Assembly: GCF_028745735.1 (NCBI RefSeq)
Contig: NZ_JAQZSM010000006.1
Coordinates: 62,001-126,000 of the forward strand
Direction: 5' to 3'
Origin: Roseinatronobacter alkalisoli
GTDB taxonomy: Bacteria > Pseudomonadota > Alphaproteobacteria > Rhodobacterales > Rhodobacteraceae
Length of the DNA stretch: 64,000 nt
Shown in pieces: positions 1-64,000 of the stretch; positions within the stretch are counted from its first letter, which is position 1, and each line of letters starts with the position of its first letter. The notes beneath the pieces were generated by a model, which was not told where the DNA came from, did not search any database, and saw nothing but the letters and a program-made list of their open reading frames with translations. The translations under genes and the position numbers were made by a program.

Positions 1-2016
1 CGCGCCCTGCCGCTGCCGACGCTGGCCGGGCTTGCCGCAACATCCGGCGGCACAGACTGGCCCGCCATCATTGCACGGTGTTTCGGGCTTTGGGCTGCGG
101 GGCATTTCGAACGGGGGCAAGCGCTGTGGACACCTGCCCCCGGCCGGGATGCATTCACCGCATGGCGCGAATGGGCCAGCCATGACCTGACCCCCGAAAT
201 ATCTGGCCTTACGGGGTTTTGTGCCCATGTCGCCGCCGCCCCCGATACGGCTGAACGCGCAATCCTGCGCGCCTGCGATGCGCTGAATATCCCCGATTGC
301 GCCGCTGAAACCCTGTTTCACCGCCTGCTGATGGATCTGGGCGGTTGGGCGCAGCATGCGCGCTGGCTGTTGTGGCAGGCAGAACTTGCAGGCAACACAG
401 ACAGCACCGTGACCGACCTTCTGGCCATCCGCCTGATCTGGGAAGAAGCGCTTCTGGCGCATATGCCGGAACTGGCGCAACCTTGGGCACAAACCTGCGC
501 AGCACATTCAACCCCTGTCAGCGCAGGTGCCGACCACATTATCGATGCCATATTCCAGGACGCCGCTGAGCGCGCCTATCAGCGCAAACTGGCCGCGGCA
601 CTGACCGGACCGAAGCCGCATGCCGGGCGGGCCACCCTGCAGGCGGCATTCTGTATTGATGTGCGGTCCGAAGTGTTCCGGCGGCAGCTTGAAAGCATTA
701 ATAACGAAATAGAAACCATTGGATTTGCAGGATTTTTCGGACTTCCTATCGCACACAAACCCCATGGTACAGATGACATGCAGGCGCATCTGCCGGTTCT
801 GCTGGCCCCTGCGCTGACATCGTGCAGCCATGCCGACCCCGCAGCCGAGCATGGCGCGCGCATTGGCGCGCGCGCTGTCCGCGCATGGGGCAGGTTCCGG
901 CAGGCGGCGGTTTCTTCCTTCGCCTTTGTCGAATCGGCGGGGCCGATCTATGGCTGGAAGCTGCTGAAATCTGCGCTGGCGCGCAGCCCGAAACCCGCAC
1001 CGCTGGCCCCCGCGCCGCGTTTTGAAACGCCACTTCCGCCCGCAGACAAGGCCCGCATCGCGGCAACAATCCTGCGCGCCATGAGCCTGCAATCGGGCCA
1101 TGCACGGCTGGTTCTGCTGCTGGGCCATGGCGCGCATGTCACCAACAACCCCCATGCCAGCGCCTATCAATGCGGGGCATGTGGCGGCCAGTCGGGCGAG
1201 GTGTCGGCACGGCTGCTGGCGCAATTGCTGAACGATCCCGACACGCGCAGCGGATTGCCCGCGCAGGGCATCACCCTGCCCGATGACACGCTGTTCATGG
1301 CCGGGCTGCATGACACCACAACCGACACGGTTACGTTGTTTCATGACACGCAAGCCCCCGCACATCAGCACGACATTGCACAGGCGCAGGAATGGCTGGC
1401 CCGCGCGAGTACATTGGCGCGCAACGAACGCGCCCCCCGCCTGCCACGCGCCACGGCGGGCAATCTGGCCACCCGCGCGGCCGACTGGGCAGAAACGCGC
1501 CCCGAATGGGGGCTGGCAGGCTGCGCGTCCTTTATTGCAGCCCCGCGCGCTGCAACTGCCGGAGCCGATCTTGGCGGGCGGGCGTTTTTGCACAGCTATG
1601 ACTGGCAGGCAGATCAGGGGTTTTCCACATTGGAACTGATCCTGACCGCGCCGGTTGTGGTGGCAAGCTGGATCAGCCTGCAATATTACGCGTCCTGCGT
1701 GGCACCCGAAGCCTTTGGCGGGGGAAACAAACTGATCCATAACGTGGTGGGCGGTATCGGGGTTGTGCAAGGCAATGGCGGTATTCTGCGCCCCGGCCTG
1801 CCCTGGCAGGCGGTACATGACGGGCAGGATTTCATCCATACACCCCTGCGGCTATCGGTACTGATCGAAGCGCCCCAGCATGCCATTGCCGATGTGCTGG
1901 CCCGGCATGGCGCGGTGCGCGCACTGTTTGACAATGGCTGGCTGCACCTGCTTGCGTTGGAAAACGGGCGCGTTCAGGCACGCTACCGGCCCGGTCTGAC
2001 ATGGGAGGGGGTGTAG
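1..2016 (+). CDS. dabA: DabA-type inorganic carbon transporter subunit (DUF2309), 5' truncated by the window
   Basis: The reading frame is open from base 1, so the gene starts upstream and only about the last 671 residues are present. Two clusters match the zinc site of DabA, which resembles that of beta-carbonic anhydrases: CIDVRSE, with Cys at 652-654 and Asp at 658-660, and a later HGAHVTNN...CGACGG stretch, with His at 1126-1128 or 1135-1137 and Cys at 1171-1173 or 1180-1182. In characterised systems DabA works with the NuoL-like membrane protein DabB to convert CO2 to bicarbonate vectorially. DabB is expected just upstream, outside the window. The family assignment rests on these motifs and on the GGWA segment near 340; its role in this organism is inferred. 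Confidence 0.88.
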
Positions 2017-2098
2017 CACGCGAATGTGCCCGCCCCATTGACCCCCCTGCGACCCACCACTACCACTAGGCGCACGCACAGTCAGGAGCGCGCGCCAC

Positions 2099-3910
2099 AT
2101 GTTCCAGAATTACACCGCAACGACCCGCCCCGAAGATGGCCCGCCGCGCCTGCGCGCCTTGCGCCATGCGTTGCAGGGGCACGGGGTGGACGGGTTCATC
2201 ATTCCCCGCGCCGATGCCCATCAGGGCGAATATGTAGCGTCGTGCGATGAACGACTGGCATGGCTGACCGGGTTCACCGGCTCTGCCGGGTTTTGCATTG
2301 TGCTGCCCGACCGCGCGGGACTGTTCGTCGATGGGCGCTACCGTGTGCAGGCAAAGCTGCAATGTGCCCCGGATTTTACCCCGGTCAACTGGCCCGAAAC
2401 CAAACCGGCGGACTGGTTGTGCGATACCCTGCCCGCAGGTGGTGTTGTCGGGTTTGACCCGTGGCTGCACACCCCGGACGAAATTGACGCGCTGGAAAAG
2501 GGGCTGAAGGGCAGCGGCATTTCCCTCCAACGGATGGAAAACCAGATAGACGCCATCTGGAACGACCGTCCTGCCCCGCCATCGGCCCCTGCATATGCCT
2601 ATCCAGAAGATCTGGCGGGCGCGAGTGCTGCCAGCAAACGCCGACAGGTCGGTGCGGCACTGGCCACCAATGATCAGCGCGCAACAGTGCTGACCCAGCC
2701 TGACAGCATTTGCTGGCTGCTGAATATCCGCGGTGCGGACCTGCCGCGCCTGCCGGTTGTTCAGGGCTTCGCGATTGTCCACGACGATGGCCGCGTGGAC
2801 CTGTTTGCCCCGCCGGAAAAACTGGCGGCGGTAAATTTGGGCAGTGATGTGCAGATCCATCCGTTTGAAGCGTTTGAACCCGCACTGCGCAAGCTGGCGG
2901 GACCAGTACAGCTGGACAAGGGGTCCGTGCCGTTGCGGGTGCTGGATATTCTGCGCGACTGCAATACGGCTACCAGTTTCATGCCGGACCCCTGCCAGCA
3001 ACCCAAAGCCCGCAAGACGCCAGCGGAACTTGCAGGCGCGCGCGCCGCCCATCTGCGCGACGGTGCGGCCATGGTGGAATTTCTGTGCTGGCTGGATGCG
3101 CAGGCCGCTGCACTGGTCGCAAGGCCCGACCATGTGTTGACCGAAATCGACATTGCCCGGCATCTGGAATCCTGCCGCCATGCCACTGGTGCACTGCGTG
3201 ATCTGAGTTTTGACACGATCGCCGGGTCAGGGCCGAATGGCGCGATCGTGCATTACCGCGTGACCGAGGCCAGCAATCGCCGCCTGATCCCCGGTGACCT
3301 GATGCTGGTGGATTCGGGCGGGCAATATCTGGACGGCACAACCGACATTACCCGCACCATTGCCATCGGTCCGGTGGGCGGGCTGGAAGCCGCATGTTTC
3401 ACCCGCGTCCTGCAAGGCATGATCGCCATTTCCCGCGCACGGTTTCCACGCGGCGTGGCGGGCGGGCATCTGGATGCGCTGGCGCGTTATCCGCTGTGGC
3501 TGGCGGGGCTGGATTATGACCATGGCACCGGCCACGGCGTCGGCGCATTCCTGTCGGTGCATGAAGGGCCGCAGCGCCTGTCACGTATTTCGCAAGTGCC
3601 GCTGGCAGAAGGGATGATCCTGTCCAATGAACCCGGATATTACCGCGAAGGGGAATTTGGCATAAGGATCGAAAACCTTGTGACCGTGCGCATGGACCCC
3701 GCCCCCGAAGGGGGCGATCCGCGTGACTGGCTGGCGTTTGAAACCCTGACCCTTGCACCGATTGACACCCGCCTTGTGGTGCCTGACATGCTGAGCGCGG
3801 ATGAACGCGCGTGGTTGAACCACTATCATGCGCGGGTGGTCACGGCGCTGTCGCCTTTGCTGCCGGAGAATGCGCGCAACTGGCTGGTCGCGGCCTGCAA
3901 ACCGGTCTGA
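2099..3910 (+). CDS. Aminopeptidase P family (M24B) Xaa-Pro aminopeptidase
   Basis: This 603-residue protein has the three-part layout of the long aminopeptidase P proteins: two creatinase-like N-terminal domains (about 1-310) and a C-terminal pita-bread metallopeptidase domain (about 315-540). Visible metal ligands are the two Asp of VDSGGQYLDGTTDIT, His in HGTGHGVGAFLSVHE, Glu in NEPGYY and Glu in IRIENLV. It should remove an N-terminal residue preceding proline in the cytoplasm; no signal peptide is seen. The ATG at 2099 follows an AGGAG-like ribosome site. It lies about 80 bases after dabA and may be read with it. An exact substrate cannot be given. Confidence 0.93.
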   Translation: MFQNYTATTRPEDGPPRLRALRHALQGHGVDGFIIPRADAHQGEYVASCDERLAWLTGFTGSAGFCIVLPDRAGLFVDGRYRVQAKLQCAPDFTPVNWPETKPADWLCDTLPAGGVVGFDPWLHTPDEIDALEKGLKGSGISLQRMENQIDAIWNDRPAPPSAPAYAYPEDLAGASAASKRRQVGAALATNDQRATVLTQPDSICWLLNIRGADLPRLPVVQGFAIVHDDGRVDLFAPPEKLAAVNLGSDVQIHPFEAFEPALRKLAGPVQLDKGSVPLRVLDILRDCNTATSFMPDPCQQPKARKTPAELAGARAAHLRDGAAMVEFLCWLDAQAAALVARPDHVLTEIDIARHLESCRHATGALRDLSFDTIAGSGPNGAIVHYRVTEASNRRLIPGDLMLVDSGGQYLDGTTDITRTIAIGPVGGLEAACFTRVLQGMIAISRARFPRGVAGGHLDALARYPLWLAGLDYDHGTGHGVGAFLSVHEGPQRLSRISQVPLAEGMILSNEPGYYREGEFGIRIENLVTVRMDPAPEGGDPRDWLAFETLTLAPIDTRLVVPDMLSADERAWLNHYHARVVTALSPLLPENARNWLVAACKPV

Positions 3911-4004
3911 CCCGTCGGAATAAGGACAAATTGCGCACTTTGCCTTCGGGTCAAACCCTGCGATAGTGCGTGTAACAGGGTAAACAATAAGGACACGAAA
4001 CAAC

Positions 4005-4346
4005 ATGATGCGGAATGTCAAAATATATCCGGCCGAAGGAACATGGGTGGTACGCGCCAATGGCGCCGTGATCGGGGAAAGCAACGCAGCGCTGGAACTG
4101 ATACAGCGCGACTTTCCCTTCGTCATTTATTTCCCGCGCGAAGATATTGCCGCAGCGGTTCTGGAACCCTCTGACCGTGCCCTGATCTGCGATGACCGTG
4201 GGGCGGGCGAATTTTACCATCTTTCCAGCCCCGAAGGGCTTTTGCTCAATGCCGCCTATAGCCTGACCGCGCCCAGCGAAGCGGCTGCACAGGTGCAGGG
4301 TTATCTGGCCTTTGACGCCGGAAAAGTTACGGTCGAACGGGTATGA
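4005..4346 (+). CDS. DUF427 domain protein
   Basis: This small soluble protein (113 residues) begins with NVKIYPAEGTWVVRANGAVIGES and has the compact beta-rich pattern of the DUF427 family, including a YFPREDI segment that is typical of it. The family has no established biochemical role. The stop overlaps the start of the downstream flavoprotein gene by four bases (ATGA), so the two are probably translated together. ATGATG occurs at the start, so the true initiator may be the second Met. Confidence 0.85.
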   Translation: MMRNVKIYPAEGTWVVRANGAVIGESNAALELIQRDFPFVIYFPREDIAAAVLEPSDRALICDDRGAGEFYHLSSPEGLLLNAAYSLTAPSEAAAQVQGYLAFDAGKVTVERV

Positions 4347-5722
4347 CCAGCCCGATGCAACCTGCCTTTGACGCGCTGCATGCCCTGTTGGGCGACCGGT
4401 TCACCACCGGCACGTCGGACAGGGCGCTGCATGGGCAGTCAGAATCGCATTTCCCTGACATGCCTCCCGATGGCGTGGCCTATCCTGAAACCACCGCAGA
4501 GGTTGCGGGCATCGTGTCGATTTGCACCGCGCATGGTCTGCCGGTCATCGGATGGGGGGCGGGCACGTCACTTGAAGGGCATGCGCTTGCACCGCATGGC
4601 GGAATTACGGTTGATTTCAGCCGCATGAACCGCGTCCTTCATGTCAGCGCAGAAGATATGCTGGTTGTTGTCCAGCCGGGTGTGACGCGCGAGCAACTGA
4701 ACGAAGAACTGCGCGCCACTGGCCTGTTCTTTCCGGTGGACCCCGGTGCGAATGCCACCCTCGGGGGGATGGCATCCACGCGGGCATCTGGAACAACAGC
4801 TGTGCGCTATGGCACGATGCGTGGAAATGTTCTGGCGCTGGAAGTGGTGCTTGCCGACGGACGCACCCTGCGCACCGGCACGCGCGCACCGAAATCATCT
4901 ACCGGATATGACCTGACAGCGCTGTTTGTCGGTGCCGAAGGCACGCTTGGGCTGATCACGGAACTGACATTGCGCCTGCAGGGCCAGCCCGAAGCCGTTT
5001 CAGCGGCAGTCTGCGCCTTCGACGACATGGAAGCAGCGACGCAAACCGTCATTCTGACCATCCAGTCCGGCATTCCGATGGCGCGGATAGAATTCATAGA
5101 TGCAACATTCGTCCGCGTTTTCAATGCGCAGAACGGCACGGACATGCCGGAAAAGCCGCATCTGATGGTGGAATTCCACGGCACAACCCAAAGCACGCGC
5201 GAACAGGCAGAAAGCTTTGGCGAGATTGTCACAGATATGGGCGGCAGTGCATTTCAGTGGGCCGAACGGCAAGAGGACCGCAACCGCCTGTGGAAAATGC
5301 GCCATAACGCCTATTACGCCGCGCGGGCACAGTGGCCCGACGTCCACGCCATGACAACCGATGTCTGCGTGCCGATTTCGAAACTGGCGCAGGCGGTCAC
5401 GGAAACCGCCAGTGACATTGCACAATCCGGGCTGCCGGGGCCAATTCTGGGGCATGTCGGGGACGGGAATTTTCATGTGCTTCTGCTGCCTGACCGTGAC
5501 GACCCCGCCCAGATTGCCAAGGCCAATGCATTGGCCCATCGCATGGCCGAACGTGCACTGCGCCTTGGCGGCACGGTCAGTGGGGAACATGGTATCGGCA
5601 TGGGCAAGCTGAAATACATGGATGCCGAACATGGTGCGGGCTGGGATGTGATGACCACATTGAAAACCGCGCTGGACCCGCAAGGCATAATGAATCCCGG
5701 AAAACTGCTGCGCCAGACATGA
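4343..5722 (+). CDS. FAD-linked oxidase, D-lactate dehydrogenase (cytochrome)/GlcD-like
   Basis: This 459-residue protein has an N-terminal FAD_binding_4 (PCMH/VAO) domain with the signature GWGAGTSLEGH, VQPGVTREQLN and PGANATLGGM, and a C-terminal FAD_oxidase_C domain ending in GGTVSGEHGIGMGK and the usual LDPQGIMNPGKLL tail. These features place it with D-lactate dehydrogenase (cytochrome) and related D-2-hydroxyacid dehydrogenases. It oxidises a D-2-hydroxy acid and passes electrons to quinone or cytochrome. No GlcE or GlcF partner follows, which favours a stand-alone Dld/LDHD-type enzyme over the glycolate oxidase complex. It overlaps the DUF427 gene by four bases. Confidence 0.9.
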   Translation: MTSPMQPAFDALHALLGDRFTTGTSDRALHGQSESHFPDMPPDGVAYPETTAEVAGIVSICTAHGLPVIGWGAGTSLEGHALAPHGGITVDFSRMNRVLHVSAEDMLVVVQPGVTREQLNEELRATGLFFPVDPGANATLGGMASTRASGTTAVRYGTMRGNVLALEVVLADGRTLRTGTRAPKSSTGYDLTALFVGAEGTLGLITELTLRLQGQPEAVSAAVCAFDDMEAATQTVILTIQSGIPMARIEFIDATFVRVFNAQNGTDMPEKPHLMVEFHGTTQSTREQAESFGEIVTDMGGSAFQWAERQEDRNRLWKMRHNAYYAARAQWPDVHAMTTDVCVPISKLAQAVTETASDIAQSGLPGPILGHVGDGNFHVLLLPDRDDPAQIAKANALAHRMAERALRLGGTVSGEHGIGMGKLKYMDAEHGAGWDVMTTLKTALDPQGIMNPGKLLRQT

Positions 5723-5777
5723 CATAAACAGCGCGGCGCGGGGATTCGACCTTTCCCTTGCGCCGCTGCCGTCTTAC

Positions 5778-6242
5778 ATGCCCCACATGAGTGAAAAACT
5801 ACGCCATCGTTTCTGGGAAACCATTCCGCTGAACAGCATGACCCCGCAGGAATGGGAAGCGCTGTGCGATGGCTGTGGCAGGTGCTGCCTGAACAAGCTG
5901 GAAGATATCGACACGGGCGAACTGGTTTTCACCCGCGTGGCCTGTCGCCTGTTCGATGACAGCACATGTCGTTGCGGGAACTATGACATCCGCAAGCAGA
6001 TCGTGCCGGAATGCGTTGTCCTGACGCCCGAAACCCTGGATGATATTGCTTATTGGATGCCCGCAACCTGTGCCTACAGGCGGCTGCACGAGGGCCGCAC
6101 ACTGCCGGAATGGCACCCGCTGATCACCGGTGACGCGAATTCCCCCCATAGCGCGGGCATGTCAATGTGCGGCCGTACTGTGCCCGAATTCGAAATCCCG
6201 GTGGAGGATTGGGAAGATCACCTGCTCGAAGACGAAACCTGA
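5778..6242 (+). CDS. YcgN/UPF0260 cysteine-cluster protein
   Basis: This 154-residue protein starts with the EKLRHRFWE segment typical of YcgN and carries the cysteine cluster CDGCGRCCLNKLED, followed by more cysteines (CRLFDDSTCRCGNYDIR and the later CVVL, ATCAY and MCGR). The pattern suggests metal or Fe-S binding through the CxxxCxxCC family motif; no function is established. There are two possible starts, MPHM and the inner Met three codons later. It is transcribed alone after the flavoprotein gene. Confidence 0.9.
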   Translation: MPHMSEKLRHRFWETIPLNSMTPQEWEALCDGCGRCCLNKLEDIDTGELVFTRVACRLFDDSTCRCGNYDIRKQIVPECVVLTPETLDDIAYWMPATCAYRRLHEGRTLPEWHPLITGDANSPHSAGMSMCGRTVPEFEIPVEDWEDHLLEDET

Positions 6243-6289
6243 CGCGACCGATCACACCGGAATGTGGCTTTGGGGGATTTCGGCGTGAA

Positions 6290-6440
6290 ACCCCGGTTGA
6301 TACTAACGCAAAGCACGCGCTATCGGCGAGTCAGGAACGGCAGCCCCACATTCAAGGCGTGTGGTGACGCTGGCCAAATCGGCAGGCGCAGGACAGCCAG
6401 ACCTGTGGCGCGGCGGCCTTGCGGCCTTTGGGAATTACCA
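6290..6440 (-). repeat. Degenerate inverted copy of the interspersed intergenic repeat
   Basis: Read on the minus strand, this gap contains a CCCAAAGGCCGCAAGGCCG block, then CTGCGCCTGCCGATTT, then CGCCTTGAATG and GGGCTGCCG, in the same order as the repeat copy at about 27288-27471. The match is imperfect, so this is an older, diverged copy. It occupies most of the gap between the YcgN gene and the PopZ-like gene, which face each other. Confidence 0.5.
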
Positions 6441-6501
6441 ACACCCGGTTCACGCCAGTCCATCCGCAAACGGGGCGTTTCCCGCATTGCCGCACTCAGC
6501 G

Positions 6502-7236
6502 CTAGGGCTTGCGCAGTTGCAGTTCGCGCGCCACTTCAGCACGCACCAGTTTGCGGATATTGCGCGTGATCCGCTCACCCAACTCGCCCTGCAATTCCTG
6601 CCGCACAATGTCGGCAACGATCTGATACAGCATCGCTTCATCAATCACCGCTTCATCTGAAACCGCAGCGGTGTCATTTGCGGGCTGTCCGTCTTTTGTA
6701 CCCTGCACCGCGCGCAACGGAACAGGTTCAGACCGGGAAAACCCCGCATCCTGTTGCGAAAGCGCGCGTTCCAGCCGCGCCAATGTGGCTTCCAGCGCCA
6801 GGTCCGGTTCCGCCCCTGCGGGGGTATCCGGGTTCGCATCGGCGATATCGGCAAGCGGCGCGGCGGCGGCGCGGTCCTCGGCGTCGCGCCGGTTCATCGC
6901 GCGCAGCATGTGAATAGCGGTTGGCGCTTCTGTGGGCACTTCCTGCTTTGGTTCCGCCGCCTGATCCGCCCCTTTCGCATCAGGCGCTGCCTGATCCGTG
7001 GCAAGCGCGTCATCCCCCGTATCATCCTGTGTAACGGGGGGCGCGGGTGTTTCAGCATCCGCTGCGGGCGCATCATCGGGCACGCGCAGCGCCGATGTAA
7101 GAATCAGCTTGCCCGGTGCCGCCTCCGCCGGTTGCTCAGGCGCCGACTGCCCTTGTCGGGTGGGATCCTGCGCAACCAATCTGCGGATGGATGACAAAAC
7201 ATCTTCGATTTCGCGCCGTGACATTGCCTCTGTCAT
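6502..7236 (-). CDS. PopZ-like (DUF2497-type) protein
   Basis: This 244-residue protein has a short conserved N-terminal helix (SRREIEDVLSSIRRLV), a long Ala/Pro/Asp/Glu-rich low-complexity middle (about 25-190), and a conserved C-terminal helical block (YQIVADIVRQELQGELG...RNIRKLVRAEVAREL). This three-part design is that of PopZ, which forms polar scaffolds in alphaproteobacteria: an N-terminal interaction helix, an acidic disordered linker and a C-terminal oligomerisation region. The resemblance is architectural and the homology is inferred from short motifs. A polar or cell-cycle role is plausible but not shown. Confidence 0.6.
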   Translation of the reverse strand: MTEAMSRREIEDVLSSIRRLVAQDPTRQGQSAPEQPAEAAPGKLILTSALRVPDDAPAADAETPAPPVTQDDTGDDALATDQAAPDAKGADQAAEPKQEVPTEAPTAIHMLRAMNRRDAEDRAAAAPLADIADANPDTPAGAEPDLALEATLARLERALSQQDAGFSRSEPVPLRAVQGTKDGQPANDTAAVSDEAVIDEAMLYQIVADIVRQELQGELGERITRNIRKLVRAEVARELQLRKP

Positions 7237-7386
7237 TCTGGTCTGCCCTATACCTTACCCGCCCCAAAATCCTGAAGCTGCGCACCTTCTGCCCGGGTGC
7301 GTAGAGAATTCAGAAACAGCTTGTTGAACAATTCTTAACGCCTTGTGGCTGTTCACACAATCTTTTCTGTTGCGTGGCACCATTCG

Positions 7387-8352
7387 TTATCTGCCCAATG
7401 ACAGCGTACTACACCACATATGGCGCACCAGCGCCGCTTGCCCCCTTAATCCAGTGCGGGCATAGATGCGTTTGGAATAGTTGCGCGCGGTTTCCACTGT
7501 CAGACCCAGTTGCGCAGCGGCGTCGATCAGCGACGCCCCTTCCCCCAGCGCACGCGCAAGGCGCGCTTCTGCGCGGGAAATGCCAAGCGCTGCAGCAATC
7601 AGCGCGGGGTCAGGCAGCGGCGCATTGATATGGCGCACATAGGCCGTGACGCAATGCGCCGCAGACCTGTCCGGCAGGATCAGCATGTCCAGCCCAGCCG
7701 GAAGGAGCACCACCGCAGGCGCTGTATATGCCTGTGCGGCACCAATCAGGCTGCTGGCATCGCGCCCGGATTCCGCCAGCAGATTGGCGGCCACCGCATC
7801 CATGTCCAGAATTTCCGCCTTGCGCATATCCAGCACCAGCCGCCCCACCCCGATACGCCGCGCCAGTTCTTCGGCCCGGTGCCGCTGTATTTCAGCGGCA
7901 TGCATGCGGTGCCACAAATCCAAAGCCTGCGCCAGATGCGGCGCATAGGAGGCCAGCCGCGCCGTGTCAGCGGCCCGGAATACCCCGGAGTCGCGACGCA
8001 GCAACAGGCAGGCCGGGCCATTGTGGCATTTCAGCGCAAGCGCCCGGTTCTCTGCGCCCAGCCATACAGCTTCCTGGGCCAGCGCGCGGTCGTGCAGTTC
8101 TTCACCGGAATAAACCCGCGATGGTCGCAGCCCAGCGAATAACTGTGGGATCGGAACGTCATGCGCCGCATCCGGCGACGGTGGCGGGGCATGCCCATGG
8201 TCCCATGTCCAGTATGCGCGCGACAGAAACAGCGTGGCGGCATTGGTCTGAAACCGCGCGGCGACGGAACGCAGGAACCCTGTCCAGCCCGATACACCTG
8301 ATGCGGTATCGCCCAGTTGCAGCAAAAGCGCGGAATCATCCGGTTCCAGCAT
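7387..8352 (-). CDS. LuxR-type helix-turn-helix transcriptional regulator
   Basis: The C-terminal 65 residues form a GerE/LuxR DNA-binding domain: SRAEARLARALGEGASLIDAA, QLGLTVETARNYSKRIYARTGLRGQ. The N-terminal 240 residues are an unrecognised sensory region without a receiver aspartate pattern. I chose the ATG at 8352 (MLEPDDSALL) because a GAAGGG ribosome site precedes it; a longer frame to 8400 exists but begins with an unlikely Gly/Cys-rich stretch. It is divergent from the P-type ATPase gene with about 200 bases between them, so it could regulate that gene, but no operator was identified. Confidence 0.82.
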   Translation of the reverse strand: MLEPDDSALLLQLGDTASGVSGWTGFLRSVAARFQTNAATLFLSRAYWTWDHGHAPPPSPDAAHDVPIPQLFAGLRPSRVYSGEELHDRALAQEAVWLGAENRALALKCHNGPACLLLRRDSGVFRAADTARLASYAPHLAQALDLWHRMHAAEIQRHRAEELARRIGVGRLVLDMRKAEILDMDAVAANLLAESGRDASSLIGAAQAYTAPAVVLLPAGLDMLILPDRSAAHCVTAYVRHINAPLPDPALIAAALGISRAEARLARALGEGASLIDAAAQLGLTVETARNYSKRIYARTGLRGQAALVRHMWCSTLSLGR

Positions 8353-8551
8353 GGTGACCCTTCGGCATCGCGATACAGGGTGGCAATACCCCCCTCCCAA
8401 ATGGCAGGTAACATCAGGCTAAGGGTATTTCCCTCGCATGTCGATCCATATCGGGGCGGAATTTCCGGCACATGGGTTGCGCCGTGTCAAACCAGCCGTC
8501 ACTTTTGTCGGGTAAGAACAAGCAACCACACCTGCATCTGAAAGGATACCC

Positions 8552-11203
8552 ATGCGCGATTCTGCCCCCCCTTGGGCGACAAAGGCAGAAGATGTTCTGA
8601 ACCAGCTTGACAGCGGGCCTGACGGGCTGGACGACACGGAATGTCGCCAAAGGATGGAACGCTATGGGCCAAACAGATTACCGGACGCCCCCCGCCCCGG
8701 CCGGTTAGTCCGGCTTGCGCGGCAGTTCAACAACCTGCTGATTCTTGTGCTGCTGGGTGCAGCGATTATCACCGCCTTGCTGGGTCACTGGATTGATACA
8801 GGCGTGATCATGGCTGTGGTCATCATTAACGCCGTCATCGGTTTCGTACAGGAAGGCCGGGCGGAAGCCGCGCTGGACGCGCTGCGCGACATGCTGGCCC
8901 CCAAGGCCAATGTCATCCGGGCGGGCAAACGGCAGGCCATTGCAGGTGCCGATCTGGTGCCAGGGGATATTGTCCTGCTGGAAGCGGGTGACAAGGTGCC
9001 CGCGGACTTGCGCCTGCTGGATGTGGCGGGTCTTTCGGTGGAAGAAGCCATTCTGACGGGTGAATCCGTGCCCGTGCGCAAATCCACCCCCCCTGTGGAC
9101 GAAGCGTCCGCGCTGGGGGACCGCAAGCCAATGGCCTTCAGCGGGACAATGGTGGCCGAAGGCACGGGAACAGGGGTTGTCACCGCAACTGGCAAAGATA
9201 CCGAAATTGGCCGCATCAGCACCATGATGGCGCAGGTTCAGACCCTGAAAACCCCGCTGATCCGCCAGATGGAAGTGTTTGCGAAATACCTGACCGGGTT
9301 CATTCTGGCCCTGTCGGCGGGGATATTGGGCTTCACGCTTGCCTTCCGCGACATGCCCTTTGCCGATGCCTTCATGATTGTCGTGGGCCTGTTCGTTGCT
9401 GCCATACCCGAAGGGCTGCCTGCGGTGCTGACAGTGACACTGGCCATCGGCGTGCAGACTATGGCGCGGCGCAACGCCATCATCCGCCGCCTGCCCATCA
9501 TCGAAACACTCGGCGCGGTGTCCACCATCTGTTCGGACAAGACCGGCACATTGACGCGCAATGAAATGATGGTGGCGTCCGTTGTCACAGCGGGCGAAAC
9601 GGCCACTGTCACCGGGCAGGGGTATTCCCCCGAAGGCCACATTCAGGGCGGCGACCACGCCATGCTGGACGCTATGGCAAGGGTCGCGGCACTGTGCAAT
9701 ACCGCAGCCCTGGTGCAGGGCGACAAGGGCTGGCACGTCGAAGGCGACCCGATGGAAGGCGCGCTGCTGGCATTCGCCGCCCGCGCAGGGCGCGACGACG
9801 ACCCCGCGCTGCGCCCCAAACCCCGCGCCAGCATCCCGTTTGATGCGCGCTATCGCTACATGGCCGTGCTGCATGACGGGCAGATCCTGCTGAAAGGGGC
9901 CCCCGAACGGGTGATCGCGCATTGTGACCAGCAAATGGGGCCGGATGGCGCGCAAACGCTGGACCGCAACTATTGGAATGACGCAGCACAGACCATTGCC
10001 AATAACGGCCAGCGTGTGCTGGCACTGGCGCAGATGGCCCATGACGGGGATGACCTGACCCATGACACCGTGGCGAAGGGGTTGATACTGATCGGCCTTG
10101 TCGGGCTGATAGACCCGCCGCGTGAAGAAGCGATTGCCGCAGTCGCCGAATGCCACAGTGCCGGAATTTCGGTCAAGATGATCACGGGCGACCATGCGGG
10201 CACCGCCGCCGCGATTGGCCGGCAGATCGGGCTGAAACAGACTGATACCCCCCTGACCGGCGCCGAAATCGACCAGATGGATGACGCGACACTGGAAACG
10301 GCCATCCGTCGCACCGATATTTTCGCCCGCACCAGCCCCGAACACAAACTGCGGCTGGTACACGCCCTTCAGGCGCATGGCGCGGTTGTGGCCATGACCG
10401 GCGATGGCGTGAATGACGCGCCCGCCCTGAAACGCGCCGATGCGGGCATTGCCATGGGCAAAAAAGGGTCCGAAGCCGCGCGCGAAGCATCAGATTTCGT
10501 GTTGGCTGACGACAATTTCGCATCAATCGCCGAGGCGGTGAAACAGGGACGCACGGTTTATGCCAACCTGAAGAAGGTGATCACCTTCCTGCTGCCGGTG
10601 AACGGGGGTGAATCCATTTCGCTGATCATTGCGGTTCTGTTCGGCTTGATGCTGCCCATCACACCGCTGCAAATTCTGTGGGTCAATATGGTCAGTTCAG
10701 TTGCGCTGGCCATGTCGCTTGCCTTTGAACGCGCGGAAGCGGGAATCATGCGCCACCCGCCGCGCACGGCCAATGCCCCAATCCTGTCGCGCTTCATTTT
10801 GTGGCGGGTTTTTCTGGTGTCCATCCTGTTCGCTATGGGTATTTTCGGCCAGTTCGGTCTGGCACAGGCCCAGGGCGCGGGGCTTGATGAAGCGCGCACC
10901 ATGGCGCTGAACACGCTTGTCGCCATGGAAGTGTTTTATCTGTTTTCCGTGCGCTACCGGCAAGGCTGGTCCATTTCATGGGAAGGGGTCAAGGGCACGC
11001 CCGCTGTGCTGGTTGCGGTGGCGCTGGTGGTCATTCTGCAAGCGGGTTTCACCTATCTTCCGGTCATGCAGGCACTGTTTGACACGGTCGCACTGACCCC
11101 ATGGCAGCTAGTGCAATGTGCGCTGGCGGGTGTGGCTTTGCTGGTGGTTCTGGAACTGGACAAATACGCCGCCCAGACATGGAAAAAACTGGGCACGACA
11201 TGA
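8552..11203 (+). CDS. P-type (P2-like) cation-transporting ATPase
   Basis: This 883-residue protein contains every catalytic hallmark: the TGES actuator loop, the PEGLPAVLTVTLAIG membrane helix 4, the phosphorylation site DKTGTLT, the KGAPE nucleotide-binding motif and the hinge TGDGVNDAPALK. The N-terminal cation_ATPase_N domain (about 1-70) and C-terminal helices are complete. It most resembles bacterial P2 pumps annotated as Ca2+/Mn2+ or CtpF-like. Helix 6 reads LWVNMVSSVALAMSLAFE, so the Asp of the VTDGxPA motif in classical Ca2+ pumps is absent. The transported ion cannot therefore be assigned. The start follows an AAAGGA ribosome site. Confidence 0.92.
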   Translation: MRDSAPPWATKAEDVLNQLDSGPDGLDDTECRQRMERYGPNRLPDAPRPGRLVRLARQFNNLLILVLLGAAIITALLGHWIDTGVIMAVVIINAVIGFVQEGRAEAALDALRDMLAPKANVIRAGKRQAIAGADLVPGDIVLLEAGDKVPADLRLLDVAGLSVEEAILTGESVPVRKSTPPVDEASALGDRKPMAFSGTMVAEGTGTGVVTATGKDTEIGRISTMMAQVQTLKTPLIRQMEVFAKYLTGFILALSAGILGFTLAFRDMPFADAFMIVVGLFVAAIPEGLPAVLTVTLAIGVQTMARRNAIIRRLPIIETLGAVSTICSDKTGTLTRNEMMVASVVTAGETATVTGQGYSPEGHIQGGDHAMLDAMARVAALCNTAALVQGDKGWHVEGDPMEGALLAFAARAGRDDDPALRPKPRASIPFDARYRYMAVLHDGQILLKGAPERVIAHCDQQMGPDGAQTLDRNYWNDAAQTIANNGQRVLALAQMAHDGDDLTHDTVAKGLILIGLVGLIDPPREEAIAAVAECHSAGISVKMITGDHAGTAAAIGRQIGLKQTDTPLTGAEIDQMDDATLETAIRRTDIFARTSPEHKLRLVHALQAHGAVVAMTGDGVNDAPALKRADAGIAMGKKGSEAAREASDFVLADDNFASIAEAVKQGRTVYANLKKVITFLLPVNGGESISLIIAVLFGLMLPITPLQILWVNMVSSVALAMSLAFERAEAGIMRHPPRTANAPILSRFILWRVFLVSILFAMGIFGQFGLAQAQGAGLDEARTMALNTLVAMEVFYLFSVRYRQGWSISWEGVKGTPAVLVAVALVVILQAGFTYLPVMQALFDTVALTPWQLVQCALAGVALLVVLELDKYAAQTWKKLGTT

Positions 11204-11336
11204 GGGGCCACAGCCATTGGCGGGCAGGCGCGCAGCGTATTTCCGTAAAACCCACCATAAACGACATGCTTTGGCCCAATTGCAGCCAGATTTACCCGCC
11301 ATCCAACAAGCTGCGTACTTGTGTCCGGAGCATGTT

Positions 11337-12425
11337 ATGAACAGTACAATCATTGTCCGCGGAACCGCGATTGCCATTGTCGGCATTGCAGCATCCATCT
11401 TCGCCGCGAAGGAATTCATTCGCGATACGCCCCAGCAACAGGCCGGAATGCAGCAGACCGTGCCGAAAAACACAAATGGCACCTTCGTCGGGGCCAGCCT
11501 GATCGGCGCGGGCGTCGGACAAAGCAACGAGGCCGCGCCCGACGCATCGCCGGAACTGCGCCTGAGCGCCGGAACACAGAATTCTGATACACCCGTCGTA
11601 CCGGAACTGACCCTTGGCGCGCTTGACACCGGGCGTACGGGCGATACCGCGCCGCGCATTGACAGCGATTTCCGCCCCGACCTGGCATTGGCCGATGCAG
11701 AGTTGCATAACAGCGACACGCATTGCGCGCCCAGTATCGACGTGACCGCCAGTGTGGACGCGCTGCTTGATCTGCGTATTCTGGCGCCCTGCAACCCGTC
11801 AGAGCGTATTGTAATCAGCCATGGCGATCTGGCCTTCAGCGCCTATACATCCGGCGAGGGCGCATTCTCGGCCTATCTTCCCGCCCTGACAGCGACCGCA
11901 AGCGTTGATGCATATCTGGCTGATGGCACCTTGTTGCAAGCACAGGCAAACGTGCCGGATATCGCGCAGCATCATCGGGTTGTCGTGCAATGGACCGGTG
12001 ATTTCGGGATCAGCCTGCATGCATTCCATCACGGCGCGGCATATGGGACCAGCGGGCATATCCATGCCGCCAACCCGTTTGACCCGAATATGGATGCGTC
12101 CTTCATCATCCGTCTGGGAGAGGCGCGCGGGCCGGAACCTATGCTGGCGCATGTCTATTCCATTCCCGCCGCTATGCTTGAACAGTCCCGCATGGAACTG
12201 GAAGCCCTGCACGACACCCGCAGTTGCGGGCTGGATCTGGCGGCCTATGTCCTGCAGATCAGTGGCGGGCAGCAGGCCGAACTCAAGGAAATGACGCTTG
12301 CAATGCCCGGCTGCGACCAGCCACAGGGGGTGGCGGTCATGCCACTGCCATTTGAACATGCGCGCCAGCCGGAACCGCAGGCCGCGGAATACAGCGCGCT
12401 GTCACTGGCCACCCGTCAGAAATAG
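11337..12425 (+). CDS. Membrane-anchored or exported protein of unknown function
   Basis: The ATG at 11337 follows a GGAG site six bases upstream and gives a 362-residue protein with one N-terminal hydrophobic segment (about residues 7-24), then a Thr/Asp/Ala-rich extracytoplasmic region. Segments such as LLDLRILAPCNPSERIVISH and a GxAYGTSGHIHAANPFDP stretch look structured. I recall similar proteins in Rhodobacteraceae under vague names such as 'translocase', but no function is supported. Two or three scattered cysteines could form disulfides. It follows the ATPase gene on the same strand after about 130 bases. Confidence 0.7.
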   Translation: MNSTIIVRGTAIAIVGIAASIFAAKEFIRDTPQQQAGMQQTVPKNTNGTFVGASLIGAGVGQSNEAAPDASPELRLSAGTQNSDTPVVPELTLGALDTGRTGDTAPRIDSDFRPDLALADAELHNSDTHCAPSIDVTASVDALLDLRILAPCNPSERIVISHGDLAFSAYTSGEGAFSAYLPALTATASVDAYLADGTLLQAQANVPDIAQHHRVVVQWTGDFGISLHAFHHGAAYGTSGHIHAANPFDPNMDASFIIRLGEARGPEPMLAHVYSIPAAMLEQSRMELEALHDTRSCGLDLAAYVLQISGGQQAELKEMTLAMPGCDQPQGVAVMPLPFEHARQPEPQAAEYSALSLATRQK

Positions 12426-12545
12426 CGCCGGGATTCGCTTTGCGCGATCCGGTGGGCTGCGCAATACAAGAAGACAGCGCCCTTCGCGTGAATGCAGGTG
12501 AACACGCCGGACCCCGTTGCCGGGGCCTTACAGACCGCCATCAGG

Positions 12546-13322
12546 TTACAACAGACCGGCACTGCGAAAGCTAAGCTCGCAGGATTGTCCGATGACGATA
12601 TGGTCATGCAAGGTGATCGACAGGGCGTCGCACCCCGCCCGGATGGTTTCGGTCATGGAAATGTCAGCTTGTGATGGTGTCGGGTCACCCGACGGGTGAT
12701 TGTGCACCAATATCAACGCCGATGCATTCAGCTCCAGCGCCCGCCGCAGGATTTCACGCGGATAGACCGGCACATGATCAACAGTGCCCTGCCCCTGCGC
12801 TTCGTCCGCGACAAGGACATTCTTCCGGTCCAGGAACAGCACGCGAAATTCTTCCGTTTCGCGGTGGGACATGGCAGTGTGGCAATAATCCAGAAGCGCG
12901 GCCCAGCTGGAAATCACGGGCCTGTGCATAACCTTCGCGCGGGCCATGCGCTGCGCGCAGGCTTCTGCCAGTTTCAGCTCGACAATAACCGCGTCCCCCA
13001 CCCCATCCACAGTGCGCAACCGTGCGGCAGGGGCGGCGATAACGCGGTTCAGGTCGCCGAATGTATCAATCAGGCGGCGCGCAAGGGGTTTCACATCCTG
13101 CCGCGGGATGGCCCGAAACAACAGCAATTCCAGCAATTCGTAATCCGGCATCGCCCCTGCACCACCATCCAGAAACCGCGCACGCAGCCGTTTGCGATGG
13201 TCACGCAGATAGGATGGCGTGCGCGTGTGCAAGTTGGTGGGCGCAGCGGCGACAGCAATTGCGCCCCCTGCCCCGAAAAGGGGCAGTGCCGCATCTGAAA
13301 ATCCTGAACTGTCCTGTTTCAT
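12546..13322 (-). CDS. radC: RadC family JAB/MPN domain protein
   Basis: This 258-residue protein has the N-terminal helix-hairpin-helix region (YELLELLLFRAIPRQD, TVDGVGDAVIVELK) and the C-terminal JAMM metalloprotease-like motif, HNHPSGDPTPSQAD, with the upstream DEAQGQGTVD segment. The length and order match RadC (UPF0758). The family was named for DNA repair, but that role has been disputed and the true activity is unclear. It is read leftward and ends close to the 3' end of the unknown protein gene, so the two converge. Confidence 0.95.
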   Translation of the reverse strand: MKQDSSGFSDAALPLFGAGGAIAVAAAPTNLHTRTPSYLRDHRKRLRARFLDGGAGAMPDYELLELLLFRAIPRQDVKPLARRLIDTFGDLNRVIAAPAARLRTVDGVGDAVIVELKLAEACAQRMARAKVMHRPVISSWAALLDYCHTAMSHRETEEFRVLFLDRKNVLVADEAQGQGTVDHVPVYPREILRRALELNASALILVHNHPSGDPTPSQADISMTETIRAGCDALSITLHDHIVIGQSCELSFRSAGLL

Positions 13323-13378
13323 GCCGGTTATTCTGCCCCGAAGGGACTAAAAAACCGTTAACCATGGCGGGAGCAAAT

Positions 13379-14542
13379 TCAGTTTTTCATGCCATCCCAG
13401 AATCCTTTGACCTTGTCAAAGAAACCGCTGCTTTCGGGGTTGTTTTCCGCGCTCAGCTTTTCGAACTCTTCTAGCAGTTCCTTCTGGCGCGCAGTCAGAT
13501 TGACCGGCGTTTCCACTGCCAGTTCGATCAGCATATCGCCATGCCCGCCGCCACGTAGCGCAGGCATGCCCTTGCCGCGCAGGCGCATCTGCCGCCCCGA
13601 CTGGCTGCCTGCCGGAACCTTGACGCGCGAACGCCCGCCATCGATCGTGGGCACTTCGACTTCACCGCCAAGCGCGGCGCGGGCCATGCTGACAGGCACA
13701 TGGCAATAAAGCGTCACGCCATCGCGCTTGAATATCTGATGCTCGGCGACATTGACGAAGATATACAGATCCCCCGCAGGGCCGCCGCGCAGGCCCGCTT
13801 CGCCTTCGCCCGACAGGCGGATGCGTGTGCCGGTTTCCACGCCTGCGGGAATATTAACCGACAGGGTGGATTCCTTCTCGACTCGCCCGGCCCCACCGCA
13901 GGCGGCACAGGGGTTCTTGACGATCTGGCCATTCCCGCCACAGGTCGGACAGGTGCGTTCAACTGTGAAAAAGCCCTGCTGCGCACGGACCTTGCCCATA
14001 CCCGAACAGGTCGGACAGGTGACAGGTTCCGCGCCCCCTTCGGCACCGGTGCCATTACAGGCGTCGCATTGCGACAGGCGCGGCACGCGAATGGTCTTGC
14101 GCGTCCCGCTGAAGGCTTCTTCAAGGGTGATGCGCAGATTGTAGCGCAGGTCCGACCCGCGACTTGCCCGCGAACGCGCGCCGCCACGCCCGCCGCCGAC
14201 AAAATCGCCGAACAGGTCTTCGAACACATCGGAAAACGCGCTGGCAAAATCGCCATTGCCCCCGAAACCCCGCGCGCCGGCAGCACCCGGATGGCCGCCA
14301 CCGCCACCCATGCTGCCATCAAATGCCGCATGGCCAAAGCGGTCATATGCGGCCTTGCGGTCCGGGTCTTTCAGCGCGTCATAGGCCTCATTGGCTTCCT
14401 TGAACTGCGCTTCGGCATTGGGGTTGTCGGAATTGCGGTCAGGGTGCAATTCCTTGGCCTTTTTGCGATAGGCTTTCTTGATTTCCTCGGCAGAGGCGGA
14501 ACGGTTGACACCCAGAACTTCATAGAAATCGCGTTTGGCCAT
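13379..14542 (-). CDS. dnaJ: Chaperone protein DnaJ
   Basis: This is a full-length 387-residue DnaJ. The J domain at 1-70 has the HPD motif ([12 protein letters not shown]). A Gly/Phe-rich stretch follows (about 75-130, [17 protein letters not shown]), then four zinc-finger repeats [24 protein letters not shown] and CAACGGAG, then the C-terminal substrate-binding domain. It stimulates the ATPase of DnaK and delivers substrates to it. It lies 73 bases downstream of dnaK on the same strand, the classical dnaKJ operon. Confidence 0.98.
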
Positions 14543-14615
14543 GTGGGATCACTTTCCAATAATGCAACCGGCCTGAACAGGGCTCAGACCGGCTGCGGGT
14601 TACCTGCCAGAGGAG

Positions 14616-16529
14616 TTACTTGCGCTTGTCGTCGTCAAGATCTTCGAAATCGGCGTCAACAATGTCGTCATCCACACTGCGCGGTTCATCTGCATCGGTA
14701 TCACCGCCTTCGGCGGCTTCGGCCTGTGCCTTGTAGATGGCTTCACCCAGTTTCATGGAGGCCTCGGTAACGTTCTGGATGCCAGACTTGATCTTGCCCG
14801 CATCTTCGGTTTCGACCGTTTCCTTCAGCGCGGCGATTGCCAGTTCAATCGCTTCAACTGTGGTCGGGTCCACCTTGTCCTTATGCTCTTCCACGGCTTT
14901 TTCGGTCGAATGGATCAGGCTTTCAGCCTGGTTCTTCGCCTCTACCAGTTCGCGGCGTTTCTTGTCGGCTTCGGCATTTGCTTCGGCGTCCTTGACCATC
15001 TTCTCGATATCGTCATCGGACAGACCACCGGATGCCTGAATGGTGATCTTCTGTTCCTTGCCGGTGCCCTTGTCCTTGGCCGACACGTTGACAATGCCGT
15101 TGGCGTCGATATCGAAGGTCACCTCGATCTGGGGCATGCCGCGCGGTGCTGGCGGGATATCTTCCAGATTGAACTGGCCCAGCATCTTGTTATCGGCCGC
15201 CATTTCCCGCTCGCCCTGGAATACACGGATCGTCACCGCGCTCTGGTGGTCCTCGGCGGTGCTGAACACCTGGCTTTTCTTGGTCGGGATGGTGGTGTTG
15301 CGGTCGATCAGGCGGGTAAATACCCCGCCCAGCGTTTCAATACCAAGTGACAGCGGCGTGACGTCCAGCAGCACGACATCCTTGACGTCGCCTTGCAGAA
15401 CACCGGCCTGAATGGCCGCGCCCATGGCCACAACTTCGTCAGGGTTCACGCCTTTATGCGGTTCCTTGCCGAAGAAATTGGTCACTTCTTCCATCACCTT
15501 GGGCATGCGGGTCATACCGCCGACCAGAATCACCTCATCAATGTCGCCCTTGGACAGGCCCGCATCCTTCAGCGCCGCGGCGCAGGGTTTCAGCGAGTTC
15601 CTGATCAGGTCACCCACCAACGATTCCAGCTTGGCGCGTGTCAGTTTCATGACAAGGTGCAGCGGCTGGCCGGTGTTCTTGTCCATGCTGATGAAGGGTT
15701 GGTTGATTTCTGTCTGGCTGGAACTGGACAGTTCGATCTTGGCCTTCTCGGCGGCTTCTTTCAGGCGCTGCAGGGCCATCTTGTCCAGCGTCAGGTCAAC
15801 GCCATTCTCTTTCTTGAATTCATCGGCCAGGTAATTGACGATGCGCATGTCGAAATCTTCACCACCCAGGAACGTGTCCCCGTTGGTTGATTTCACCTCA
15901 AACAACCCGTCATCGATTTCCAGAATGGTAATGTCGAACGTACCGCCACCAAGGTCATAAACCGCGATGGTACGGGTTTCTTTTTTGTCCAGACCATAGG
16001 CCAGCGCGGCAGCGGTGGGTTCGTTGATGATGCGCAGCACTTCAAGGCCCGCAATCTTGCCCGCATCCTTAGTGGCCTGACGCTGAGCGTCGTTGAAATA
16101 GGCCGGAACCGTGATGACAGCCTGCGTGACCTTTTCACCCAGATAGCTTTCGGCGGTTTCCTTCATCTTTTGCAGGATGAAGGCGGAAATCTGGCTGGGG
16201 CTATATTTTTCACCGCGCGATTCAACCCATGCATCGCCATTGCCGCCGTCGATGATGTTATAGGGGACAAGTTTCTTGTCCTTCTCGACCTCGGCATCGG
16301 TCAGGCGGCGACCGATCAGGCGCTTGACAGCAAAAACAGTGTTGGTCGGGTTTGTCACGGCCTGACGCTTGGCGGGCTGGCCGACAAGGCGTTCATTTTC
16401 CGTGAAGGCCACGATAGACGGCGTGGTACGCGCGCCTTCGGCGTTTTCGATAACCCGTGCGCTCGCCCCGTCCATGATGGCAACGCAGGAGTTGGTGGTC
16501 CCAAGGTCGATCCCGATGACTTTAGCCAT
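14616..16529 (-). CDS. dnaK: Chaperone protein DnaK (Hsp70)
   Basis: The protein is 637 residues from [14 protein letters not shown]. The phosphate 1 motif IDLGTTNS, the adenosine and connect motifs ([21 protein letters not shown]), the linker [15 protein letters not shown] and the acidic tail ending [13 protein letters not shown] are all present. The ATG at 16529 has an AAGAGGA ribosome site. The frame continues upstream to 16673, but that part is not DnaK-like. It is the main ATP-dependent folding chaperone and is transcribed with dnaJ, probably from a heat-shock promoter (16631-16661). Confidence 0.98.
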
Positions 16530-16630
16530 GATGTGCATCCTCTTCTTCAAGCGATGTGGCAGCGGGCTGGTCCCGTCAGGCCCCGGCCCATCTGTTCTGT
16601 TGAATCCCCCCCGTGGGGGCGTCTTGTGCG

Positions 16631-16661
16631 CTATATAGGAAAGGGGTTTGAGGGCTGCAAC
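16631..16661 (-). promoter_or_regulatory. Candidate sigma-32 (RpoH) heat-shock promoter of dnaKJ
   Basis: On the minus strand, GTTG (16658-16661) is followed after 18 bases by CCTATATAG (16631-16639). This fits the alphaproteobacterial RpoH pattern of CTTG, 17-18 bases, CyTATnTnnG. The leader to the dnaK ATG would be about 90 bases. The assignment rests on the pattern and on the downstream gene. Confidence 0.55.
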
Positions 16662-16806
16662 CGTAACAGACATGTGAATTTCACAACTTGTGCGAATTTC
16701 TTGGTCACAAGGTGTTTTAAGAGCGTCGGCTTACCGTGATGCAGGAACCATGTTATGTGACGACAGGTTCCCATATTACAAATTCCCATATTGGAGTAGC
16801 GTGACC

Positions 16807-17928
16807 ATGCTATATGTCGACATTCCCACACCATCCGAAATCAGCCAGCTTGTCGCCCGTCGCGGCGAGGCCATGATCAGCATCTATCTGCAGACCACGC
16901 CCGAAACCCAGCATATCGACGCGGCACGCACCCGCCTGAAACAACTGACAAATGACGCCGTGGCCCAACTGGAAGAAGTGGGTGTGGCCAAGCGCACTAT
17001 CTGGCCCATCGAAGAACTTCTGCATGACCTTGTGGATGACGATGATTTCTGGCGTGTGCAGGCCAACAGTCTGGCAATTTTCGTCACGCCCGACAGCCTG
17101 CGCAGCTACCGCCTGCCCAATCACCTGAGCGAAACTGCGCAGGTTTCCGACCGTTTTCACATAAAACCGCTGCTGCGCGCAGTATCCATGCCGCAGCATG
17201 CGTTCGTGCTGGCACTGGCCGAAAACGAATTGCGCGTGGTCGAGTTGCTGGGTGATCAGCCCGCGCAGGAAATCCGCGTGCCAGACCTGCCCAAAGATGC
17301 AGCTTCGGTCGCGGGTACGGCGAACGTGAATTCACGCAGCTATTCGGGCCGCCAAGGCGGGGGCGAGGGCCAGAAACACCATTTGCGCCAGTATTGCCGC
17401 GCCATCGATGCCGCCATGCGCCCCCTGCTTGCAGGCCGCCATGAGCCGCTGATCCTTGCGGCCACCGAACCGCTTCTGTCAATGTACCGGTCCATCAACA
17501 GCTATCCCCATCTGGCAGATGCGGCCATCACCACCAGCCCGGTGCGCGTGCCCGCCCATGACCTTGGCGCAGAAGCGCGCGGGATCGTCGATGGCATCAA
17601 CGCCGCATCTGTCGCGGAGTTCGGCGCGCTTTATTCCGCACGCGAAAACGATGGCCGCGCGACGACGCAGGTTGCCCGCGCCGCGCGCGCAGCCACTTTC
17701 GGGGCGGTTGAAACACTGCTGGTCGACATCGACACGGTGCTGCCCGGCGTGGTCGATGAAACCACCGGCGAGATCAGCTTTGACGACACGCAAAGCGCCG
17801 TCAGCTATGGCGTGATCGATGAGATTGCAGGCCGTGTCATCGCCAATGGTGGCAAGGTCATCGCCGTGCGCCGCGCCGACATTCCGCAGGAAGCGGAACT
17901 GGCGGCGGTACTGCGCTACGCCATCTGA
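16807..17928 (+). CDS. Bacterial archaeo-eukaryotic release factor (baeRF)-like protein
   Basis: The ATG at 16807 follows a GGAG site and gives 373 residues; a longer upstream frame exists but lacks a ribosome site and crosses the dnaK promoter. The protein has an alpha/beta N-terminal half (VDIPTPSEISQLVARRGEAMISIYLQT start), a central Gly-rich RQGGGEGQKHHLRQYCRAID segment and a C-terminal domain with TLLVDIDTVLPGVVDETTGE and VIANGGKVIAVRR. This layout matches the bacterial eRF1/Vms1-like baeRF families, in which the central segment corresponds to the ribosome/peptidyl-tRNA hydrolysis loop region. It is divergent from dnaK, hinting at a stress or ribosome-rescue role, which is inference. Confidence 0.6.
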   Translation: MLYVDIPTPSEISQLVARRGEAMISIYLQTTPETQHIDAARTRLKQLTNDAVAQLEEVGVAKRTIWPIEELLHDLVDDDDFWRVQANSLAIFVTPDSLRSYRLPNHLSETAQVSDRFHIKPLLRAVSMPQHAFVLALAENELRVVELLGDQPAQEIRVPDLPKDAASVAGTANVNSRSYSGRQGGGEGQKHHLRQYCRAIDAAMRPLLAGRHEPLILAATEPLLSMYRSINSYPHLADAAITTSPVRVPAHDLGAEARGIVDGINAASVAEFGALYSARENDGRATTQVARAARAATFGAVETLLVDIDTVLPGVVDETTGEISFDDTQSAVSYGVIDEIAGRVIANGGKVIAVRRADIPQEAELAAVLRYAI

Positions 17929-17954
17929 CCCCGTTACAAACATTGTAAGATACC

Positions 17955-17982
17955 GGGCCGGGGTTTCCCCGGCCCTTTTTTT
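17955..17982 (+). terminator. Rho-independent terminator of the baeRF-like gene
   Basis: A perfect nine-base-pair stem GGGCCGGGG/CCCCGGCCC (17955-17963 and 17967-17975) with a TTT loop is followed by seven T. It lies 27 bases after the stop codon and just before the convergent peptidase gene. Confidence 0.92.
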
Positions 17983-17986
17983 CATG

Positions 17987-19993
17987 TCACACCGCCAGAC
18001 CACGCCCTTTCAGCAGCGCGCCCACCCCCGGCATGCGCCCGCGAAAGGCCGTATACAGCGCCTCCGCCTCGTCGCGCCCCCCTGCGGACAGGATGAATTC
18101 CTCCAGCCGTGCGGCCGTATCCGGGTCGAACGGGTCACCGGCCTCGCGGAAGGCGTCGAACGCATCCGCATCCATGACTTCAGACCACATATAACTGTAA
18201 TACCCGCTGGAATAGCCATCACCGGAAAACACATGCGCAAAATGCGGCGTTGCATGGCGCATCCGGATTGCGCGCGGCATGCCGAGGGCATCCAGCACCT
18301 GCGCTTGTTTCTGCATCGGGTCGCCGGGCGCAGGGCCGTCATGGAATTCCAGATCCACCAGTGCAGATGCCACATATTCCACGGTGGCAAAGCCCTGATC
18401 GAAATTCTGCGCGGCCAGAAGGCGGTCCAGCATGGCTTGCGGCATCGCCTCGCCCGTGTCCACATGGCGGGCATGCAGGGCCAGAACTTCGGGCACTTCC
18501 AGCCAGTGTTCATAAAGCTGGCTGGGCAGTTCCACGAAATCGCGCGCGACCGACGTGCCGGAAATCAGTCCGTAAGTCACATCTGACAGCATCTGATGCA
18601 GGGCATGGCCGAATTCGTGAAACAGCGTGCGTGCATCATCATAGGACAGCAGCGCCGGATCGCCCTTGGCAAAGTTGCAAATATTCACCACGATGGGCCG
18701 CACCTCGCCCCCCAGCTTGCGCTGGCTGCGCATGGTCGAACACCACGCCCCCGACCGCTTGGACGCACGCGCGAAATAATCGCCGATGAACACGGCCATA
18801 TGTCGGCCATTGCGCGTAACCTCCCATGCGCGGGCATCGGCGTGATAAAGGGCCACATCCAGCGCACGGAATTCCAGCCCGAACAGGCGGTTTGCGCAAT
18901 CAAACGCCGCGTTGACCATCGCGTCCAGCGACAGGTAGGGTTTCAGCGCAGCCTCATCCAGATCATGTTCCGCGCGGCGCAATTTTTCTGCATAGAAGCG
19001 CCAGTCCCACGGTTCCAGCGGTCCTTGATACCCGTCTTCATGCAGCATCACTTCCAGCCGGGCCGCATCCGCCATGGCCTTCGCGCGGGCGGGTTTCCAG
19101 ACCTGCATCAGCAAATCGCGCACGGCGTCAGGTGTCCGCGCCATTTCTGTTTCCAGCTTGTAGCGGGCAAAATTTTCATAGCCCAGAAGCAGCGCGCGCT
19201 CGGACCGCAGCGCCAATATTTCGGCGGCAATCGCGCGATTATCGGTTTCGCCGCCATTCGCCCCACGCGCGCCCCACGCAGTATAGGCCCGTTCACGCAA
19301 GTCACGCCGGGTAGAGAATTGCAGAAACGGCACAATCAGGGACCGGTTCAGCGTGACAACATGCCCGTCGCGCCCACGTTCCTGCGCAGCGGCGCGGGCA
19401 TTGGCCACCACGAAATCCGGCAGGCCCGCCAGATCATCCAGCGGCATCATCCAGTCGCGTTCATCCGCCAGCAGGTTCTGGGTGAATTGCGTGCCCAGAC
19501 TGGCAAGCCGCGATTTCACATCGGTCAGGCGCGCGGCGTCCTTGCCCTGCAGTGCGGCCCCGGCACGGACAAACATGCGCTGATAGAGCATCAGAACGCG
19601 CATCTGTTCATCATTCAGATCCAGCGTGTCGCGCTGGTCCCAGATTGCCGAAATCCGGTCGAATAGCGCGCGGTTATTGATGATTTCTGACGAATAGGCC
19701 GACAGTTTTGACGAAAGCGCACGTTGCAATTCTTCGCGCGCCGGGTTTGAATCGCTGCCTGCCAGGTTGAAGAATACGCCCGCCACACGGTCCAGCAGGT
19801 CATCCGCGCATTCCATCGCCGCAATCGTGTTGGCGAAGGTGGGCGCATCGGGGTTTGCGGCAATCGCGGCATAGGCGGCGCGGCCCCGCTCCATGGCCAT
19901 ATCAAAAGCCGGTGCGAAATCCGCATCACGGATATCCGCGAAAGGTGGAAGCTGAAATTCGGTCTGCCACTCGGCAAGAAGCGGGTTTGTCAT
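17987..19993 (-). CDS. M3 family metallopeptidase (oligopeptidase A/peptidyl-dipeptidase Dcp-like)
   Basis: This 668-residue protein carries the thimet-family zinc motif in LFHEFGHALHQML at about residue 460, with the usual surrounding helices and no signal peptide. It degrades short cytoplasmic peptides, for example signal-peptide fragments. Within M3 the length and the SGTSVARDFVELPSQLYEHW segment fit the OpdA/Dcp branch. It is monocistronic, converges with the baeRF-like gene and starts with an ATG at 19993. Confidence 0.94.
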   Translation of the reverse strand: MTNPLLAEWQTEFQLPPFADIRDADFAPAFDMAMERGRAAYAAIAANPDAPTFANTIAAMECADDLLDRVAGVFFNLAGSDSNPAREELQRALSSKLSAYSSEIINNRALFDRISAIWDQRDTLDLNDEQMRVLMLYQRMFVRAGAALQGKDAARLTDVKSRLASLGTQFTQNLLADERDWMMPLDDLAGLPDFVVANARAAAQERGRDGHVVTLNRSLIVPFLQFSTRRDLRERAYTAWGARGANGGETDNRAIAAEILALRSERALLLGYENFARYKLETEMARTPDAVRDLLMQVWKPARAKAMADAARLEVMLHEDGYQGPLEPWDWRFYAEKLRRAEHDLDEAALKPYLSLDAMVNAAFDCANRLFGLEFRALDVALYHADARAWEVTRNGRHMAVFIGDYFARASKRSGAWCSTMRSQRKLGGEVRPIVVNICNFAKGDPALLSYDDARTLFHEFGHALHQMLSDVTYGLISGTSVARDFVELPSQLYEHWLEVPEVLALHARHVDTGEAMPQAMLDRLLAAQNFDQGFATVEYVASALVDLEFHDGPAPGDPMQKQAQVLDALGMPRAIRMRHATPHFAHVFSGDGYSSGYYSYMWSEVMDADAFDAFREAGDPFDPDTAARLEEFILSAGGRDEAEALYTAFRGRMPGVGALLKGRGLAV

Positions 19994-20089
19994 TGATGGC
20001 CCTTTGCGGCTGCTGTCAGCCGCAAGCTAGGCCCGATCCGCGACAGGTTCAATGCGGGATGCAGTGGGGGACGCACAAGGGCCGCGGCA

Positions 20090-20130
20090 GTCTGCGGCCT
20101 TTGCCCCGCGCCTTTGGGCGATTTCAAGCA
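20090..20130 (-). repeat. Fragment of the interspersed intergenic repeat
   Basis: The plus-strand stretch CTGCGGCCTTTGCC and CGCGCCTTTGGGCG is the reverse complement of the head of the repeat at 42012-42246 (CGCCCAAAGGCGCGGAGCAAAGGCCGCAG) with one mismatch. Only about 40 bases are recognisable. A run of ten C follows at 20140-20149. The rest of the 19994-20264 gap holds a terminator and nothing else I recognise. Confidence 0.5.
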
Positions 20131-20221
20131 CCCGCAGCGCCCCCCCCCCGCAAATAACCTGCGTCAATATGATCGTGCCGTCGTCACAGGGCCACTGTCA
20201 GGATGACACCCTGCCAATAAC

Positions 20222-20250
20222 GAAAACGCCGGTCTGGGACCGGCGTTTTC
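20222..20250 (-). terminator. Terminator of the dimethylglycine dehydrogenase-like gene
   Basis: A perfect 12-base-pair inverted repeat GAAAACGCCGGT/ACCGGCGTTTTC with a five-base loop begins 15 bases after the stop of the leftward gene. In the minus direction the stem ends in a run of four T. Confidence 0.88.
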
Positions 20251-20264
20251 GCATTCATCACCCC

Positions 20265-22751
20265 TTACCCATCCTTGCGGATGGTCGCGTTGCTGGGGTC
20301 ATAAGGGCTGTCGCAGGTGACTGTCGCATCCCATAGCTGGTTCAGCATCCGGACCTTCAGCCGTGTCCCCTCGACCGCCAGATCGGGGCGGACATAGCCC
20401 ATGCCGATGGATTTGCCGAACGCCACCGAATAGCCCCCGGATGTCAGGCGTCCGATCTTGGTGTCGCCCTCATACAGCGCCTCGCGGCCCCAGGGATCGG
20501 TATCTTCCGGCCCGTCAATCAACAAGGTGCAGCATTTGGCGCGGACGCCCGTTTCCGTCATCGCATCCTTGCCGTGGAAATCCTTGGCCATATCGATAAA
20601 GCGCGGCAGATCGGCTTCCAGCGGCGTTGCGTCACGCCCCAACTCGTTCCCGAAGGCGCGGTAGCTTTTTTCCTGCCGCAGCCAGTTTTGCGCCCGCGCA
20701 CCGACCAGTTTCAGACCCACATCCTCGCCCGCCGCCATTAGCTGGTCGAACAGGTAGTTCTGCATTTCGATGGGGTGATGCAATTCCCAGCCCAACTCCC
20801 CGGTATAGGCCACACGCACCGCACGCACCGGGCACATACCCAGTTCGATATCGCGCATCGACAGCCATGGGAAACGCTTGTTCGACAATGCGGTGGCGGG
20901 GTCGGCATCCTTGACAAGCTTGCCCAGCAACTCGCGCGATTTCGGACCGGCCACGGCGAAAACACCCCATTGGGTTGTCACATCATGAATGTCGATCCAG
21001 CCAAAATCGGACATTTTGTCCTCAGCCGCCTTGCGCAGGTAGTCCCCGTCATAGGCCGTCCATGCACCCGCCGAAATCAGGTAATATTCATTCTCTGCCA
21101 GCCGGATGATGGTATATTCAGTGCGCACTGTCCCATGATCTGTCAGCGCATAGGTCAGGTTGATGCGGCCGGTTTTCGGCAGTTTGTTGCAGGTGAACCA
21201 ATCCAGAAACGCAGTCGCACCGGGGCCGCGCACCAGATGTTTGGTGAATGCGGTGGCGTCAATCAGGCCAACGTCTTCGCGGATGGCGCGCGCTTCTTCA
21301 ACCGCATATTCCCACCAGCCGCCGCGGCGGAAACTGCGCGCGGCGTGGTCGTCAAACCCCTGCGGCGCATAGTAGTTGGGGCGTTCCCACCCGTTCACGC
21401 AGCCAAATTGCGCGCCCTGTGCCTTCACGCGGTCATAGCAGGGTGCGGTCCGCAAGGGCCGACAGGCTTCGCGTTCTTCATCAGGGTGGTGCAGGACATA
21501 GACATGCTCATAGCATTCTTCATTCTTGCGCGCGGCATATTCGGTGGTCATCCATGACCCGTAGCGCTTGGGGTCAAGGCTGGCCATGTCGATCTCGGCC
21601 TCGCCTGTGGTCATCATCTGCGCAAGGTAATGGCCGGTGCCACCTGCTGCGGTAATGCCGAAGCTGAACCCTTCCGCCAGCCACATATTCCGCAGCCCCG
21701 GTGCGGGGCCGACCAGCGGGTTACCGTCCGGCGTGTAGCAGATGGGGCCGTTATAGTCGTCTTTCAGACCCACGGTTTCCGAACTGGGAATCCGGTGGAT
21801 CATGGACATGTATTCTTCTTCGATCCGGTCCAGATCCAGCGGGAACAGGTCAGCGCGGAAGGATTGCGGCACGTCATATTCGAAACACGCCGGGGCGTTG
21901 CGTTCATATGGTCCCAGAATCCAGCCGCCGCGTTCTTCGCGGACATACCATTTCGCATCAGCATCGCGCAGAACCGGGTGTTCGGGGTGGTTCTTGCGGT
22001 ATTCCAGCAGCATCGGGTCGGGTTCGGTAACGATATACTGGTGTTCCACCGGAATTGCCGGAATCTTGATACCCAGCAGCCGCGCAGTGCGCTGCGCATG
22101 GTTCCCGGTAGCGGTGACAACATGTTCGGCCGTAATCTCGAAAGACTCATCCGACGGAACCAGATTGCCGCCCTTTTCCACCATGCGCGTGCACGACACC
22201 ACCCATTCGCTGCCCGTCCAGCGATAGCCATCCACCTGCACCCGACGGATAATTTCCGCGCCATGCTGGCGCGCGCCCTTGGCCATGGCCTGGGTCACAT
22301 CTGCGGGGTTGATGTAACCGTCGGTCGGGTGAAACAGCGCGCCTTGCAGGTCTTCGGTGCGCACCAGCGGCCAGCGGTCCTTAATCTGCGCGGGCGTCAT
22401 CCATTCATAGGGAATGCCCACTGATTCCGCCGTGGACGCGTAGAGCATGTATTCATCCATGCGCGCCTGTGTCTGCGCCATGCGCAGATTGCCGACAACA
22501 TAGAACCCCGCATTCAGGCCGGTTTCCGCTTCCAGCGTCTTGTAAAACTTCACGCTGTAGTCGTGAATATGGCTGGTTGCATAGCCCATGTTGAACAAGG
22601 GCAGCAGCCCCGCTGCGTGCCATGTTGACCCTGACGTCAACTCATCGCGTTCCAGCAACACCGTATCCCAGCCCGCCTTGGCCAGGTGATACGCGATAGA
22701 GGCGCCCACGGCACCGCCGCCCACAACAAGCGATTTGACATGCGTTTTCAT
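20265..22751 (-). CDS. FAD-dependent dehydrogenase with GcvT domain (dimethylglycine/sarcosine dehydrogenase family)
   Basis: The ATG at 22751 (MKTHVKSLVVGGGAVGASIA) gives 828 residues. Residues 5-400 form a DAO-type FAD domain with the GGGAVG dinucleotide fold and the TSGSTWHAAGL segment, where the His corresponds to the covalent flavin site of mammalian dimethylglycine and sarcosine dehydrogenases. Residues about 400-460 are a linker FAO-type domain, and about 460-820 are a GcvT aminomethyltransferase-like, tetrahydrofolate-binding domain. It should demethylate an N-methylated glycine and load the one-carbon unit onto tetrahydrofolate. The precise substrate is not fixed by sequence. A longer frame upstream of 22751 overlaps panC antisense and is not used. 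Confidence 0.88.
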   Translation of the reverse strand: MKTHVKSLVVGGGAVGASIAYHLAKAGWDTVLLERDELTSGSTWHAAGLLPLFNMGYATSHIHDYSVKFYKTLEAETGLNAGFYVVGNLRMAQTQARMDEYMLYASTAESVGIPYEWMTPAQIKDRWPLVRTEDLQGALFHPTDGYINPADVTQAMAKGARQHGAEIIRRVQVDGYRWTGSEWVVSCTRMVEKGGNLVPSDESFEITAEHVVTATGNHAQRTARLLGIKIPAIPVEHQYIVTEPDPMLLEYRKNHPEHPVLRDADAKWYVREERGGWILGPYERNAPACFEYDVPQSFRADLFPLDLDRIEEEYMSMIHRIPSSETVGLKDDYNGPICYTPDGNPLVGPAPGLRNMWLAEGFSFGITAAGGTGHYLAQMMTTGEAEIDMASLDPKRYGSWMTTEYAARKNEECYEHVYVLHHPDEEREACRPLRTAPCYDRVKAQGAQFGCVNGWERPNYYAPQGFDDHAARSFRRGGWWEYAVEEARAIREDVGLIDATAFTKHLVRGPGATAFLDWFTCNKLPKTGRINLTYALTDHGTVRTEYTIIRLAENEYYLISAGAWTAYDGDYLRKAAEDKMSDFGWIDIHDVTTQWGVFAVAGPKSRELLGKLVKDADPATALSNKRFPWLSMRDIELGMCPVRAVRVAYTGELGWELHHPIEMQNYLFDQLMAAGEDVGLKLVGARAQNWLRQEKSYRAFGNELGRDATPLEADLPRFIDMAKDFHGKDAMTETGVRAKCCTLLIDGPEDTDPWGREALYEGDTKIGRLTSGGYSVAFGKSIGMGYVRPDLAVEGTRLKVRMLNQLWDATVTCDSPYDPSNATIRKDG

Positions 22752-22925
22752 TGGCGCTCTCCGGCTAGGGTGATTTGGGCTTAGATTGCAAATCCTGCGC
22801 AGCTCTGTGCAAGCCCTGCCGACATGCGAGAGCAGAAAAACGACGCCTTGCACAAAAGCTGCGGCACCTTGCGTGCCTGGCCGCAACCGCCTAAGAAATT
22901 GGCACCATTCTGCGAAAGGCCCCGC

Positions 22926-23795
22926 ATGCATATCTGCCGCACCAAAGCTGCAATCCGCACCACGATCAGCGACTGGCGCGCAACCGGCGCACCGGTCGTT
23001 CTGGTGCCCACAATGGGTTTTTTGCATGACGGGCACCTGTCGCTGATGCACCGCGCACGCGAAAGGGCGGGCAAGGACGGGCGGGTTGTCGCCACGATTT
23101 TCGTCAACCCCACGCAGTTCGGCCCGGGCGAGGATCTGGACAGCTACCCCCGTGACGAAGCGCGCGATTTCGACCTGCTGCGCGGTGTTGGTGTGGATGC
23201 GGTTTTCGCACCGGATGCCCGCGAAATCTATGACCCGCAGGCGCAGACCATCGTCGAAACCACCGAACTGGCGCGTGTGCTGATTGGCCGGCTGCGGCCC
23301 GGCCATTTCCGCGGCGTGGCCACGATTGTCACCAAACTGTTCAACATCATCCGCCCTGATGCGGCCGTGTTCGGCGAAAAGGATTTCCAGCAACTGGCCG
23401 TTATCCGCACCATGGTGCGCGATCTGGATATGGATATCGACATCATCGGCGCGCCTATCATGCGCGAAGCCGACGGGCTGGCCATGTCATCGCGCAACGT
23501 CCGGCTGACACCCGCCGACCGCGCCGCCGCCAGCGTTCTGGCCCGCGCGCTGGACGAAGCGCAATCCATGGCCCCCACCGGCATCACCGCGTCGCGCCTG
23601 CGCTCGCATGTGCGCGCAAGGCTGGAGGGCGAGCCGCGCGCGCAGGTCCAGTCGGTCGATATACGTGACGCAGCGTCGCTGGACAGCGTTTCCGGCCCTC
23701 TGACACGGCCCGCCGTGATATTACTGGCTGTGAAATTCGGTACGGTTTTCCTGATCGACAACCGTGTCGTCCACCCCACGAAGGAGACATCATGA
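22926..23795 (+). CDS. panC: Pantothenate synthetase (pantoate-beta-alanine ligase)
   Basis: The protein is 289 residues from the ATG at 22926, preceded by GAAAGG. The HIGH-like motif appears as [12 protein letters not shown] (about residues 30-41), with [13 protein letters not shown] and the [21 protein letters not shown] signature. It joins pantoate to beta-alanine using ATP, the last step of pantothenate synthesis. It overlaps panB by four bases (ATGA), so the two are translationally coupled. A longer frame to 22824 is open but not PanC-like. Confidence 0.97.
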
Positions 23796-24601
23796 GCATG
23801 ACCGCACCGATCCGCCGTATGACCGTCCCGCAAATCCGCGCGAAAAAAGGCGGCGATCCGATTGTATCGCTGACATCCTATCACGCACATACTGCGGCGA
23901 TCGTTGATAAATACGCCGATTTCATTCTGGTGGGCGATAGCCTTGGCATGGTGATGCACGGCATGGAATCGACCATTGGCGTGCCGCTGGACCTGATGAT
24001 CATGCATGGCCGCGCCGTGGTGCGTGGCACAAAACGCGCGCTGATTGTGGTGGACATGCCATTCGGAACCTATGAAGAAAGCCCCAACATGGCCTTTCGC
24101 AACGCTGCGAAAATCATGAAGGAAACCGCCTGCGGCGCGGTCAAACTGGAAGGTGGCGCGCGTATGGCGGAAACCATCCGTTTCCTGACCGAACGCGGTA
24201 TCCCGGTGATGGCGCATATCGGCCTGACCCCGCAATCCAGCCATGTCATGGGCGGGTTCAAGACCCAGGGCCGGGATGAAGACACATGGGCAGCCCATAT
24301 CGATGATGCCGTTGCCGTGGCAAATGCAGGGGCCTTCGCGCTGGTGGTGGAAGGGGTGGTTGAACCGCTGGCGGACAAGATCACCGCCGCAGTGGACATT
24401 CCCACCATCGGGATCGGCGCATCGGCACAATGCGACGGGCAGATTCTGGTTCTGGAAGACATGCTTGGCCTGAACCCATGGGTGCCCAAATTCGTCAAGA
24501 AATATGGCGATCTTGGCCCCGCTATCGAACAGGCCGTGTCCGATTACGCAAGCGAGGTGAAATCGCGCGCCTTCCCCGGCGAAGATCACGTCTATCGCTG
24601 A
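23792..24601 (+). CDS. panB: 3-methyl-2-oxobutanoate hydroxymethyltransferase
   Basis: The 269-residue protein has the PanB signatures [50 protein letters not shown] and HIGLTPQS; metal-binding Asp and Glu lie in these segments. It makes ketopantoate from 2-oxoisovalerate and methylene-tetrahydrofolate, supplying the pathway that panC completes. AAGGAGA precedes the start. A one-carbon-producing flavoenzyme lies next door on the other strand; any metabolic link is speculation. Confidence 0.98.
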
Positions 24602-24673
24602 ATGCGCAGCTTTCGGGTCGCGCGGGTCCGGTGTGACAGCTAGCATCTGCCCGACACGCAGAAAGGGCGCAGG

Positions 24674-25591
24674 ATGGATGATCACGACGAACAGGCACAT
24701 AGCAGCTATCATTACCGCGTCATCGAACGCGCCATTGCGCTGATTGATGCGCCGGGTGGGCGCAACCGCCCGCTGGAGGAACTGGCCAGCGACATGGGCA
24801 TGAGTGCGGCGCATTTCCAGCGGCTCTTCAGCCAATGGGTCGGTGTGTCGCCCAAACGCTACCAGCAATACCTGCTGCTGGGCCACGCCCGCACCCTGAT
24901 GGCCGAACACTTCACCACACTGGATGCGGCGCAGGAACTGGGTCTGTCGGGTTCCGCGCGGCTGCATGATTTGTTTCTGCGCTGGGAAGCCATGTCACCG
25001 GGCGAATATGCCCGCAAGGGTATGGGGCTGGTCATACGTTATGGCTGGTTCGATACCCCCTTCGGGCAAGCGTTGGCCATGGCCACGCCAAAGGGGCTTT
25101 GCGGGCTGGCCTTTGCTGGCCCTGCGGAACAGGATCAGACATTTGCCGATATGGCGCGGCGCTGGCCAAGGGCGGATTATATCCATGACCCCGCCGCCCC
25201 TGCCCCGCATGTCACAGCGGCCTTTGCCCGGCAAGGCGAAGGGCGGCTGCACCTGATGGGCACGCCGTTCCAGATCAAGGTCTGGGAAGCGCTGCTGCAT
25301 ATCCCGCCCGGCCATGTCAGTACCTATGGCGAGATTGCGCGCCGTGTCTGTTCACACAAGGCCGCGCGTGCAGTCGGCAGTGCCGTGGGCCGCAACCCCA
25401 TTGGCTTTGTCATTCCCTGCCACCGCTGCCTGCAAGGAAACGGGACATTGGGCGGCTATCACTGGGGGCTTTCACGCAAGCGCGCAATGCTGGGCCACGA
25501 AGCCGCCAGACGGGATGCATGCACCCGCCCGACAACTGCCGCGGAACACATTTTCGTGGCCGACGGAACTATTTCTGACGCACTGCGTTAA
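24674..25591 (+). CDS. AraC-type HTH / methylated-DNA-[protein]-cysteine S-methyltransferase fusion
   Basis: Residues about 15-110 are an AraC-type double helix-turn-helix (LEELASDMGMSAAHFQRLFSQWVGVSPKRYQQY, then a second helix-turn-helix). Residues about 125-285 are an Ogt-type methyltransferase with the active-site motif IPCHRC (Cys near residue 249) and the asparagine-hinge GRNPIGFV. The fusion resembles the C-terminal two thirds of Ada, but the N-terminal zinc domain that senses methyl phosphotriesters is missing. It can repair O6-methylguanine, and the DNA-binding part may regulate or target it. The family is common in alphaproteobacteria. Confidence 0.93.
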   Translation: MDDHDEQAHSSYHYRVIERAIALIDAPGGRNRPLEELASDMGMSAAHFQRLFSQWVGVSPKRYQQYLLLGHARTLMAEHFTTLDAAQELGLSGSARLHDLFLRWEAMSPGEYARKGMGLVIRYGWFDTPFGQALAMATPKGLCGLAFAGPAEQDQTFADMARRWPRADYIHDPAAPAPHVTAAFARQGEGRLHLMGTPFQIKVWEALLHIPPGHVSTYGEIARRVCSHKAARAVGSAVGRNPIGFVIPCHRCLQGNGTLGGYHWGLSRKRAMLGHEAARRDACTRPTTAAEHIFVADGTISDALR

Positions 25592-25637
25592 GCGAATGTA
25601 TAAGGCAAAATATCATCTGCTGTCTGAAAGGTATATC

Positions 25638-26285
25638 ATGAAACTCTCTGTCGCCGCATTGCCCCTGGCCGCTGCCGCGCTGGCGCTTGCAGCTTGCGCG
25701 CCCGATCCCAACAATCCGCAAAACCGCACAATGACCGGCGCGCTGACTGGCGCTGCTGTCGGCGGTGTCATCGGTGCCGCAACCGGCGACGGAAGTGCGC
25801 GCCGCGCGGTCGCAGGTGCCGTAATCGGCGGGACCGCCGGTGCCGTCGTTGGCCAACAGCTTGACCGGCAGGCGGCTGAACTGCGCCGCCAGCTTGGCAA
25901 CGATGTCAGCATCCGCAATACCGGACAGGAATTGATCCTGACTCTGCCGCAGGACGTGTTGTTCGCGACCGACAGCGCAACCCTGCGCCCTGACCTGCAA
26001 CAGGATCTGCGCATCATTGCCCAGAACCTTGTGAACTATCCGCGCAGTGATGTGATCGTCGTCGGGCATACCGACAATGTCGGCACTGCCGCATATAACC
26101 AGGGCCTGTCCGAACGCCGCGCAGCGTCCGTGGCCCAGGTACTGCGGAATGCGGGGGTTGCATCGACCCGTATCCAGGCCATCGGGCGTGGTCTGACGCA
26201 GCCCGTGGCCAACAATTCCTCCGCCGCTGGTCGCCAGCAGAACCGCCGCGTGGAAATCTTTATCCGGCCGCACCAACCGGCCTGA
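25638..26285 (+). CDS. OmpA family outer-membrane lipoprotein
   Basis: The ATG at 25638 after GAAAGG gives 215 residues. A lipoprotein signal ends in LALAAC with Cys at 20. Residues about 35-80 are Gly/Ala-rich, resembling a glycine-zipper segment (GALTGAAVGGVIGAATGDG, AGAVIGGTAGAVVG). Residues about 105-210 are an OmpA peptidoglycan-binding domain with DVIVVGHTDNVGTAAYNQGLSERRA. It should anchor the outer membrane to peptidoglycan. The order (glycine zipper, then OmpA) matches the YiaD-like group. Confidence 0.94.
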   Translation: MKLSVAALPLAAAALALAACAPDPNNPQNRTMTGALTGAAVGGVIGAATGDGSARRAVAGAVIGGTAGAVVGQQLDRQAAELRRQLGNDVSIRNTGQELILTLPQDVLFATDSATLRPDLQQDLRIIAQNLVNYPRSDVIVVGHTDNVGTAAYNQGLSERRAASVAQVLRNAGVASTRIQAIGRGLTQPVANNSSAAGRQQNRRVEIFIRPHQPA

Positions 26286-26305
26286 TCCCCCCACCTTCCG
26301 GCAAG

Positions 26306-26332
26306 AAGGGCCAGCTTGTCTGGCCCTTTTTT
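26306..26332 (+). terminator. Terminator of the OmpA lipoprotein gene
   Basis: Inverted repeat AAGGGCCA/TGGCCCTT with a seven-base loop, followed by TTTT. It lies 20 bases after the stop codon. Confidence 0.9.
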
Positions 26333-26431
26333 ATTGCGCTAACAACAAAGTGGTCATATCTGTTTACCAGAGAGCCGCCCATTTTTTGCGCAGCCCACAC
26401 GGGGCACCCACGCATATCAGGAGGAGGAGCG

Positions 26432-27199
26432 ATGCCTTTTCAGCGAATTCAGCCCGAGAAGCTGTCGAAAAGCGTGGAGCGTCAGATCGAACTGCTGCTA
26501 TTGCGCGGCATATTACGCCCGGGCGAGCGGCTGCCGTCTGAGCGTGAACTGGCCGAGAAGCTGGGGGTTTCCCGGCCGTCCCTGCGCGATGCACTGGGCG
26601 AATTGCAGCAACGCGGCCTTCTGACCACCCGCGCCGGTGCCGGGGTCTATGTCGAGGAATTGCTGGACTCGGCCTTTTCTGACACGCTGGTTCAGTTATT
26701 TGCGACCCATGACGAAGCCTTGTTCGACTACATCAGCTTCCGCCGTGATCTGGAAGGGATGTCCGCCGAACGCGCCGCGCGCTACGGGTCAGACACCGAC
26801 TTGCAGGTCATCGATACGGTTTTCAAAAAGATGGAGGCCGCGCATCAGAAACGGAACCCCGCTGAAGAAGCCCATCTGGACGCTGAATTCCACCTGTCCA
26901 TTGTCGAGGCGTCGCACAACATCATCATGCTGCATATGATGCGGGCCATGTTCAACCTGCTGCATGAAGGGGTATTCTATAACCGTCAGGTTATTTTCCG
27001 CCAGCGAGCGACCCGCGATGATCTGCTGAACCAGCACAAGGCGATCAATGACGCACTTCAGGCGCGGGACCCGGCCGGCGCGAAGAAAGCCGCAGAGGAC
27101 CATCTGAATTTCGTTGAACAGATCATGAGCGACATGAAACGCAGCCAGAAAAACGAAGAAATCGCCAGGTTAAGGTTTGAACACGCGCAGGCAAAATAA
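26432..27199 (+). CDS. FadR-subfamily GntR transcriptional regulator
   Basis: The 255-residue protein has an N-terminal winged helix (about 5-75; LPSERELAEKLGVSRPSLRDALGELQQRGLL) and a C-terminal FCD ligand domain (about 90-235) with metal-binding His residues in AEFHLSIVEASHN and HKAINDALQARDPAGAKKAAEDHL. It belongs with the regulators of organic-acid use (PdhR/LldR/GlcC type). The ligand is unknown. A very strong ribosome site (AGGAGGAGGAG) precedes the ATG. No obvious target operon is adjacent. Confidence 0.92.
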   Translation: MPFQRIQPEKLSKSVERQIELLLLRGILRPGERLPSERELAEKLGVSRPSLRDALGELQQRGLLTTRAGAGVYVEELLDSAFSDTLVQLFATHDEALFDYISFRRDLEGMSAERAARYGSDTDLQVIDTVFKKMEAAHQKRNPAEEAHLDAEFHLSIVEASHNIIMLHMMRAMFNLLHEGVFYNRQVIFRQRATRDDLLNQHKAINDALQARDPAGAKKAAEDHLNFVEQIMSDMKRSQKNEEIARLRFEHAQAK

Positions 27200-27287
27200 C
27201 GTGTGTTCGGTTCGGGTTGACATATTCTGTTTGTGGGTGGCGGCCTGTTTGCGGCTGGCGTCTGACCGGAAACAAGCGTTGAATTTC

Positions 27288-27471
27288 CCAAGGCGCGCGG
27301 AATTAAGGCCGCAGGCCACCGCGCTATCGGTGGGCCGTCCCGCGGCCTGCCGATTTCGCTGGTGTCAGTTCCATCCTTGAATGCCGGAGTGATGCCGCCT
27401 GCATAAAATGAATCCCTATAACGTCGGACCGGCAGTCCCCGGCCCACCGCTGGCGCGGGCTTGGTGCATAT
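27288..27471 (+). repeat. Copy of the interspersed intergenic repeat
   Basis: This stretch holds, in order, AAGGCCGCAGG, GGCCGTCCCGCGGCCTGCCG, GCCTGCATAAAATGAA, CGGACCGGCAGTCCCCGGCC and GCTGGCGCGGGCTT. The same blocks in the same order occur at 42012-42246 and 59280-59532. It fills most of the 420-base gap between the FadR-type gene and the atp operon; the remaining 27472-27572 shows nothing recognisable. Confidence 0.78.
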
Positions 27472-27572
27472 GCCCCATGTCTACATCTGACCCAGTATTC
27501 AACCAGTCCACAGATTCCCCCCGACGACATCACGCACGCCCTGACAAGATACGGCCAACCGATACCCACTAC

Positions 27573-27604
27573 AAAAAAACCCGGCACAATGGCCGGGTTT
27601 TTTG
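27573..27604 (-). terminator. Terminator of the atp F0 operon (bidirectional in form)
   Basis: Stem ACCCGGC/GCCGGGT (27579-27585 and 27592-27598) is flanked by A and T tracts on both sides, so it could act in either direction. It begins 18 bases after the atpF stop. Confidence 0.9.
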
Positions 27605-27621
27605 TTGCTATGATGGCAGGT

Positions 27622-28185
27622 TCAGTGCAGCCGGTCATTCGCTGCCTGAATGGCATTCTGGATCAATGCATCGCTGCGCGCTGCATCCATCTTCTTGGCA
27701 ATCAGGTCACCTGCGGCGGCAATCGAAATTGCTGTTGCCTGATCACGCACGTCGCGGATGGCAGCAGCTTCAGCCGATGCGATCTGATCTTCCGCAGCTT
27801 TCAGGCGGCGCGTGATGGACGATGCAATCTCAGCCTTGGCATTATCTGCCGCGATCTGTGCATCCGCCTTTGCCTTCTCGACGATGCGCGCGGCCTGTTC
27901 CTTGACCTCTGTGCGCTTCTTCTCGAATGACGCATGCAGATCCAGCGCTTCTTCACGCAGGCGGCGCGCATCTTCCAGTTCGGCCCGGATGGTGGCCGAA
28001 CGCTGGTCCAGCAGATCCGCCAGTTTGGCGGGAACCTTGAAATAGACCAGAATGCCAACGAAGATGATGAAGGCCATCAGCACAATCAGATCGGTGTTAT
28101 ACAACGAAAAGAAAGGCTTTCCTTCCACCGCAGCCAGCGCAGGGCTGGCCATAACCATGCAGGCCAATACAAGACGCATCATCAT
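27622..28185 (-). CDS. atpF: F0F1 ATP synthase subunit b
   Basis: The 187-residue protein has an N-terminal signal-like or first hydrophobic segment, a membrane helix (about 30-50, NTDLIVLMAFIIFVGILVYF) and a long charged coiled-coil stalk. It forms one half of the peripheral stator, with b' as its partner. It is last in the operon, with a four-base ATGA overlap with the b' gene. Confidence 0.95.
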   Translation of the reverse strand: MMMRLVLACMVMASPALAAVEGKPFFSLYNTDLIVLMAFIIFVGILVYFKVPAKLADLLDQRSATIRAELEDARRLREEALDLHASFEKKRTEVKEQAARIVEKAKADAQIAADNAKAEIASSITRRLKAAEDQIASAEAAAIRDVRDQATAISIAAAGDLIAKKMDAARSDALIQNAIQAANDRLH

Positions 28186-28700
28186 GCACCCCCTTTCAGC
28201 CGCGCGGAAACCGCCGCAGTTACACTGCGCGCGTCTGCTTTCACATCGAAAGCCGACAGGATTTCCTTGGTCACATCGTTTGACACATCCGACACCATGG
28301 CCATCGCATTGTCACGGATTTCCGTGATGCGCCGCTCTGACTCCGCAGACCGCGCTGCGATTTCTGCGTCAGCCTTGGCAAGTTGCACATCGAGTTCAGC
28401 CTGCATTTCTGCTTTCGCAGCATCGACAATGCGGTTTGCTTCCGTGCGGGCATCCGCGAGCGCCTGATTATAGGCGACCTCGGCTTCCTGGGCCTTCAGC
28501 TTAAAATCCTCGGCGGCGGCAATGTCACTGGTAATCGTGCCGCGACGATCCGCCAGAACGGCGGCGATACGCGGCAGGGCCACGCGCGACATGATGAAAT
28601 AGAGCACCACCATAGTCACCACGAGCCAGAAAATCTGGTTCGAGAAGGTGGTTAGGTCCAGTTGGGGCATTCCCGGCCCCGAAGTGGCAGCATCTGCCAT
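28182..28700 (-). CDS. atpF': F0F1 ATP synthase subunit b'
   Basis: The 172-residue protein has one membrane helix (about 20-42, FSNQIFWLVVTMVVLYFIMSR) and a long coiled coil (ADRRGTITSDIAAAEDFKLKAQEAE). Possession of separate b and b' genes is typical of phototrophic and related alphaproteobacteria; the gene is also called atpX or atpG. It overlaps atpF by four bases. Confidence 0.95.
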   Translation of the reverse strand: MADAATSGPGMPQLDLTTFSNQIFWLVVTMVVLYFIMSRVALPRIAAVLADRRGTITSDIAAAEDFKLKAQEAEVAYNQALADARTEANRIVDAAKAEMQAELDVQLAKADAEIAARSAESERRITEIRDNAMAMVSDVSNDVTKEILSAFDVKADARSVTAAVSARLKGGA

Positions 28701-28773
28701 GTCGTCCCCCTAAGCCCTGAATTGACCGAAGGGGCCGCACGGCCCCCCCGGAGGATAGATTATCGGGGTCAGA

Positions 28774-29010
28774 TCAGACAGCGAACATCAGCAGCAGAGC
28801 AACGAGGAACGAGAAGATCCCCAGCGCTTCTGCGAATGCGATGCCGATGAACAGCATGGCGGTCTGGCCAGCAGCAGCCGACGGGTTGCGCAATGCGCCC
28901 GACAGGAAGTTGCCTGCAATGTTGCCCACACCGATTGCGGCGCCGCCCATACCGATGGCGGTCAGACCAACACCGATGTACTTGCCCATTTCTGCGATAT
29001 CGCCTTCCAT
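28774..29010 (-). CDS. atpE: F0F1 ATP synthase subunit c
   Basis: The protein is 78 residues from [15 protein letters not shown] with two membrane helices, a polar loop RNPSAAAGQ (Arg41) and the proton-carrying Glu61 in GIAFAEALG. It forms the rotor ring. The start at 29010 follows AAGGAGA; the reading frame extends upstream to 29100 but without homology to subunit c. Confidence 0.97.
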
Positions 29011-29074
29011 GTCGTATCTCCTTGAGTTTTGGAATTGGCTGGATTGGTATTCGACCTTTTGGCCCGCGGTGGTA

Positions 29075-29815
29075 TCAGTGCGACGGGTGCAATGCGTCAC
29101 GCAGGTAGACGCAGGTCAGAATGGTGAAAACATAGGCCTGGATGACTGCAACCAGCAGTTCCAGCGCGTAAAGCGCGGTCACGGCCAGCACCGGCACAAA
29201 GAAGATCGCCCCCAATGCGCTGGCGAAGCCCGCGAAAACCTTGGCCACGGCATGCCCTGCCATCATGGCGCCAGCCAGACGAATAGAATGGCTGATGGGG
29301 CGCGCAAAATACGAGATCAGCTCGATCAATGCCAGCACGGGGCGCAGCGCCAATGGTGCGGAACTGACCCAGAACAGGCCCAGAAACTTGGTACCGTTCA
29401 GAATGAAGCCCAGCGCAGTGACCGACAGAAACACCGTCAGCGCCAGCACAGCCGTCACCGCGATATGCGATGTGGTGGTAAAGGCGAACGGGATCAGGCC
29501 CAGTAGGTTCGCAAACAACACGAACATGAACAGCGTGAAGATATGTGGGAAGAAACGCACGGCATCATGACCGGCAACATCTTCGACCATCTTGTAGATG
29601 AAGCCATAGGCCATTTCCGCGGCCGATTGCCCCCGCGACGGAATGATCGCGCGCTTGCGTGCGCCCAGAACCATCAGCGCGGTCGCGGCAAGAACGGTCA
29701 GCGCCATCCACAGCGTGACATTGGTTGGTGTGTACCAGCTTACATCGCCGCCAAACAGTGCTTTGACCTCGAACTGGTCCATCGGCCTGATTGAGAGGCC
29801 ACCATTTTCATCCGC
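29075..29815 (-). CDS. atpB: F0F1 ATP synthase subunit a
   Basis: Read from a GTG at 29815 it gives 246 residues beginning M(V)[23 protein letters not shown], the usual alphaproteobacterial N-terminus. The key helix has the essential Arg in [14 protein letters not shown] prefer this GTG to the ATG eleven codons later because the residues between are conserved in type and the GTG overlaps the atpI stop (GTGGCGGATGA), giving translational coupling. It conducts protons to the c ring. Confidence 0.93.
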
Positions 29816-30161
29816 CACTGGTCTTGTCCCCTTTTTTCGCACCCGTATCATGCGGGGCCGTATTTTCCGCCTGCGCCTGCAGCGCGCGCGCCGAACGCAA
29901 CATAGTTTTCACGCCGGCCGCAAAGCCCAACAAAGTAAACAGCACCAGCAGGAAAGGTCGGGTGTCCAACAGAACATCCAGCCCGTAGCCAATGCCCGCA
30001 CCGATGCCAAGCCCTGACACCAGTTCGATCACCATGCGCCAGCCCACCTGGGCCATTGAATGGTGATCCTGCGTCGCCCTTGGCGGGTTTATCGCGGCTT
30101 TGGCCTTGGCGATCCGATCTTCAAGGGCCTTCAGCCGCTCCAATTCGTCACGCTGTGCCAT
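29808..30161 (-). CDS. atpI: ATP synthase assembly protein AtpI/AtpZ
   Basis: The protein is 117 residues from [22 protein letters not shown] (ATG at 30161, GGAGG nine bases upstream; a further Met at 30182 is possible). It has a charged N-terminal helix and two membrane helices (about 45-70 and 75-95). It assists assembly of the c ring and possibly Mg2+ supply. It is first in the F0 operon; the F1 genes are not in the window. Confidence 0.88.
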
Positions 30162-30377
30162 GCCTGCCACCTCCGGCTGCAAGTTGGGCGGAAACTAGGC
30201 AGCAGCGGGCACAGAGTCAAGCACCTAAAACGGGGCGATCATGATTTTAAGTTACTGATAATGTTGATTAAAAATATTCAGGCGATACAACGCCCGTACA
30301 TGCGGACCGAATTCGCGCCAAATCGCATATTCAACCATATAGTTGACCTTTTCGCGTTAGCGCGTGACAAGGGCTGT

Positions 30378-30728
30378 ATGACTCATGCCCCCGCCCCATC
30401 GCTGGATCAGGTCTTCATGGCCCTGGCAGACCCGACACGGCGGGCCATTCTGGCCATGCTTCTGGAAGACGACATGGCCGTGACCGATGTGGCCCACCCG
30501 TTCGATATGTCACTTGCGGCCATTTCCAAGCATCTGGGCATATTAGCCGGGGCGGGTCTGATCAGTCAGGAAAAGCGCGGGCGCGTCAAATGGTGCAAAC
30601 TGGAACCCGACGCCCTGCGCGAGGCCAGCATCTGGATGCAGGCGTTCGGCCAGTTTGAAGCGGTCAATCTGGATGCGTTTGAACGGTTTCTGGCGCAGGA
30701 ATTGCAAACCCCGGTGCCGGACGCGTAA
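30378..30728 (+). CDS. ArsR/SmtB-family winged-helix regulator
   Basis: The ATG at 30378 gives 116 residues. The DNA-binding core reads LADPTRRAILAMLLEDDMAVTDVAHPF, SLAAISKHLGILAGAGLISQEKRGRVKWCKL, the standard ArsR fold with the ADPTRR signature. No paired metal-binding cysteines are visible, so it is more like the SRPBCC-associated, non-metal subgroup. It is divergent from atpI. The expected partner gene is not adjacent. Confidence 0.87.
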   Translation: MTHAPAPSLDQVFMALADPTRRAILAMLLEDDMAVTDVAHPFDMSLAAISKHLGILAGAGLISQEKRGRVKWCKLEPDALREASIWMQAFGQFEAVNLDAFERFLAQELQTPVPDA

Positions 30729-30782
30729 GCGACAGACCGCAGCGGGAGTATGATCACATCAGAAGGGACCGCAAGGCTGGTT

Positions 30783-30848
30783 GAAGTTGGCCTGAAGGGG
30801 ACGTTGGTGCCTGGATCAAGCCCGCGCCTTTGAATGTCCCCTTCAGCC
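30783..30848. repeat. Fragment related to the interspersed repeat with internal inverted repeat
   Basis: TTGGCCTGAAGGGGACGTTGG (about 30786-30806) matches the head of the repeat copy at 59277-59300 almost exactly. An inverted counterpart, GAATGTCCCCTTCAGCCCA, follows about 30 bases later, so the pair could fold into a hairpin. It lies between the stop of the ArsR gene and the 3' end of the Anbu gene. Confidence 0.5.
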
Positions 30849-30906
30849 CATGAGCCCCACCCACACACCGGATATCCCGCCCGGATCATTCCTTATTCAC
30901 GCAAGA

Positions 30907-31629
30907 TCAGCCGATCCGGGCGAATGCGTCGCGCAGTGCCTGTGACCATGCGGCGGACATGGCGGCGAAATCCTCGTCATTGGCCTCGATGCGGCGGTGT
31001 TCGCTGACGCGCAACGCATCCGTTTCAATAATGGCCATATCCAGCGGCATCCCCACGCTCAGGTTGGAACGCAGTGTTGAATCCATCGACAACAGCACGG
31101 CCTTGCGGGCCTCTTCCAGGGGGGTGTCGGCGGTAATTACGCGGTCCAGAATGGGTTTTCCGTATTTATGCTCGCCTATCTGCAGATAGGGCGTGTCATC
31201 CGTGGCTTCGATGAAATTGCCTTCGGGATAGATCAGGAACAGACGCATGCGCCCGCCCCGGCGCTGGCCGGCCACAATCATGGATGCCGTTGCCGCCTGA
31301 TTCATCCGGTCCATCCGCGCCTTGGTTTCGGCAGTCACATGCGACAGCATTTCACCGGTAATCGTGGCAACATCCAGCATGCTTTCGGCCCGCATGATGG
31401 AGGTTTGCGGCGTCGCTTCGGGGTCATCAACAGCTTCGCCCAGACGTGCCAGCGTGGTCTGGGTGACCGACAGATTGCCTGCGGTCATCATGACGATCAC
31501 ACGTTCACCGGGTTCTTCGAACGTAAACATCTTCCGATAGACGGAAATATTGTCCAGACCCGCATTCGTGCGCGTGTCCGACAGCAAAACCAATCCCGCC
31601 TTCAGCAGCAGCCCCACGCAATATGTCAT
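30907..31629 (-). CDS. Anbu-type proteasome-like peptidase
   Basis: The 240-residue protein begins MTYCVGLLLKAG: removing Met exposes Thr2, the expected nucleophile of a proteasome-fold hydrolase. Asp18 (SDTRTN) and Lys33 (YRKM) sit where proteasome beta subunits have Asp17 and Lys33. The family (Anbu, the 'ancestral beta subunit') forms open helical or ring-like assemblies. Its substrates are unknown. Its identity is supported by the three genes upstream on the same strand, which are the standard Anbu companions. Confidence 0.93.
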   Translation of the reverse strand: MTYCVGLLLKAGLVLLSDTRTNAGLDNISVYRKMFTFEEPGERVIVMMTAGNLSVTQTTLARLGEAVDDPEATPQTSIMRAESMLDVATITGEMLSHVTAETKARMDRMNQAATASMIVAGQRRGGRMRLFLIYPEGNFIEATDDTPYLQIGEHKYGKPILDRVITADTPLEEARKAVLLSMDSTLRSNLSVGMPLDMAIIETDALRVSEHRRIEANDEDFAAMSAAWSQALRDAFARIG

Positions 31630-31690
31630 CGCGCCTTTCCAAATAAACCAGCCCGCAAGTGTTAACGCCCTGCCGGTGGGGCCGCAAGGG

Positions 31691-32509
31691 TCATTGCTGC
31701 TGGGCTTCGATCACAACTGTCACGTCCAGCACTTCGGCACCGCCGCCCAGCACAAGCCCGCGCAAAGGCGCGGCATTCTGCGCATCAAGCCCCGAGCCAA
31801 GCCGGATATATTGATCATTCGGGCAGCATTTATTCGACGCGTCGAAGCCCACCCATCCCAATCCTTCAATGTAGATCTCCGCCCAGGCATGGCTGGCTTC
31901 ATGCGCACTGCCATCTTCGGTCGCATTCAGATAGCCACTGACATAGCGGGCGGGAAAATCGGCCAGATGCGCACAGGAAATCAACACCTGCGTATGATCC
32001 TGGCACACGCCCGCACCCGCATTCATGGCCTCGGCGGCGGTGGTATGGGCATGGGTTGCACCGGGGCGGTAAGGCAGTGCTTCCGACACGGCGGCCGCCA
32101 GCAGATGCGCGTGTTCCAGTGCGCTTGCCGATGCCGCATCGCGCAATGTGTCCTGCACCAGATCCACAATCGCGCGGTTCGGTTCGGTCCGCACAGTGTT
32201 GCGCAAATAGGCACGCGGCGGCACACGTTCCCTGTGCCCGCGCAAAACACCTGCGGTATCAATGGTTTCGATTGTGCCACTGACCGTGATTTCAATATGC
32301 TCCACCCGCTTTCGCAGTGAAATGGTCTGGATATAATCGCCTGCCCCGTCACGAAACGCCTCTCCCATCACGGCGTCGGGCACATCCACCGACCAGTTGA
32401 TCACCTTCTGGCTGTCGCATTTCGCAGGTGTCAGGCGCAGGCTTTGGATGATGCCTGCCACGGGACTGGCAAAATCATAGCGGGTTTTATGAAAAACCTT
32501 CAAAATCAT
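31691..32509 (-). CDS. Transglutaminase-like cysteine protease/amidase of the Anbu cluster
   Basis: The 272-residue protein has a beta-sandwich N-terminal domain (about 1-100, typical YDFASPVAGIIQSLRLTP start) and a transglutaminase core with Cys169 (GVCQDHT), His207 (ASHAWAE) and Asp223 (FDASN), a complete catalytic triad. Predicted to cleave or transfer amide bonds, perhaps in modified peptides. It overlaps the alpha-E gene by four bases (ATGA). Confidence 0.93.
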   Translation of the reverse strand: MILKVFHKTRYDFASPVAGIIQSLRLTPAKCDSQKVINWSVDVPDAVMGEAFRDGAGDYIQTISLRKRVEHIEITVSGTIETIDTAGVLRGHRERVPPRAYLRNTVRTEPNRAIVDLVQDTLRDAASASALEHAHLLAAAVSEALPYRPGATHAHTTAAEAMNAGAGVCQDHTQVLISCAHLADFPARYVSGYLNATEDGSAHEASHAWAEIYIEGLGWVGFDASNKCCPNDQYIRLGSGLDAQNAAPLRGLVLGGGAEVLDVTVVIEAQQQ

Positions 32510-33459
32510 CGCGCTTCCCCCGTCAGATACTGGTCATGGATCGCCTGTGCCAGCCCGCCGTTTACATTGATCATGCGCGTCAGGAATTCATGCAGCCCTT
32601 CATCAAATACATCGTCGATATGCGCCTCTGCCAGTTCACCCAACAGCGTGCGGGCACCTTCCTGCGCCGGGGTGGACCGCCCATAGACACGCGCCAACTG
32701 GTCCAGGTGTTCATTCGCCTGCGCATAGCATGACAGCAGCGAACGCGGAAATTTCGGGTTCAGCAGCAGGAAATGTGCAATCTGAACAGATGTCAGTTCC
32801 CCCCCATAGGCCCAGTTATAGGCCCTGTGGGCAGACAAGGCGCGCAGCAGCGTGGTCCATTGGTAATTGTCCAGCCCCGACCCGACATAGGCAACCGACG
32901 GCAGCAGCACATAATATTTCACATCCAGCAGCCGCGCGGTGTTATCCGCACGTTCCACCGCATAGCCCAGATTCATGAAATTATAGCCGTCAATGCGCAA
33001 TTGGGTCGATTCAATCGCGCCACGGATCAGCGAACTGGTGCGGATGGTCCAGTCTGTCAGATCGGGGATCGACAGTTTCGACCGCTCCGTCCGCTGCATG
33101 GCCATCAGTTCCTGATAGCTGGTGTTGATCGCATCCCAGACCTGACTTGTCAGCGCCGTGCGCACAATGCGCGCATTTTCCCGCGCGGACCGGATGCAGC
33201 TTGCCACGGATGACGGGTTTTCCATGTCGAAAAACAGGAAGCTTTCAACATTGCGCTGCACGATTTCACCGTATTTATCGGTAAAGGACTGCAACACCCC
33301 CTTACTTTGCAGAATGGCGCCCCATTCATTGCGATAGCCCCCGCCGGTATTGGGCAGAAGCGCATTGCGAAACCCCATATCCAGCAGGCGGGCAGTGGTT
33401 TCAGAACGTTCCAGAAAACGGGTCATCCAGAACAGATTCGCGGCTGTACGGCTTAGCAT
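32506..33459 (-). CDS. Alpha-E domain protein of the Anbu cluster
   Basis: The 317-residue, almost wholly helical protein starts with MLSRTAANLFWMTRFLERSE, the standard alpha-E opening, and contains conserved RADNTARLLDVKYY and YNWAYGG segments. Biochemical activity is unknown; genome analyses place it with ATP-grasp and transglutaminase proteins in a predicted peptide-synthesis or modification system. It begins one base after the ATP-grasp stop and overlaps the transglutaminase start. Confidence 0.92.
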   Translation of the reverse strand: MLSRTAANLFWMTRFLERSETTARLLDMGFRNALLPNTGGGYRNEWGAILQSKGVLQSFTDKYGEIVQRNVESFLFFDMENPSSVASCIRSARENARIVRTALTSQVWDAINTSYQELMAMQRTERSKLSIPDLTDWTIRTSSLIRGAIESTQLRIDGYNFMNLGYAVERADNTARLLDVKYYVLLPSVAYVGSGLDNYQWTTLLRALSAHRAYNWAYGGELTSVQIAHFLLLNPKFPRSLLSCYAQANEHLDQLARVYGRSTPAQEGARTLLGELAEAHIDDVFDEGLHEFLTRMINVNGGLAQAIHDQYLTGEAR

Positions 33460-33460
33460 G

Positions 33461-34879
33461 TCATTCCTCCGCGATAACCCAGGTGTCCTTGACGCCGCCG
33501 CCCTGACTGGAATTCACCACCAGCGACCCATCGGTCAGGGCAACGCGCGTCAACGCACCGGGAACCAGTTCGACATCGCGCCCGACAAGGCAATAGGGCC
33601 GCAGATCAACATGGCGTGGCGCGATACCTTCATCCACGAAAGTCGGGCATGTAGACAGCGCAAGCGTTGGCTGGGCGATGTAATTCGACGGGTTTTCAGC
33701 CACTTTTGCCGCGAATGCTTCAACCGTCGCGCGGTCGGAAGCGGGGCCGACCAGCATGCCATAGCCGCCCGAGCCATGTACTTCCTTGACCACCAGTTCC
33801 CCGATATTTTCCAGCACATATTTCAGATCATCCGATTTGGCGCATTGCCATGTCGGCACATTGTCCAGAATAGGTGTTTCCCCAAGATAGAAGCGCACCA
33901 TTTCAGGTACGTAGGTATATATCGCCTTGTCATCGGCCACGCCCGCACCGGGGGCGGAACAGATTGTCACCCCGCCAGAGCGATAGACATTCATCAGCCC
34001 CGGCACGCCCAGCGTGGAATCTGGGCGGAAACACAACGGGTCAAGGAAAGCATCATCAATACGGCGATAAATGACATCCACCTTGCGCGGCCCTTCGGTC
34101 GTGCGCATCCAGCAGAAATCCCCTTCGACGAACAGATCCTGCCCTTCGACCAGTTCAATCCCCATCAGATCCGCCAGAAAGGAATGTTCATAATAGGCCG
34201 AATTGAAATGCCCCGGCGTCAGCAGCACCACACAAGGGTCACGGTCGCATTTCGCGGGCGCGACAGATGCTAGGGTGCGCTTCAGCAGCCGTGCATAGCC
34301 ATCAACTGGCGCCACGCGGTTTTCCTGAAACAGATGCGGGAACATGCGCATCATGACTTCGCGGTTTTCCAGCATATAGGACACACCCGAAGGGGTGCGG
34401 CAGTTGTCTTCCAGAACATAGAACTGCTCGGCCCCTGTGCGCACCAGATCAATGCCCACGATATGGCTGAAAATTCCCAAGGGCGGGCGGAACCCGGCCA
34501 CGGCAATTTCATAGGCATCATTTCGGTAAACCAGATCAGCGGGGATCAGTCCTGCGCGGACAATCTCGCCCCGGTCATAGACATCGGACAGGAATGCATT
34601 CAACGCGCGGGCACGTTGCTTGATGCCGCGTTCCAGCTTGCGCCATTCCTGCGCCGTGAATACGCGCGGAAACATGTCAAACGGGATCAGCCTGTCGGGG
34701 TCGCCCCCTTCGCCATAAACCGCGAAGGTAATGCCATAGCGGCGAAACAGGTCTTCGGCCTCTGCCTGTTTCAGGGCGCGGAATTCGGCGGGCATGTTCT
34801 GATACCAGCCTTCCAGCATTTGATAAGGTGCCCGTAACCCGTCTGACGCATACATTTCATTGAAAAAACTGGCCACCAT
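33461..34879 (-). CDS. Circularly permuted ATP-grasp protein of the Anbu cluster
   Basis: The 472-residue protein begins FFNEMYASDGLRAPYQMLEGW and carries the type-2 circularly permuted ATP-grasp elements: VYGEGGDPDRLIPFD, FRPPLGIFSHIVGIDLVR, VLEDNCRTPSGVSYMLENRE, a HGSGGYGMLVG glycine loop and the LRPYCLVGRDV end. It would catalyse an ATP-dependent carboxylate-amine ligation, plausibly making a short peptide or adding residues to a protein. It is first in the operon ATP-grasp, alpha-E, transglutaminase, Anbu. The gap 34880-34998 upstream shows no clear feature. Confidence 0.92.
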   Translation of the reverse strand: MVASFFNEMYASDGLRAPYQMLEGWYQNMPAEFRALKQAEAEDLFRRYGITFAVYGEGGDPDRLIPFDMFPRVFTAQEWRKLERGIKQRARALNAFLSDVYDRGEIVRAGLIPADLVYRNDAYEIAVAGFRPPLGIFSHIVGIDLVRTGAEQFYVLEDNCRTPSGVSYMLENREVMMRMFPHLFQENRVAPVDGYARLLKRTLASVAPAKCDRDPCVVLLTPGHFNSAYYEHSFLADLMGIELVEGQDLFVEGDFCWMRTTEGPRKVDVIYRRIDDAFLDPLCFRPDSTLGVPGLMNVYRSGGVTICSAPGAGVADDKAIYTYVPEMVRFYLGETPILDNVPTWQCAKSDDLKYVLENIGELVVKEVHGSGGYGMLVGPASDRATVEAFAAKVAENPSNYIAQPTLALSTCPTFVDEGIAPRHVDLRPYCLVGRDVELVPGALTRVALTDGSLVVNSSQGGGVKDTWVIAEE

Positions 34880-34998
34880 CGCGCGCGAACTCCGTTATTT
34901 TCAGCCATCAAAGCAGGTCTGTGCCGAAAGTAAAGACCACCGCAAGCCACTGCCCAAATTATAGGCGCAAATGCGGTTGATCTTTTAGCACAGCAGTT

Positions 34999-37035
34999 TC
35001 AGGACGGATGCGCGCGGGCCTGCCGGGCATTCAGCCAGTTTATCGACAGCAGCACCAACAGCACCCCCGCACCGGCCACCTCCACAGTGAAGGATGGCCA
35101 GAACAGCGCAACCACCGCAGGCAGGGCAAGCAGACGCGAGAGCGCATCCATCCGCCCGAACAGATACCCTTCGATTGCGCTGGCAAAGGCCACCAGTCCC
35201 AGTATCGCAGTGAACCCTGTCCAAAGCACATGTGGCAGCGGCCCACCATAGATGATTTCGGGATTGAACACCATGAACAGCGGAATCAGATACAGGCCCT
35301 TGGCGAATTTCCACGCCTGCATGGATGTTTCCATGGGTTTGGCCCCGGCCACAGCGGCACCGGCAAAACCCGCAAGAGCAACTGGCGGTGTCACGTTACT
35401 GTCCTGACTATACCAGAACACCACCAGATGCGCGATCAGCAGCGGAATGCCGAATTCATTGTGCAACGCCGGGCCAACCAGCACGATCAGCACGATATAG
35501 CTGGCCGTGACCGGCAACCCCAACCCCAGCACCAGCGATGCAATCAGCACCAGCCCCAGCGCCAGCACGATGTTGCCACCCGAAAGTGCCACCATCATGG
35601 AACTGAATTTCAGCCCCAGCCCGGTCAGCCCGACAACCCCAACGATGATACCTGCAACCGCGCAGGCAATCGACACCGCAACTGCATTGCGCGCGCCCAG
35701 TTCCAGCGATTCAAATATCATGCGCAGCCCGCGCATGACCGACGCCAGCACCCTTTCGCGCGTGACCGGCCCATCGGCCATTACCGCCCAGGCCCCGCGC
35801 AGCCCCGCAACGCCCACCACCGACAATATGGCCCAGAACCCCACCCGCATGGGCGATATATTGTTGACCAGCAGCACCACCAGCAGCACCAGCGGCACAA
35901 TGAATTGCCACCCCGCCGCCAGAACATGGCGCACAATGGGCAATTCTGCCGCCGACATCCCCGTCATGCCCTGTTTCATCGCCACGATATGCACGAACAG
36001 ATATACCGTGCCCAGATACAGGATTGCCGGAAAGATCGACACAAGAACAATGTCGATATAGGGAACCTGCGTATATTCGGAAATCAGGAACGCCCCTGCC
36101 CCCATCAAGGGCGGCGTGATCTGCCCGCCAGTGGATGCGGCGGCTTCAATGCCCCCCGCCTGTTTTGGCTTATAGCCCAGGCGTTTCATCAGCGGGATGG
36201 TGAAGGCCCCGGTTGTCACCACATTGGCGATGGCCGAGCCAGAAATTGACCCCATCCCCGCCGAAGCCAGCACCGCCGCTTTCGCAGGTCCGCCCGGCTT
36301 GCGCCCTGTTGCCGCAAAAGCAAGATCAATGAAGAACTTGCCCGCGCCGGTCTTTTCCAGAAAGGCCCCGAACAACACGAACATGAACACGAATGTCGCG
36401 GCCACGCCCAGCGGCAGGCCGAATATCCCTTCCTGCCCCAGATACAACTGCCCCACCAGCCGGTCCACATTCGCGCCGCGATGCGACAGGATACCCGGCA
36501 TCCATTCGCCCACCTGCGGCAAAGCCCCGCGCGGCCCCGCCAGCGCATAGATGATGGCCAATGCGCCGATGATGGTCATGCCCAGCCCTACTGCGCGGCG
36601 GCTGGCTTCCAGCACCGCGATGATGCAGATAATACCCACGGTGATGTCTGTTGCGGTCCACCAGCCGGCGCGCGCGATGATATCATCCAGATACCAGATG
36701 ATATAGAACCCGCTGATGAAGGCCGCAGTCAGAAAGCCCGCATCGATGACCCAGCCCAAGGCCCCGCGCGCGCGCGTCTGTCCGAACACCGGAAAGATCA
36801 GGAAGGCCAGAAACAACACAAAGCCCAGATGCGCAGTGCGCTGATAGAACAGGCCCAGCGGCTGAATGCCGGCAGTGTATAGCTGAAACAGCGACAGCAT
36901 GATCGCCACAACCGTGATCAGCCACAGTACCGGTCGCGGCTGATACGCATCAGCAGATCGCAGGTTTGACGGAATGACCCCGCCTTCCACCCGGTCAGGT
37001 TGCATGGTGTCGGGAGTATTCAAGTGTGATGCCAT
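34999..37035 (-). CDS. TRAP transporter fused permease (DctQM fusion, TAXI type)
   Basis: The protein has about 678 residues with many membrane helices. The first four correspond to the small DctQ-like subunit and the rest to the DctM-like transporter (GFLEKTGAGKFFIDLAFA, GSISGSAIANVVTTGAFTIPLMKRLGY, the hallmark SGSAIANV motif, and GLGLPVTASYIVL). It moves a small carboxylate or amino acid with Na+ or H+. I use the ATG at 37035 (MASHLNTP); no start has a strong ribosome site and 37005 or 37101 are alternatives. It works with the DUF1850 and TAXI genes upstream. Confidence 0.9.
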   Translation of the reverse strand: MASHLNTPDTMQPDRVEGGVIPSNLRSADAYQPRPVLWLITVVAIMLSLFQLYTAGIQPLGLFYQRTAHLGFVLFLAFLIFPVFGQTRARGALGWVIDAGFLTAAFISGFYIIWYLDDIIARAGWWTATDITVGIICIIAVLEASRRAVGLGMTIIGALAIIYALAGPRGALPQVGEWMPGILSHRGANVDRLVGQLYLGQEGIFGLPLGVAATFVFMFVLFGAFLEKTGAGKFFIDLAFAATGRKPGGPAKAAVLASAGMGSISGSAIANVVTTGAFTIPLMKRLGYKPKQAGGIEAAASTGGQITPPLMGAGAFLISEYTQVPYIDIVLVSIFPAILYLGTVYLFVHIVAMKQGMTGMSAAELPIVRHVLAAGWQFIVPLVLLVVLLVNNISPMRVGFWAILSVVGVAGLRGAWAVMADGPVTRERVLASVMRGLRMIFESLELGARNAVAVSIACAVAGIIVGVVGLTGLGLKFSSMMVALSGGNIVLALGLVLIASLVLGLGLPVTASYIVLIVLVGPALHNEFGIPLLIAHLVVFWYSQDSNVTPPVALAGFAGAAVAGAKPMETSMQAWKFAKGLYLIPLFMVFNPEIIYGGPLPHVLWTGFTAILGLVAFASAIEGYLFGRMDALSRLLALPAVVALFWPSFTVEVAGAGVLLVLLSINWLNARQARAHPS

Positions 37036-37155
37036 CGGGGCTGCCCTGTCACTGGTGCATGTTGCGCGGAAGTGGGAACCGGTCCTGCGCTTTTGGGACA
37101 TGCGTTATCAGAAGGTTCAAAGGAAGATGCACGAAGGTGAATGAACGCGCATCCA

Positions 37156-37629
37156 TCAGGGGTGAGTATTCAGATGCAACCAGACCCGCGCGCCCTGCGC
37201 CGCTTCCGCAGAAAGGGCCAGTTCCTGCGTCGCGTCGGTCAGCCTGTGCCCGGTTTGCACGGACCCTATACGCAGCGACAGGCTGTTTGCGGGAATAACC
37301 TCGTCCATGCCGACAATCCAGTACCCGCCCCCCTGCGCGGGAATCAGACTGCCACGGCCCGTAACTTCGCCCAGGCCCGCTGCGAAATCATGCAGGTAAC
37401 TGCGCGTCAGCGTCAGTTGGCCCGCACGGTTTTCGAAGCAATCCGCCACTGCGCCCCCGGTCACGGAATGCGCCCAGCGCAGACAGATTTCCGCACCTTC
37501 GGGCATAGGCAACTGGCCCAGCAAATCGCCCGTTGGCAAACGCGCCTGCAAGGCAGGGTCGGCGGTAGCAATCGTTGGCAGGAACAGGGCGGCCAGTACC
37601 AGCCGCCCCGAAATACCATCTGCCATCAC
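37156..37629 (-). CDS. DUF1850 protein, TAXI-TRAP accessory
   Basis: The 157-residue protein has a signal-like N-terminus (GRLVLAALFLPTIATA) and the DUF1850 core (ICLRWAHSVTGGAVADCFEN, LTRSYLHDFAAGLGE). Members are regularly found next to TAXI-type TRAP genes, but the function is unknown. Its start overlaps the stop of the solute-binding gene by four bases, and it precedes the permease gene. Confidence 0.85.
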   Translation of the reverse strand: MMADGISGRLVLAALFLPTIATADPALQARLPTGDLLGQLPMPEGAEICLRWAHSVTGGAVADCFENRAGQLTLTRSYLHDFAAGLGEVTGRGSLIPAQGGGYWIVGMDEVIPANSLSLRIGSVQTGHRLTDATQELALSAEAAQGARVWLHLNTHP

Positions 37630-38585
37630 GGACGCTGATGGTCCTGCGGGGTCGCGCCCGCTTCTTCCAGATAGCGCAGCGTGCCGGGGTGGAAGGGAAT
37701 GGGCGTTGAATCAACGCTGAATTCCACAGTCGTGTCATTCGCGGCGGGGTGAATGGCTATCAGTTCATCCACGTTTTCATACATCGCCTTGGTGATGTTA
37801 TAGGCCAGTTCATCATCCATATCTGCATGTACGATCAGCACATTCGGGGTTGATATGGTCAGAACAGGTTCTTCCATGCCGTCATATAGCCCTGCGCGCA
37901 GCGAATACGGCGCGAAAGTCGGCTCCGCCGCGATTGCTGCGGCAATTTCTTCCGTGCTCAGCGCAACCATGCTGATGGACCGCGTTGTGGCCAGGTTCAT
38001 GATGGAACTAGTGGGTGGCCCCACACTCCAGAAGCCCGCATCAATATCTCCGTCACGCAGCGCATCGGCGGTTTCGTTGAAATTCAGGCGCTGCGCGTTG
38101 ATGTCATCATAGGTGATGCCATTTGCCGCCAGCAGGGTTTGCGCGCTGACTTCGGTGCCCGACCCCGGCGCACCCACTGACACACGCTTGCCGCGCAGGT
38201 CTTCAAGGCTGGTGATGCCACTATCGGCCAGTGTCACAAGCTGCACGGCATTGGGATAGATCGACGCAATCGCGCGCAGTTCATCCACCTGACGCCCTTC
38301 AAACGCGCCTTCGCCATGGAACGCCTGATACACGGTATCCGCCAGCGCCAGTGCCAGATCGGAATCAAACCGCGAGATCAGCGCCACGTTTTCCACCGAT
38401 GCGCCGGTGACTTCCGCACTTGCGGACGCACCTTCGACATGGCGGTTGATCACTTCGGCCAGACCACCACCATAGGGAAAGTAAACCCCGCCGGTGCCAC
38501 CTGTGGCAATGGACAATTCCTGCGCCTGAACGGGGGCTGTCAACAGGGCCGTTGCAGCCGCGAGTGCTGCAAATCGATAAGTCAT
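37626..38585 (-). CDS. TAXI-family TRAP solute-binding protein
   Basis: The ATG at 38585 follows GGGAGGA and gives 319 residues with a signal peptide (AALAAATALLTAPVQA, cut near residue 22). The mature protein starts LSIATGGTGGVYFPYGGGLAEVIN, the TAXI family signature, and contains GKRVSVGAPGSGTEVSAQ. It binds the substrate in the periplasm, commonly glutamate, alpha-ketoacids or related compounds in this family; the ligand here is unknown. Confidence 0.93.
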   Translation of the reverse strand: MTYRFAALAAATALLTAPVQAQELSIATGGTGGVYFPYGGGLAEVINRHVEGASASAEVTGASVENVALISRFDSDLALALADTVYQAFHGEGAFEGRQVDELRAIASIYPNAVQLVTLADSGITSLEDLRGKRVSVGAPGSGTEVSAQTLLAANGITYDDINAQRLNFNETADALRDGDIDAGFWSVGPPTSSIMNLATTRSISMVALSTEEIAAAIAAEPTFAPYSLRAGLYDGMEEPVLTISTPNVLIVHADMDDELAYNITKAMYENVDELIAIHPAANDTTVEFSVDSTPIPFHPGTLRYLEEAGATPQDHQRP

Positions 38586-38697
38586 TGGTATCCTCCCAGG
38601 ATCATTGTTTTTGTTTTTTCTGATCGCAAGCGATCTATGGGAAAGACTAGCCGCGCTTTGAGCGTCGCGCAAGTATTGTAGGGCAGGATTGCGCAGG

Positions 38698-39294
38698 CTA
38701 ATCCCCGAACACCACCGGCACAAGGGACGCCACCAGCAACGCAGCCATGGAATAGTTGAACACCCGCAGCCAGTCAGGGCGCTGCAACAGGCGGCGCACC
38801 CCCATACCAAGCCCTGTCCATATGACCGTAGAGGTCCAGCCCACACATAAAAACCCCGCCGCCACCCAGGCCACAGCCCCCCATTCCTGCCCCGGTGCAT
38901 AGATTGACACTGCACCAAGCGAAATGACCCATGCCTTGGGGTTGACCCATTGAAACGCCGCCGCCTGCACGAATGTCAGCGGCCGCCCCTTTGCGCTGGC
39001 CCCATCCGGGGGGGCGGCATTGGCAATTTTCCACGCCAGCCACAGCATATAGACAACCGAAACCAGCTTCAGCGCCATCTGCGCGGGCGGGTAGCCGATG
39101 AAAATACCCATCAGCCCGACACCTACCAGAAACACCATTGCCGCATGGCCGATGGCAATTCCTGCCATATGCGGGACGGTACGGCGAAACCCGAAATTCA
39201 CGCCGGAGGCCAGCAACATCACATTATTCGGCCCCGGCGTGGCCGAGGTCACGAAGGCAAAAGCAAGCAGCGCAAGGAAAAGTTCTGTTGTCAT
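38698..39294 (-). CDS. LysE-family amino acid exporter
   Basis: The 198-residue protein has five to six membrane helices and the family motifs TSATPGPNNVMLLASGVNFG (about 17-36) and FQWVNPKAWVISLGA. It exports amino acids or related compounds. The ATG at 39294 (MTTELFLALLAF) is chosen over a Met eight codons upstream, as LysE proteins begin close to the first helix. It is divergent from an Lrp-type gene, the usual regulator-exporter arrangement. Confidence 0.92.
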   Translation of the reverse strand: MTTELFLALLAFAFVTSATPGPNNVMLLASGVNFGFRRTVPHMAGIAIGHAAMVFLVGVGLMGIFIGYPPAQMALKLVSVVYMLWLAWKIANAAPPDGASAKGRPLTFVQAAAFQWVNPKAWVISLGAVSIYAPGQEWGAVAWVAAGFLCVGWTSTVIWTGLGMGVRRLLQRPDWLRVFNYSMAALLVASLVPVVFGD

Positions 39295-39384
39295 GACACC
39301 TGTTCCGTATTTGCGCAAAATCTAATGCAATGGACGCGAAATCGAATTGCAAATGCTGCAAATTATACCCATAAACTGCAACTT

Positions 39385-39837
39385 ATGACCGAGTTTGACA
39401 GTACATCTGAACATATATTGCGTATCCTGACCCAAGAAGGACGCATATCCAATCTGGACCTGGCAGAACGTGTCGGGCTGTCGCCATCAGCCTGTCTGCG
39501 CCGGGTGCAGGAACTGGAACGCAGGCGTATAATCACCGGCTACAGGGCGGTGCTGGACCCCGCGCAAACCGGCATCGGGTTCATCGCCTATGTTACAGTG
39601 GGCCTGTCGCGACATACCAAGGTTGCACAGGAAGAATTCGAACGCCTGATGCGCACGGCCCCGCAGGTGCGCGAATGCCATAATATTACCGGCACAGTCG
39701 AATACCTGCTGCGCGTGGAAGCGCGCGATCTGGCTGGTTATAAGCATTTTCACACCAATTACCTAGGCGCATTTCCCTATCTGAACACCTTGACGACCAT
39801 GGTTGTCATGGCGTCGCCCAAGGATGAACGCGCCTGA
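39385..39837 (+). CDS. Lrp/AsnC-family transcriptional regulator
   Basis: The 150-residue protein has an N-terminal helix-turn-helix (EHILRILTQEGRISNLDLAERVGLSPSACLRRVQELE) and a C-terminal RAM ligand domain (about 65-145). It starts at 39385, 90 bases from the divergent LysE exporter, so it probably controls that gene in response to an amino acid. Confidence 0.94.
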   Translation: MTEFDSTSEHILRILTQEGRISNLDLAERVGLSPSACLRRVQELERRRIITGYRAVLDPAQTGIGFIAYVTVGLSRHTKVAQEEFERLMRTAPQVRECHNITGTVEYLLRVEARDLAGYKHFHTNYLGAFPYLNTLTTMVVMASPKDERA

Positions 39838-39872
39838 ATTTTTGCGCGTGCATTACGCCTGCAAATTCGCTA

Positions 39873-39887
39873 TGCTGCAGTGCAGCA
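39873..39887. promoter_or_regulatory. Palindromic operator-like site before the ParA gene
   Basis: TGCTGCA-G-TGCAGCA is a 7+7 inverted repeat around one base, 14 bases before the ATG. It contains CTGC-N3-GCAG, the pattern bound by PhaR regulators of polyhydroxyalkanoate genes in related bacteria. The factor that binds it is inferred. Confidence 0.4.
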
Positions 39888-39900
39888 AAAGGGGTGAACC

Positions 39901-40545
39901 ATGCCAAAGGGAAAAGTCATTACAGTGGCCCAGCAAAAAGGCGGCTCTGGCAAGACCACGCTTGCGGTCAATCTGGGGGCCATGCTGCAACGCGCGGGCC
40001 ATAAGGTGGCATTTCTGGACACCGACCCGCAAGGCTCGCTCGGGCGTTGGTTCATGACGCGCCATCAGGCCGGACGCAGCGAGGGCCTTGAATTTTCCAC
40101 CGCCTCTGCATGGGGCGTGGGGTATGAGGTGGGCAAGCTGCGCGACATGGCGGAATTCATCATCATCGACACTCCGCCCAAGGCCGATGCCGACCTGCGC
40201 CCTGCCCTGCGCGAAGCGGATCTGGTGCTGGTGCCCGTGGCGTCAAGTCATGTGGATCTGTGGGCAACAGATGGCGTGCTGGACCTGACACGCCGCGAAG
40301 GACGCGATGTGCTGGTCGTGCTGAACCGCGCGCGGGCAGGTACACGGCTGGGCACTGAAATTGCCGAAGCGGCCGGTGCATTGGACGCAACCCTTGCACA
40401 GACCCAGATCGCCAACCGCGTGGCTTATGCCGAAACGCTGGGTCAGGGGCTTGGCGCGATCGAGGGCGCGCGCAACCCCGCCATCCGGGCCGAACTGGAT
40501 GCGCTGCTTGGCGAAATTCTGGACAGGTTGCAACAACAGGACTAA
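39901..40545 (+). CDS. ParA/MinD-like ATPase
   Basis: The 214-residue protein has the deviant Walker A KGGSGKTT (residues 13-20), switch I region [13 protein letters not shown] and switch [12 protein letters not shown]. It is short, without the N-terminal helix-turn-helix of chromosomal ParA and without a ParB next door, like the orphan ParA proteins that position protein clusters. The role is not determined. The PhaR-like palindrome upstream suggests possible control with polyhydroxyalkanoate granules (inference). Confidence 0.9.
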
Positions 40546-40621
40546 GCGCGCCGCTTGCCCATGGACGGGGCACGGCGCTTGCGCTATCAGCAACGCGCAT
40601 TCCGTCAAGAAAGGTGCGCGC

Positions 40622-41971
40622 ATGTCCGGCCACGGCCCCGCAATTCCAATGACCGCCCGCAAATCCGTCGCCCTGCGCGGTGTGGCGGAAATTCCCGGCG
40701 ACAAATCCATATCGCACCGCGCGCTGATCCTTGGCGCATTATCCGTGGGCGAAACCCATGTGACGGGGCTGCTGGAAGGGCAGGATGTGCTGGACACTGC
40801 CACCGCCATGCGCGCCTTCGGCGCAGAGGTCATCCAGAACGGGCCGGGGGACTGGACAGTGCATGGGGTGGGTGTGGGCGGCTTCCGTGAACCCGATTGC
40901 GTGATCGATTGCGGCAATTCCGGAACCGGCGTGCGCCTGATCATGGGGGCTATGGCCACCACAGATATCACCGCCACATTCACAGGCGATGCCAGCCTGA
41001 ACAAACGCCCTATGGGGCGTATCACCGACCCGCTGGCGCAGTTTGGCGCGCAGGCCTTCGGGCGCAAGGGCGGGCGTTTGCCGATGACCGTCATCGGCGC
41101 ACCAGACCCGGTTCCTGCACGCTACAAGGTGCCTATGCCATCGGCACAGGTGAAATCCGCTGTGTTGCTGGCCGGGCTGAACGCGCCGGGCCAGACCGTG
41201 GTGATCGAATCAGAACCAACCCGCGACCATTCCGAACGCATGTTGCGTGGCTTCGGGGCCGAAATCACAGTCGCAGATACGGATGAGGGTCGCGTCATCA
41301 CCCTGACCGGCCAGCCTGAATTGCGCGGCCAGTCTGTCACCGTTCCGCGCGACCCCAGTTCAGCGGCATTCCCGGTATGCGCGGCGCTGATGGTGCCGGA
41401 CTCCGATATTCTTGTGCCCGGTGTCAGCCAGAACCCGACAAGAAACGGAATCTTCATCACATTGCAGGAAATGGGCGCTGATCTGGTAATGGAAAACCCG
41501 CGCGAGGAAGGCGGCGAACCGGTTGCCGACCTGCGGGTGCGGTTTTCAGCACTGAAAGGGGTTGAAGTGCCCCCCGAACGAGCCGCAAGCATGATTGACG
41601 AATACCCGGTCCTGTCAGCGCTTGCCGCCACCGCCGAAGGTGTCACCATCATGCGCGGCGTCAAGGAACTGCGTGTCAAGGAATCCGACCGGCTGGATGC
41701 CATGGCGCGCGGGCTGGAAGCCTGCGGTGTGCGTGTGGAAGAGACAGAGGACAGCCTGACCGTTTACGGCATGGGCACAGGCAGCGTTCCCGGTGGCGCA
41801 ACAGTCCAGACCCATCTGGACCACCGCATCGCCATGAGTTTTCTGTGCCTGGGCCTTGCCACACAAAAACCGGTAACAGTGGATGATGGCACCCCCATCG
41901 CGACATCTTTCCCAGCGTTTGAAGGGTTGATGGCCGATCTGGGCGCGCAGATCACGCGCAGCAATCGCTGA
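40622..41971 (+). CDS. aroA: 3-phosphoshikimate 1-carboxyvinyltransferase (EPSP synthase), class II
   Basis: The ATG at 40622 gives 449 residues. The sequence follows the class II enzymes, of which the Agrobacterium CP4 protein is the well-known member: [65 protein letters not shown] and [11 protein letters not shown]. It makes EPSP from shikimate-3-phosphate and PEP. The phosphoenolpyruvate loop has Gly101 where CP4 has Ala100 (NSGT versus NAAT). It follows the ParA gene by 76 bases. Confidence 0.97.
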
Positions 41972-42011
41972 CGCCGGGCATAGGCGGCAACGCCGGGTTG
42001 GATGAGAGAAT

Positions 42012-42246
42012 GGCCTGAAGCGGACGCCCAAAGGCGCGGAGCAAAGGCCGCAGGGTTTGAAGGGACCGTCGCGCCAGTGGCGCGGCGAAAGACCGGAAAA
42101 CGCGCCATAGGTCTGGCCGTCCCGCGGCCTGCCGATGACGCCAGCGACAATTCAAACCTTTTATGCCGGGGTATTCCGCCTGCACAAAGTGAACTTCTCA
42201 GGGCGTGGGACCGGCAGTCCCCGGCCCGACCTGTGGCGCGGGCTTA
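42012..42246 (+). repeat. Full copy of the interspersed intergenic repeat
   Basis: About 235 bases sharing the whole block order with 59280-59532; bases 42032-42091 are identical to 59311-59370 over 60 positions (AGGCGCGGAGCAAAGG... to ...GGCGCGGCGAAAG). A distal block GGGACCGGCAGTCCCCGGCC with CTGTGGCGCGGGCTT is shared with the other copies. It lies between aroA and the glnA terminator. The rest of the gap (42247-42297) is unremarkable. Confidence 0.85.
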
Positions 42247-42297
42247 AACCGCGCTTCATAGGCCCAAAGCCACAGCTTAACGCAGTTCCGCCAACAA

Positions 42298-42323
42298 AAA
42301 GCCCCCGCAAATGCGGGGGCTTT
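42298..42323 (-). terminator. Terminator of the glnBA operon
   Basis: Stem GCCCCCGC/GCGGGGGC extended by AAA/TTT, with a short loop, 20 bases after the glnA stop. In the minus direction it is followed by a T run. Confidence 0.9.
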
Positions 42324-42342
42324 GACTGTATCGGCCAGCTGA

Positions 42343-43749
42343 TCAGCAGCTGTAATACATTGCATATTCGATCGGGTGGGGTGTGTGCTCATAGGCATAC
42401 ACTTCTTCCCATTTCAGATCGATATAGGCCATGATCTGGTCCTTGGTGAACACGTCACCGGCCAGCAGGAAGTCATGATCCGCAGCAAGGCTGTCCAGCG
42501 CTTCGCGCAGGGACGCACAAACCGTGGGGATGCCTTCCAGTTCTTCCGGCGGCAGATCATACAGATCCTTGTCCGATGCAGCGCCCGGATCGATCTTGTT
42601 CTTGATCCCGTCAAGGCCCGCCATCAGCAGCGCAGCAAAGGCCAGATAGGGGTTCGCCGACGGATCGGGGAAACGGGCCTCAACGCGCTTGGCTTTCGGG
42701 CTTTCAGTCCATGGAATGCGGATACAACCCGAGCGGTTGCGGGCCGAATAGGCGCGCAGAACAGGGGCTTCAAATCCGGGGATCAGGCGCTTGTAGCTGT
42801 TCGTGGTGGGGTTGGTGAAGGCGTTCAGCGTTTTGGCATGTTTCAGAATGCCGCCGATGAACCACAGCGCTTCCTGGCTAAGATCGGCGTATTTGTCGCC
42901 TGCAAACAGCGGCTTGCCGTCTTTCCAGATCGACATGTTCACATGCATGCCGGTGCCGTTGTCACCCTTGACGGGTTTCGGCATGAAGGTTGCGGTCTTG
43001 CCATAGGCATCGGCCACGTTGCGCACGACATATTTGTATTTCATGATTTCGTCGGCCTGCTTGGTCAGCGATCCGAAGATCAGACCAAGTTCATGCTGCG
43101 CCGAAGCCACTTCCGTATGGTGCTTGTCGACCTTCATCCCCATGTCTTTCATGGTGGTCAACATTTCAGAACGCATGTCCTGATTGGCATCCATCGGGTT
43201 CATGGCGAAATAGTGACCCTTGACGCCCGGACGGTGGCCGGTATTGCCGGTGTCATATTCGGTGTCGGAATTCCACGCCGCTTCTTCTGCATCCACTTCA
43301 AAGCTGACTTTGTTGATCGAGTCGCTGAATTTCACGCTGTCGAAAACAAAGAATTCGGCTTCCGGACCGAAATAGGCCGCATCGCCAATGCCCGAAGATT
43401 TCAGATAGGCTTCTGCCTTCTCTGCGGTGCCGCGCGGGTCACGCTCATAAGGTTCGTTGGTGTCGGGTTCAACGATCGAGGCATGAATCGCCAAGGTCTT
43501 TTCGGCATAGAACGGGTCGACATATACACTGTTCAGATCGAAGACCAGTTTCATGTCAGATGCTTCGATACCCTTCCAGCCCGGCACCGACGATCCGTCA
43601 AACATGAAGCCTTCTTCAAGGAAATCCTCGTCAACCAGATCACCCACAATGGTCACGTGCAGCATGCGGCCGCGCGGGTCGGTGAAACGGATATCAAGAT
43701 AGGCGATATCTTCGTCTTGCATAAGCTTGAGAACGTCAGCAGAACTCAT
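42343..43749 (-). CDS. glnA: Type I glutamine synthetase
   Basis: The ATG at 43749 (MSSADVLKLMQDEDIAYLDIRFTD) gives 468 residues, the standard type I-beta length. Signature segments include MFDGSSVPGWKGI, AEFFVFDS, KGDNGTGMHVNMS and the adenylylation Tyr397 in DKDLYDLPPEE. It makes glutamine from glutamate and ammonia and should be controlled by adenylylation. It follows glnB on the same strand with a 59-base gap. A longer frame to 43788 is not used. Confidence 0.98.
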   Translation of the reverse strand: MSSADVLKLMQDEDIAYLDIRFTDPRGRMLHVTIVGDLVDEDFLEEGFMFDGSSVPGWKGIEASDMKLVFDLNSVYVDPFYAEKTLAIHASIVEPDTNEPYERDPRGTAEKAEAYLKSSGIGDAAYFGPEAEFFVFDSVKFSDSINKVSFEVDAEEAAWNSDTEYDTGNTGHRPGVKGHYFAMNPMDANQDMRSEMLTTMKDMGMKVDKHHTEVASAQHELGLIFGSLTKQADEIMKYKYVVRNVADAYGKTATFMPKPVKGDNGTGMHVNMSIWKDGKPLFAGDKYADLSQEALWFIGGILKHAKTLNAFTNPTTNSYKRLIPGFEAPVLRAYSARNRSGCIRIPWTESPKAKRVEARFPDPSANPYLAFAALLMAGLDGIKNKIDPGAASDKDLYDLPPEELEGIPTVCASLREALDSLAADHDFLLAGDVFTKDQIMAYIDLKWEEVYAYEHTPHPIEYAMYYSC

Positions 43750-43808
43750 GTTTTTTTCCTTTGCTTTGGGAACTCGTCCGGGGGTCACCCCCGATAAATT
43801 TCGTTACG

Positions 43809-44159
<351 letters not shown>

Positions 44160-44275
44160 TCACTTCCCCAAGCCCTTGTCCGGCTTGCATCGTTCAGACC
44201 ATGTTCAGACGGCTCTCACAATCTGATAGACTGCAACAGGGTCGGGATGAAACACCCAAATGACAGCAGCGCATC

Positions 44276-44300
44276 AATAATAATCATTGTGATTATTATT
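44276..44300. promoter_or_regulatory. Perfect AT-rich palindrome between glnB and the nnr fusion gene
   Basis: AATAATAATCA-TTG-TGATTATTATT is a perfect 11+11 inverted repeat with a 3-base spacer, in a GC-rich genome. It lies between the divergent starts at 44147 and 44332, 31 bases from the latter. The form is that of a dimeric regulator operator. I cannot name the factor; Fur-superfamily or other AT-rich-site repressors are possible. Confidence 0.55.
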
Positions 44301-44331
44301 TGGGCATTTTTGAAAAGCAGGGTTGGAAAAA

Positions 44332-45858
44332 ATGATTGAAATACTGACATCCGCCCAAATGCGCGCCGTTGAAATGGCCGGTATCGATTCTGGCGCGGCA
44401 ACCGGGTCGGGTTTGATGGAACGCGCGGGCCAATGCGTTGTGGATGCCTTGCTGCGCCACTGGTCGCTACCGGAAAACCCGGCGCAAAATGCACTTATTT
44501 TATGCGGTCCCGGAAATAACGGGGGCGATGGGTTCGTCGTGGCCCGGTTACTGGCGGCACAGGGGTGGCAGGTCCTGGTCTGCCTTCATGGTGACGCGGA
44601 CAAATCGCCCGCAGATGCGCGCAACAATCATGCCAGATGGGCGCATATGGGGCCGGTTCATGACTTGTCACAGGACATCTTATCCGCACTTCCGCCAGAT
44701 ATGTTCTTGATTGACGCATTGTTCGGCACGGGATTGACCCGTCCGGTCACCGGCTCGCTTGCCACGCTGCTGCAAAAGATGTGCCATATACCATGGCGCG
44801 GGCGTGTGGCCGTTGATGCACCAAGCGGCCTGTGCATGGATAGCGGTCGCGTGCTTGGCACAGTGCTGCCTGCTGACCTGACGGTTTCATTCCATCGTGC
44901 GAAACCGGGGCATTATCTGGCGCAGGGGCCAGAGTGCTGTGGGGCAATCACCGTCGCCGATATCGGACTGACGGGCGATGCCCCCCACCCCCCGCGCACA
45001 GGACTGCTGGACCATCACAGCACCAGCGACGTGGCGCGCAAAACTGGCGGCCACAAATACACGCATGGGCATGCGCTTGTTCTGTCGGGTAGCGTGGGCA
45101 AGGGCGGGGCTGCCCGCCTTGCTGCACGCGCAGCGTTGCGCATGGGCGCTGGCGTTGTCACACTTGGTTGCCCCCCTGCGGCCCTTCAGGAAAATGCCTG
45201 CCGACTGGACGCCATCATGCTGCAACCCATCCGCGATTCCGGCGCGCTGGCCACCGCGTTGCAGGACACGCGCCTGAACACGATCTGCATCGGGCCGGGG
45301 CTGGGGCTGTCAACCCGCGAAGCAGGGTTGATCATGACCGCACTTGATCCTGGTCGGGCAAGTGTTCTGGACGCCGACGCACTGACATTGCTGGCGCAGA
45401 CCCCGGCAGGGTTGGACGCACTTGGTCCGGATTGTGTACTGACCCCGCATGCGGGCGAATTCGCCCGGCTGTTTCCCGACCTTGCCCAAAATCTGCGCAG
45501 GGAACCGGAACGCGGACCGGCATATTCCAAACTCGACGCGACCAGAGAAGCCGCGCACCGCGCGGGATGTGTGGTTCTGTTCAAAGGGCCGGATACTGTC
45601 ATCGCCGCACCTGACGGTCGCTGCGCCATCAATTCCGCGCAATATGACCGTGCCGCGCCCTGGTTGGCAACTGCGGGATCAGGCGATGTTCTGGCGGGCA
45701 TGATCACGGGTCTTCTGGCCCGCGGCTTCCCCCCGTTTGATGCCGCCTGCGCCGCTGCCTGGCTGCATGTCGCAGCCGCGCGCCGTTTCGGTCCGGGACT
45801 TATTGCAGAGGATCTGCCGGATATGCTGCCGCAGGTCATGCAGGATCTGATTGTCTAG
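44332..45858 (+). CDS. nnr: Bifunctional NAD(P)H-hydrate epimerase / ADP-dependent NAD(P)H-hydrate dehydratase
   Basis: The ATG at 44332 gives 508 residues (a TTG at 44323 is also open). The N-terminal YjeF_N epimerase domain (about 1-205) includes LCGPGNNGGDGFVVARLLA. The C-terminal carbohydrate-kinase-like dehydratase domain (about 220-500) has VLSGSVGKGGAARLAARAAL, VLTPHAGEFARLF and the AGSGDVLAGMITGLLARG signature. It repairs hydrated NADH and NADPH. The gene lies divergent from glnBA. Confidence 0.94.
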   Translation: MIEILTSAQMRAVEMAGIDSGAATGSGLMERAGQCVVDALLRHWSLPENPAQNALILCGPGNNGGDGFVVARLLAAQGWQVLVCLHGDADKSPADARNNHARWAHMGPVHDLSQDILSALPPDMFLIDALFGTGLTRPVTGSLATLLQKMCHIPWRGRVAVDAPSGLCMDSGRVLGTVLPADLTVSFHRAKPGHYLAQGPECCGAITVADIGLTGDAPHPPRTGLLDHHSTSDVARKTGGHKYTHGHALVLSGSVGKGGAARLAARAALRMGAGVVTLGCPPAALQENACRLDAIMLQPIRDSGALATALQDTRLNTICIGPGLGLSTREAGLIMTALDPGRASVLDADALTLLAQTPAGLDALGPDCVLTPHAGEFARLFPDLAQNLRREPERGPAYSKLDATREAAHRAGCVVLFKGPDTVIAAPDGRCAINSAQYDRAAPWLATAGSGDVLAGMITGLLARGFPPFDAACAAAWLHVAAARRFGPGLIAEDLPDMLPQVMQDLIV

Positions 45859-45972
45859 GGCATACCCGCGTTCCCGTGCATTCATACGGGGCCTGCTGCG
45901 ACCTGCCGACAACCTGTACTTGGGACGCAGAAAACCAGTTTCGCAGTTGCGCAAAGCGCGCTAGAACCGAAG

Positions 45973-46903
<931 letters not shown>

Positions 46904-46958
46904 CGACCTTATGAATGCGAAGGAATGCGGGCATGTGTGAGCCAGTAAAAGCGGGGCA

Positions 46959-47942
46959 ATGATGCGCGATCACGGCGGAAATATCGACACGGCCATGGCA
47001 CGCTATGGCGGGGATGACTGGATCGACCTGTCCACCGGCATCAACCGCCGCCCCTACCCCATGCCCACCCTGCCCGATTCTGTCTGGCATGGCCTGCCCA
47101 CTGCCCGTGCCCAAGGCGCGCTGGTCACTGCTGCCGCACAGGCATGGGGCGCTGACACGCGGCTGGCTGGGCTGGCGTTCGGCGGGGCGCAGGCCGCCAT
47201 CCAACTGGTACCCCATCTGGCGCCCAAAGGGCGCGCCCATGTCCTTGCTCCCAGCTACAATGAACATGCCGCATGCCTGAACGCCGCAGGCTGGACCGTG
47301 CAGGACAGCGCCACACCGCAAAGCATGGCGGGGGCGGATCTGGCGGTTCTGGTCAACCCCAACAACCCCGATGGCCGGTGCTGGTCCCCGGCAGATCTGC
47401 TGGAACTGGCGCAGAATGTGGGCTTTCTGGTCGTTGATGAAAGTTTCGGAGATGTTACACCGGACCTGTCCCTGCTGCCCCATGCGGGCGGGGTCACCAA
47501 CCTTCTGGTCCTGCGATCATTCGGGAAATTCTATGGGCTGGCCGGATTGCGGCTTGGCTTTGCCTTCGGCGCAAAACCCGTCATCACCCGGCTGGCGGAT
47601 ATGGCAGGCCCCTGGCCGGTATCAGGTGCCGCAATATGCGTGGGGTGCCACGCGCTTGCCGACCGGAACTGGGCCGATGCCATGCGCGTGCAACTTGGCC
47701 TCGATGCCGCACGCGCGGATGATCTGGCGCGCGCGGCGGGTTGGACCAGCCTCGGCGGGACAAGCCTGTTCCGGCTGTATGACACAGAAGATGCAGACGT
47801 CGCGCGCGACCATCTGGCCGGGTATCAGATCTGGTCGCGGGTATTTCCCTATTCATCGCGCTGGCTACGCCTTGGCCTGCCGGGACCGGAACGCGAATGG
47901 CAACGACTGGAACAGGCGCTGGCAAGAACGCCCACCGCCTGA
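46959..47942 (+). CDS. cobC: L-threonine-O-3-phosphate decarboxylase (PLP-dependent)
   Basis: The 327-residue aminotransferase-fold protein starts DHGGNIDTAMARYG and includes VNPNNPDGR, VVDESF and the PLP-lysine segment LRSFGKFYGLAGLRLGFA. It makes aminopropanol phosphate for the B12 side chain (named CobC in Pseudomonas denitrificans, CobD in Salmonella). A GGGG ribosome site precedes two adjacent ATGs. The neighbouring cbiB/cobD-type gene, often adjacent, is absent here. Confidence 0.92.
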   Translation: MMRDHGGNIDTAMARYGGDDWIDLSTGINRRPYPMPTLPDSVWHGLPTARAQGALVTAAAQAWGADTRLAGLAFGGAQAAIQLVPHLAPKGRAHVLAPSYNEHAACLNAAGWTVQDSATPQSMAGADLAVLVNPNNPDGRCWSPADLLELAQNVGFLVVDESFGDVTPDLSLLPHAGGVTNLLVLRSFGKFYGLAGLRLGFAFGAKPVITRLADMAGPWPVSGAAICVGCHALADRNWADAMRVQLGLDAARADDLARAAGWTSLGGTSLFRLYDTEDADVARDHLAGYQIWSRVFPYSSRWLRLGLPGPEREWQRLEQALARTPTA

Positions 47943-47954
47943 ATTGCCCGGCCC

Positions 47955-49415
47955 TTATCGCGCGCGGGCCAGCAGACCGTCCACATCCAGATGCGCCTCC
48001 AGATGATCGGCAAGCGCGTCCAGCGTCGCATCCACCACTGCGCCATGCTGGTGTCCGGACGGCGCGACCCCAAGACCCGCCAGAAACGCCGAGCGGAATC
48101 TGTCCGACGCAAAAAGCCCATGCAGATAGGTGCCCATGATACGTCCATCAGGCCCCGTAGCACCATCATCGCGCCCAGCCAGCCGGGCAAAGGGGCGCGC
48201 ACAATCCGCACCTGTAGTCCGCCCGATATGAATTTCATATCCCGCAACATCCAGCCCCGAGGCGACATGCCGTGCCTGCACGCGCTCCAGCCGCTTGTCG
48301 GGACTCATGACTGTTGTGACATCCAGAAAGCCAAGGCCTTGCATGTCACCGGCCGGTCCCTCAACCCCGTCAGGGTCAGACACCTGCCGCCCCAGCATCT
48401 GATAGCCCCCACATATGCCCAGCACATGACCGCCGCGCCGGATATGGGCCGCAAGATCAATATCCCAGCCCTGCGCCCGCAGAAAGGCCAGATCCGCCCG
48501 CGTGGATTTCGACCCGGGCAGAATGACCAGCCGCACATCCCCCGGAAGGGGCTGGCCCGCGCGCACCATAACCAGCTCCACCCCGGGTTCGGCCTGCAGA
48601 GGGTCCAGATCGTCGAAATTGGCAATCCGCGAAAACACCAGACAGGCAATCCGCACCGCCCCCCCGCCGACCACACCAGCCCCAAGGTCAAGCGCATCTT
48701 CGGCGGGCAACAGATGGGCGCGCTCAAACCACGGCAAGACCCCGTATCCCTGCCAGCCACTGCGCGATGCGATCTGCCGGTAGCCTTCGTCAAACAAACG
48801 CGGATCACCGCGAAACTTGTTGATGATGAAACCCGCGACCCTCGCCGCGTCCGCGGGGTCCAGCACCGCCTGCGTGCCGATGATCTGCGCAATGACACCA
48901 CCCCGATCGATGTCACCCACAAGTACCACCGGCACATCTGCCGCCTCAGCAAACCCCATATTGGCAATGTCATTCGCCCGCAGATTGATTTCGGCAGGAC
49001 TGCCCGCGCCTTCGACAATCACCAGATCATAGGATGATTTCAGACGCCCGAAACTTTCCAGAACAGCCGCCATCAACTGCGGCTTCAGCGCAGCATAGGC
49101 GCGCGCCCTGACAGTACAGATACGCTTGCCCTGAACCACTACCTGCGCGCCGGACTCGCTTTCCGGTTTCAGAAGTACCGGGTTCATGTCGACAAGCGGC
49201 TCCAGCCCGCAGGCAAGCGCCTGCAAGGCCTGCGCGCGCCCGATTTCGCCCCCGTCGGCGGTCACCGCCGCATTATTCGACATGTTCTGCGGCTTGAAGG
49301 GCGCGACACGCAACCCTCTGCGCAGCGCGGCACGGCAAAGCCCGGCAACAAGCATGGACTTGCCCACATTCGACCCGCACCCCTGGATCATGATGGCCGT
49401 GTTCAATATCTGCAC
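47955..49415 (-). CDS. cobQ: Adenosylcobyric acid synthase
   Basis: The 486-residue protein has the N-terminal dethiobiotin-synthetase-like ATPase domain ([19 protein letters not shown], the [13 protein letters not shown] signature) and the C-terminal class I glutamine amidotransferase domain with Cys in [11 protein letters not shown] (about residue 330) and His in YLHGLF. It amidates four carboxylates of adenosylcobyrinic acid a,c-diamide. It converges with cobC, 12 bases between stops. Confidence 0.97.
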
Positions 49416-49481
49416 CTTTGTCTATGGCCACGAAAGCGCGGCATGGTCAGGGGGCGCTGCCCCCTCGGCCCTGCGGGCCTC

Positions 49482-49635
49482 ACCCCCGGGATATTTGACC
49501 CAGAATGAAACACCATCTGCAGACATATCCGCAAGACCAGAGGCCCATTTCTGTATCCGTCGCATGGTGCGACCCGGTCATCGTGGACACTGCGCAAGGC
49601 TATTGCTTTCATTCTGGGTCAAATATCCCGGGGGT
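49482..49635. repeat. 29-bp perfect inverted repeat flanking a 96-base spacer
   Basis: ACCCCCGGGATATTTGACCC... (49482-49510) is the exact reverse complement of 49607-49635 over 29 bases. Outside lie GC-rich runs (GGGGGCGCTGCCCCC at about 49450-49464 and GGGGGCTGGCCCCC at about 49639-49652). The core CCCCGGGATATTTGACCCAGAATGA resembles a motif I recall as widespread in Rhodobacteraceae intergenic regions. It lies between cobQ and the transporter permease, upstream of cobQ and downstream of the permease, and contains no gene. Confidence 0.85.
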
Positions 49636-49694
49636 ATGGGGGCTGGCCCCCATTCTGAGCAGATGAACGCTGCGTGCAGGCGGCGGGGTCATGT

Positions 49695-50777
49695 TCATGA
49701 CCTTATCCCCCTGCGATGACGCAGGAGCCAGATGAAGAACACCCCGCCGATCAGGCCGGTGACAATACCGATCGGCATATCTTCAGGCCGCAGAAGGGTG
49801 CGCGCGACGACATCTGCCCAGACCAGAAAGACCGCGCCCAGCGCCATTGACGCGGGCAGAACCCGCGCATTGTCGCCGCCCGTCAGCAGGCGCACGATAT
49901 GCGGGATCATAAGCCCTACAAAACCGATGACACCGGAAAACGCCACCATCACACCGGTCACCAGTGCGGCAACAACAAAGACTGTCAGCCGGAAACGTGC
50001 CACTGCAATGCCAAGTGTCGTGGCGGTTTCATCCCCGATGGTCATCGCATTCAGCGACCCGGCGACAGCGCGGAACCAGCATCCCGCGCCCAGCAGGATC
50101 ACTGCAGGCCAGATCAGGTGCGCCCATTGCGCCAACCCAAGCCCGCCCAGCATCCAGAACACGACCGTATGGGCGGCGCGCGGATCGCCCAGAAATATCA
50201 GGACATTGGCAAGCGCCATGACGATGAAGGACACTGCGACGCCGGTCAGTACCAGACGGTCTGCGCTGGTCGCCTGCGCGAAGCTGGCCACAGAAAGCAC
50301 AAGCGCCGTTGCGCCAAGCGCCCCGAGGAATGCCAGTATGGGAACTGTGGCAAACCCCAGGAACATGCCTGTATGCAGCAGCGCCAGAATGGCGCCGAAC
50401 GCCGCCCCCGATGAAATGCCCAGCAGATGCGGGTCGGCCAGCGGATTGCGCGTCACGGCTTGCAGCACCGCCCCCACAAGCGCAAGTCCCGCCCCGACCA
50501 GCGCGGCCAGCAGCGCGCGGGGCAGCCGGATTTCCCAGACAATGGCCGCATGCCCCACAGGCCAGTCAGGCGTCAGCAGACCGGGCAGCAACCGGTCAAG
50601 AACCACGCCCCAGACTGTGCTTAACGGGACCGGCACGGCCCCGATACTGACTGCCGCCGAAATGGACGCCGCAAGCACCGCCAGTGCACCGCAAACCCAC
50701 ATCGCCGCGCGCCCGCCCCGCCGTAGGCGTGGCGCAGCACCTTGGCCGGGTGATGCAGGGCGGCGTGGGTTTGTCAT
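49695..50777 (-). CDS. FecCD/BtuC-family ABC transporter permease
   Basis: The 360-residue protein has about ten membrane helices and the family motifs RLPRALLAALVGAGLALVGAVLQAVTRNPLADPHLLGISSGA and FSGVIGFVGLMIPHIVRLL. It imports cobalamin or a ferric siderophore. The B12 riboswitch at the head of the operon favours cobalamin or a corrinoid. It begins six bases after the stop of the binding-protein gene. Confidence 0.92.
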   Translation of the reverse strand: MTNPRRPASPGQGAAPRLRRGGRAAMWVCGALAVLAASISAAVSIGAVPVPLSTVWGVVLDRLLPGLLTPDWPVGHAAIVWEIRLPRALLAALVGAGLALVGAVLQAVTRNPLADPHLLGISSGAAFGAILALLHTGMFLGFATVPILAFLGALGATALVLSVASFAQATSADRLVLTGVAVSFIVMALANVLIFLGDPRAAHTVVFWMLGGLGLAQWAHLIWPAVILLGAGCWFRAVAGSLNAMTIGDETATTLGIAVARFRLTVFVVAALVTGVMVAFSGVIGFVGLMIPHIVRLLTGGDNARVLPASMALGAVFLVWADVVARTLLRPEDMPIGIVTGLIGGVFFIWLLRHRRGIRS

Positions 50778-50783
50778 CTTTGC

Positions 50784-51719
50784 CTACCGCCCGTGGAAAG
50801 CGTCAGCCAGGGTGCGGATCGCCCGGATATTGCGCGGGCCGGGTGTGGCCTCTACATATTCCAGCACGACGAAGCGATCATGAATCACGGCATCCATTTG
50901 CGCAAAAGCGGGGTTTGTGCGCATAAAATCGATCTTCTGTTGGGCGGTCACTTCACCATAATTCACGATGACAACCACTTCGGGATTGCGGTCCACCACG
51001 GGTTCCCACGCAACGCGGGTCCAACTGCTGTCAACATCATCCATGATGTTGCGTCCGCCTGCGGCCTCGATCATCGCGGTGGGGATCGCATAGCGCCCGG
51101 CGGTAAAGGGTGTGTCTTCGCCGCTGTCATAAACGAAAACGCGCAGCGGCTCGCCCGTCGGGATGCTTGCCTTGATCGCGTTCAGGTCTTCCTGCCAGTC
51201 CGCAATCAGGGCATCCGCACGTTCCGGCACACCGAAGATCGCCGCGAGATTTCGGATATCGTTGAACATGTCATCCATCGCAACACGTTCGCGCGCCATG
51301 ATATGGATGCAGCTTTCGGTCAGTTCATAGACCTGAATGCCAAAGCGGCCCAAAGTGTCTGGTGTGACCTCTCCGCCCACGCGCATGCCGTAGTTCCAGC
51401 CTGCAAACCAGAAATCCGCATCTGCCCCGATCAGCACTTCGCGCGACGGGTAGCGCGCGGACAGTTCGGGCAATTCGGCCACGCCTGCACGCATTTCCGC
51501 GTCCAGTTTGTTCCAGCCGGAAATACCGGTATATCCGACCATCCGGTCGGCCAGTCCAAGGGCCAGCATCATTTCTGTCAGATTGACATCGTTGGACACC
51601 GCACGGGCGGGGGGCGCGTCAAAGGTCACCTCTCGGTCGCAGCTTTGTACTGTGACCGGATGCGCCAGCGCGGGCGCGGCAAGAACCAGTGCCGTCATGG
51701 CCAAAGGAAGGGTTTTCAT
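50784..51719 (-). CDS. Periplasmic B12/iron-type ABC substrate-binding protein
   Basis: The 311-residue protein has a signal peptide (LAMTALVLAAPALA, cut near residue 19) and a TroA/FecB-like fold: VTFDAPPARAVSNDVNLTEMMLALGL near the start, then two lobes. It delivers ligand to the BtuC-like permease. It overlaps the ATPase stop by four bases. Confidence 0.9.
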   Translation of the reverse strand: MKTLPLAMTALVLAAPALAHPVTVQSCDREVTFDAPPARAVSNDVNLTEMMLALGLADRMVGYTGISGWNKLDAEMRAGVAELPELSARYPSREVLIGADADFWFAGWNYGMRVGGEVTPDTLGRFGIQVYELTESCIHIMARERVAMDDMFNDIRNLAAIFGVPERADALIADWQEDLNAIKASIPTGEPLRVFVYDSGEDTPFTAGRYAIPTAMIEAAGGRNIMDDVDSSWTRVAWEPVVDRNPEVVVIVNYGEVTAQQKIDFMRTNPAFAQMDAVIHDRFVVLEYVEATPGPRNIRAIRTLADAFHGR

Positions 51720-52507
51720 GCAGACAATTCCTGTCGTGTGTCGTTGAAAAGGGAAAAATCAAAGCGCGCAGGCCCGCGCGCCACTGCCATCACACCAAAG
51801 GCGCGGGCAATAAGATCGGGTGTCAGAACGTCGCAGACAGAACCAAAGGCAAGCGGATGGCCCTGTCGCAGGACCAGCAGATCATCGGCGAAACCCTGCA
51901 CCAGATTCAGATCATGCAGTGATGCCACCACTGTGACGCCCAGTTCCCGCACCAGACGCAACACTTCCAGCTGGTGGCGGATATCGAGGTGGTTGGTCGG
52001 TTCGTCCAGCACGATCAGCCCTGGTTCCTGCGCAAGCGCGCGGGCCACCATGACCCGCTGGCGTTCGCCACCCGACAATGTGCCGAAGGGGCGCTGCGCA
52101 AAAGCTTGCAGGTCCAGACGGTCCAGTGCGTGGTCCACCAGATGCCGGTCGCGTTCAGATGGCCCCGACAAGGCCCGCCGGTGCGGTGCCCGCCCCAGAG
52201 CCACGATCTCTGCCACGTTCAGGGCAAAATCGGTGGGTTGTTCCTGCAACACGGCGGCCACGCGCTGCGCAACCTGACGCGCTGGCGTTGTGTGAATATC
52301 CTGACCATCCAGAAGGACACGGCCGGTCTGCGGCGCATGAAACCGGTAGATCAGGCGCAGCAATGTCGATTTGCCCGCCCCGTTGGCCCCCAGCACGCCA
52401 AGAATGCGCCCCGGCGCCAATGTCAGGGACACCGGATGCAGGATGCCATTGCCCCAGGACAGCGAATCCAGTGTCAGGCTGGCGGGTTTGGGGGGCGGAC
52501 AGCTCAT
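51716..52507 (-). CDS. ABC transporter ATPase of the B12-type uptake operon
   Basis: The ATG at 52507 gives 263 residues; an open frame up to 52621 overlaps the upstream small gene in another frame and is not used. Walker A GANGAGKST (about residues 40-48), Q-loop, signature LSGGERQRVM and Walker B LIVLDEPTNHLD are present. It matches BtuD/FhuC-type ATPases. It overlaps the upstream gene by four bases (ATGA). Confidence 0.92.
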   Translation of the reverse strand: MSCPPPKPASLTLDSLSWGNGILHPVSLTLAPGRILGVLGANGAGKSTLLRLIYRFHAPQTGRVLLDGQDIHTTPARQVAQRVAAVLQEQPTDFALNVAEIVALGRAPHRRALSGPSERDRHLVDHALDRLDLQAFAQRPFGTLSGGERQRVMVARALAQEPGLIVLDEPTNHLDIRHQLEVLRLVRELGVTVVASLHDLNLVQGFADDLLVLRQGHPLAFGSVCDVLTPDLIARAFGVMAVARGPARFDFSLFNDTRQELSA

Positions 52508-52785
52508 GTCGGATACCCGGTTGTCAGATGGGCCTGCAACAGGGGCGTCTGCGCATGGCAGAGTTCCATCCGCCCCTGCCCCGCGCGCCATTGCAACAGG
52601 CAGTCCCGGGCATGGGGGCATTGGTCCAGAACCACCTCGCCATGCATGTCGGGAATGTCGCCCGTCACCTTTTCAACCAGCGTCATGCTGGCGCCAAGGC
52701 GTTCCAGAAACATATATCCTTCCATACAGGGACCGGCGCGCAGCCGGCAGTCACGACATGGTGTTATATGGAAATGTCGGGTCAT
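52504..52785 (-). CDS. Small cysteine-rich protein of the B12 uptake operon, unknown function
   Basis: The 93-residue protein has six cysteines (C10, C13, C20, C56, C62, C77) in the pattern CRDC...PCMEG...CPHARDC...C, suggesting metal binding. It starts at 52785 after AGAGGA and its stop overlaps the ATPase start by four bases, so it is part of the transporter operon under the B12 riboswitch. I do not recognise the family; a DUF1636-like metal-binding protein is one possibility. Confidence 0.65.
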   Translation of the reverse strand: MTRHFHITPCRDCRLRAGPCMEGYMFLERLGASMTLVEKVTGDIPDMHGEVVLDQCPHARDCLLQWRAGQGRMELCHAQTPLLQAHLTTGYPT

Positions 52786-52861
52786 TGCCTTGTCCTCTGT
52801 CTGTGGAAACAGGGGGCACAGGCTGCCAGAAACAGGGCACAGCGTATCGCGCTGACATCAT
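52751..52861 (-). CDS. Possible 36-residue leader peptide
   Basis: ATGATG at 52861 has the strongest ribosome site of the region (GGAGGAGG, five bases away), which the riboswitch platform hairpin abuts. The frame reads MMSARYAVPCFWQPVPPVST and ends at 52751, overlapping the start of the cysteine-rich gene by 35 bases. It may be a leader or a coupling peptide; it is unlikely to be a free-standing protein. Confidence 0.4.
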   Translation of the reverse strand: MMSARYAVPCFWQPVPPVSTDRGQGNDPTFPYNTMS

Positions 52862-52865
52862 TTGG

Positions 52866-52888
52866 CCTCCTCCGGACACCCCGTCCGG
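52866..52888 (-). promoter_or_regulatory. Hairpin abutting the ribosome site, riboswitch expression platform
   Basis: On the minus strand CCGGAC-GGGGT-GTCCGG forms a six-base-pair stem whose last GG begins the GGAGGAGG ribosome site of the leader frame. This suggests control of translation, with the hairpin masking the site when B12 is bound. Confidence 0.6.
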
Positions 52889-52904
52889 TTTGGTGTTGCG
52901 TTTA

Positions 52905-53090
52905 TTGATGGCAGGTCTCCTGGCTTGCGGTTGGTCGCGCGGCCCCCACCTTCCCGGACCAAAACAGGTCCAGTGGCGTGAAGGGGGCGCGCACCGCTTA
53001 CAGTTGCGGGGGCAGCATCGGAATTGGGGCGAATGCCCCGCACCGGTTTCCCTATTCTCCCGGCAGATACCGGGCACCATCAGATTTTCT
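52905..53090 (-). ncRNA. Cobalamin (B12) riboswitch before the ABC transporter operon
   Basis: On the minus strand the blocks are GGTGCCCGG, CGGGAGAATAGGGAA, a GCGGGGCATTCGCCCC hairpin, GCTGCCCCCGCAACTGTAAGC, GCCACTGG, CCGGGAAGGTGGGGG and the B12 box AAGCCAGGAGACCTGCC (52910-52926). All are hallmarks of the cobalamin riboswitch. It faces away from the CobW-like gene and heads the leader frame, cysteine-rich gene and transporter. The region 52786-53159 is thereby explained. Confidence 0.96.
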
Positions 53091-53159
53091 GCCTAGTGGG
53101 CGTTGCCCCCTGTGTCAATGAAAACCAACGAAGGGCCGTGCGCGCGTGTGCGGGACAGA

Positions 53160-54269
53160 TCAGAACGGTGTTTCCAGACTTTGCCCCATCATGCCGGGCG
53201 CTTCCGTTTTTTCTGCGGGGGGCGACAACAGAAGGGCAAGATGGCGGTCCAGTTCCGGTTTCGGAATGTCGCGGGCGATCACAACGATACGGCTGGATGT
53301 GTCGCCCTTCGGCCATGATTTCAACGGGGTGGGCGGCGCGAATATATGCTGCACGCCATGAAACACGAAAGGGTATGGAATATCTTCCAGATGAACAATT
53401 CCTTTGATGCGCAGAATATCCGGCCCCTTGATTGCAATCAACGAATCCAGCCAGAAATCGAACACCTCGGCGGGAATCGGGGTTTCGATCCGGATAGAGG
53501 CCGTGGCGATCCGGTCGTCACTGGCATGATGGGACACGGTTTCAAAGGGCGCGGAAGTCGCAGCTTCCGGCAGCGCAATTCCCGAAAGCCCGGCCAACGG
53601 GTCCGCGGCGGGGGCTGCAAGCCAGGCCAGCGCGTCATCTGCGGCAATATCCTGGCGCATTGCGCCCAGTCCGAACACATTTGCCGCAGGCACCGCGCCC
53701 ATATCAGCCCAGACGGGCTGCGCACCCGGATTCAGCCGTTCAAGCCGCGCCTGAAGATTGCGGCGCATGGTGGCATCGGTCAGGTCACGCTTGGTCAGAA
53801 CGATGCGGTCCGCCATGGCAACCTGCGCCAGCGCTTCGGCATGGCGGTCAAGCGTGGACATGCCCAATGCGCCATCCACCACTGTCACAATGCCGTCCAG
53901 CGTATAATTCGGCGCAAGCACACGATCAACCATAAGCGTGTGGTGAATCGGCCCCGGATCGGCAAGCCCGGTTGTTTCGATCACAACGCGGTCGAACTGC
54001 AGCTCATCGCGCACCCGCCGCGCCAGAAGCGAAACCAGTGTCCGGGACAGATCACCGCGAATGGAACAGCAGATGCAGCCTGATTGCATCAACACGACAT
54101 CTTCGGCCGCGTCCTCTATCAGGTCGTGGTCAAGTCCGGCTTCGCCGAATTCATTCACGACAACCGCCACGCGGCCCGCAGCCGGATCATGCAGCAGCCG
54201 GTTCAGAAGGGTGGTTTTTCCCGCGCCCAGAAATCCGGTCAGCAAGGTTACGGGGATCTTGTCATGCAT
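53160..54269 (-). CDS. COG0523 GTPase (CobW/ZigA-like metal chaperone)
   Basis: The 369-residue protein has the Walker A GFLGAGKTT (12-20), the GCICC cysteine motif (Cys65, 67, 68), NEFGEAGLD, TTGLADPGP and LTKRDL (the guanine-binding motif), and a C-terminal CobW_C domain (about 260-350). Family members move zinc or cobalt. A Zur-like box lies just upstream, so a zinc role like ZigA or ZagA is more likely than one in cobalamin synthesis, even though a B12 riboswitch lies close by; the riboswitch points the other way. Confidence 0.92.
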   Translation of the reverse strand: MHDKIPVTLLTGFLGAGKTTLLNRLLHDPAAGRVAVVVNEFGEAGLDHDLIEDAAEDVVLMQSGCICCSIRGDLSRTLVSLLARRVRDELQFDRVVIETTGLADPGPIHHTLMVDRVLAPNYTLDGIVTVVDGALGMSTLDRHAEALAQVAMADRIVLTKRDLTDATMRRNLQARLERLNPGAQPVWADMGAVPAANVFGLGAMRQDIAADDALAWLAAPAADPLAGLSGIALPEAATSAPFETVSHHASDDRIATASIRIETPIPAEVFDFWLDSLIAIKGPDILRIKGIVHLEDIPYPFVFHGVQHIFAPPTPLKSWPKGDTSSRIVVIARDIPKPELDRHLALLLSPPAEKTEAPGMMGQSLETPF

Positions 54270-54305
54270 GGCGAGGCGCTTTCAGTCCGGGGATATTAGG
54301 CTGAT

Positions 54306-54320
54306 TGTTACATTATAACA
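54306..54320. promoter_or_regulatory. Zur-like operator upstream of the COG0523 gene
   Basis: TGTTACATTATAACA fits the alphaproteobacterial Zur consensus (TGTTATAnTATAACA) with two or three differences and is 36 bases upstream of the ATG at 54269. It is a palindrome with TGTTA/TAACA arms. Zinc-limited derepression of the gene is the prediction. Confidence 0.7.
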
Positions 54321-54431
54321 TTCGCAACAGCAAGCCCAGCCTGTTATCGCGCCAACTGCTGAATTTATGCCTTTTAATTCAATTAAATTACAACGGCTTG
54401 CGCTTCGATCTTAAAGCAACCTGCGCGTATC

Positions 54432-55016
54432 TCAGGCTTCCAGTTCAGTATCCCAATACAGGTAATCCATCCAGCTTTCATGCAGATGGTTCGGCGGAAA
54501 GCGGCGACCCAGATTACGCAGTGTTTCTGCATCCGGGCGATAGGGCGTCTTGCGCAGCTTCATTCCAGAGGCCCGCAAGGTCTTTGACCCTTTGGCCAGG
54601 TTGCATGGCGCGCAGGCGGCCACCACATTGTCCCAGCTTGTCACCCCGCCCAGTTTGCGCGGCACAACATGGTCAAATGTCAGGTCATTGCGCGCCCCGC
54701 AATACTGACAGGAAAATTCGTCCCGCAGGAACAGGTTGAAACGGGTAAACGCCACACGTTTGCGCGGTTTGACGAAATCGCGCAGCACAACCACAGACGG
54801 CACCCGGATTTCCAGCCGCTGGCTGCGCACGATCTGATCATATTCAGCCAGAATATCAACGCGGTCCAGAAACACGGCCTTTACCGCATCCTGCCATGGC
54901 CACAACGATAAGGGGTAATAGGACAAAGGCCGGTAGTCAGCATTCAGCACCAGTGCCGGAAAGTTCCGAAGCGACACCGGATCACGCGTAAAATCGGTTC
55001 TGAAATCACCATCCAT
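54432..55016 (-). CDS. HNH endonuclease
   Basis: The ATG at 55016 (GGAGG nine bases upstream) gives 194 residues beginning MDGDFRTDFTRDPVSLRNFPALVLNADYRP, then a conserved region (PLSYYPLSLWPWQDAVKAVF) and the HNH core with zinc cysteines CQYCG and CAPCN around DHVVPRKLGG. The family is universal in Rhodobacteraceae and its cellular role is unknown. A longer frame to 55094 is open but its extra sequence contains the likely leader. Confidence 0.9.
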   Translation of the reverse strand: MDGDFRTDFTRDPVSLRNFPALVLNADYRPLSYYPLSLWPWQDAVKAVFLDRVDILAEYDQIVRSQRLEIRVPSVVVLRDFVKPRKRVAFTRFNLFLRDEFSCQYCGARNDLTFDHVVPRKLGGVTSWDNVVAACAPCNLAKGSKTLRASGMKLRKTPYRPDAETLRNLGRRFPPNHLHESWMDYLYWDTELEA

Positions 55017-55101
55017 AGGTGCCGCCTCCGCATTGGCAGCCCCCCAGGGCATCTGCCCCGCAGGGCCATTGGCGCAAACAAAGATCCGCGCCATGAACTG
55101 G

Positions 55102-55129
55102 ACTATATATTGCGCAATCCATCTGACAA
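55102..55129 (-). promoter_or_regulatory. Candidate sigma-70 promoter of the HNH gene
   Basis: On the minus strand, TTGTCA (-35) is followed after 16 bases by TATAGT (-10). The transcript would begin near 55095, leaving a leader of about 80 bases. Confidence 0.5.
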
Positions 55130-55347
55130 GCCTTTATAACGCACCAGATGTCGCCTGTTGCACTATAGCGCAGGTAAACAACAATGATGTGACAATTCGC
55201 GCTCATGTCGCTGAAATAGCAGGCATTGCGCCTTCTTGGGGGCGCAGGCAGCCACCGGCCCGGTTCGGCATATCGGCGCTAGGGGCGGCGCGCAGTCGCC
55301 TGTGCCTGATGACAACACTCTTGCCATGCGGCCTGATACAACATAGG
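55130..55347. other. Intergenic gap without a recognised gene
   Basis: The gap between the HNH and ZIP genes holds a hairpin (TGCGCC/GGCGCA near 55228-55247) and no reading frame of note. A small RNA cannot be excluded. Confidence 0.3.
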
Positions 55348-55362
55348 TTAGAACTATTCTAA
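55348..55362. promoter_or_regulatory. Irr-like (ICE) box upstream of the ZIP gene
   Basis: TTAGAACTATTCTAA is a palindrome TTAGAA-N3-TTCTAA that matches the iron control element bound by Irr in alphaproteobacteria (TTTAGAA-N3-TTCTAAA). It ends 13 bases before the ATG at 55376, a position suited to repression. Confidence 0.65.
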
Positions 55363-55375
55363 TGTTTGACTGGCA

Positions 55376-56116
55376 ATGTCTGATCCCACCATCCTTCTGG
55401 TTTTCCTGGCTGCGGCCATCACCGCAATAGCAACCGGGCTTGGCGCGCTGCCGCTGGCCGCGATGCGCAATGTCACGCCGCGCGCGCTGTCCTATGGGAA
55501 TGCCGCGGCGGCGGGGCTGATGCTGGCGGCCACTTTCAGCCTGATCGGCGAAGGTTTCGCATTCTCCGGTCTGCGCACCTTGACAGGTGTGCTGCTGGGG
55601 CTGGGTGGCATATGGGTCGCCAAACGACTTCTGGCCGGGAATGACAGTGGCGACATTGCCAATGTGAACAAGGCCGACGGGCTGAAAATTCTGCTGATCA
55701 TGGGGGTGATGACCGTGCATTCCGCCGCCGAAGGTGTGGGAGTGGGCGTGGCCTATGGCAGCGGGCGGGAACTTGGCGATTTCATCACCATCGCCATTGC
55801 GCTGCATAACGTGCCCGAAGGGCTGGCGATCGCGCTGATCATGGTGCCACGCGGGGCAAGCGTGCGCAAAGCGGCGTGGTGGGCAATTCTGTCATCGGCG
55901 CCGCAGCCCGTCCTGGCGGTCCCGGCCTTCCTTTTCGTGCTGAGTTTTGCGCCGTTTCTGCCCATAGGGCTGGGACTGGCCGCAGGCGCAATGCTGTGGA
56001 TGATTTTTTCCGAACTGCTGCCCGAAGCGCGCGACGGCGTGGACCCCGCGACAACTGGTGTGATTGTGACCCTTTCCTTCGCGCTGATGATGGGTCTGAC
56101 ACTGGTTATTGGCTAA
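55376..56116 (+). CDS. ZIP-family divalent metal transporter
   Basis: The 246-residue protein has eight membrane helices and the two ZIP metal motifs MTVHSAAEGVGVGVAYG and ALHNVPEGLAIALIMVP (helices 4 and 5). It imports a divalent metal, with zinc, iron or manganese possible. The Irr-like box points to iron-linked control. The ribosome site is weak. The M48 gene follows after 41 bases. Confidence 0.92.
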   Translation: MSDPTILLVFLAAAITAIATGLGALPLAAMRNVTPRALSYGNAAAAGLMLAATFSLIGEGFAFSGLRTLTGVLLGLGGIWVAKRLLAGNDSGDIANVNKADGLKILLIMGVMTVHSAAEGVGVGVAYGSGRELGDFITIAIALHNVPEGLAIALIMVPRGASVRKAAWWAILSSAPQPVLAVPAFLFVLSFAPFLPIGLGLAAGAMLWMIFSELLPEARDGVDPATTGVIVTLSFALMMGLTLVIG

Positions 56117-56157
56117 GCACCATTGCCCCGCCGCCCGCCCTGCCCCATATTCCGCAT

Positions 56158-56850
56158 ATGTTGAAACTTACCCCCATTCTGATCCTGCTGCTCTATGGGC
56201 TGGCGATGTACTGGTTTTCGGCCTGGCGTACCAAGCAGGAACTGGATGCCAGATCCACACCGCTGGCCGATGCACGCCTGAAACAGCTGACTGACAGTTT
56301 CGCAAAAGCAGTGGGTGTTGAACGGATCAAGGTGCATATCTATGAAATCGACCCGGTCAACGGGCTCGCTGCCCCTGACGGGCGCATCTTCATCACGCGC
56401 GGGTTTTACAACAAGTACCGACAAGGCGAAGTTACTGCGGAAGAAATGGCAAGCGTCATTGCGCATGAACTGGGACATGTCGCCCTTGGCCATTCCCGCA
56501 AGCGCATGATCGATTTTTCAGGAACAAACGCCGTGCGTATTGCGCTGGCGACAGTGTTTAACCGGTTCCTGCCGGGGCTGGGCGTGATCATTGCGAATTT
56601 TCTGGTCTCTGTGCTGGCCGCGAAATTAAGCCGCAATGATGAATATGAAGCCGACGCCTATGCATCCGCGCTGCTGGTAAAGTCCGGAATCGGCACTGCG
56701 CCGCAAAAGAACCTGTTCAGGAAGCTGGAAACCCTGACCGGCATGGGCGGCGGCATGCCCGCTTGGCTGATGAGCCACCCCAAGACTGCCGAACGCATTC
56801 GCGCGATCGAGGAAAATGAAGCGCGCTGGAAAATCGCGCCTGAAAGCTGA
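56158..56850 (+). CDS. M48 family metalloprotease
   Basis: The ATG at 56158 gives 230 residues. It has an N-terminal membrane anchor (LTPILILLLYGLAMYWFSAW), the zinc motif HELGH at 103-107 and a later ligand Glu in NDEYEADAYA, and a hydrophobic segment between (about 125-150). It resembles HtpX/Ste24-type proteases, here small. It may degrade membrane proteins. It follows the ZIP gene on the same strand. Confidence 0.93.
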   Translation: MLKLTPILILLLYGLAMYWFSAWRTKQELDARSTPLADARLKQLTDSFAKAVGVERIKVHIYEIDPVNGLAAPDGRIFITRGFYNKYRQGEVTAEEMASVIAHELGHVALGHSRKRMIDFSGTNAVRIALATVFNRFLPGLGVIIANFLVSVLAAKLSRNDEYEADAYASALLVKSGIGTAPQKNLFRKLETLTGMGGGMPAWLMSHPKTAERIRAIEENEARWKIAPES

Positions 56851-56884
56851 CCCCTGGAAAACCTTGAAAAGGGGAGCGCGCCTT

Positions 56885-56901
56885 GCCCCCATTGAGGGGG
56901 C
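56885..56901. terminator. GC hairpin between convergent M48 and edd genes
   Basis: GCCCCC-ATTGA-GGGGGC is a perfect stem-loop without a T run. It lies between two converging genes, so it may aid termination; without the U tract this is weak. Confidence 0.35.
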
Positions 56902-56970
56902 GGCGGCGCGCGGCGGGACTTGCGCCCTTCGGCCCAGCCAGAAGCGACCCGCCCCGGATGCCGCGTTTCG

Positions 56971-58776
56971 TCAAACGACGACGGCGGCCCCTTCCGTCGA
57001 ATCGCCCACCGCCTGCCGGAATGCGGCGAACATTTCCCGCCCCAGCCCGAATTCATTCGCGGACAGGTCAACCGTGACCGGCGTGCGCGCGTCAAATCCC
57101 TCCTCCAGGACATCCAGACGCCCTGCAACAGCGTCAAGGCGCACCATGTCCCCGTCCTGAATGCGGGCCAGCGGGCCGCCCTTGGCCGCTTCGGGCGCGA
57201 CATGAATCGCTGCCGGAACCTTGCCGCTTGCCCCCGACATGCGCCCATCCGTGACCAATGCCATTTTCAGTCCGCGATCCTGCAGCACCGCCAGAATCGG
57301 TGTCAGCGAATGCAGTTCCGGCATGCCATTGGCCGCTGGTCCCTGAAACCGGACCACGACCACAGTGTCTTCGGTGAATTCACCCGCCTGAAACGCCGCC
57401 TTGACGTCCGCCTGTTCCCGGAACACGCGCGCACGCGCCTGAATTACATGGCGTGACGGGTCCACTGCGGAGGTCTTGATCACCCCCTGCCCCAGATTGC
57501 CCGTCAGTTGTTTCAACCCGCCGGATTTCTGGAATGCGTCGCCAGCCGGACGCAGAATCCGGTCATTCAGCGTATGCCCCGCGCCGTCTTCCCAGACCAG
57601 GGTGCCATCACGCAGCTTCGGTTCCTGCGCATAGCGCGCCAGCCCATCACCCGCGATGGTGCAGACATCATCATGCAGCAAGCCCGCATCCAGCAATTCG
57701 CCGATCATGAAACCAAGGCCGCCAGCGGCATGGAAATGGTTCACATCGGCCAGACCATTTGGATAGACCTTGGCCATAAGTGGCACGATGTCGGAAATAT
57801 CAGCAAAATCCTGCAAGGTCAGTTCAATCCCTGCCGCACGCGCCATGGCCGGCAAATGCAGCACCAGATTGGTTGACCCGCCCGTGGCCATCAGCCCGAC
57901 GATACCATTGACGAAGGCCCGTTCATCCAGCACCTGACCGGCAGGGCGATAATCGTTGCCAAGCGCAGTGATGGCCAGCGCGCGTTCAGTTGCAGCAACC
58001 GTCAGCGCATCGCGCAGCGGCGTGCCCGGATTGACGAAACTGGTTCCCGGCATATGCAGACCCATGAATTCCATCAGCATCTGGTTGGTGTTGGCCGTGC
58101 CGTAAAAGGTGCAGGTGCCCGGACCGTGATAGCTGGCCATTTCGGCCTGCATCAGTTCATCGCGCCCGATTTCGCCTTGCGCGAATTTCTGGCGGACTTT
58201 CGCCTTCTCATCATTCGGCAGGCCGCTGGTCATGGGACCGGCCGGAATAAACACGGATGGCACATGACCAAATGTCGCTGCCGCAATGATAAGCCCTGGT
58301 ACAATCTTGTCGCAGACCCCAAGCCAGACAGCGGCATCAAAACAGTTATGCGACATGGCAACCCCCGCCGACAGGGCAATCACATCGCGCGAAAACAGCG
58401 ACAGTTCCATGCCGGGCTGGCCTTGGGTAACCCCGTCGCACATGGCAGGCACACCGCCAGCAACCTGCGCAGTTCCGCCTGCCGCGCGTGCGGCGCTGCG
58501 GATGATGTCAGGATAGGTCTGAAACGGCTGATGCGCCGACAGCATGTCGTTATACGCGGTGACAATCCCCAGATTGGGCGCGCGCCCTTCTGCCAGACTG
58601 GCTTTGTCCGCGTCCATGGCCGCATAGGCATGGGCCTGATTGCCGCAAGCCAGATGCGCACGCACGGGGCCGGATTCGGCAGCGGCGCGCATTCTGTCCA
58701 TATATTTCGCCCTGCGCGCAGCCGAGCGGTTGCGAATTCTGTCCGTGACGGCTTCAATCCCGGAATTGATTGGCAT
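56971..58776 (-). CDS. edd: Phosphogluconate dehydratase (Entner-Doudoroff)
   Basis: The 601-residue member of the IlvD/Edd family contains the Fe-S cysteine segments [34 protein letters not shown] and [20 protein letters not shown], and the [16 protein letters not shown] end. It converts 6-phosphogluconate to KDPG. The aldolase gene eda, usually adjacent, is not in the window. A LacI-type operator lies 67 bases upstream. Confidence 0.96.
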
Positions 58777-58842
58777 GATCCCTCCGATAGGCTGGCGCGA
58801 AACGCGCGGGCAAAAGTTCAGCGTCTTGCCTTCATATAGACA

Positions 58843-58854
58843 GTTAGCGCTAAC
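58843..58854. promoter_or_regulatory. LacI-family operator upstream of edd
   Basis: GTTAGCGCTAAC is a perfect 12-base palindrome with the central GCGC typical of LacI/GalR-type sites. It is 67 bases upstream of the edd ATG and probably controls its expression. Confidence 0.65.
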
Positions 58855-58980
58855 GTGGCAAGCATGCTCCGCAGGAATGCGTCTGCTGCATAGCGGGCTT
58901 TCCGAATTGTCCCTCGCAATGCTGCGGCGCAGCGTCTACCTTCGTCAACAAGAGACAAACACCATCGCAAGGCACACACA

Positions 58981-59157
58981 ATGGAAACGCTTCACAACGA
59001 GACACTGACAGTTCTGGATGTCACCCAACTGGAAAAAGAAGCGCGGCGCATGCGCGCGGCGTATATTCAGGCTGGCGTTCACAAGGCATGGACCGCTCTG
59101 GTCGCATATTTCGGCCATGCCGCAGGCGCACAGGACCACGGCGCCAGCAAGGCCTGA
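58981..59157 (+). CDS. Small 58-residue protein, RSP_7527-like
   Basis: ATG at 58981 reads METLHNETLTVLDVTQLEKE then ARRMRAAYIQAGVHKAW and ends in GASKA at 59157. The pattern of a short N-terminal strand and then an LEKEARRMRA helix recalls a small Rhodobacteraceae family (RSP_7527-type) of unknown function. A strong terminator follows 28 bases after the stop, supporting a real transcript. The assignment is from memory of the family pattern. Confidence 0.72.
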   Translation: METLHNETLTVLDVTQLEKEARRMRAAYIQAGVHKAWTALVAYFGHAAGAQDHGASKA

Positions 59158-59184
59158 GCACGCATCCGGAATACGACACGCTGA

Positions 59185-59214
59185 AAAAGGCGGGCCTGAT
59201 ATGGCCCGCCTTTT
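59185..59214 (+). terminator. Terminator of the small protein gene
   Basis: Perfect 12-base-pair stem AAAAGGCGGGCC/GGCCCGCCTTTT with a six-base loop, ending in TTTT. Confidence 0.9.
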
Positions 59215-59279
59215 CACATGAAAGCCCCGGCCCCCGGCGTAATCGGATCAGGCTGAGACGGCCTGTTGGCGGGTGGTTT

Positions 59280-59532
59280 GGCCTGAAGGGGACGTTGGGG
59301 CGCATTCCCGAGGCGCGGAGCAAAGGCCGCAGGGTTTGAAGGGACCGTCGCGCCAGTGGCGCGGCGAAAGCCCGGAAAACGCGCGATCGGCGGGCGGTCC
59401 CTTGACCCGCCGATTTCACTGATGTCACGTCAAGCTTATGAACTCAGGATTGTGACGCCTGCATAAAGTGAACGTCTCCGATGTGGGACCGGCAGTCCCC
59501 GGTCCACCGCTGACGTGGGCTTTGTGCATAGG
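59280..59532 (+). repeat. Full copy of the interspersed intergenic repeat
   Basis: This stretch has GGCCTGAAGGGGACGTTGGG, the 60-base identical core shared with 42032-42091, GCCTGCATAAAGTGAACG and GGGACCGGCAGTCCCCGG followed by CTGACGTGGGCTTTGTGCATA. It lies between the small-protein terminator and the convergent DUF606 gene. No protein reading frame in it is credible. Confidence 0.85.
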
Positions 59533-59605
59533 TCAGCGTCCCGTTCAGGCCGGAATTGACCGGCCCTACAATGCCATCAGGCGCGATCAGCAATCCAAAC
59601 CGGCT

Positions 59606-60061
59606 CTATGATGGCGGGCGTTGGGCCAGCACCACCCCCACTGCCATCAGCACAATGCCCGCAATGCGCGGCAGATCCAGCGGACGCAGCCGCGCCCCGA
59701 AAAGGCCGAACTGGTCAATCACGCAGATCGCAACAATCTGTCCCAGAAGCACGAACATCACCGCATTCCCTACCCCGAAACGCGGTGCCACCCAGGAAAT
59801 CGACAGCAAGTAGAACGCGATCAGAAGCCCCGCCAGAAACAGGTGCCTGGGCTGTGTCGGCAATGCGGCCAGGGCGTTGGTCTGGCCCAGAACCGCAGCA
59901 ACCCCCATCGCCGCAATACCCGCGATCAGGAACATCATCGCGCCCGCAATCGCGGGCGATCCGATGCGTGTACCAAGCTGGGCGTTCAAGGCCGCCAGAA
60001 CCGGCACGCCGATGCCTGCGGCCAGCATGATCACCGCATATTTTATCGTTTCCGGGGTCAT
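59606..60061 (-). CDS. DUF606-type DMT superfamily permease
   Basis: The 151-residue protein has five membrane helices (IKYAVIMLAAGIGVPVLAALN, AIAGAMMFLIAGIAAMGV, LFLAGLLIAFYLLSISWVAP and two more) and the conserved GTRIGSP and PRFGVGNAVMFVLLGQI segments of the DUF606 (YdcZ) family. Such half-size permeases probably act as dimers; the substrate is unknown. Confidence 0.87.
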   Translation of the reverse strand: MTPETIKYAVIMLAAGIGVPVLAALNAQLGTRIGSPAIAGAMMFLIAGIAAMGVAAVLGQTNALAALPTQPRHLFLAGLLIAFYLLSISWVAPRFGVGNAVMFVLLGQIVAICVIDQFGLFGARLRPLDLPRIAGIVLMAVGVVLAQRPPS

Positions 60062-60175
60062 TGATCAAACCTTTGCAATTTTCACTACCCTGCCAGCAGC
60101 GCCCCCGCCCTGCCAGTGGGAAAATGCGCATTCCGGCCCTTGCGGTGCCACTACACATGACCCAATACTGGCCGC

Positions 60176-61027
60176 ATGACAGGAACACTTCTTTCAATCG
60201 GCCACGGATACAGCGCGCAGGCGCTGGAGCCGCTGTTGCTGCCGCGCGGCTGGACCATCATCGGAACCACACGCAACGCCGACAAGGCCCATGCCATGGC
60301 CGCGCGCGGCGTAACACCGCTGATCTGGCCGGGAACCCCCTTGCCGCTGGCACAGGCCACGCATGTACTGACCTCCGTCGCGCCGCGACAGGATGACCCG
60401 GTACTGGCCGCGCATGGTGACCAGATTGCCAGCGCGACGCATCTGCGCTGGGTCGGATACCTGTCCACAATCGGAATCTATGGCGACCATCAGGGGGCGT
60501 GGGTTGACGAAGACACGGTCCCCAATGCGGTATCCGCACGCGCCCGGGCGCGTGTGAATGCGGAAACCGCGTGGCAGGATATCTGCGCCCGCGCGGGGGT
60601 CCGGCTGCATATCTTCCGGCTGGCGGGCATATACGGGCCGGGTCGTGGCCCTATAGCCAAACTCCGCGAAGGGCGCGCGCAGCGTGTCGTCAAACCCGGG
60701 CAATATTTTTCACGCATTCATCAGGCCGATATTGGTCAGGCGCTGGATCGCGCAATCCATTCCGACATAGGCAATCGCGTCTATAATCTTTGCGATGATC
60801 ACCCGGCCCCGCCGCAGGATGTGCTGGCCTGTGCCGCACGCCTTGCCGGAATGCCGGTCCCGCCCGAAATCCCCTTTGAGGATGCGGACCTGACGCCCAT
60901 GGCGCGCAGTTTCTATGCCGACAGCAAGCGTGTCCGCAATGACCGGATCAAGCGCGATCTGGGAGTTGAGTTGCTGTATCCGGATTACGAAAGCGGGTTG
61001 CGCGCGATTCTGGACGCAGAAGGCTGA
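60176..61027 (+). CDS. SDR-family NAD(P)-dependent epimerase/dehydratase-like protein
   Basis: The 283-residue protein has a Rossmann-like start (GTLLSIGHGYSAQAL, a variant of GxxGxxG) and segments YLSTIGIYGDH, FRLAGIYGPGRGPI and YNLCDDHPAPPQDV typical of the YeeZ-like extended SDR group. The catalytic YxxxK motif is not clear, so it may bind nucleotide-sugars or act as a regulator. The stop is 36 bases before truA. Confidence 0.83.
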   Translation: MTGTLLSIGHGYSAQALEPLLLPRGWTIIGTTRNADKAHAMAARGVTPLIWPGTPLPLAQATHVLTSVAPRQDDPVLAAHGDQIASATHLRWVGYLSTIGIYGDHQGAWVDEDTVPNAVSARARARVNAETAWQDICARAGVRLHIFRLAGIYGPGRGPIAKLREGRAQRVVKPGQYFSRIHQADIGQALDRAIHSDIGNRVYNLCDDHPAPPQDVLACAARLAGMPVPPEIPFEDADLTPMARSFYADSKRVRNDRIKRDLGVELLYPDYESGLRAILDAEG

Positions 61028-61063
61028 TTGCCAAACCGGCGCGCCCACGTTAATTGCGCGCTC

Positions 61064-61834
61064 ATGCCACGCTATGCCCTGAAAATCGAATATGATGGCC
61101 GGCCCTTTTGCGGCTGGCAACGTCAGGCAACCCTGCCATCCGTGCAGGGCGCAATCGAGGCTGCACTGGCCAAACTGGAACACGATCTGCCGTCCATCGG
61201 GGCAGCCGGGCGCACGGATACTGGCGTGCATGCCACTGCGCAGGTTGCCCATTGCGATATGCGCCGCGACTGGAACCCCTTTCGCCTGATGGAAGCGCTG
61301 AACCACCACCTGCGCCCGGCCCCTGTCGCCATTCTGGCCTGCGCGCAGGTTGATGAGGGGTTTCACGCGCGTTTTTCCGCCACTGAGCGGCGCTATCTGT
61401 TCCGCTTGCTGGCCCGGCGCGCGCCCCCCACATTCGCGGCGGGTCAGGTATGGCATATCCGCCACGCGCTGCAACTCGCGCCCATGCAACAGGCGGCGAC
61501 CCATCTGCTGGGCCTGCATGATTTCACCACGTTCCGCGCAAGCCAATGTCAGGCGGCATCGCCCTGCAAGACGCTGGATGCATTGGACATCACTTGCGAG
61601 GATCTGCCCGAAGGTCAGGAATTCCGGTTTTCCCTACGCGCACGGTCATTTCTGCACAATCAGGTGCGCAGCATCGTCGGCACACTCGAACGCGTGGGCG
61701 CGGGCGCATGGGCGCCGGAAGATGTAAAAACCGCACTGGACGCGCGCGACCGCACTGCGTGCGGCCCGGTCAGCCCGCCCGATGGGCTATATCTGACCGG
61801 TGTCGGCTATCCGTCCGATCCGTTTGCGGCCTGA
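61064..61834 (+). CDS. truA: tRNA pseudouridine synthase A
   Basis: The ATG at 61064 gives 256 residues: [20 protein letters not shown], the catalytic Asp in [16 protein letters not shown] and [17 protein letters not shown]. It modifies positions 38-40 of tRNA anticodon arms. A TTG at 61028 in frame would add residues unlike TruA. Confidence 0.96.
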
Positions 61835-61883
61835 CCGCCGGGTCAACAGAATCTGTCACACACCACGGGTGCATGCCAGAAGT

Positions 61884-62177
61884 TCAGTCCGGGTTGACCT
61901 CTTCAACGATGACCAGATCCCGTTCAGCCGCGCCTTTGGCAAACCCAAGGGCTTCCTGATAGGCCGCTGAATGATAGCAGGCGACCGCGTCTTCCAACGA
62001 CGGAAACCGCGCGACAACGTTGCGCGCGCGATCGCGCCCTTCAAGCTGAACATAGCGCCCGCCCCGTGCGATAAATACGCCGCCATGCGCCGCAATCGCC
62101 CCTGTCGCCCGTTTGGCATATTCGCCATAGGCGTCAGGGTCCGTTACCTCAACATGTGCAATCCAAAGCGCGCTCAT
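61884..62177 (-). CDS. DUF1330 protein
   Basis: The 97-residue dimeric ferredoxin-like-fold protein starts [23 protein letters not shown] and contains [12 protein letters not shown] and [19 protein letters not shown]. The function is unknown. Its start overlaps the alaS stop by four bases, so the two are co-translated. Confidence 0.92.
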
Positions 62178-64000
62178 ACGGATTCCTTTTCTATCAGGGA
62201 CAGGGCCGCGGCCAGGGCCGCATCGGCATTTGCAATATCAGCCCCGCCGCCCTGTGCCATATCCGGGCGACCACCTCCGCCCTTGCCGCCAAGCCCGGCC
62301 ACAACCGCGCGCACCAGCTCAACAGCGGAAAACCGGTCAGTCAGATCCGCTGTCACACCTGCCGCCACGGCTGGTTTACCTCCGGTATCGGCGATAAGGA
62401 TAACCGCTCCGGAGCCAAGTTTCTCTTTCATCGCGTCTATCAGTGGCGGCAGATCCTTGCCTGACACGCCGTCCATGACCTTGGCAATGACCTTGATACC
62501 TGCCACATCGCGCAGGTCATCCCCACCATCACCACTGCCACCCATTGCCACCTGGCGCTTCAATTGCGCGATCTCGTTCTGAAGCGCACGGCGTTCATCC
62601 AGCAGAGCGCGGACACGCCCGCCCACATCCTGCGCGGGGGCTTTCAGCAGGCCTGCAATATCCGACAGGCGGGCATCCTGCGCGCGCAGATATTCCAGTG
62701 CGGCTTGCCCGGTCAGCGCCTCGACACGGCGCACCCCGGCGGATGATGCTGCATCCCCCAGCAGGACAAACGCGCCGATATCGCCAGTGCGTGCAACATG
62801 GGTCCCGCCGCAAAGTTCCAGCGAATAGGTGTTGCCATCATGCCCCTTGCCCGAACCGGGCAGGTTGCCCATGGACACAACGCGCACTTCATCACCATAT
62901 TTTTCACCAAACAGCGCCTGCGCACCCAGCGCGCGCGCCTCATCGGGTGTCATGATGCGCGTTTCGACCGGGGTGTTCTGGCGGATGAAGCTATTCACCT
63001 CTGCCTCGATCTGCGCCAGATCATCTGCACTGATCGCGGCACCATGGCTGAAATCGAACCGCAGCCTGTCATGCGCATTCAGCGACCCTTTTTGCGCTAC
63101 ATGGTCGCCCAGCGCACGGCGCAGCGCTTCGTGCAACAAATGCGTGGCCGAATGGTTGGCGCGGATGGCGCTGCGGCGGGTATGGGACACTTCCAGCCTG
63201 ACCGGCTGGCCGGTCACGATTTCGCCTTCGGTCACATTCGCGAAATGGATGATAAGCCCGGCAGATTTGCGCGTGTCGGTCACTTCGGCCACACCGGTGC
63301 CCGACCGGATAAAACCACAATCGCCCACCTGCCCGCCGGATTCGGCGTAAAACGGGGTCTGATTGGTGATGATCTGCACAGTGCCGGTGGCGGAAGCTAC
63401 CTCTGCCCCGTCGGCGACCAGCGCAAGAACCTGGCCCTCTGCGGTTTCCATATCATCGCCCAGAAACTCTGCGGTGCCCAATCGATCCGCCAGATCGAAC
63501 CAGATCGTGGCATCCGCAGCTTCGCCAGATCCCGCCCAGCTGGCGCGCGCGCGGGCCTTCTGTTCCGCCATCGCGGCGTCAAATCCCGCGACATCCACGC
63601 TGCGACCGCGTTCGCGCAAGGCATCCTGCGTCAGATCCAGCGGAAACCCGAATGTGTCATACAGCTTGAACGCCGCTTCGCCTGTCAGCGCGGCCCCTTC
63701 GGGCAACCCTTCCAACTCGGCATCCAGAAGTTTCAGGCCGCGGTCAAGCGTCTGGCGGAAACGGGTTTCTTCAGCGCGCAGGGTTTCGGTGATCAGGGCC
63801 TGCGCATCGCGCAATTCAGTATAGTGGCCGCCCATCGCCGTGACCAGCACGGGCACAAGGCGGTGCATCACCGGATCTTGCGCGCCCAGCATATGGGCAT
63901 GGCGCATCGCGCGGCGCATGATCCGGCGCAGGACATAGCCGCGCCCATCATTGGCGGGCATCACCCCGTCAGCAATAAGAAATGAAACGGCGCGCAGATG
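62174..64000 (-). CDS. alaS: Alanine-tRNA ligase, 5' part outside the window
   Basis: The frame runs open to base 64000 ([19 protein letters not shown]), so about the C-terminal 608 residues of a roughly 880-residue enzyme are present. It contains [17 protein letters not shown], the editing-domain motifs [18 protein letters not shown] and [15 protein letters not shown] (zinc-binding His and Cys), and the C-Ala end [16 protein letters not shown]. It charges tRNA-Ala and hydrolyses misacylated tRNA. Confidence 0.98.

Follow-up and report, generated by a model that had tools for sequence, protein, structure and literature searches.

Anbu is encoded in an operon that has been described in Yersinia bercovieri and Pseudomonas aeruginosa, and Anbu structures have been solved (PMC6376114, PMC5666114). 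Tagging, degradation and other ideas are listed for Anbu in PMC6376114, where none is given as confirmed, and our literature search found no later study settling its function. HslV and the 20S proteasome have their Ntn fold and N-terminal Thr in common with Anbu, but the Anbu operon lacks an AAA+ unfoldase and Anbu itself lacks a propeptide. A second amidoligase system has ATP-grasp, Alpha-E and transglutaminase domains in common with the Anbu operon. It is composed of a transglutaminase-DUF2126 protein (frames of ~1,110-1,230 aa), an ATP-grasp/Alpha-E fusion (~800 aa) and a short transglutaminase. ATP-grasp enzymes are also paired with a peptidase in RimK/RimB and in the Rlo system of P. aeruginosa, which comprises the aspartic peptidase RloA, the inactive transglutaminase RloB and the ATP-grasp RloC (PMC12239564). 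Rlo thus includes a transglutaminase-fold protein, as the Anbu operon does, but its peptidase has another fold and is secreted, RloB is membrane-bound, and Alpha-E is not named in the description of Rlo in PMC12239564. Rlo and RimK/RimB are best regarded as functional analogues only.

The locus studied here lies in a 64,000-nucleotide stretch of Roseinatronobacter alkalisoli DNA (the window). Its protein families, gene order and Anbu Thr/Asp/Lys residues equal those reported for Y. bercovieri and P. aeruginosa (PMC6376114, PMC5666114), and both the published operon and the window cluster are without an AAA+ partner. We found no essential difference between them: the window cluster is the canonical Anbu operon, complete and intact. 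It is not a new system, since this operon already has solved Anbu structures and published, inconclusive biochemistry (PMC5666114, PMC6376114). The published set probably makes, and then breaks down, a small peptide or amide product.

Features of the Anbu operon in the window
Feature	Coordinates	Strand	Description
Circularly permuted ATP-grasp ligase	33461..34879	-	First gene, 472 aa
Alpha-E protein	32506..33459	-	317 aa; ER motif twice
Transglutaminase-fold protein	31691..32509	-	272 aa; Cys169-His207-Asp223
Anbu, proteasome-beta-like Ntn hydrolase	30907..31629	-	240 aa, Met-Thr start

A sequence-only reading of the window had proposed a complete set of these four families with overlapping or nearly overlapping genes, and had linked it to the published prediction of peptide synthesis or tagging. 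The link was right, all the open reading frames were found on the minus strand between 34879 and 30907, in the order ATP-grasp, Alpha-E, transglutaminase, Anbu, and all four proteins exceeded the Pfam cut-offs. The description of the junctions applied to the first two, ATP-grasp and Alpha-E being 1 nt apart and the Alpha-E stop overlapping the transglutaminase start by 4 nt (ATGA), while the 61 nt between the transglutaminase and Anbu genes make them near neighbours without overlap. An HslUV-type AAA+ partner was not found among the four genes. The cluster is flanked on one side by a DctM/TAXI-type transporter block and on the other by an ArsR gene and then ATP-synthase F0 genes.

Anbu matched PF00227 (Proteasome) with 29.6 bits (cut-off 22.4), and phmmer aligned it with five solved Anbu sequences (5loy, 5nyj, 5nyf, 5nyw and 5lox; E 4e-75 to 9e-62). 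Its N-terminus, MTYC, places Thr directly after Met without a propeptide; in P. aeruginosa Anbu, crystal structures and mass spectra are reported to show this Thr exposed (PMC5666114). T2, D18 and K33 (Met counted) correspond to the catalytic T1, D17 and K32/33 of the family. The sequence-only reading had staked the predicted activity on the conservation of catalytic residues in close homologues, and for Anbu all 102 aligned sequences had the three. The S1 pocket (T20, Y30, T48, L52, T55) was like that given for the Anbu-1 subtype (T20, F30, T48, L52, S55; PMC5666114), differing conservatively from P. aeruginosa at positions 30 and 55, and the S1 positions compared did not show the basic Anbu-2 pocket. 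C169, H207 and D223 of the transglutaminase were likewise present. The inference that the system is probably active was reasonable from this conservation, yet it went beyond the evidence, since purified Anbu of several species left standard proteasome peptides uncleaved (PMC6376114). Overall, that interpretation was partly supported.

In order to compare gene order, we fetched 80 named relatives by an Anbu search. All four genes were matched in 71 of them, and 70 of these 71 kept the identical order on one strand; the exception was L104, whose contig ends in an ATP-grasp fragment on the opposite strand. Four incomplete loci hit a contig end (L063, L080, L116 and L125), and five carried Anbu without the other three genes nearby (L089, L100, L108, L109 and L140), two of which, L108 and L109, were also near a contig start. 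The shared four-gene order is far beyond chance. The alignments used here were made without L033 and L118, which have broken frames, and kept only rows at 85-125% of the window length; these rows (102 for Anbu, 97 for the transglutaminase, 98 for Alpha-E and 91 for ATP-grasp) include the window and some genomes twice (L041/L103, L040/L110), so that they are not independent. These data bear on the view of the cluster as a relic, either degenerate or silent. The two broken-frame copies would fit it, as would a sigma-70 scan that found four sites where 2.5 were expected and none upstream of the first gene, a simple scan that says little in this organism. As the window frames are intact, the Anbu residues do not vary and 70 of the 71 four-gene loci keep their order, we consider a relic highly improbable. 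The neighbouring TRAP/TAXI transporter, DUF1850, LysE and Lrp genes were rejected as members of the system. Among the six closest named loci (L061-L066, of which L063 and L065 are cut short) the transporter was upstream only in L064, and the 29 wider family loci (L032-L060), mapped by tblastn, gave no more than distant matches to it, in L033, L050 and L060. The downstream ArsR and ATP-synthase F0 genes were kept in five of the six closest loci, L063 being too short.

The distribution of the genes was determined in 61 same-family genomes, that of the window included. Anbu was present in 44, all of which carried the ATP-grasp gene, and this gene was also found in 4 of the 17 genomes without Anbu (Fisher p 3.6e-10, ignoring the relatedness of the 61 genomes). 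All 13 genomes lacking the ATP-grasp gene lacked Anbu. In 43 of the 44 genomes the two genes were near neighbours on a single contig, the exception being an assembly that is 79% complete (G021). These results weigh on the possibility that Anbu serves protein turnover as a general self-compartmentalised protease, for instance under nitrogen limitation, the other genes being loosely connected or regulating it by modification. The authors of PMC5666114 prefer this role, with which several of their reported features agree: a proteasome-like active site, an open-ring dodecamer, the binding of the proteasome inhibitors MG132 and epoxomicin by Thr1 of P. aeruginosa Anbu, and an Anbu that is induced when P. 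putida is short of nitrogen. However, general proteolysis does not predict that Anbu is missing from all 13 sampled genomes without the ATP-grasp gene, none of the four genes supplies an unfoldase, and the genome itself holds a second Proteasome-family gene with a higher score (90.5 bits against 28.5 for Anbu), presumably HslV. We therefore regard a general protease as unlikely.

The ATP-grasp protein matched the whole PF14403 model (CP_ATPgrasp_2; 539 bits, positions 1-374 of 374), PF04174 (487 bits) and, by phmmer, PDB 3n6x (E 7.5e-193). At least 98% identity was seen at 118 positions, counted in an alignment of 91 sequences that misses the rows of some relatives. Its Y. bercovieri counterpart is reported to release phosphate from ATP (PMC6376114, PMC5666114). 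Alpha-E matches were found in the identical 48 of 61 genomes as those of ATP-grasp, the Alpha-E of one (G030) being a fragment at a contig end. In the second amidoligase system, which unlike the window cluster has DUF2126 and no Anbu, both domains matched within one frame of ~800 aa in four genomes (G004, G006, G016 and G048), and in L055 Pfam found CP_ATPgrasp_2 and Alpha-E in one protein of 796 aa. This shared distribution and the single frame argue for pairing of ATP-grasp with Alpha-E, possibly as a physical complex. In one genome (G025) a full Anbu operon was followed immediately downstream by the second system, and the genome of the window had a single Alpha-E gene and no DUF2126 match.

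Alpha-E matched PF04168 with 298 bits, and its AlphaFold2 model was all-helical (pLDDT 88.7, pTM 0.88). It carries two ER motifs, E17-R18 and E169-R170, whose four residues were present in 98 of 98 aligned sequences; R14 is conserved as well. HHalign aligned residues 12-92 with 164-248 (probability 97.5, E 8e-12, score 74.2), while the top score of 20 column shuffles was 17.0. By this comparison, Alpha-E is an internal duplication of the ER-motif unit. A solved relative was not found by sequence (best E 0.44), and none of 303 Foldseek matches to the PDB at E up to 10 reached 0.001 (best 0.13).

The transglutaminase matched PF01841 (Transglut_core, 67 bits), PF08379 (Bact_transglu_N, 62 bits) and PDB 3isr (E 5.9e-9). 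Unlike Anbu, it bore out the expected conservation only in part: His and Asp were present in 97 of 97 aligned sequences and Cys in 95, two relatives having lost the Cys, and the gene was missing from three related clusters in which a divergent long transglutaminase-DUF2126 fusion gene adjoins the ATP-grasp gene. As judged from these sequences, the transglutaminase is the flexible component of the cluster, one that lineages can replace, inactivate or lose. According to published proposals (refs 15 and 16 as summarised in PMC6376114), proteins are tagged with a peptide or amine by ATP-grasp and transglutaminase, and Anbu either strips the tag, as a deubiquitinase would, or degrades the tagged proteins. 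That the operon combines two folds that form amides with one that cleaves them fits these proposals. Nevertheless, attachment cannot depend in all lineages on a short transglutaminase that some clusters lack or carry without its Cys, unless the long transglutaminase genes of those genomes stand in, and the junctions leave no space for a tag-encoding gene between the window genes. Protein tagging is in our judgement decidedly improbable.

The cluster occurs in the family as two sequence types, and within each genome the genes present share a type by best match. The types were separated by identities of ≥68% against ≤58% for Anbu, ≥76% against ≤68% for ATP-grasp, ≥55% against ≤45% for Alpha-E and ≥51% against ≤42% for the transglutaminase. 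Anbu of the window's type was found in 14 of the 60 other sampled genomes. Pairwise distances of the four genes were correlated (r 0.77-0.90; 84 rows, ignoring shared ancestry). Anbu identity to the window was 68-75% in 11 genomes and 44-54% in 25, whereas RpoB identities of the same two groups overlapped (81-93% against 74-84%), 22 of the 25 second-group genomes reaching at least the lowest value of the first; the ATP-synthase A chain overlapped too. This comparison omits the window's own genome, the intermediate G004, G015 and G039, and four genomes in which the RpoB match was absent or fragmentary (G008, G021, G024 and G028). The types could reflect either horizontal exchange of the cluster or old divergence, since the first group also had slightly higher RpoB values and every distance was taken to a single query.

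If the operon makes and then breaks a small peptide or amide conjugate in a cycle, a reading to which we give an even chance, it would work as follows. The ATP-grasp protein would activate a carboxylate with ATP and join it to an amine, and Alpha-E, either a subunit partnered with it or a carrier of the substrate, would complete the ligase core. A methionine aminopeptidase would free the Anbu Thr1, Anbu would hydrolyse or trim the ligase product, which we infer to be its substrate, and the transglutaminase-fold protein would contribute an accessory acyl-transfer or peptidase step. The cycle of ligase core and Anbu is suggested by the way the occurrence of Anbu depends on the ligase gene, two assemblies excepted, by the concordant types and correlated distances of the four genes, and by the invariant Anbu catalytic residues. 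Rlo offers a precedent: in P. aeruginosa mutants without the three secreted Rlo peptidases, mutations in the rlo ATP-grasp or inactive-transglutaminase gene are reported to rescue the defects (PMC12239564). The operon may also have a nitrogen-related role: besides the Anbu induction reported for P. putida (PMC5666114), urea-metabolism domains associate with Alpha-E, transglutaminase and CP-ATP-grasp domains in marine metagenomes, as reported in PMC3597751. Against the cycle, in the tests of PMC6376114 Anbu left the standard peptides uncleaved, the ATP-grasp protein was not stimulated by Anbu, and specific interactions of Anbu with the remaining operon proteins were not seen, and the authors of PMC5666114 consider a peptide-synthesis role less likely than protein degradation. 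Co-distribution would also be expected from genes merely sharing a transferable cassette. Furthermore, of ten genomes selected because their loci looked odd, G061 (locus L089) and G064 (locus L109), metagenome assemblies of unstated completeness outside the 61-genome sample, had Anbu without a detected ATP-grasp gene, and three (G062, G063 and G065) had the two genes apart.

Comparison with the relatives suggests which parts are indispensable. We tentatively propose, as a possibility somewhat on the doubtful side, an obligate ATP-grasp/Alpha-E core with interchangeable hydrolase modules. Anbu would clear the product of the core, the transglutaminase would be swappable for the transglutaminase-DUF2126 protein (the three related loci representing one group) or kept dead, and the duplicated helical Alpha-E would serve as carrier or substrate-binding ligase subunit. 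Anbu is a bacterial relative of the proteasome, and the natural variants of its operon, namely ligase without Anbu, replaced or dead transglutaminase and DUF2126 clusters, rank its parts and narrow the question of function to a few deletions and metabolomic comparisons.

The four operon genes of the window lie in the order ATP-grasp, Alpha-E, transglutaminase and Anbu, the last being a proteasome-beta-like Ntn hydrolase (Table). In gene order, the first junction spans 1 nt, the second is an ATGA overlap of 4 nt and the third spans 61 nt. In a profile search all four proteins passed the Pfam cut-offs, and none matched NCBIfam at 0.001. The transglutaminase matched 3isr with an E value of 5.9e-9. 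Genes for a DctM-type TRAP transporter, a DUF1850 protein and an NMT1/TAXI-type binding protein were located upstream of the operon (window 34999-38918) and were not kept at that place in most relatives. The Anbu operon and its predicted role are already published, and the copy in the window is a typical member. Citing papers trace the prediction reportedly to Iyer et al. in 2009. Among the matches listed for open-licence papers on Anbu, and on Alpha-E with ATP-grasp, none was a later study of what the operon does, and 'DUF2126' was mentioned in none of the open-licence papers searched.

Table. Genes of the Anbu operon in the window and Anbu clusters of relatives that lack the short transglutaminase
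Feature	Position	Strand	Genome	Details
Circularly permuted ATP-grasp protein	first of four genes within 34879-30907	-	window	472 aa; Pfam; matches 3n6x
Alpha-E	second of four genes, 32506-33459	-	window	317 aa; Pfam
Transglutaminase-fold protein	third of four genes within 34879-30907	-	window	272 aa; Pfam; matches 3isr
Anbu	last of four genes within 34879-30907	-	window	240 aa; Pfam; matches five solved Anbu sequences
Anbu cluster without short transglutaminase	L045:3040-9732		G039	
Anbu cluster without short transglutaminase	L048:3095-9732		G015	
Anbu cluster without short transglutaminase	L046:5384-10785		G008	

Each operon protein was searched for in the window's genome and 60 other genomes of its family (n=61). 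Anbu was detected in 44 genomes, Alpha-E and ATP-grasp in 48 each and the transglutaminase, counting any transglutaminase match, in 46. The ATP-grasp gene accompanied Anbu in 44 out of 44 genomes, and four genomes (G017, G030, G048 and G059) carried ATP-grasp and Alpha-E without Anbu. In G030 the Anbu gene may be missing from the assembly only, since the cluster meets a contig end. A search of G048, which is 99% complete, found no Anbu, and MoxR-type AAA and DUF58 genes followed ATP-grasp, Alpha-E and transglutaminase in its place. The transglutaminase at this locus (L052, 6194-12178) has extra sequence inserted between its Cys region and its His region. When ten genomes chosen for odd-looking loci were considered, 8 had the ATP-grasp gene; the metagenome assemblies G061 and G064 contained Anbu and a search for ATP-grasp detected none, which speaks against a strict rule that Anbu implies ATP-grasp. 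Matches to all four genes were present in 71 out of 80 named loci, 70 of them in the usual order. Three Paracoccus loci (L121:5827-7833, L135:5848-7818 and L138:4613-7489) presented an opposite-strand gene between transglutaminase and Anbu, of 5'-nucleotidase/metallophosphoesterase-type sequence (Pfam on L121 only). One genome held a second, broken ATP-grasp copy (L059:4561-5828; G013:C1:1490554-1491821) as well as an intact cluster. The window's own genome (assembly of 4.84 Mb), whose nearest named relatives by Anbu were Roseinatronobacter and Natronohydrobacter strains and Rhodobacteraceae metagenome bins, encodes one Alpha-E, one protein resembling the operon ATP-grasp protein and one Proteasome-family member besides Anbu, presumably HslV; a search of this assembly found no DUF2126.

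T2, D18, K33 and G51 of Anbu (window numbering, Met counted) were invariant in 102 out of 102 sequences, the window being among the rows and some genomes appearing twice. The S1-pocket positions of the window Anbu were those of the Anbu-1 subtype as described in passages of PMC5666114, with Tyr instead of Phe at 30 and Thr instead of Ser at 55. Alpha-E kept W11, R14, E17, R18, R93, E169 and R170 in all 98 sequences. Its AlphaFold2 model was confident (pLDDT 88.7, pTM 0.88); a Foldseek search of this model against the PDB returned nothing at E 0.001 or better, and a sequence search for solved relatives found none, the sole match having E 0.44. Profile alignment matched residues 12-92 to 164-248 (probability 97.5, score 74.2), while 20 column shuffles scored at most 17.0. 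Judging from this sequence alignment, Alpha-E therefore looks like a tandem internal duplication of an ER-motif unit.

The transglutaminase appeared as the flexible part of the operon. His207 and Asp223 were invariant in 97 aligned sequences and Cys169 in 95 of these 97. Full-length frames at L070:7091-7954 and L126:7105-7959 retained His and Asp but had an altered Cys region, with Pro and Ala replacing the catalytic Cys; because this region changed differently in each, the Cys was probably lost twice. Both genomes have long transglutaminase frames elsewhere, which, to judge by sequence, could supply the missing activity. At L045, L046 and L048, no transglutaminase match was found between Alpha-E and Anbu, and a long, divergently transcribed gene adjoins the ATP-grasp gene. 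In L045 and L048 this gene encodes a transglutaminase domain, with Cys, His and Asp seen, fused to DUF2126 (Pfam), which Pfam labels a putative amidoligase; in L046 it is broken off by the contig end, and a DUF2126 start is present on the same contig. In G015 and G039, searches gave no further match to Alpha-E, ATP-grasp or DUF2126. In a tree of 31 sequences the three Anbu proteins grouped together with support 96/81, so a single origin of the arrangement suffices; L047, whose Anbu falls in the same neighbourhood, retains the short transglutaminase. Both this arrangement and the Cys-less transglutaminases belong to relatives, not to the window. In L055 (G025, 4226-15081), a full Anbu operon was directly followed by a second system comprising transglutaminase-DUF2126, an ATP-grasp/Alpha-E fusion and a short transglutaminase.

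Passages of PMC5666114 report that P. aeruginosa Anbu exposes Thr1 and binds inhibitors, and passages of PMC6376114 that the Y. bercovieri ATP-grasp protein sets phosphate free from ATP; these papers also describe Anbu as inactive on standard proteasome substrates (PMC5666114, PMC6376114) and specific interactions among the operon proteins as not detected (PMC6376114). A link to nitrogen is suggested by the induction of P. putida Anbu under nitrogen limitation, cited in a passage of PMC5666114, and by marine metagenomes, in which Alpha-E, transglutaminase and CP-ATP-grasp domains are associated with domains of urea metabolism according to passages of PMC3597751; operon expression was unchanged under various other conditions, according to the passage of PMC5666114 concerned. 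Altogether, the findings fit a ligase core that ATP-grasp and Alpha-E would form, with a product that Anbu would cleave.
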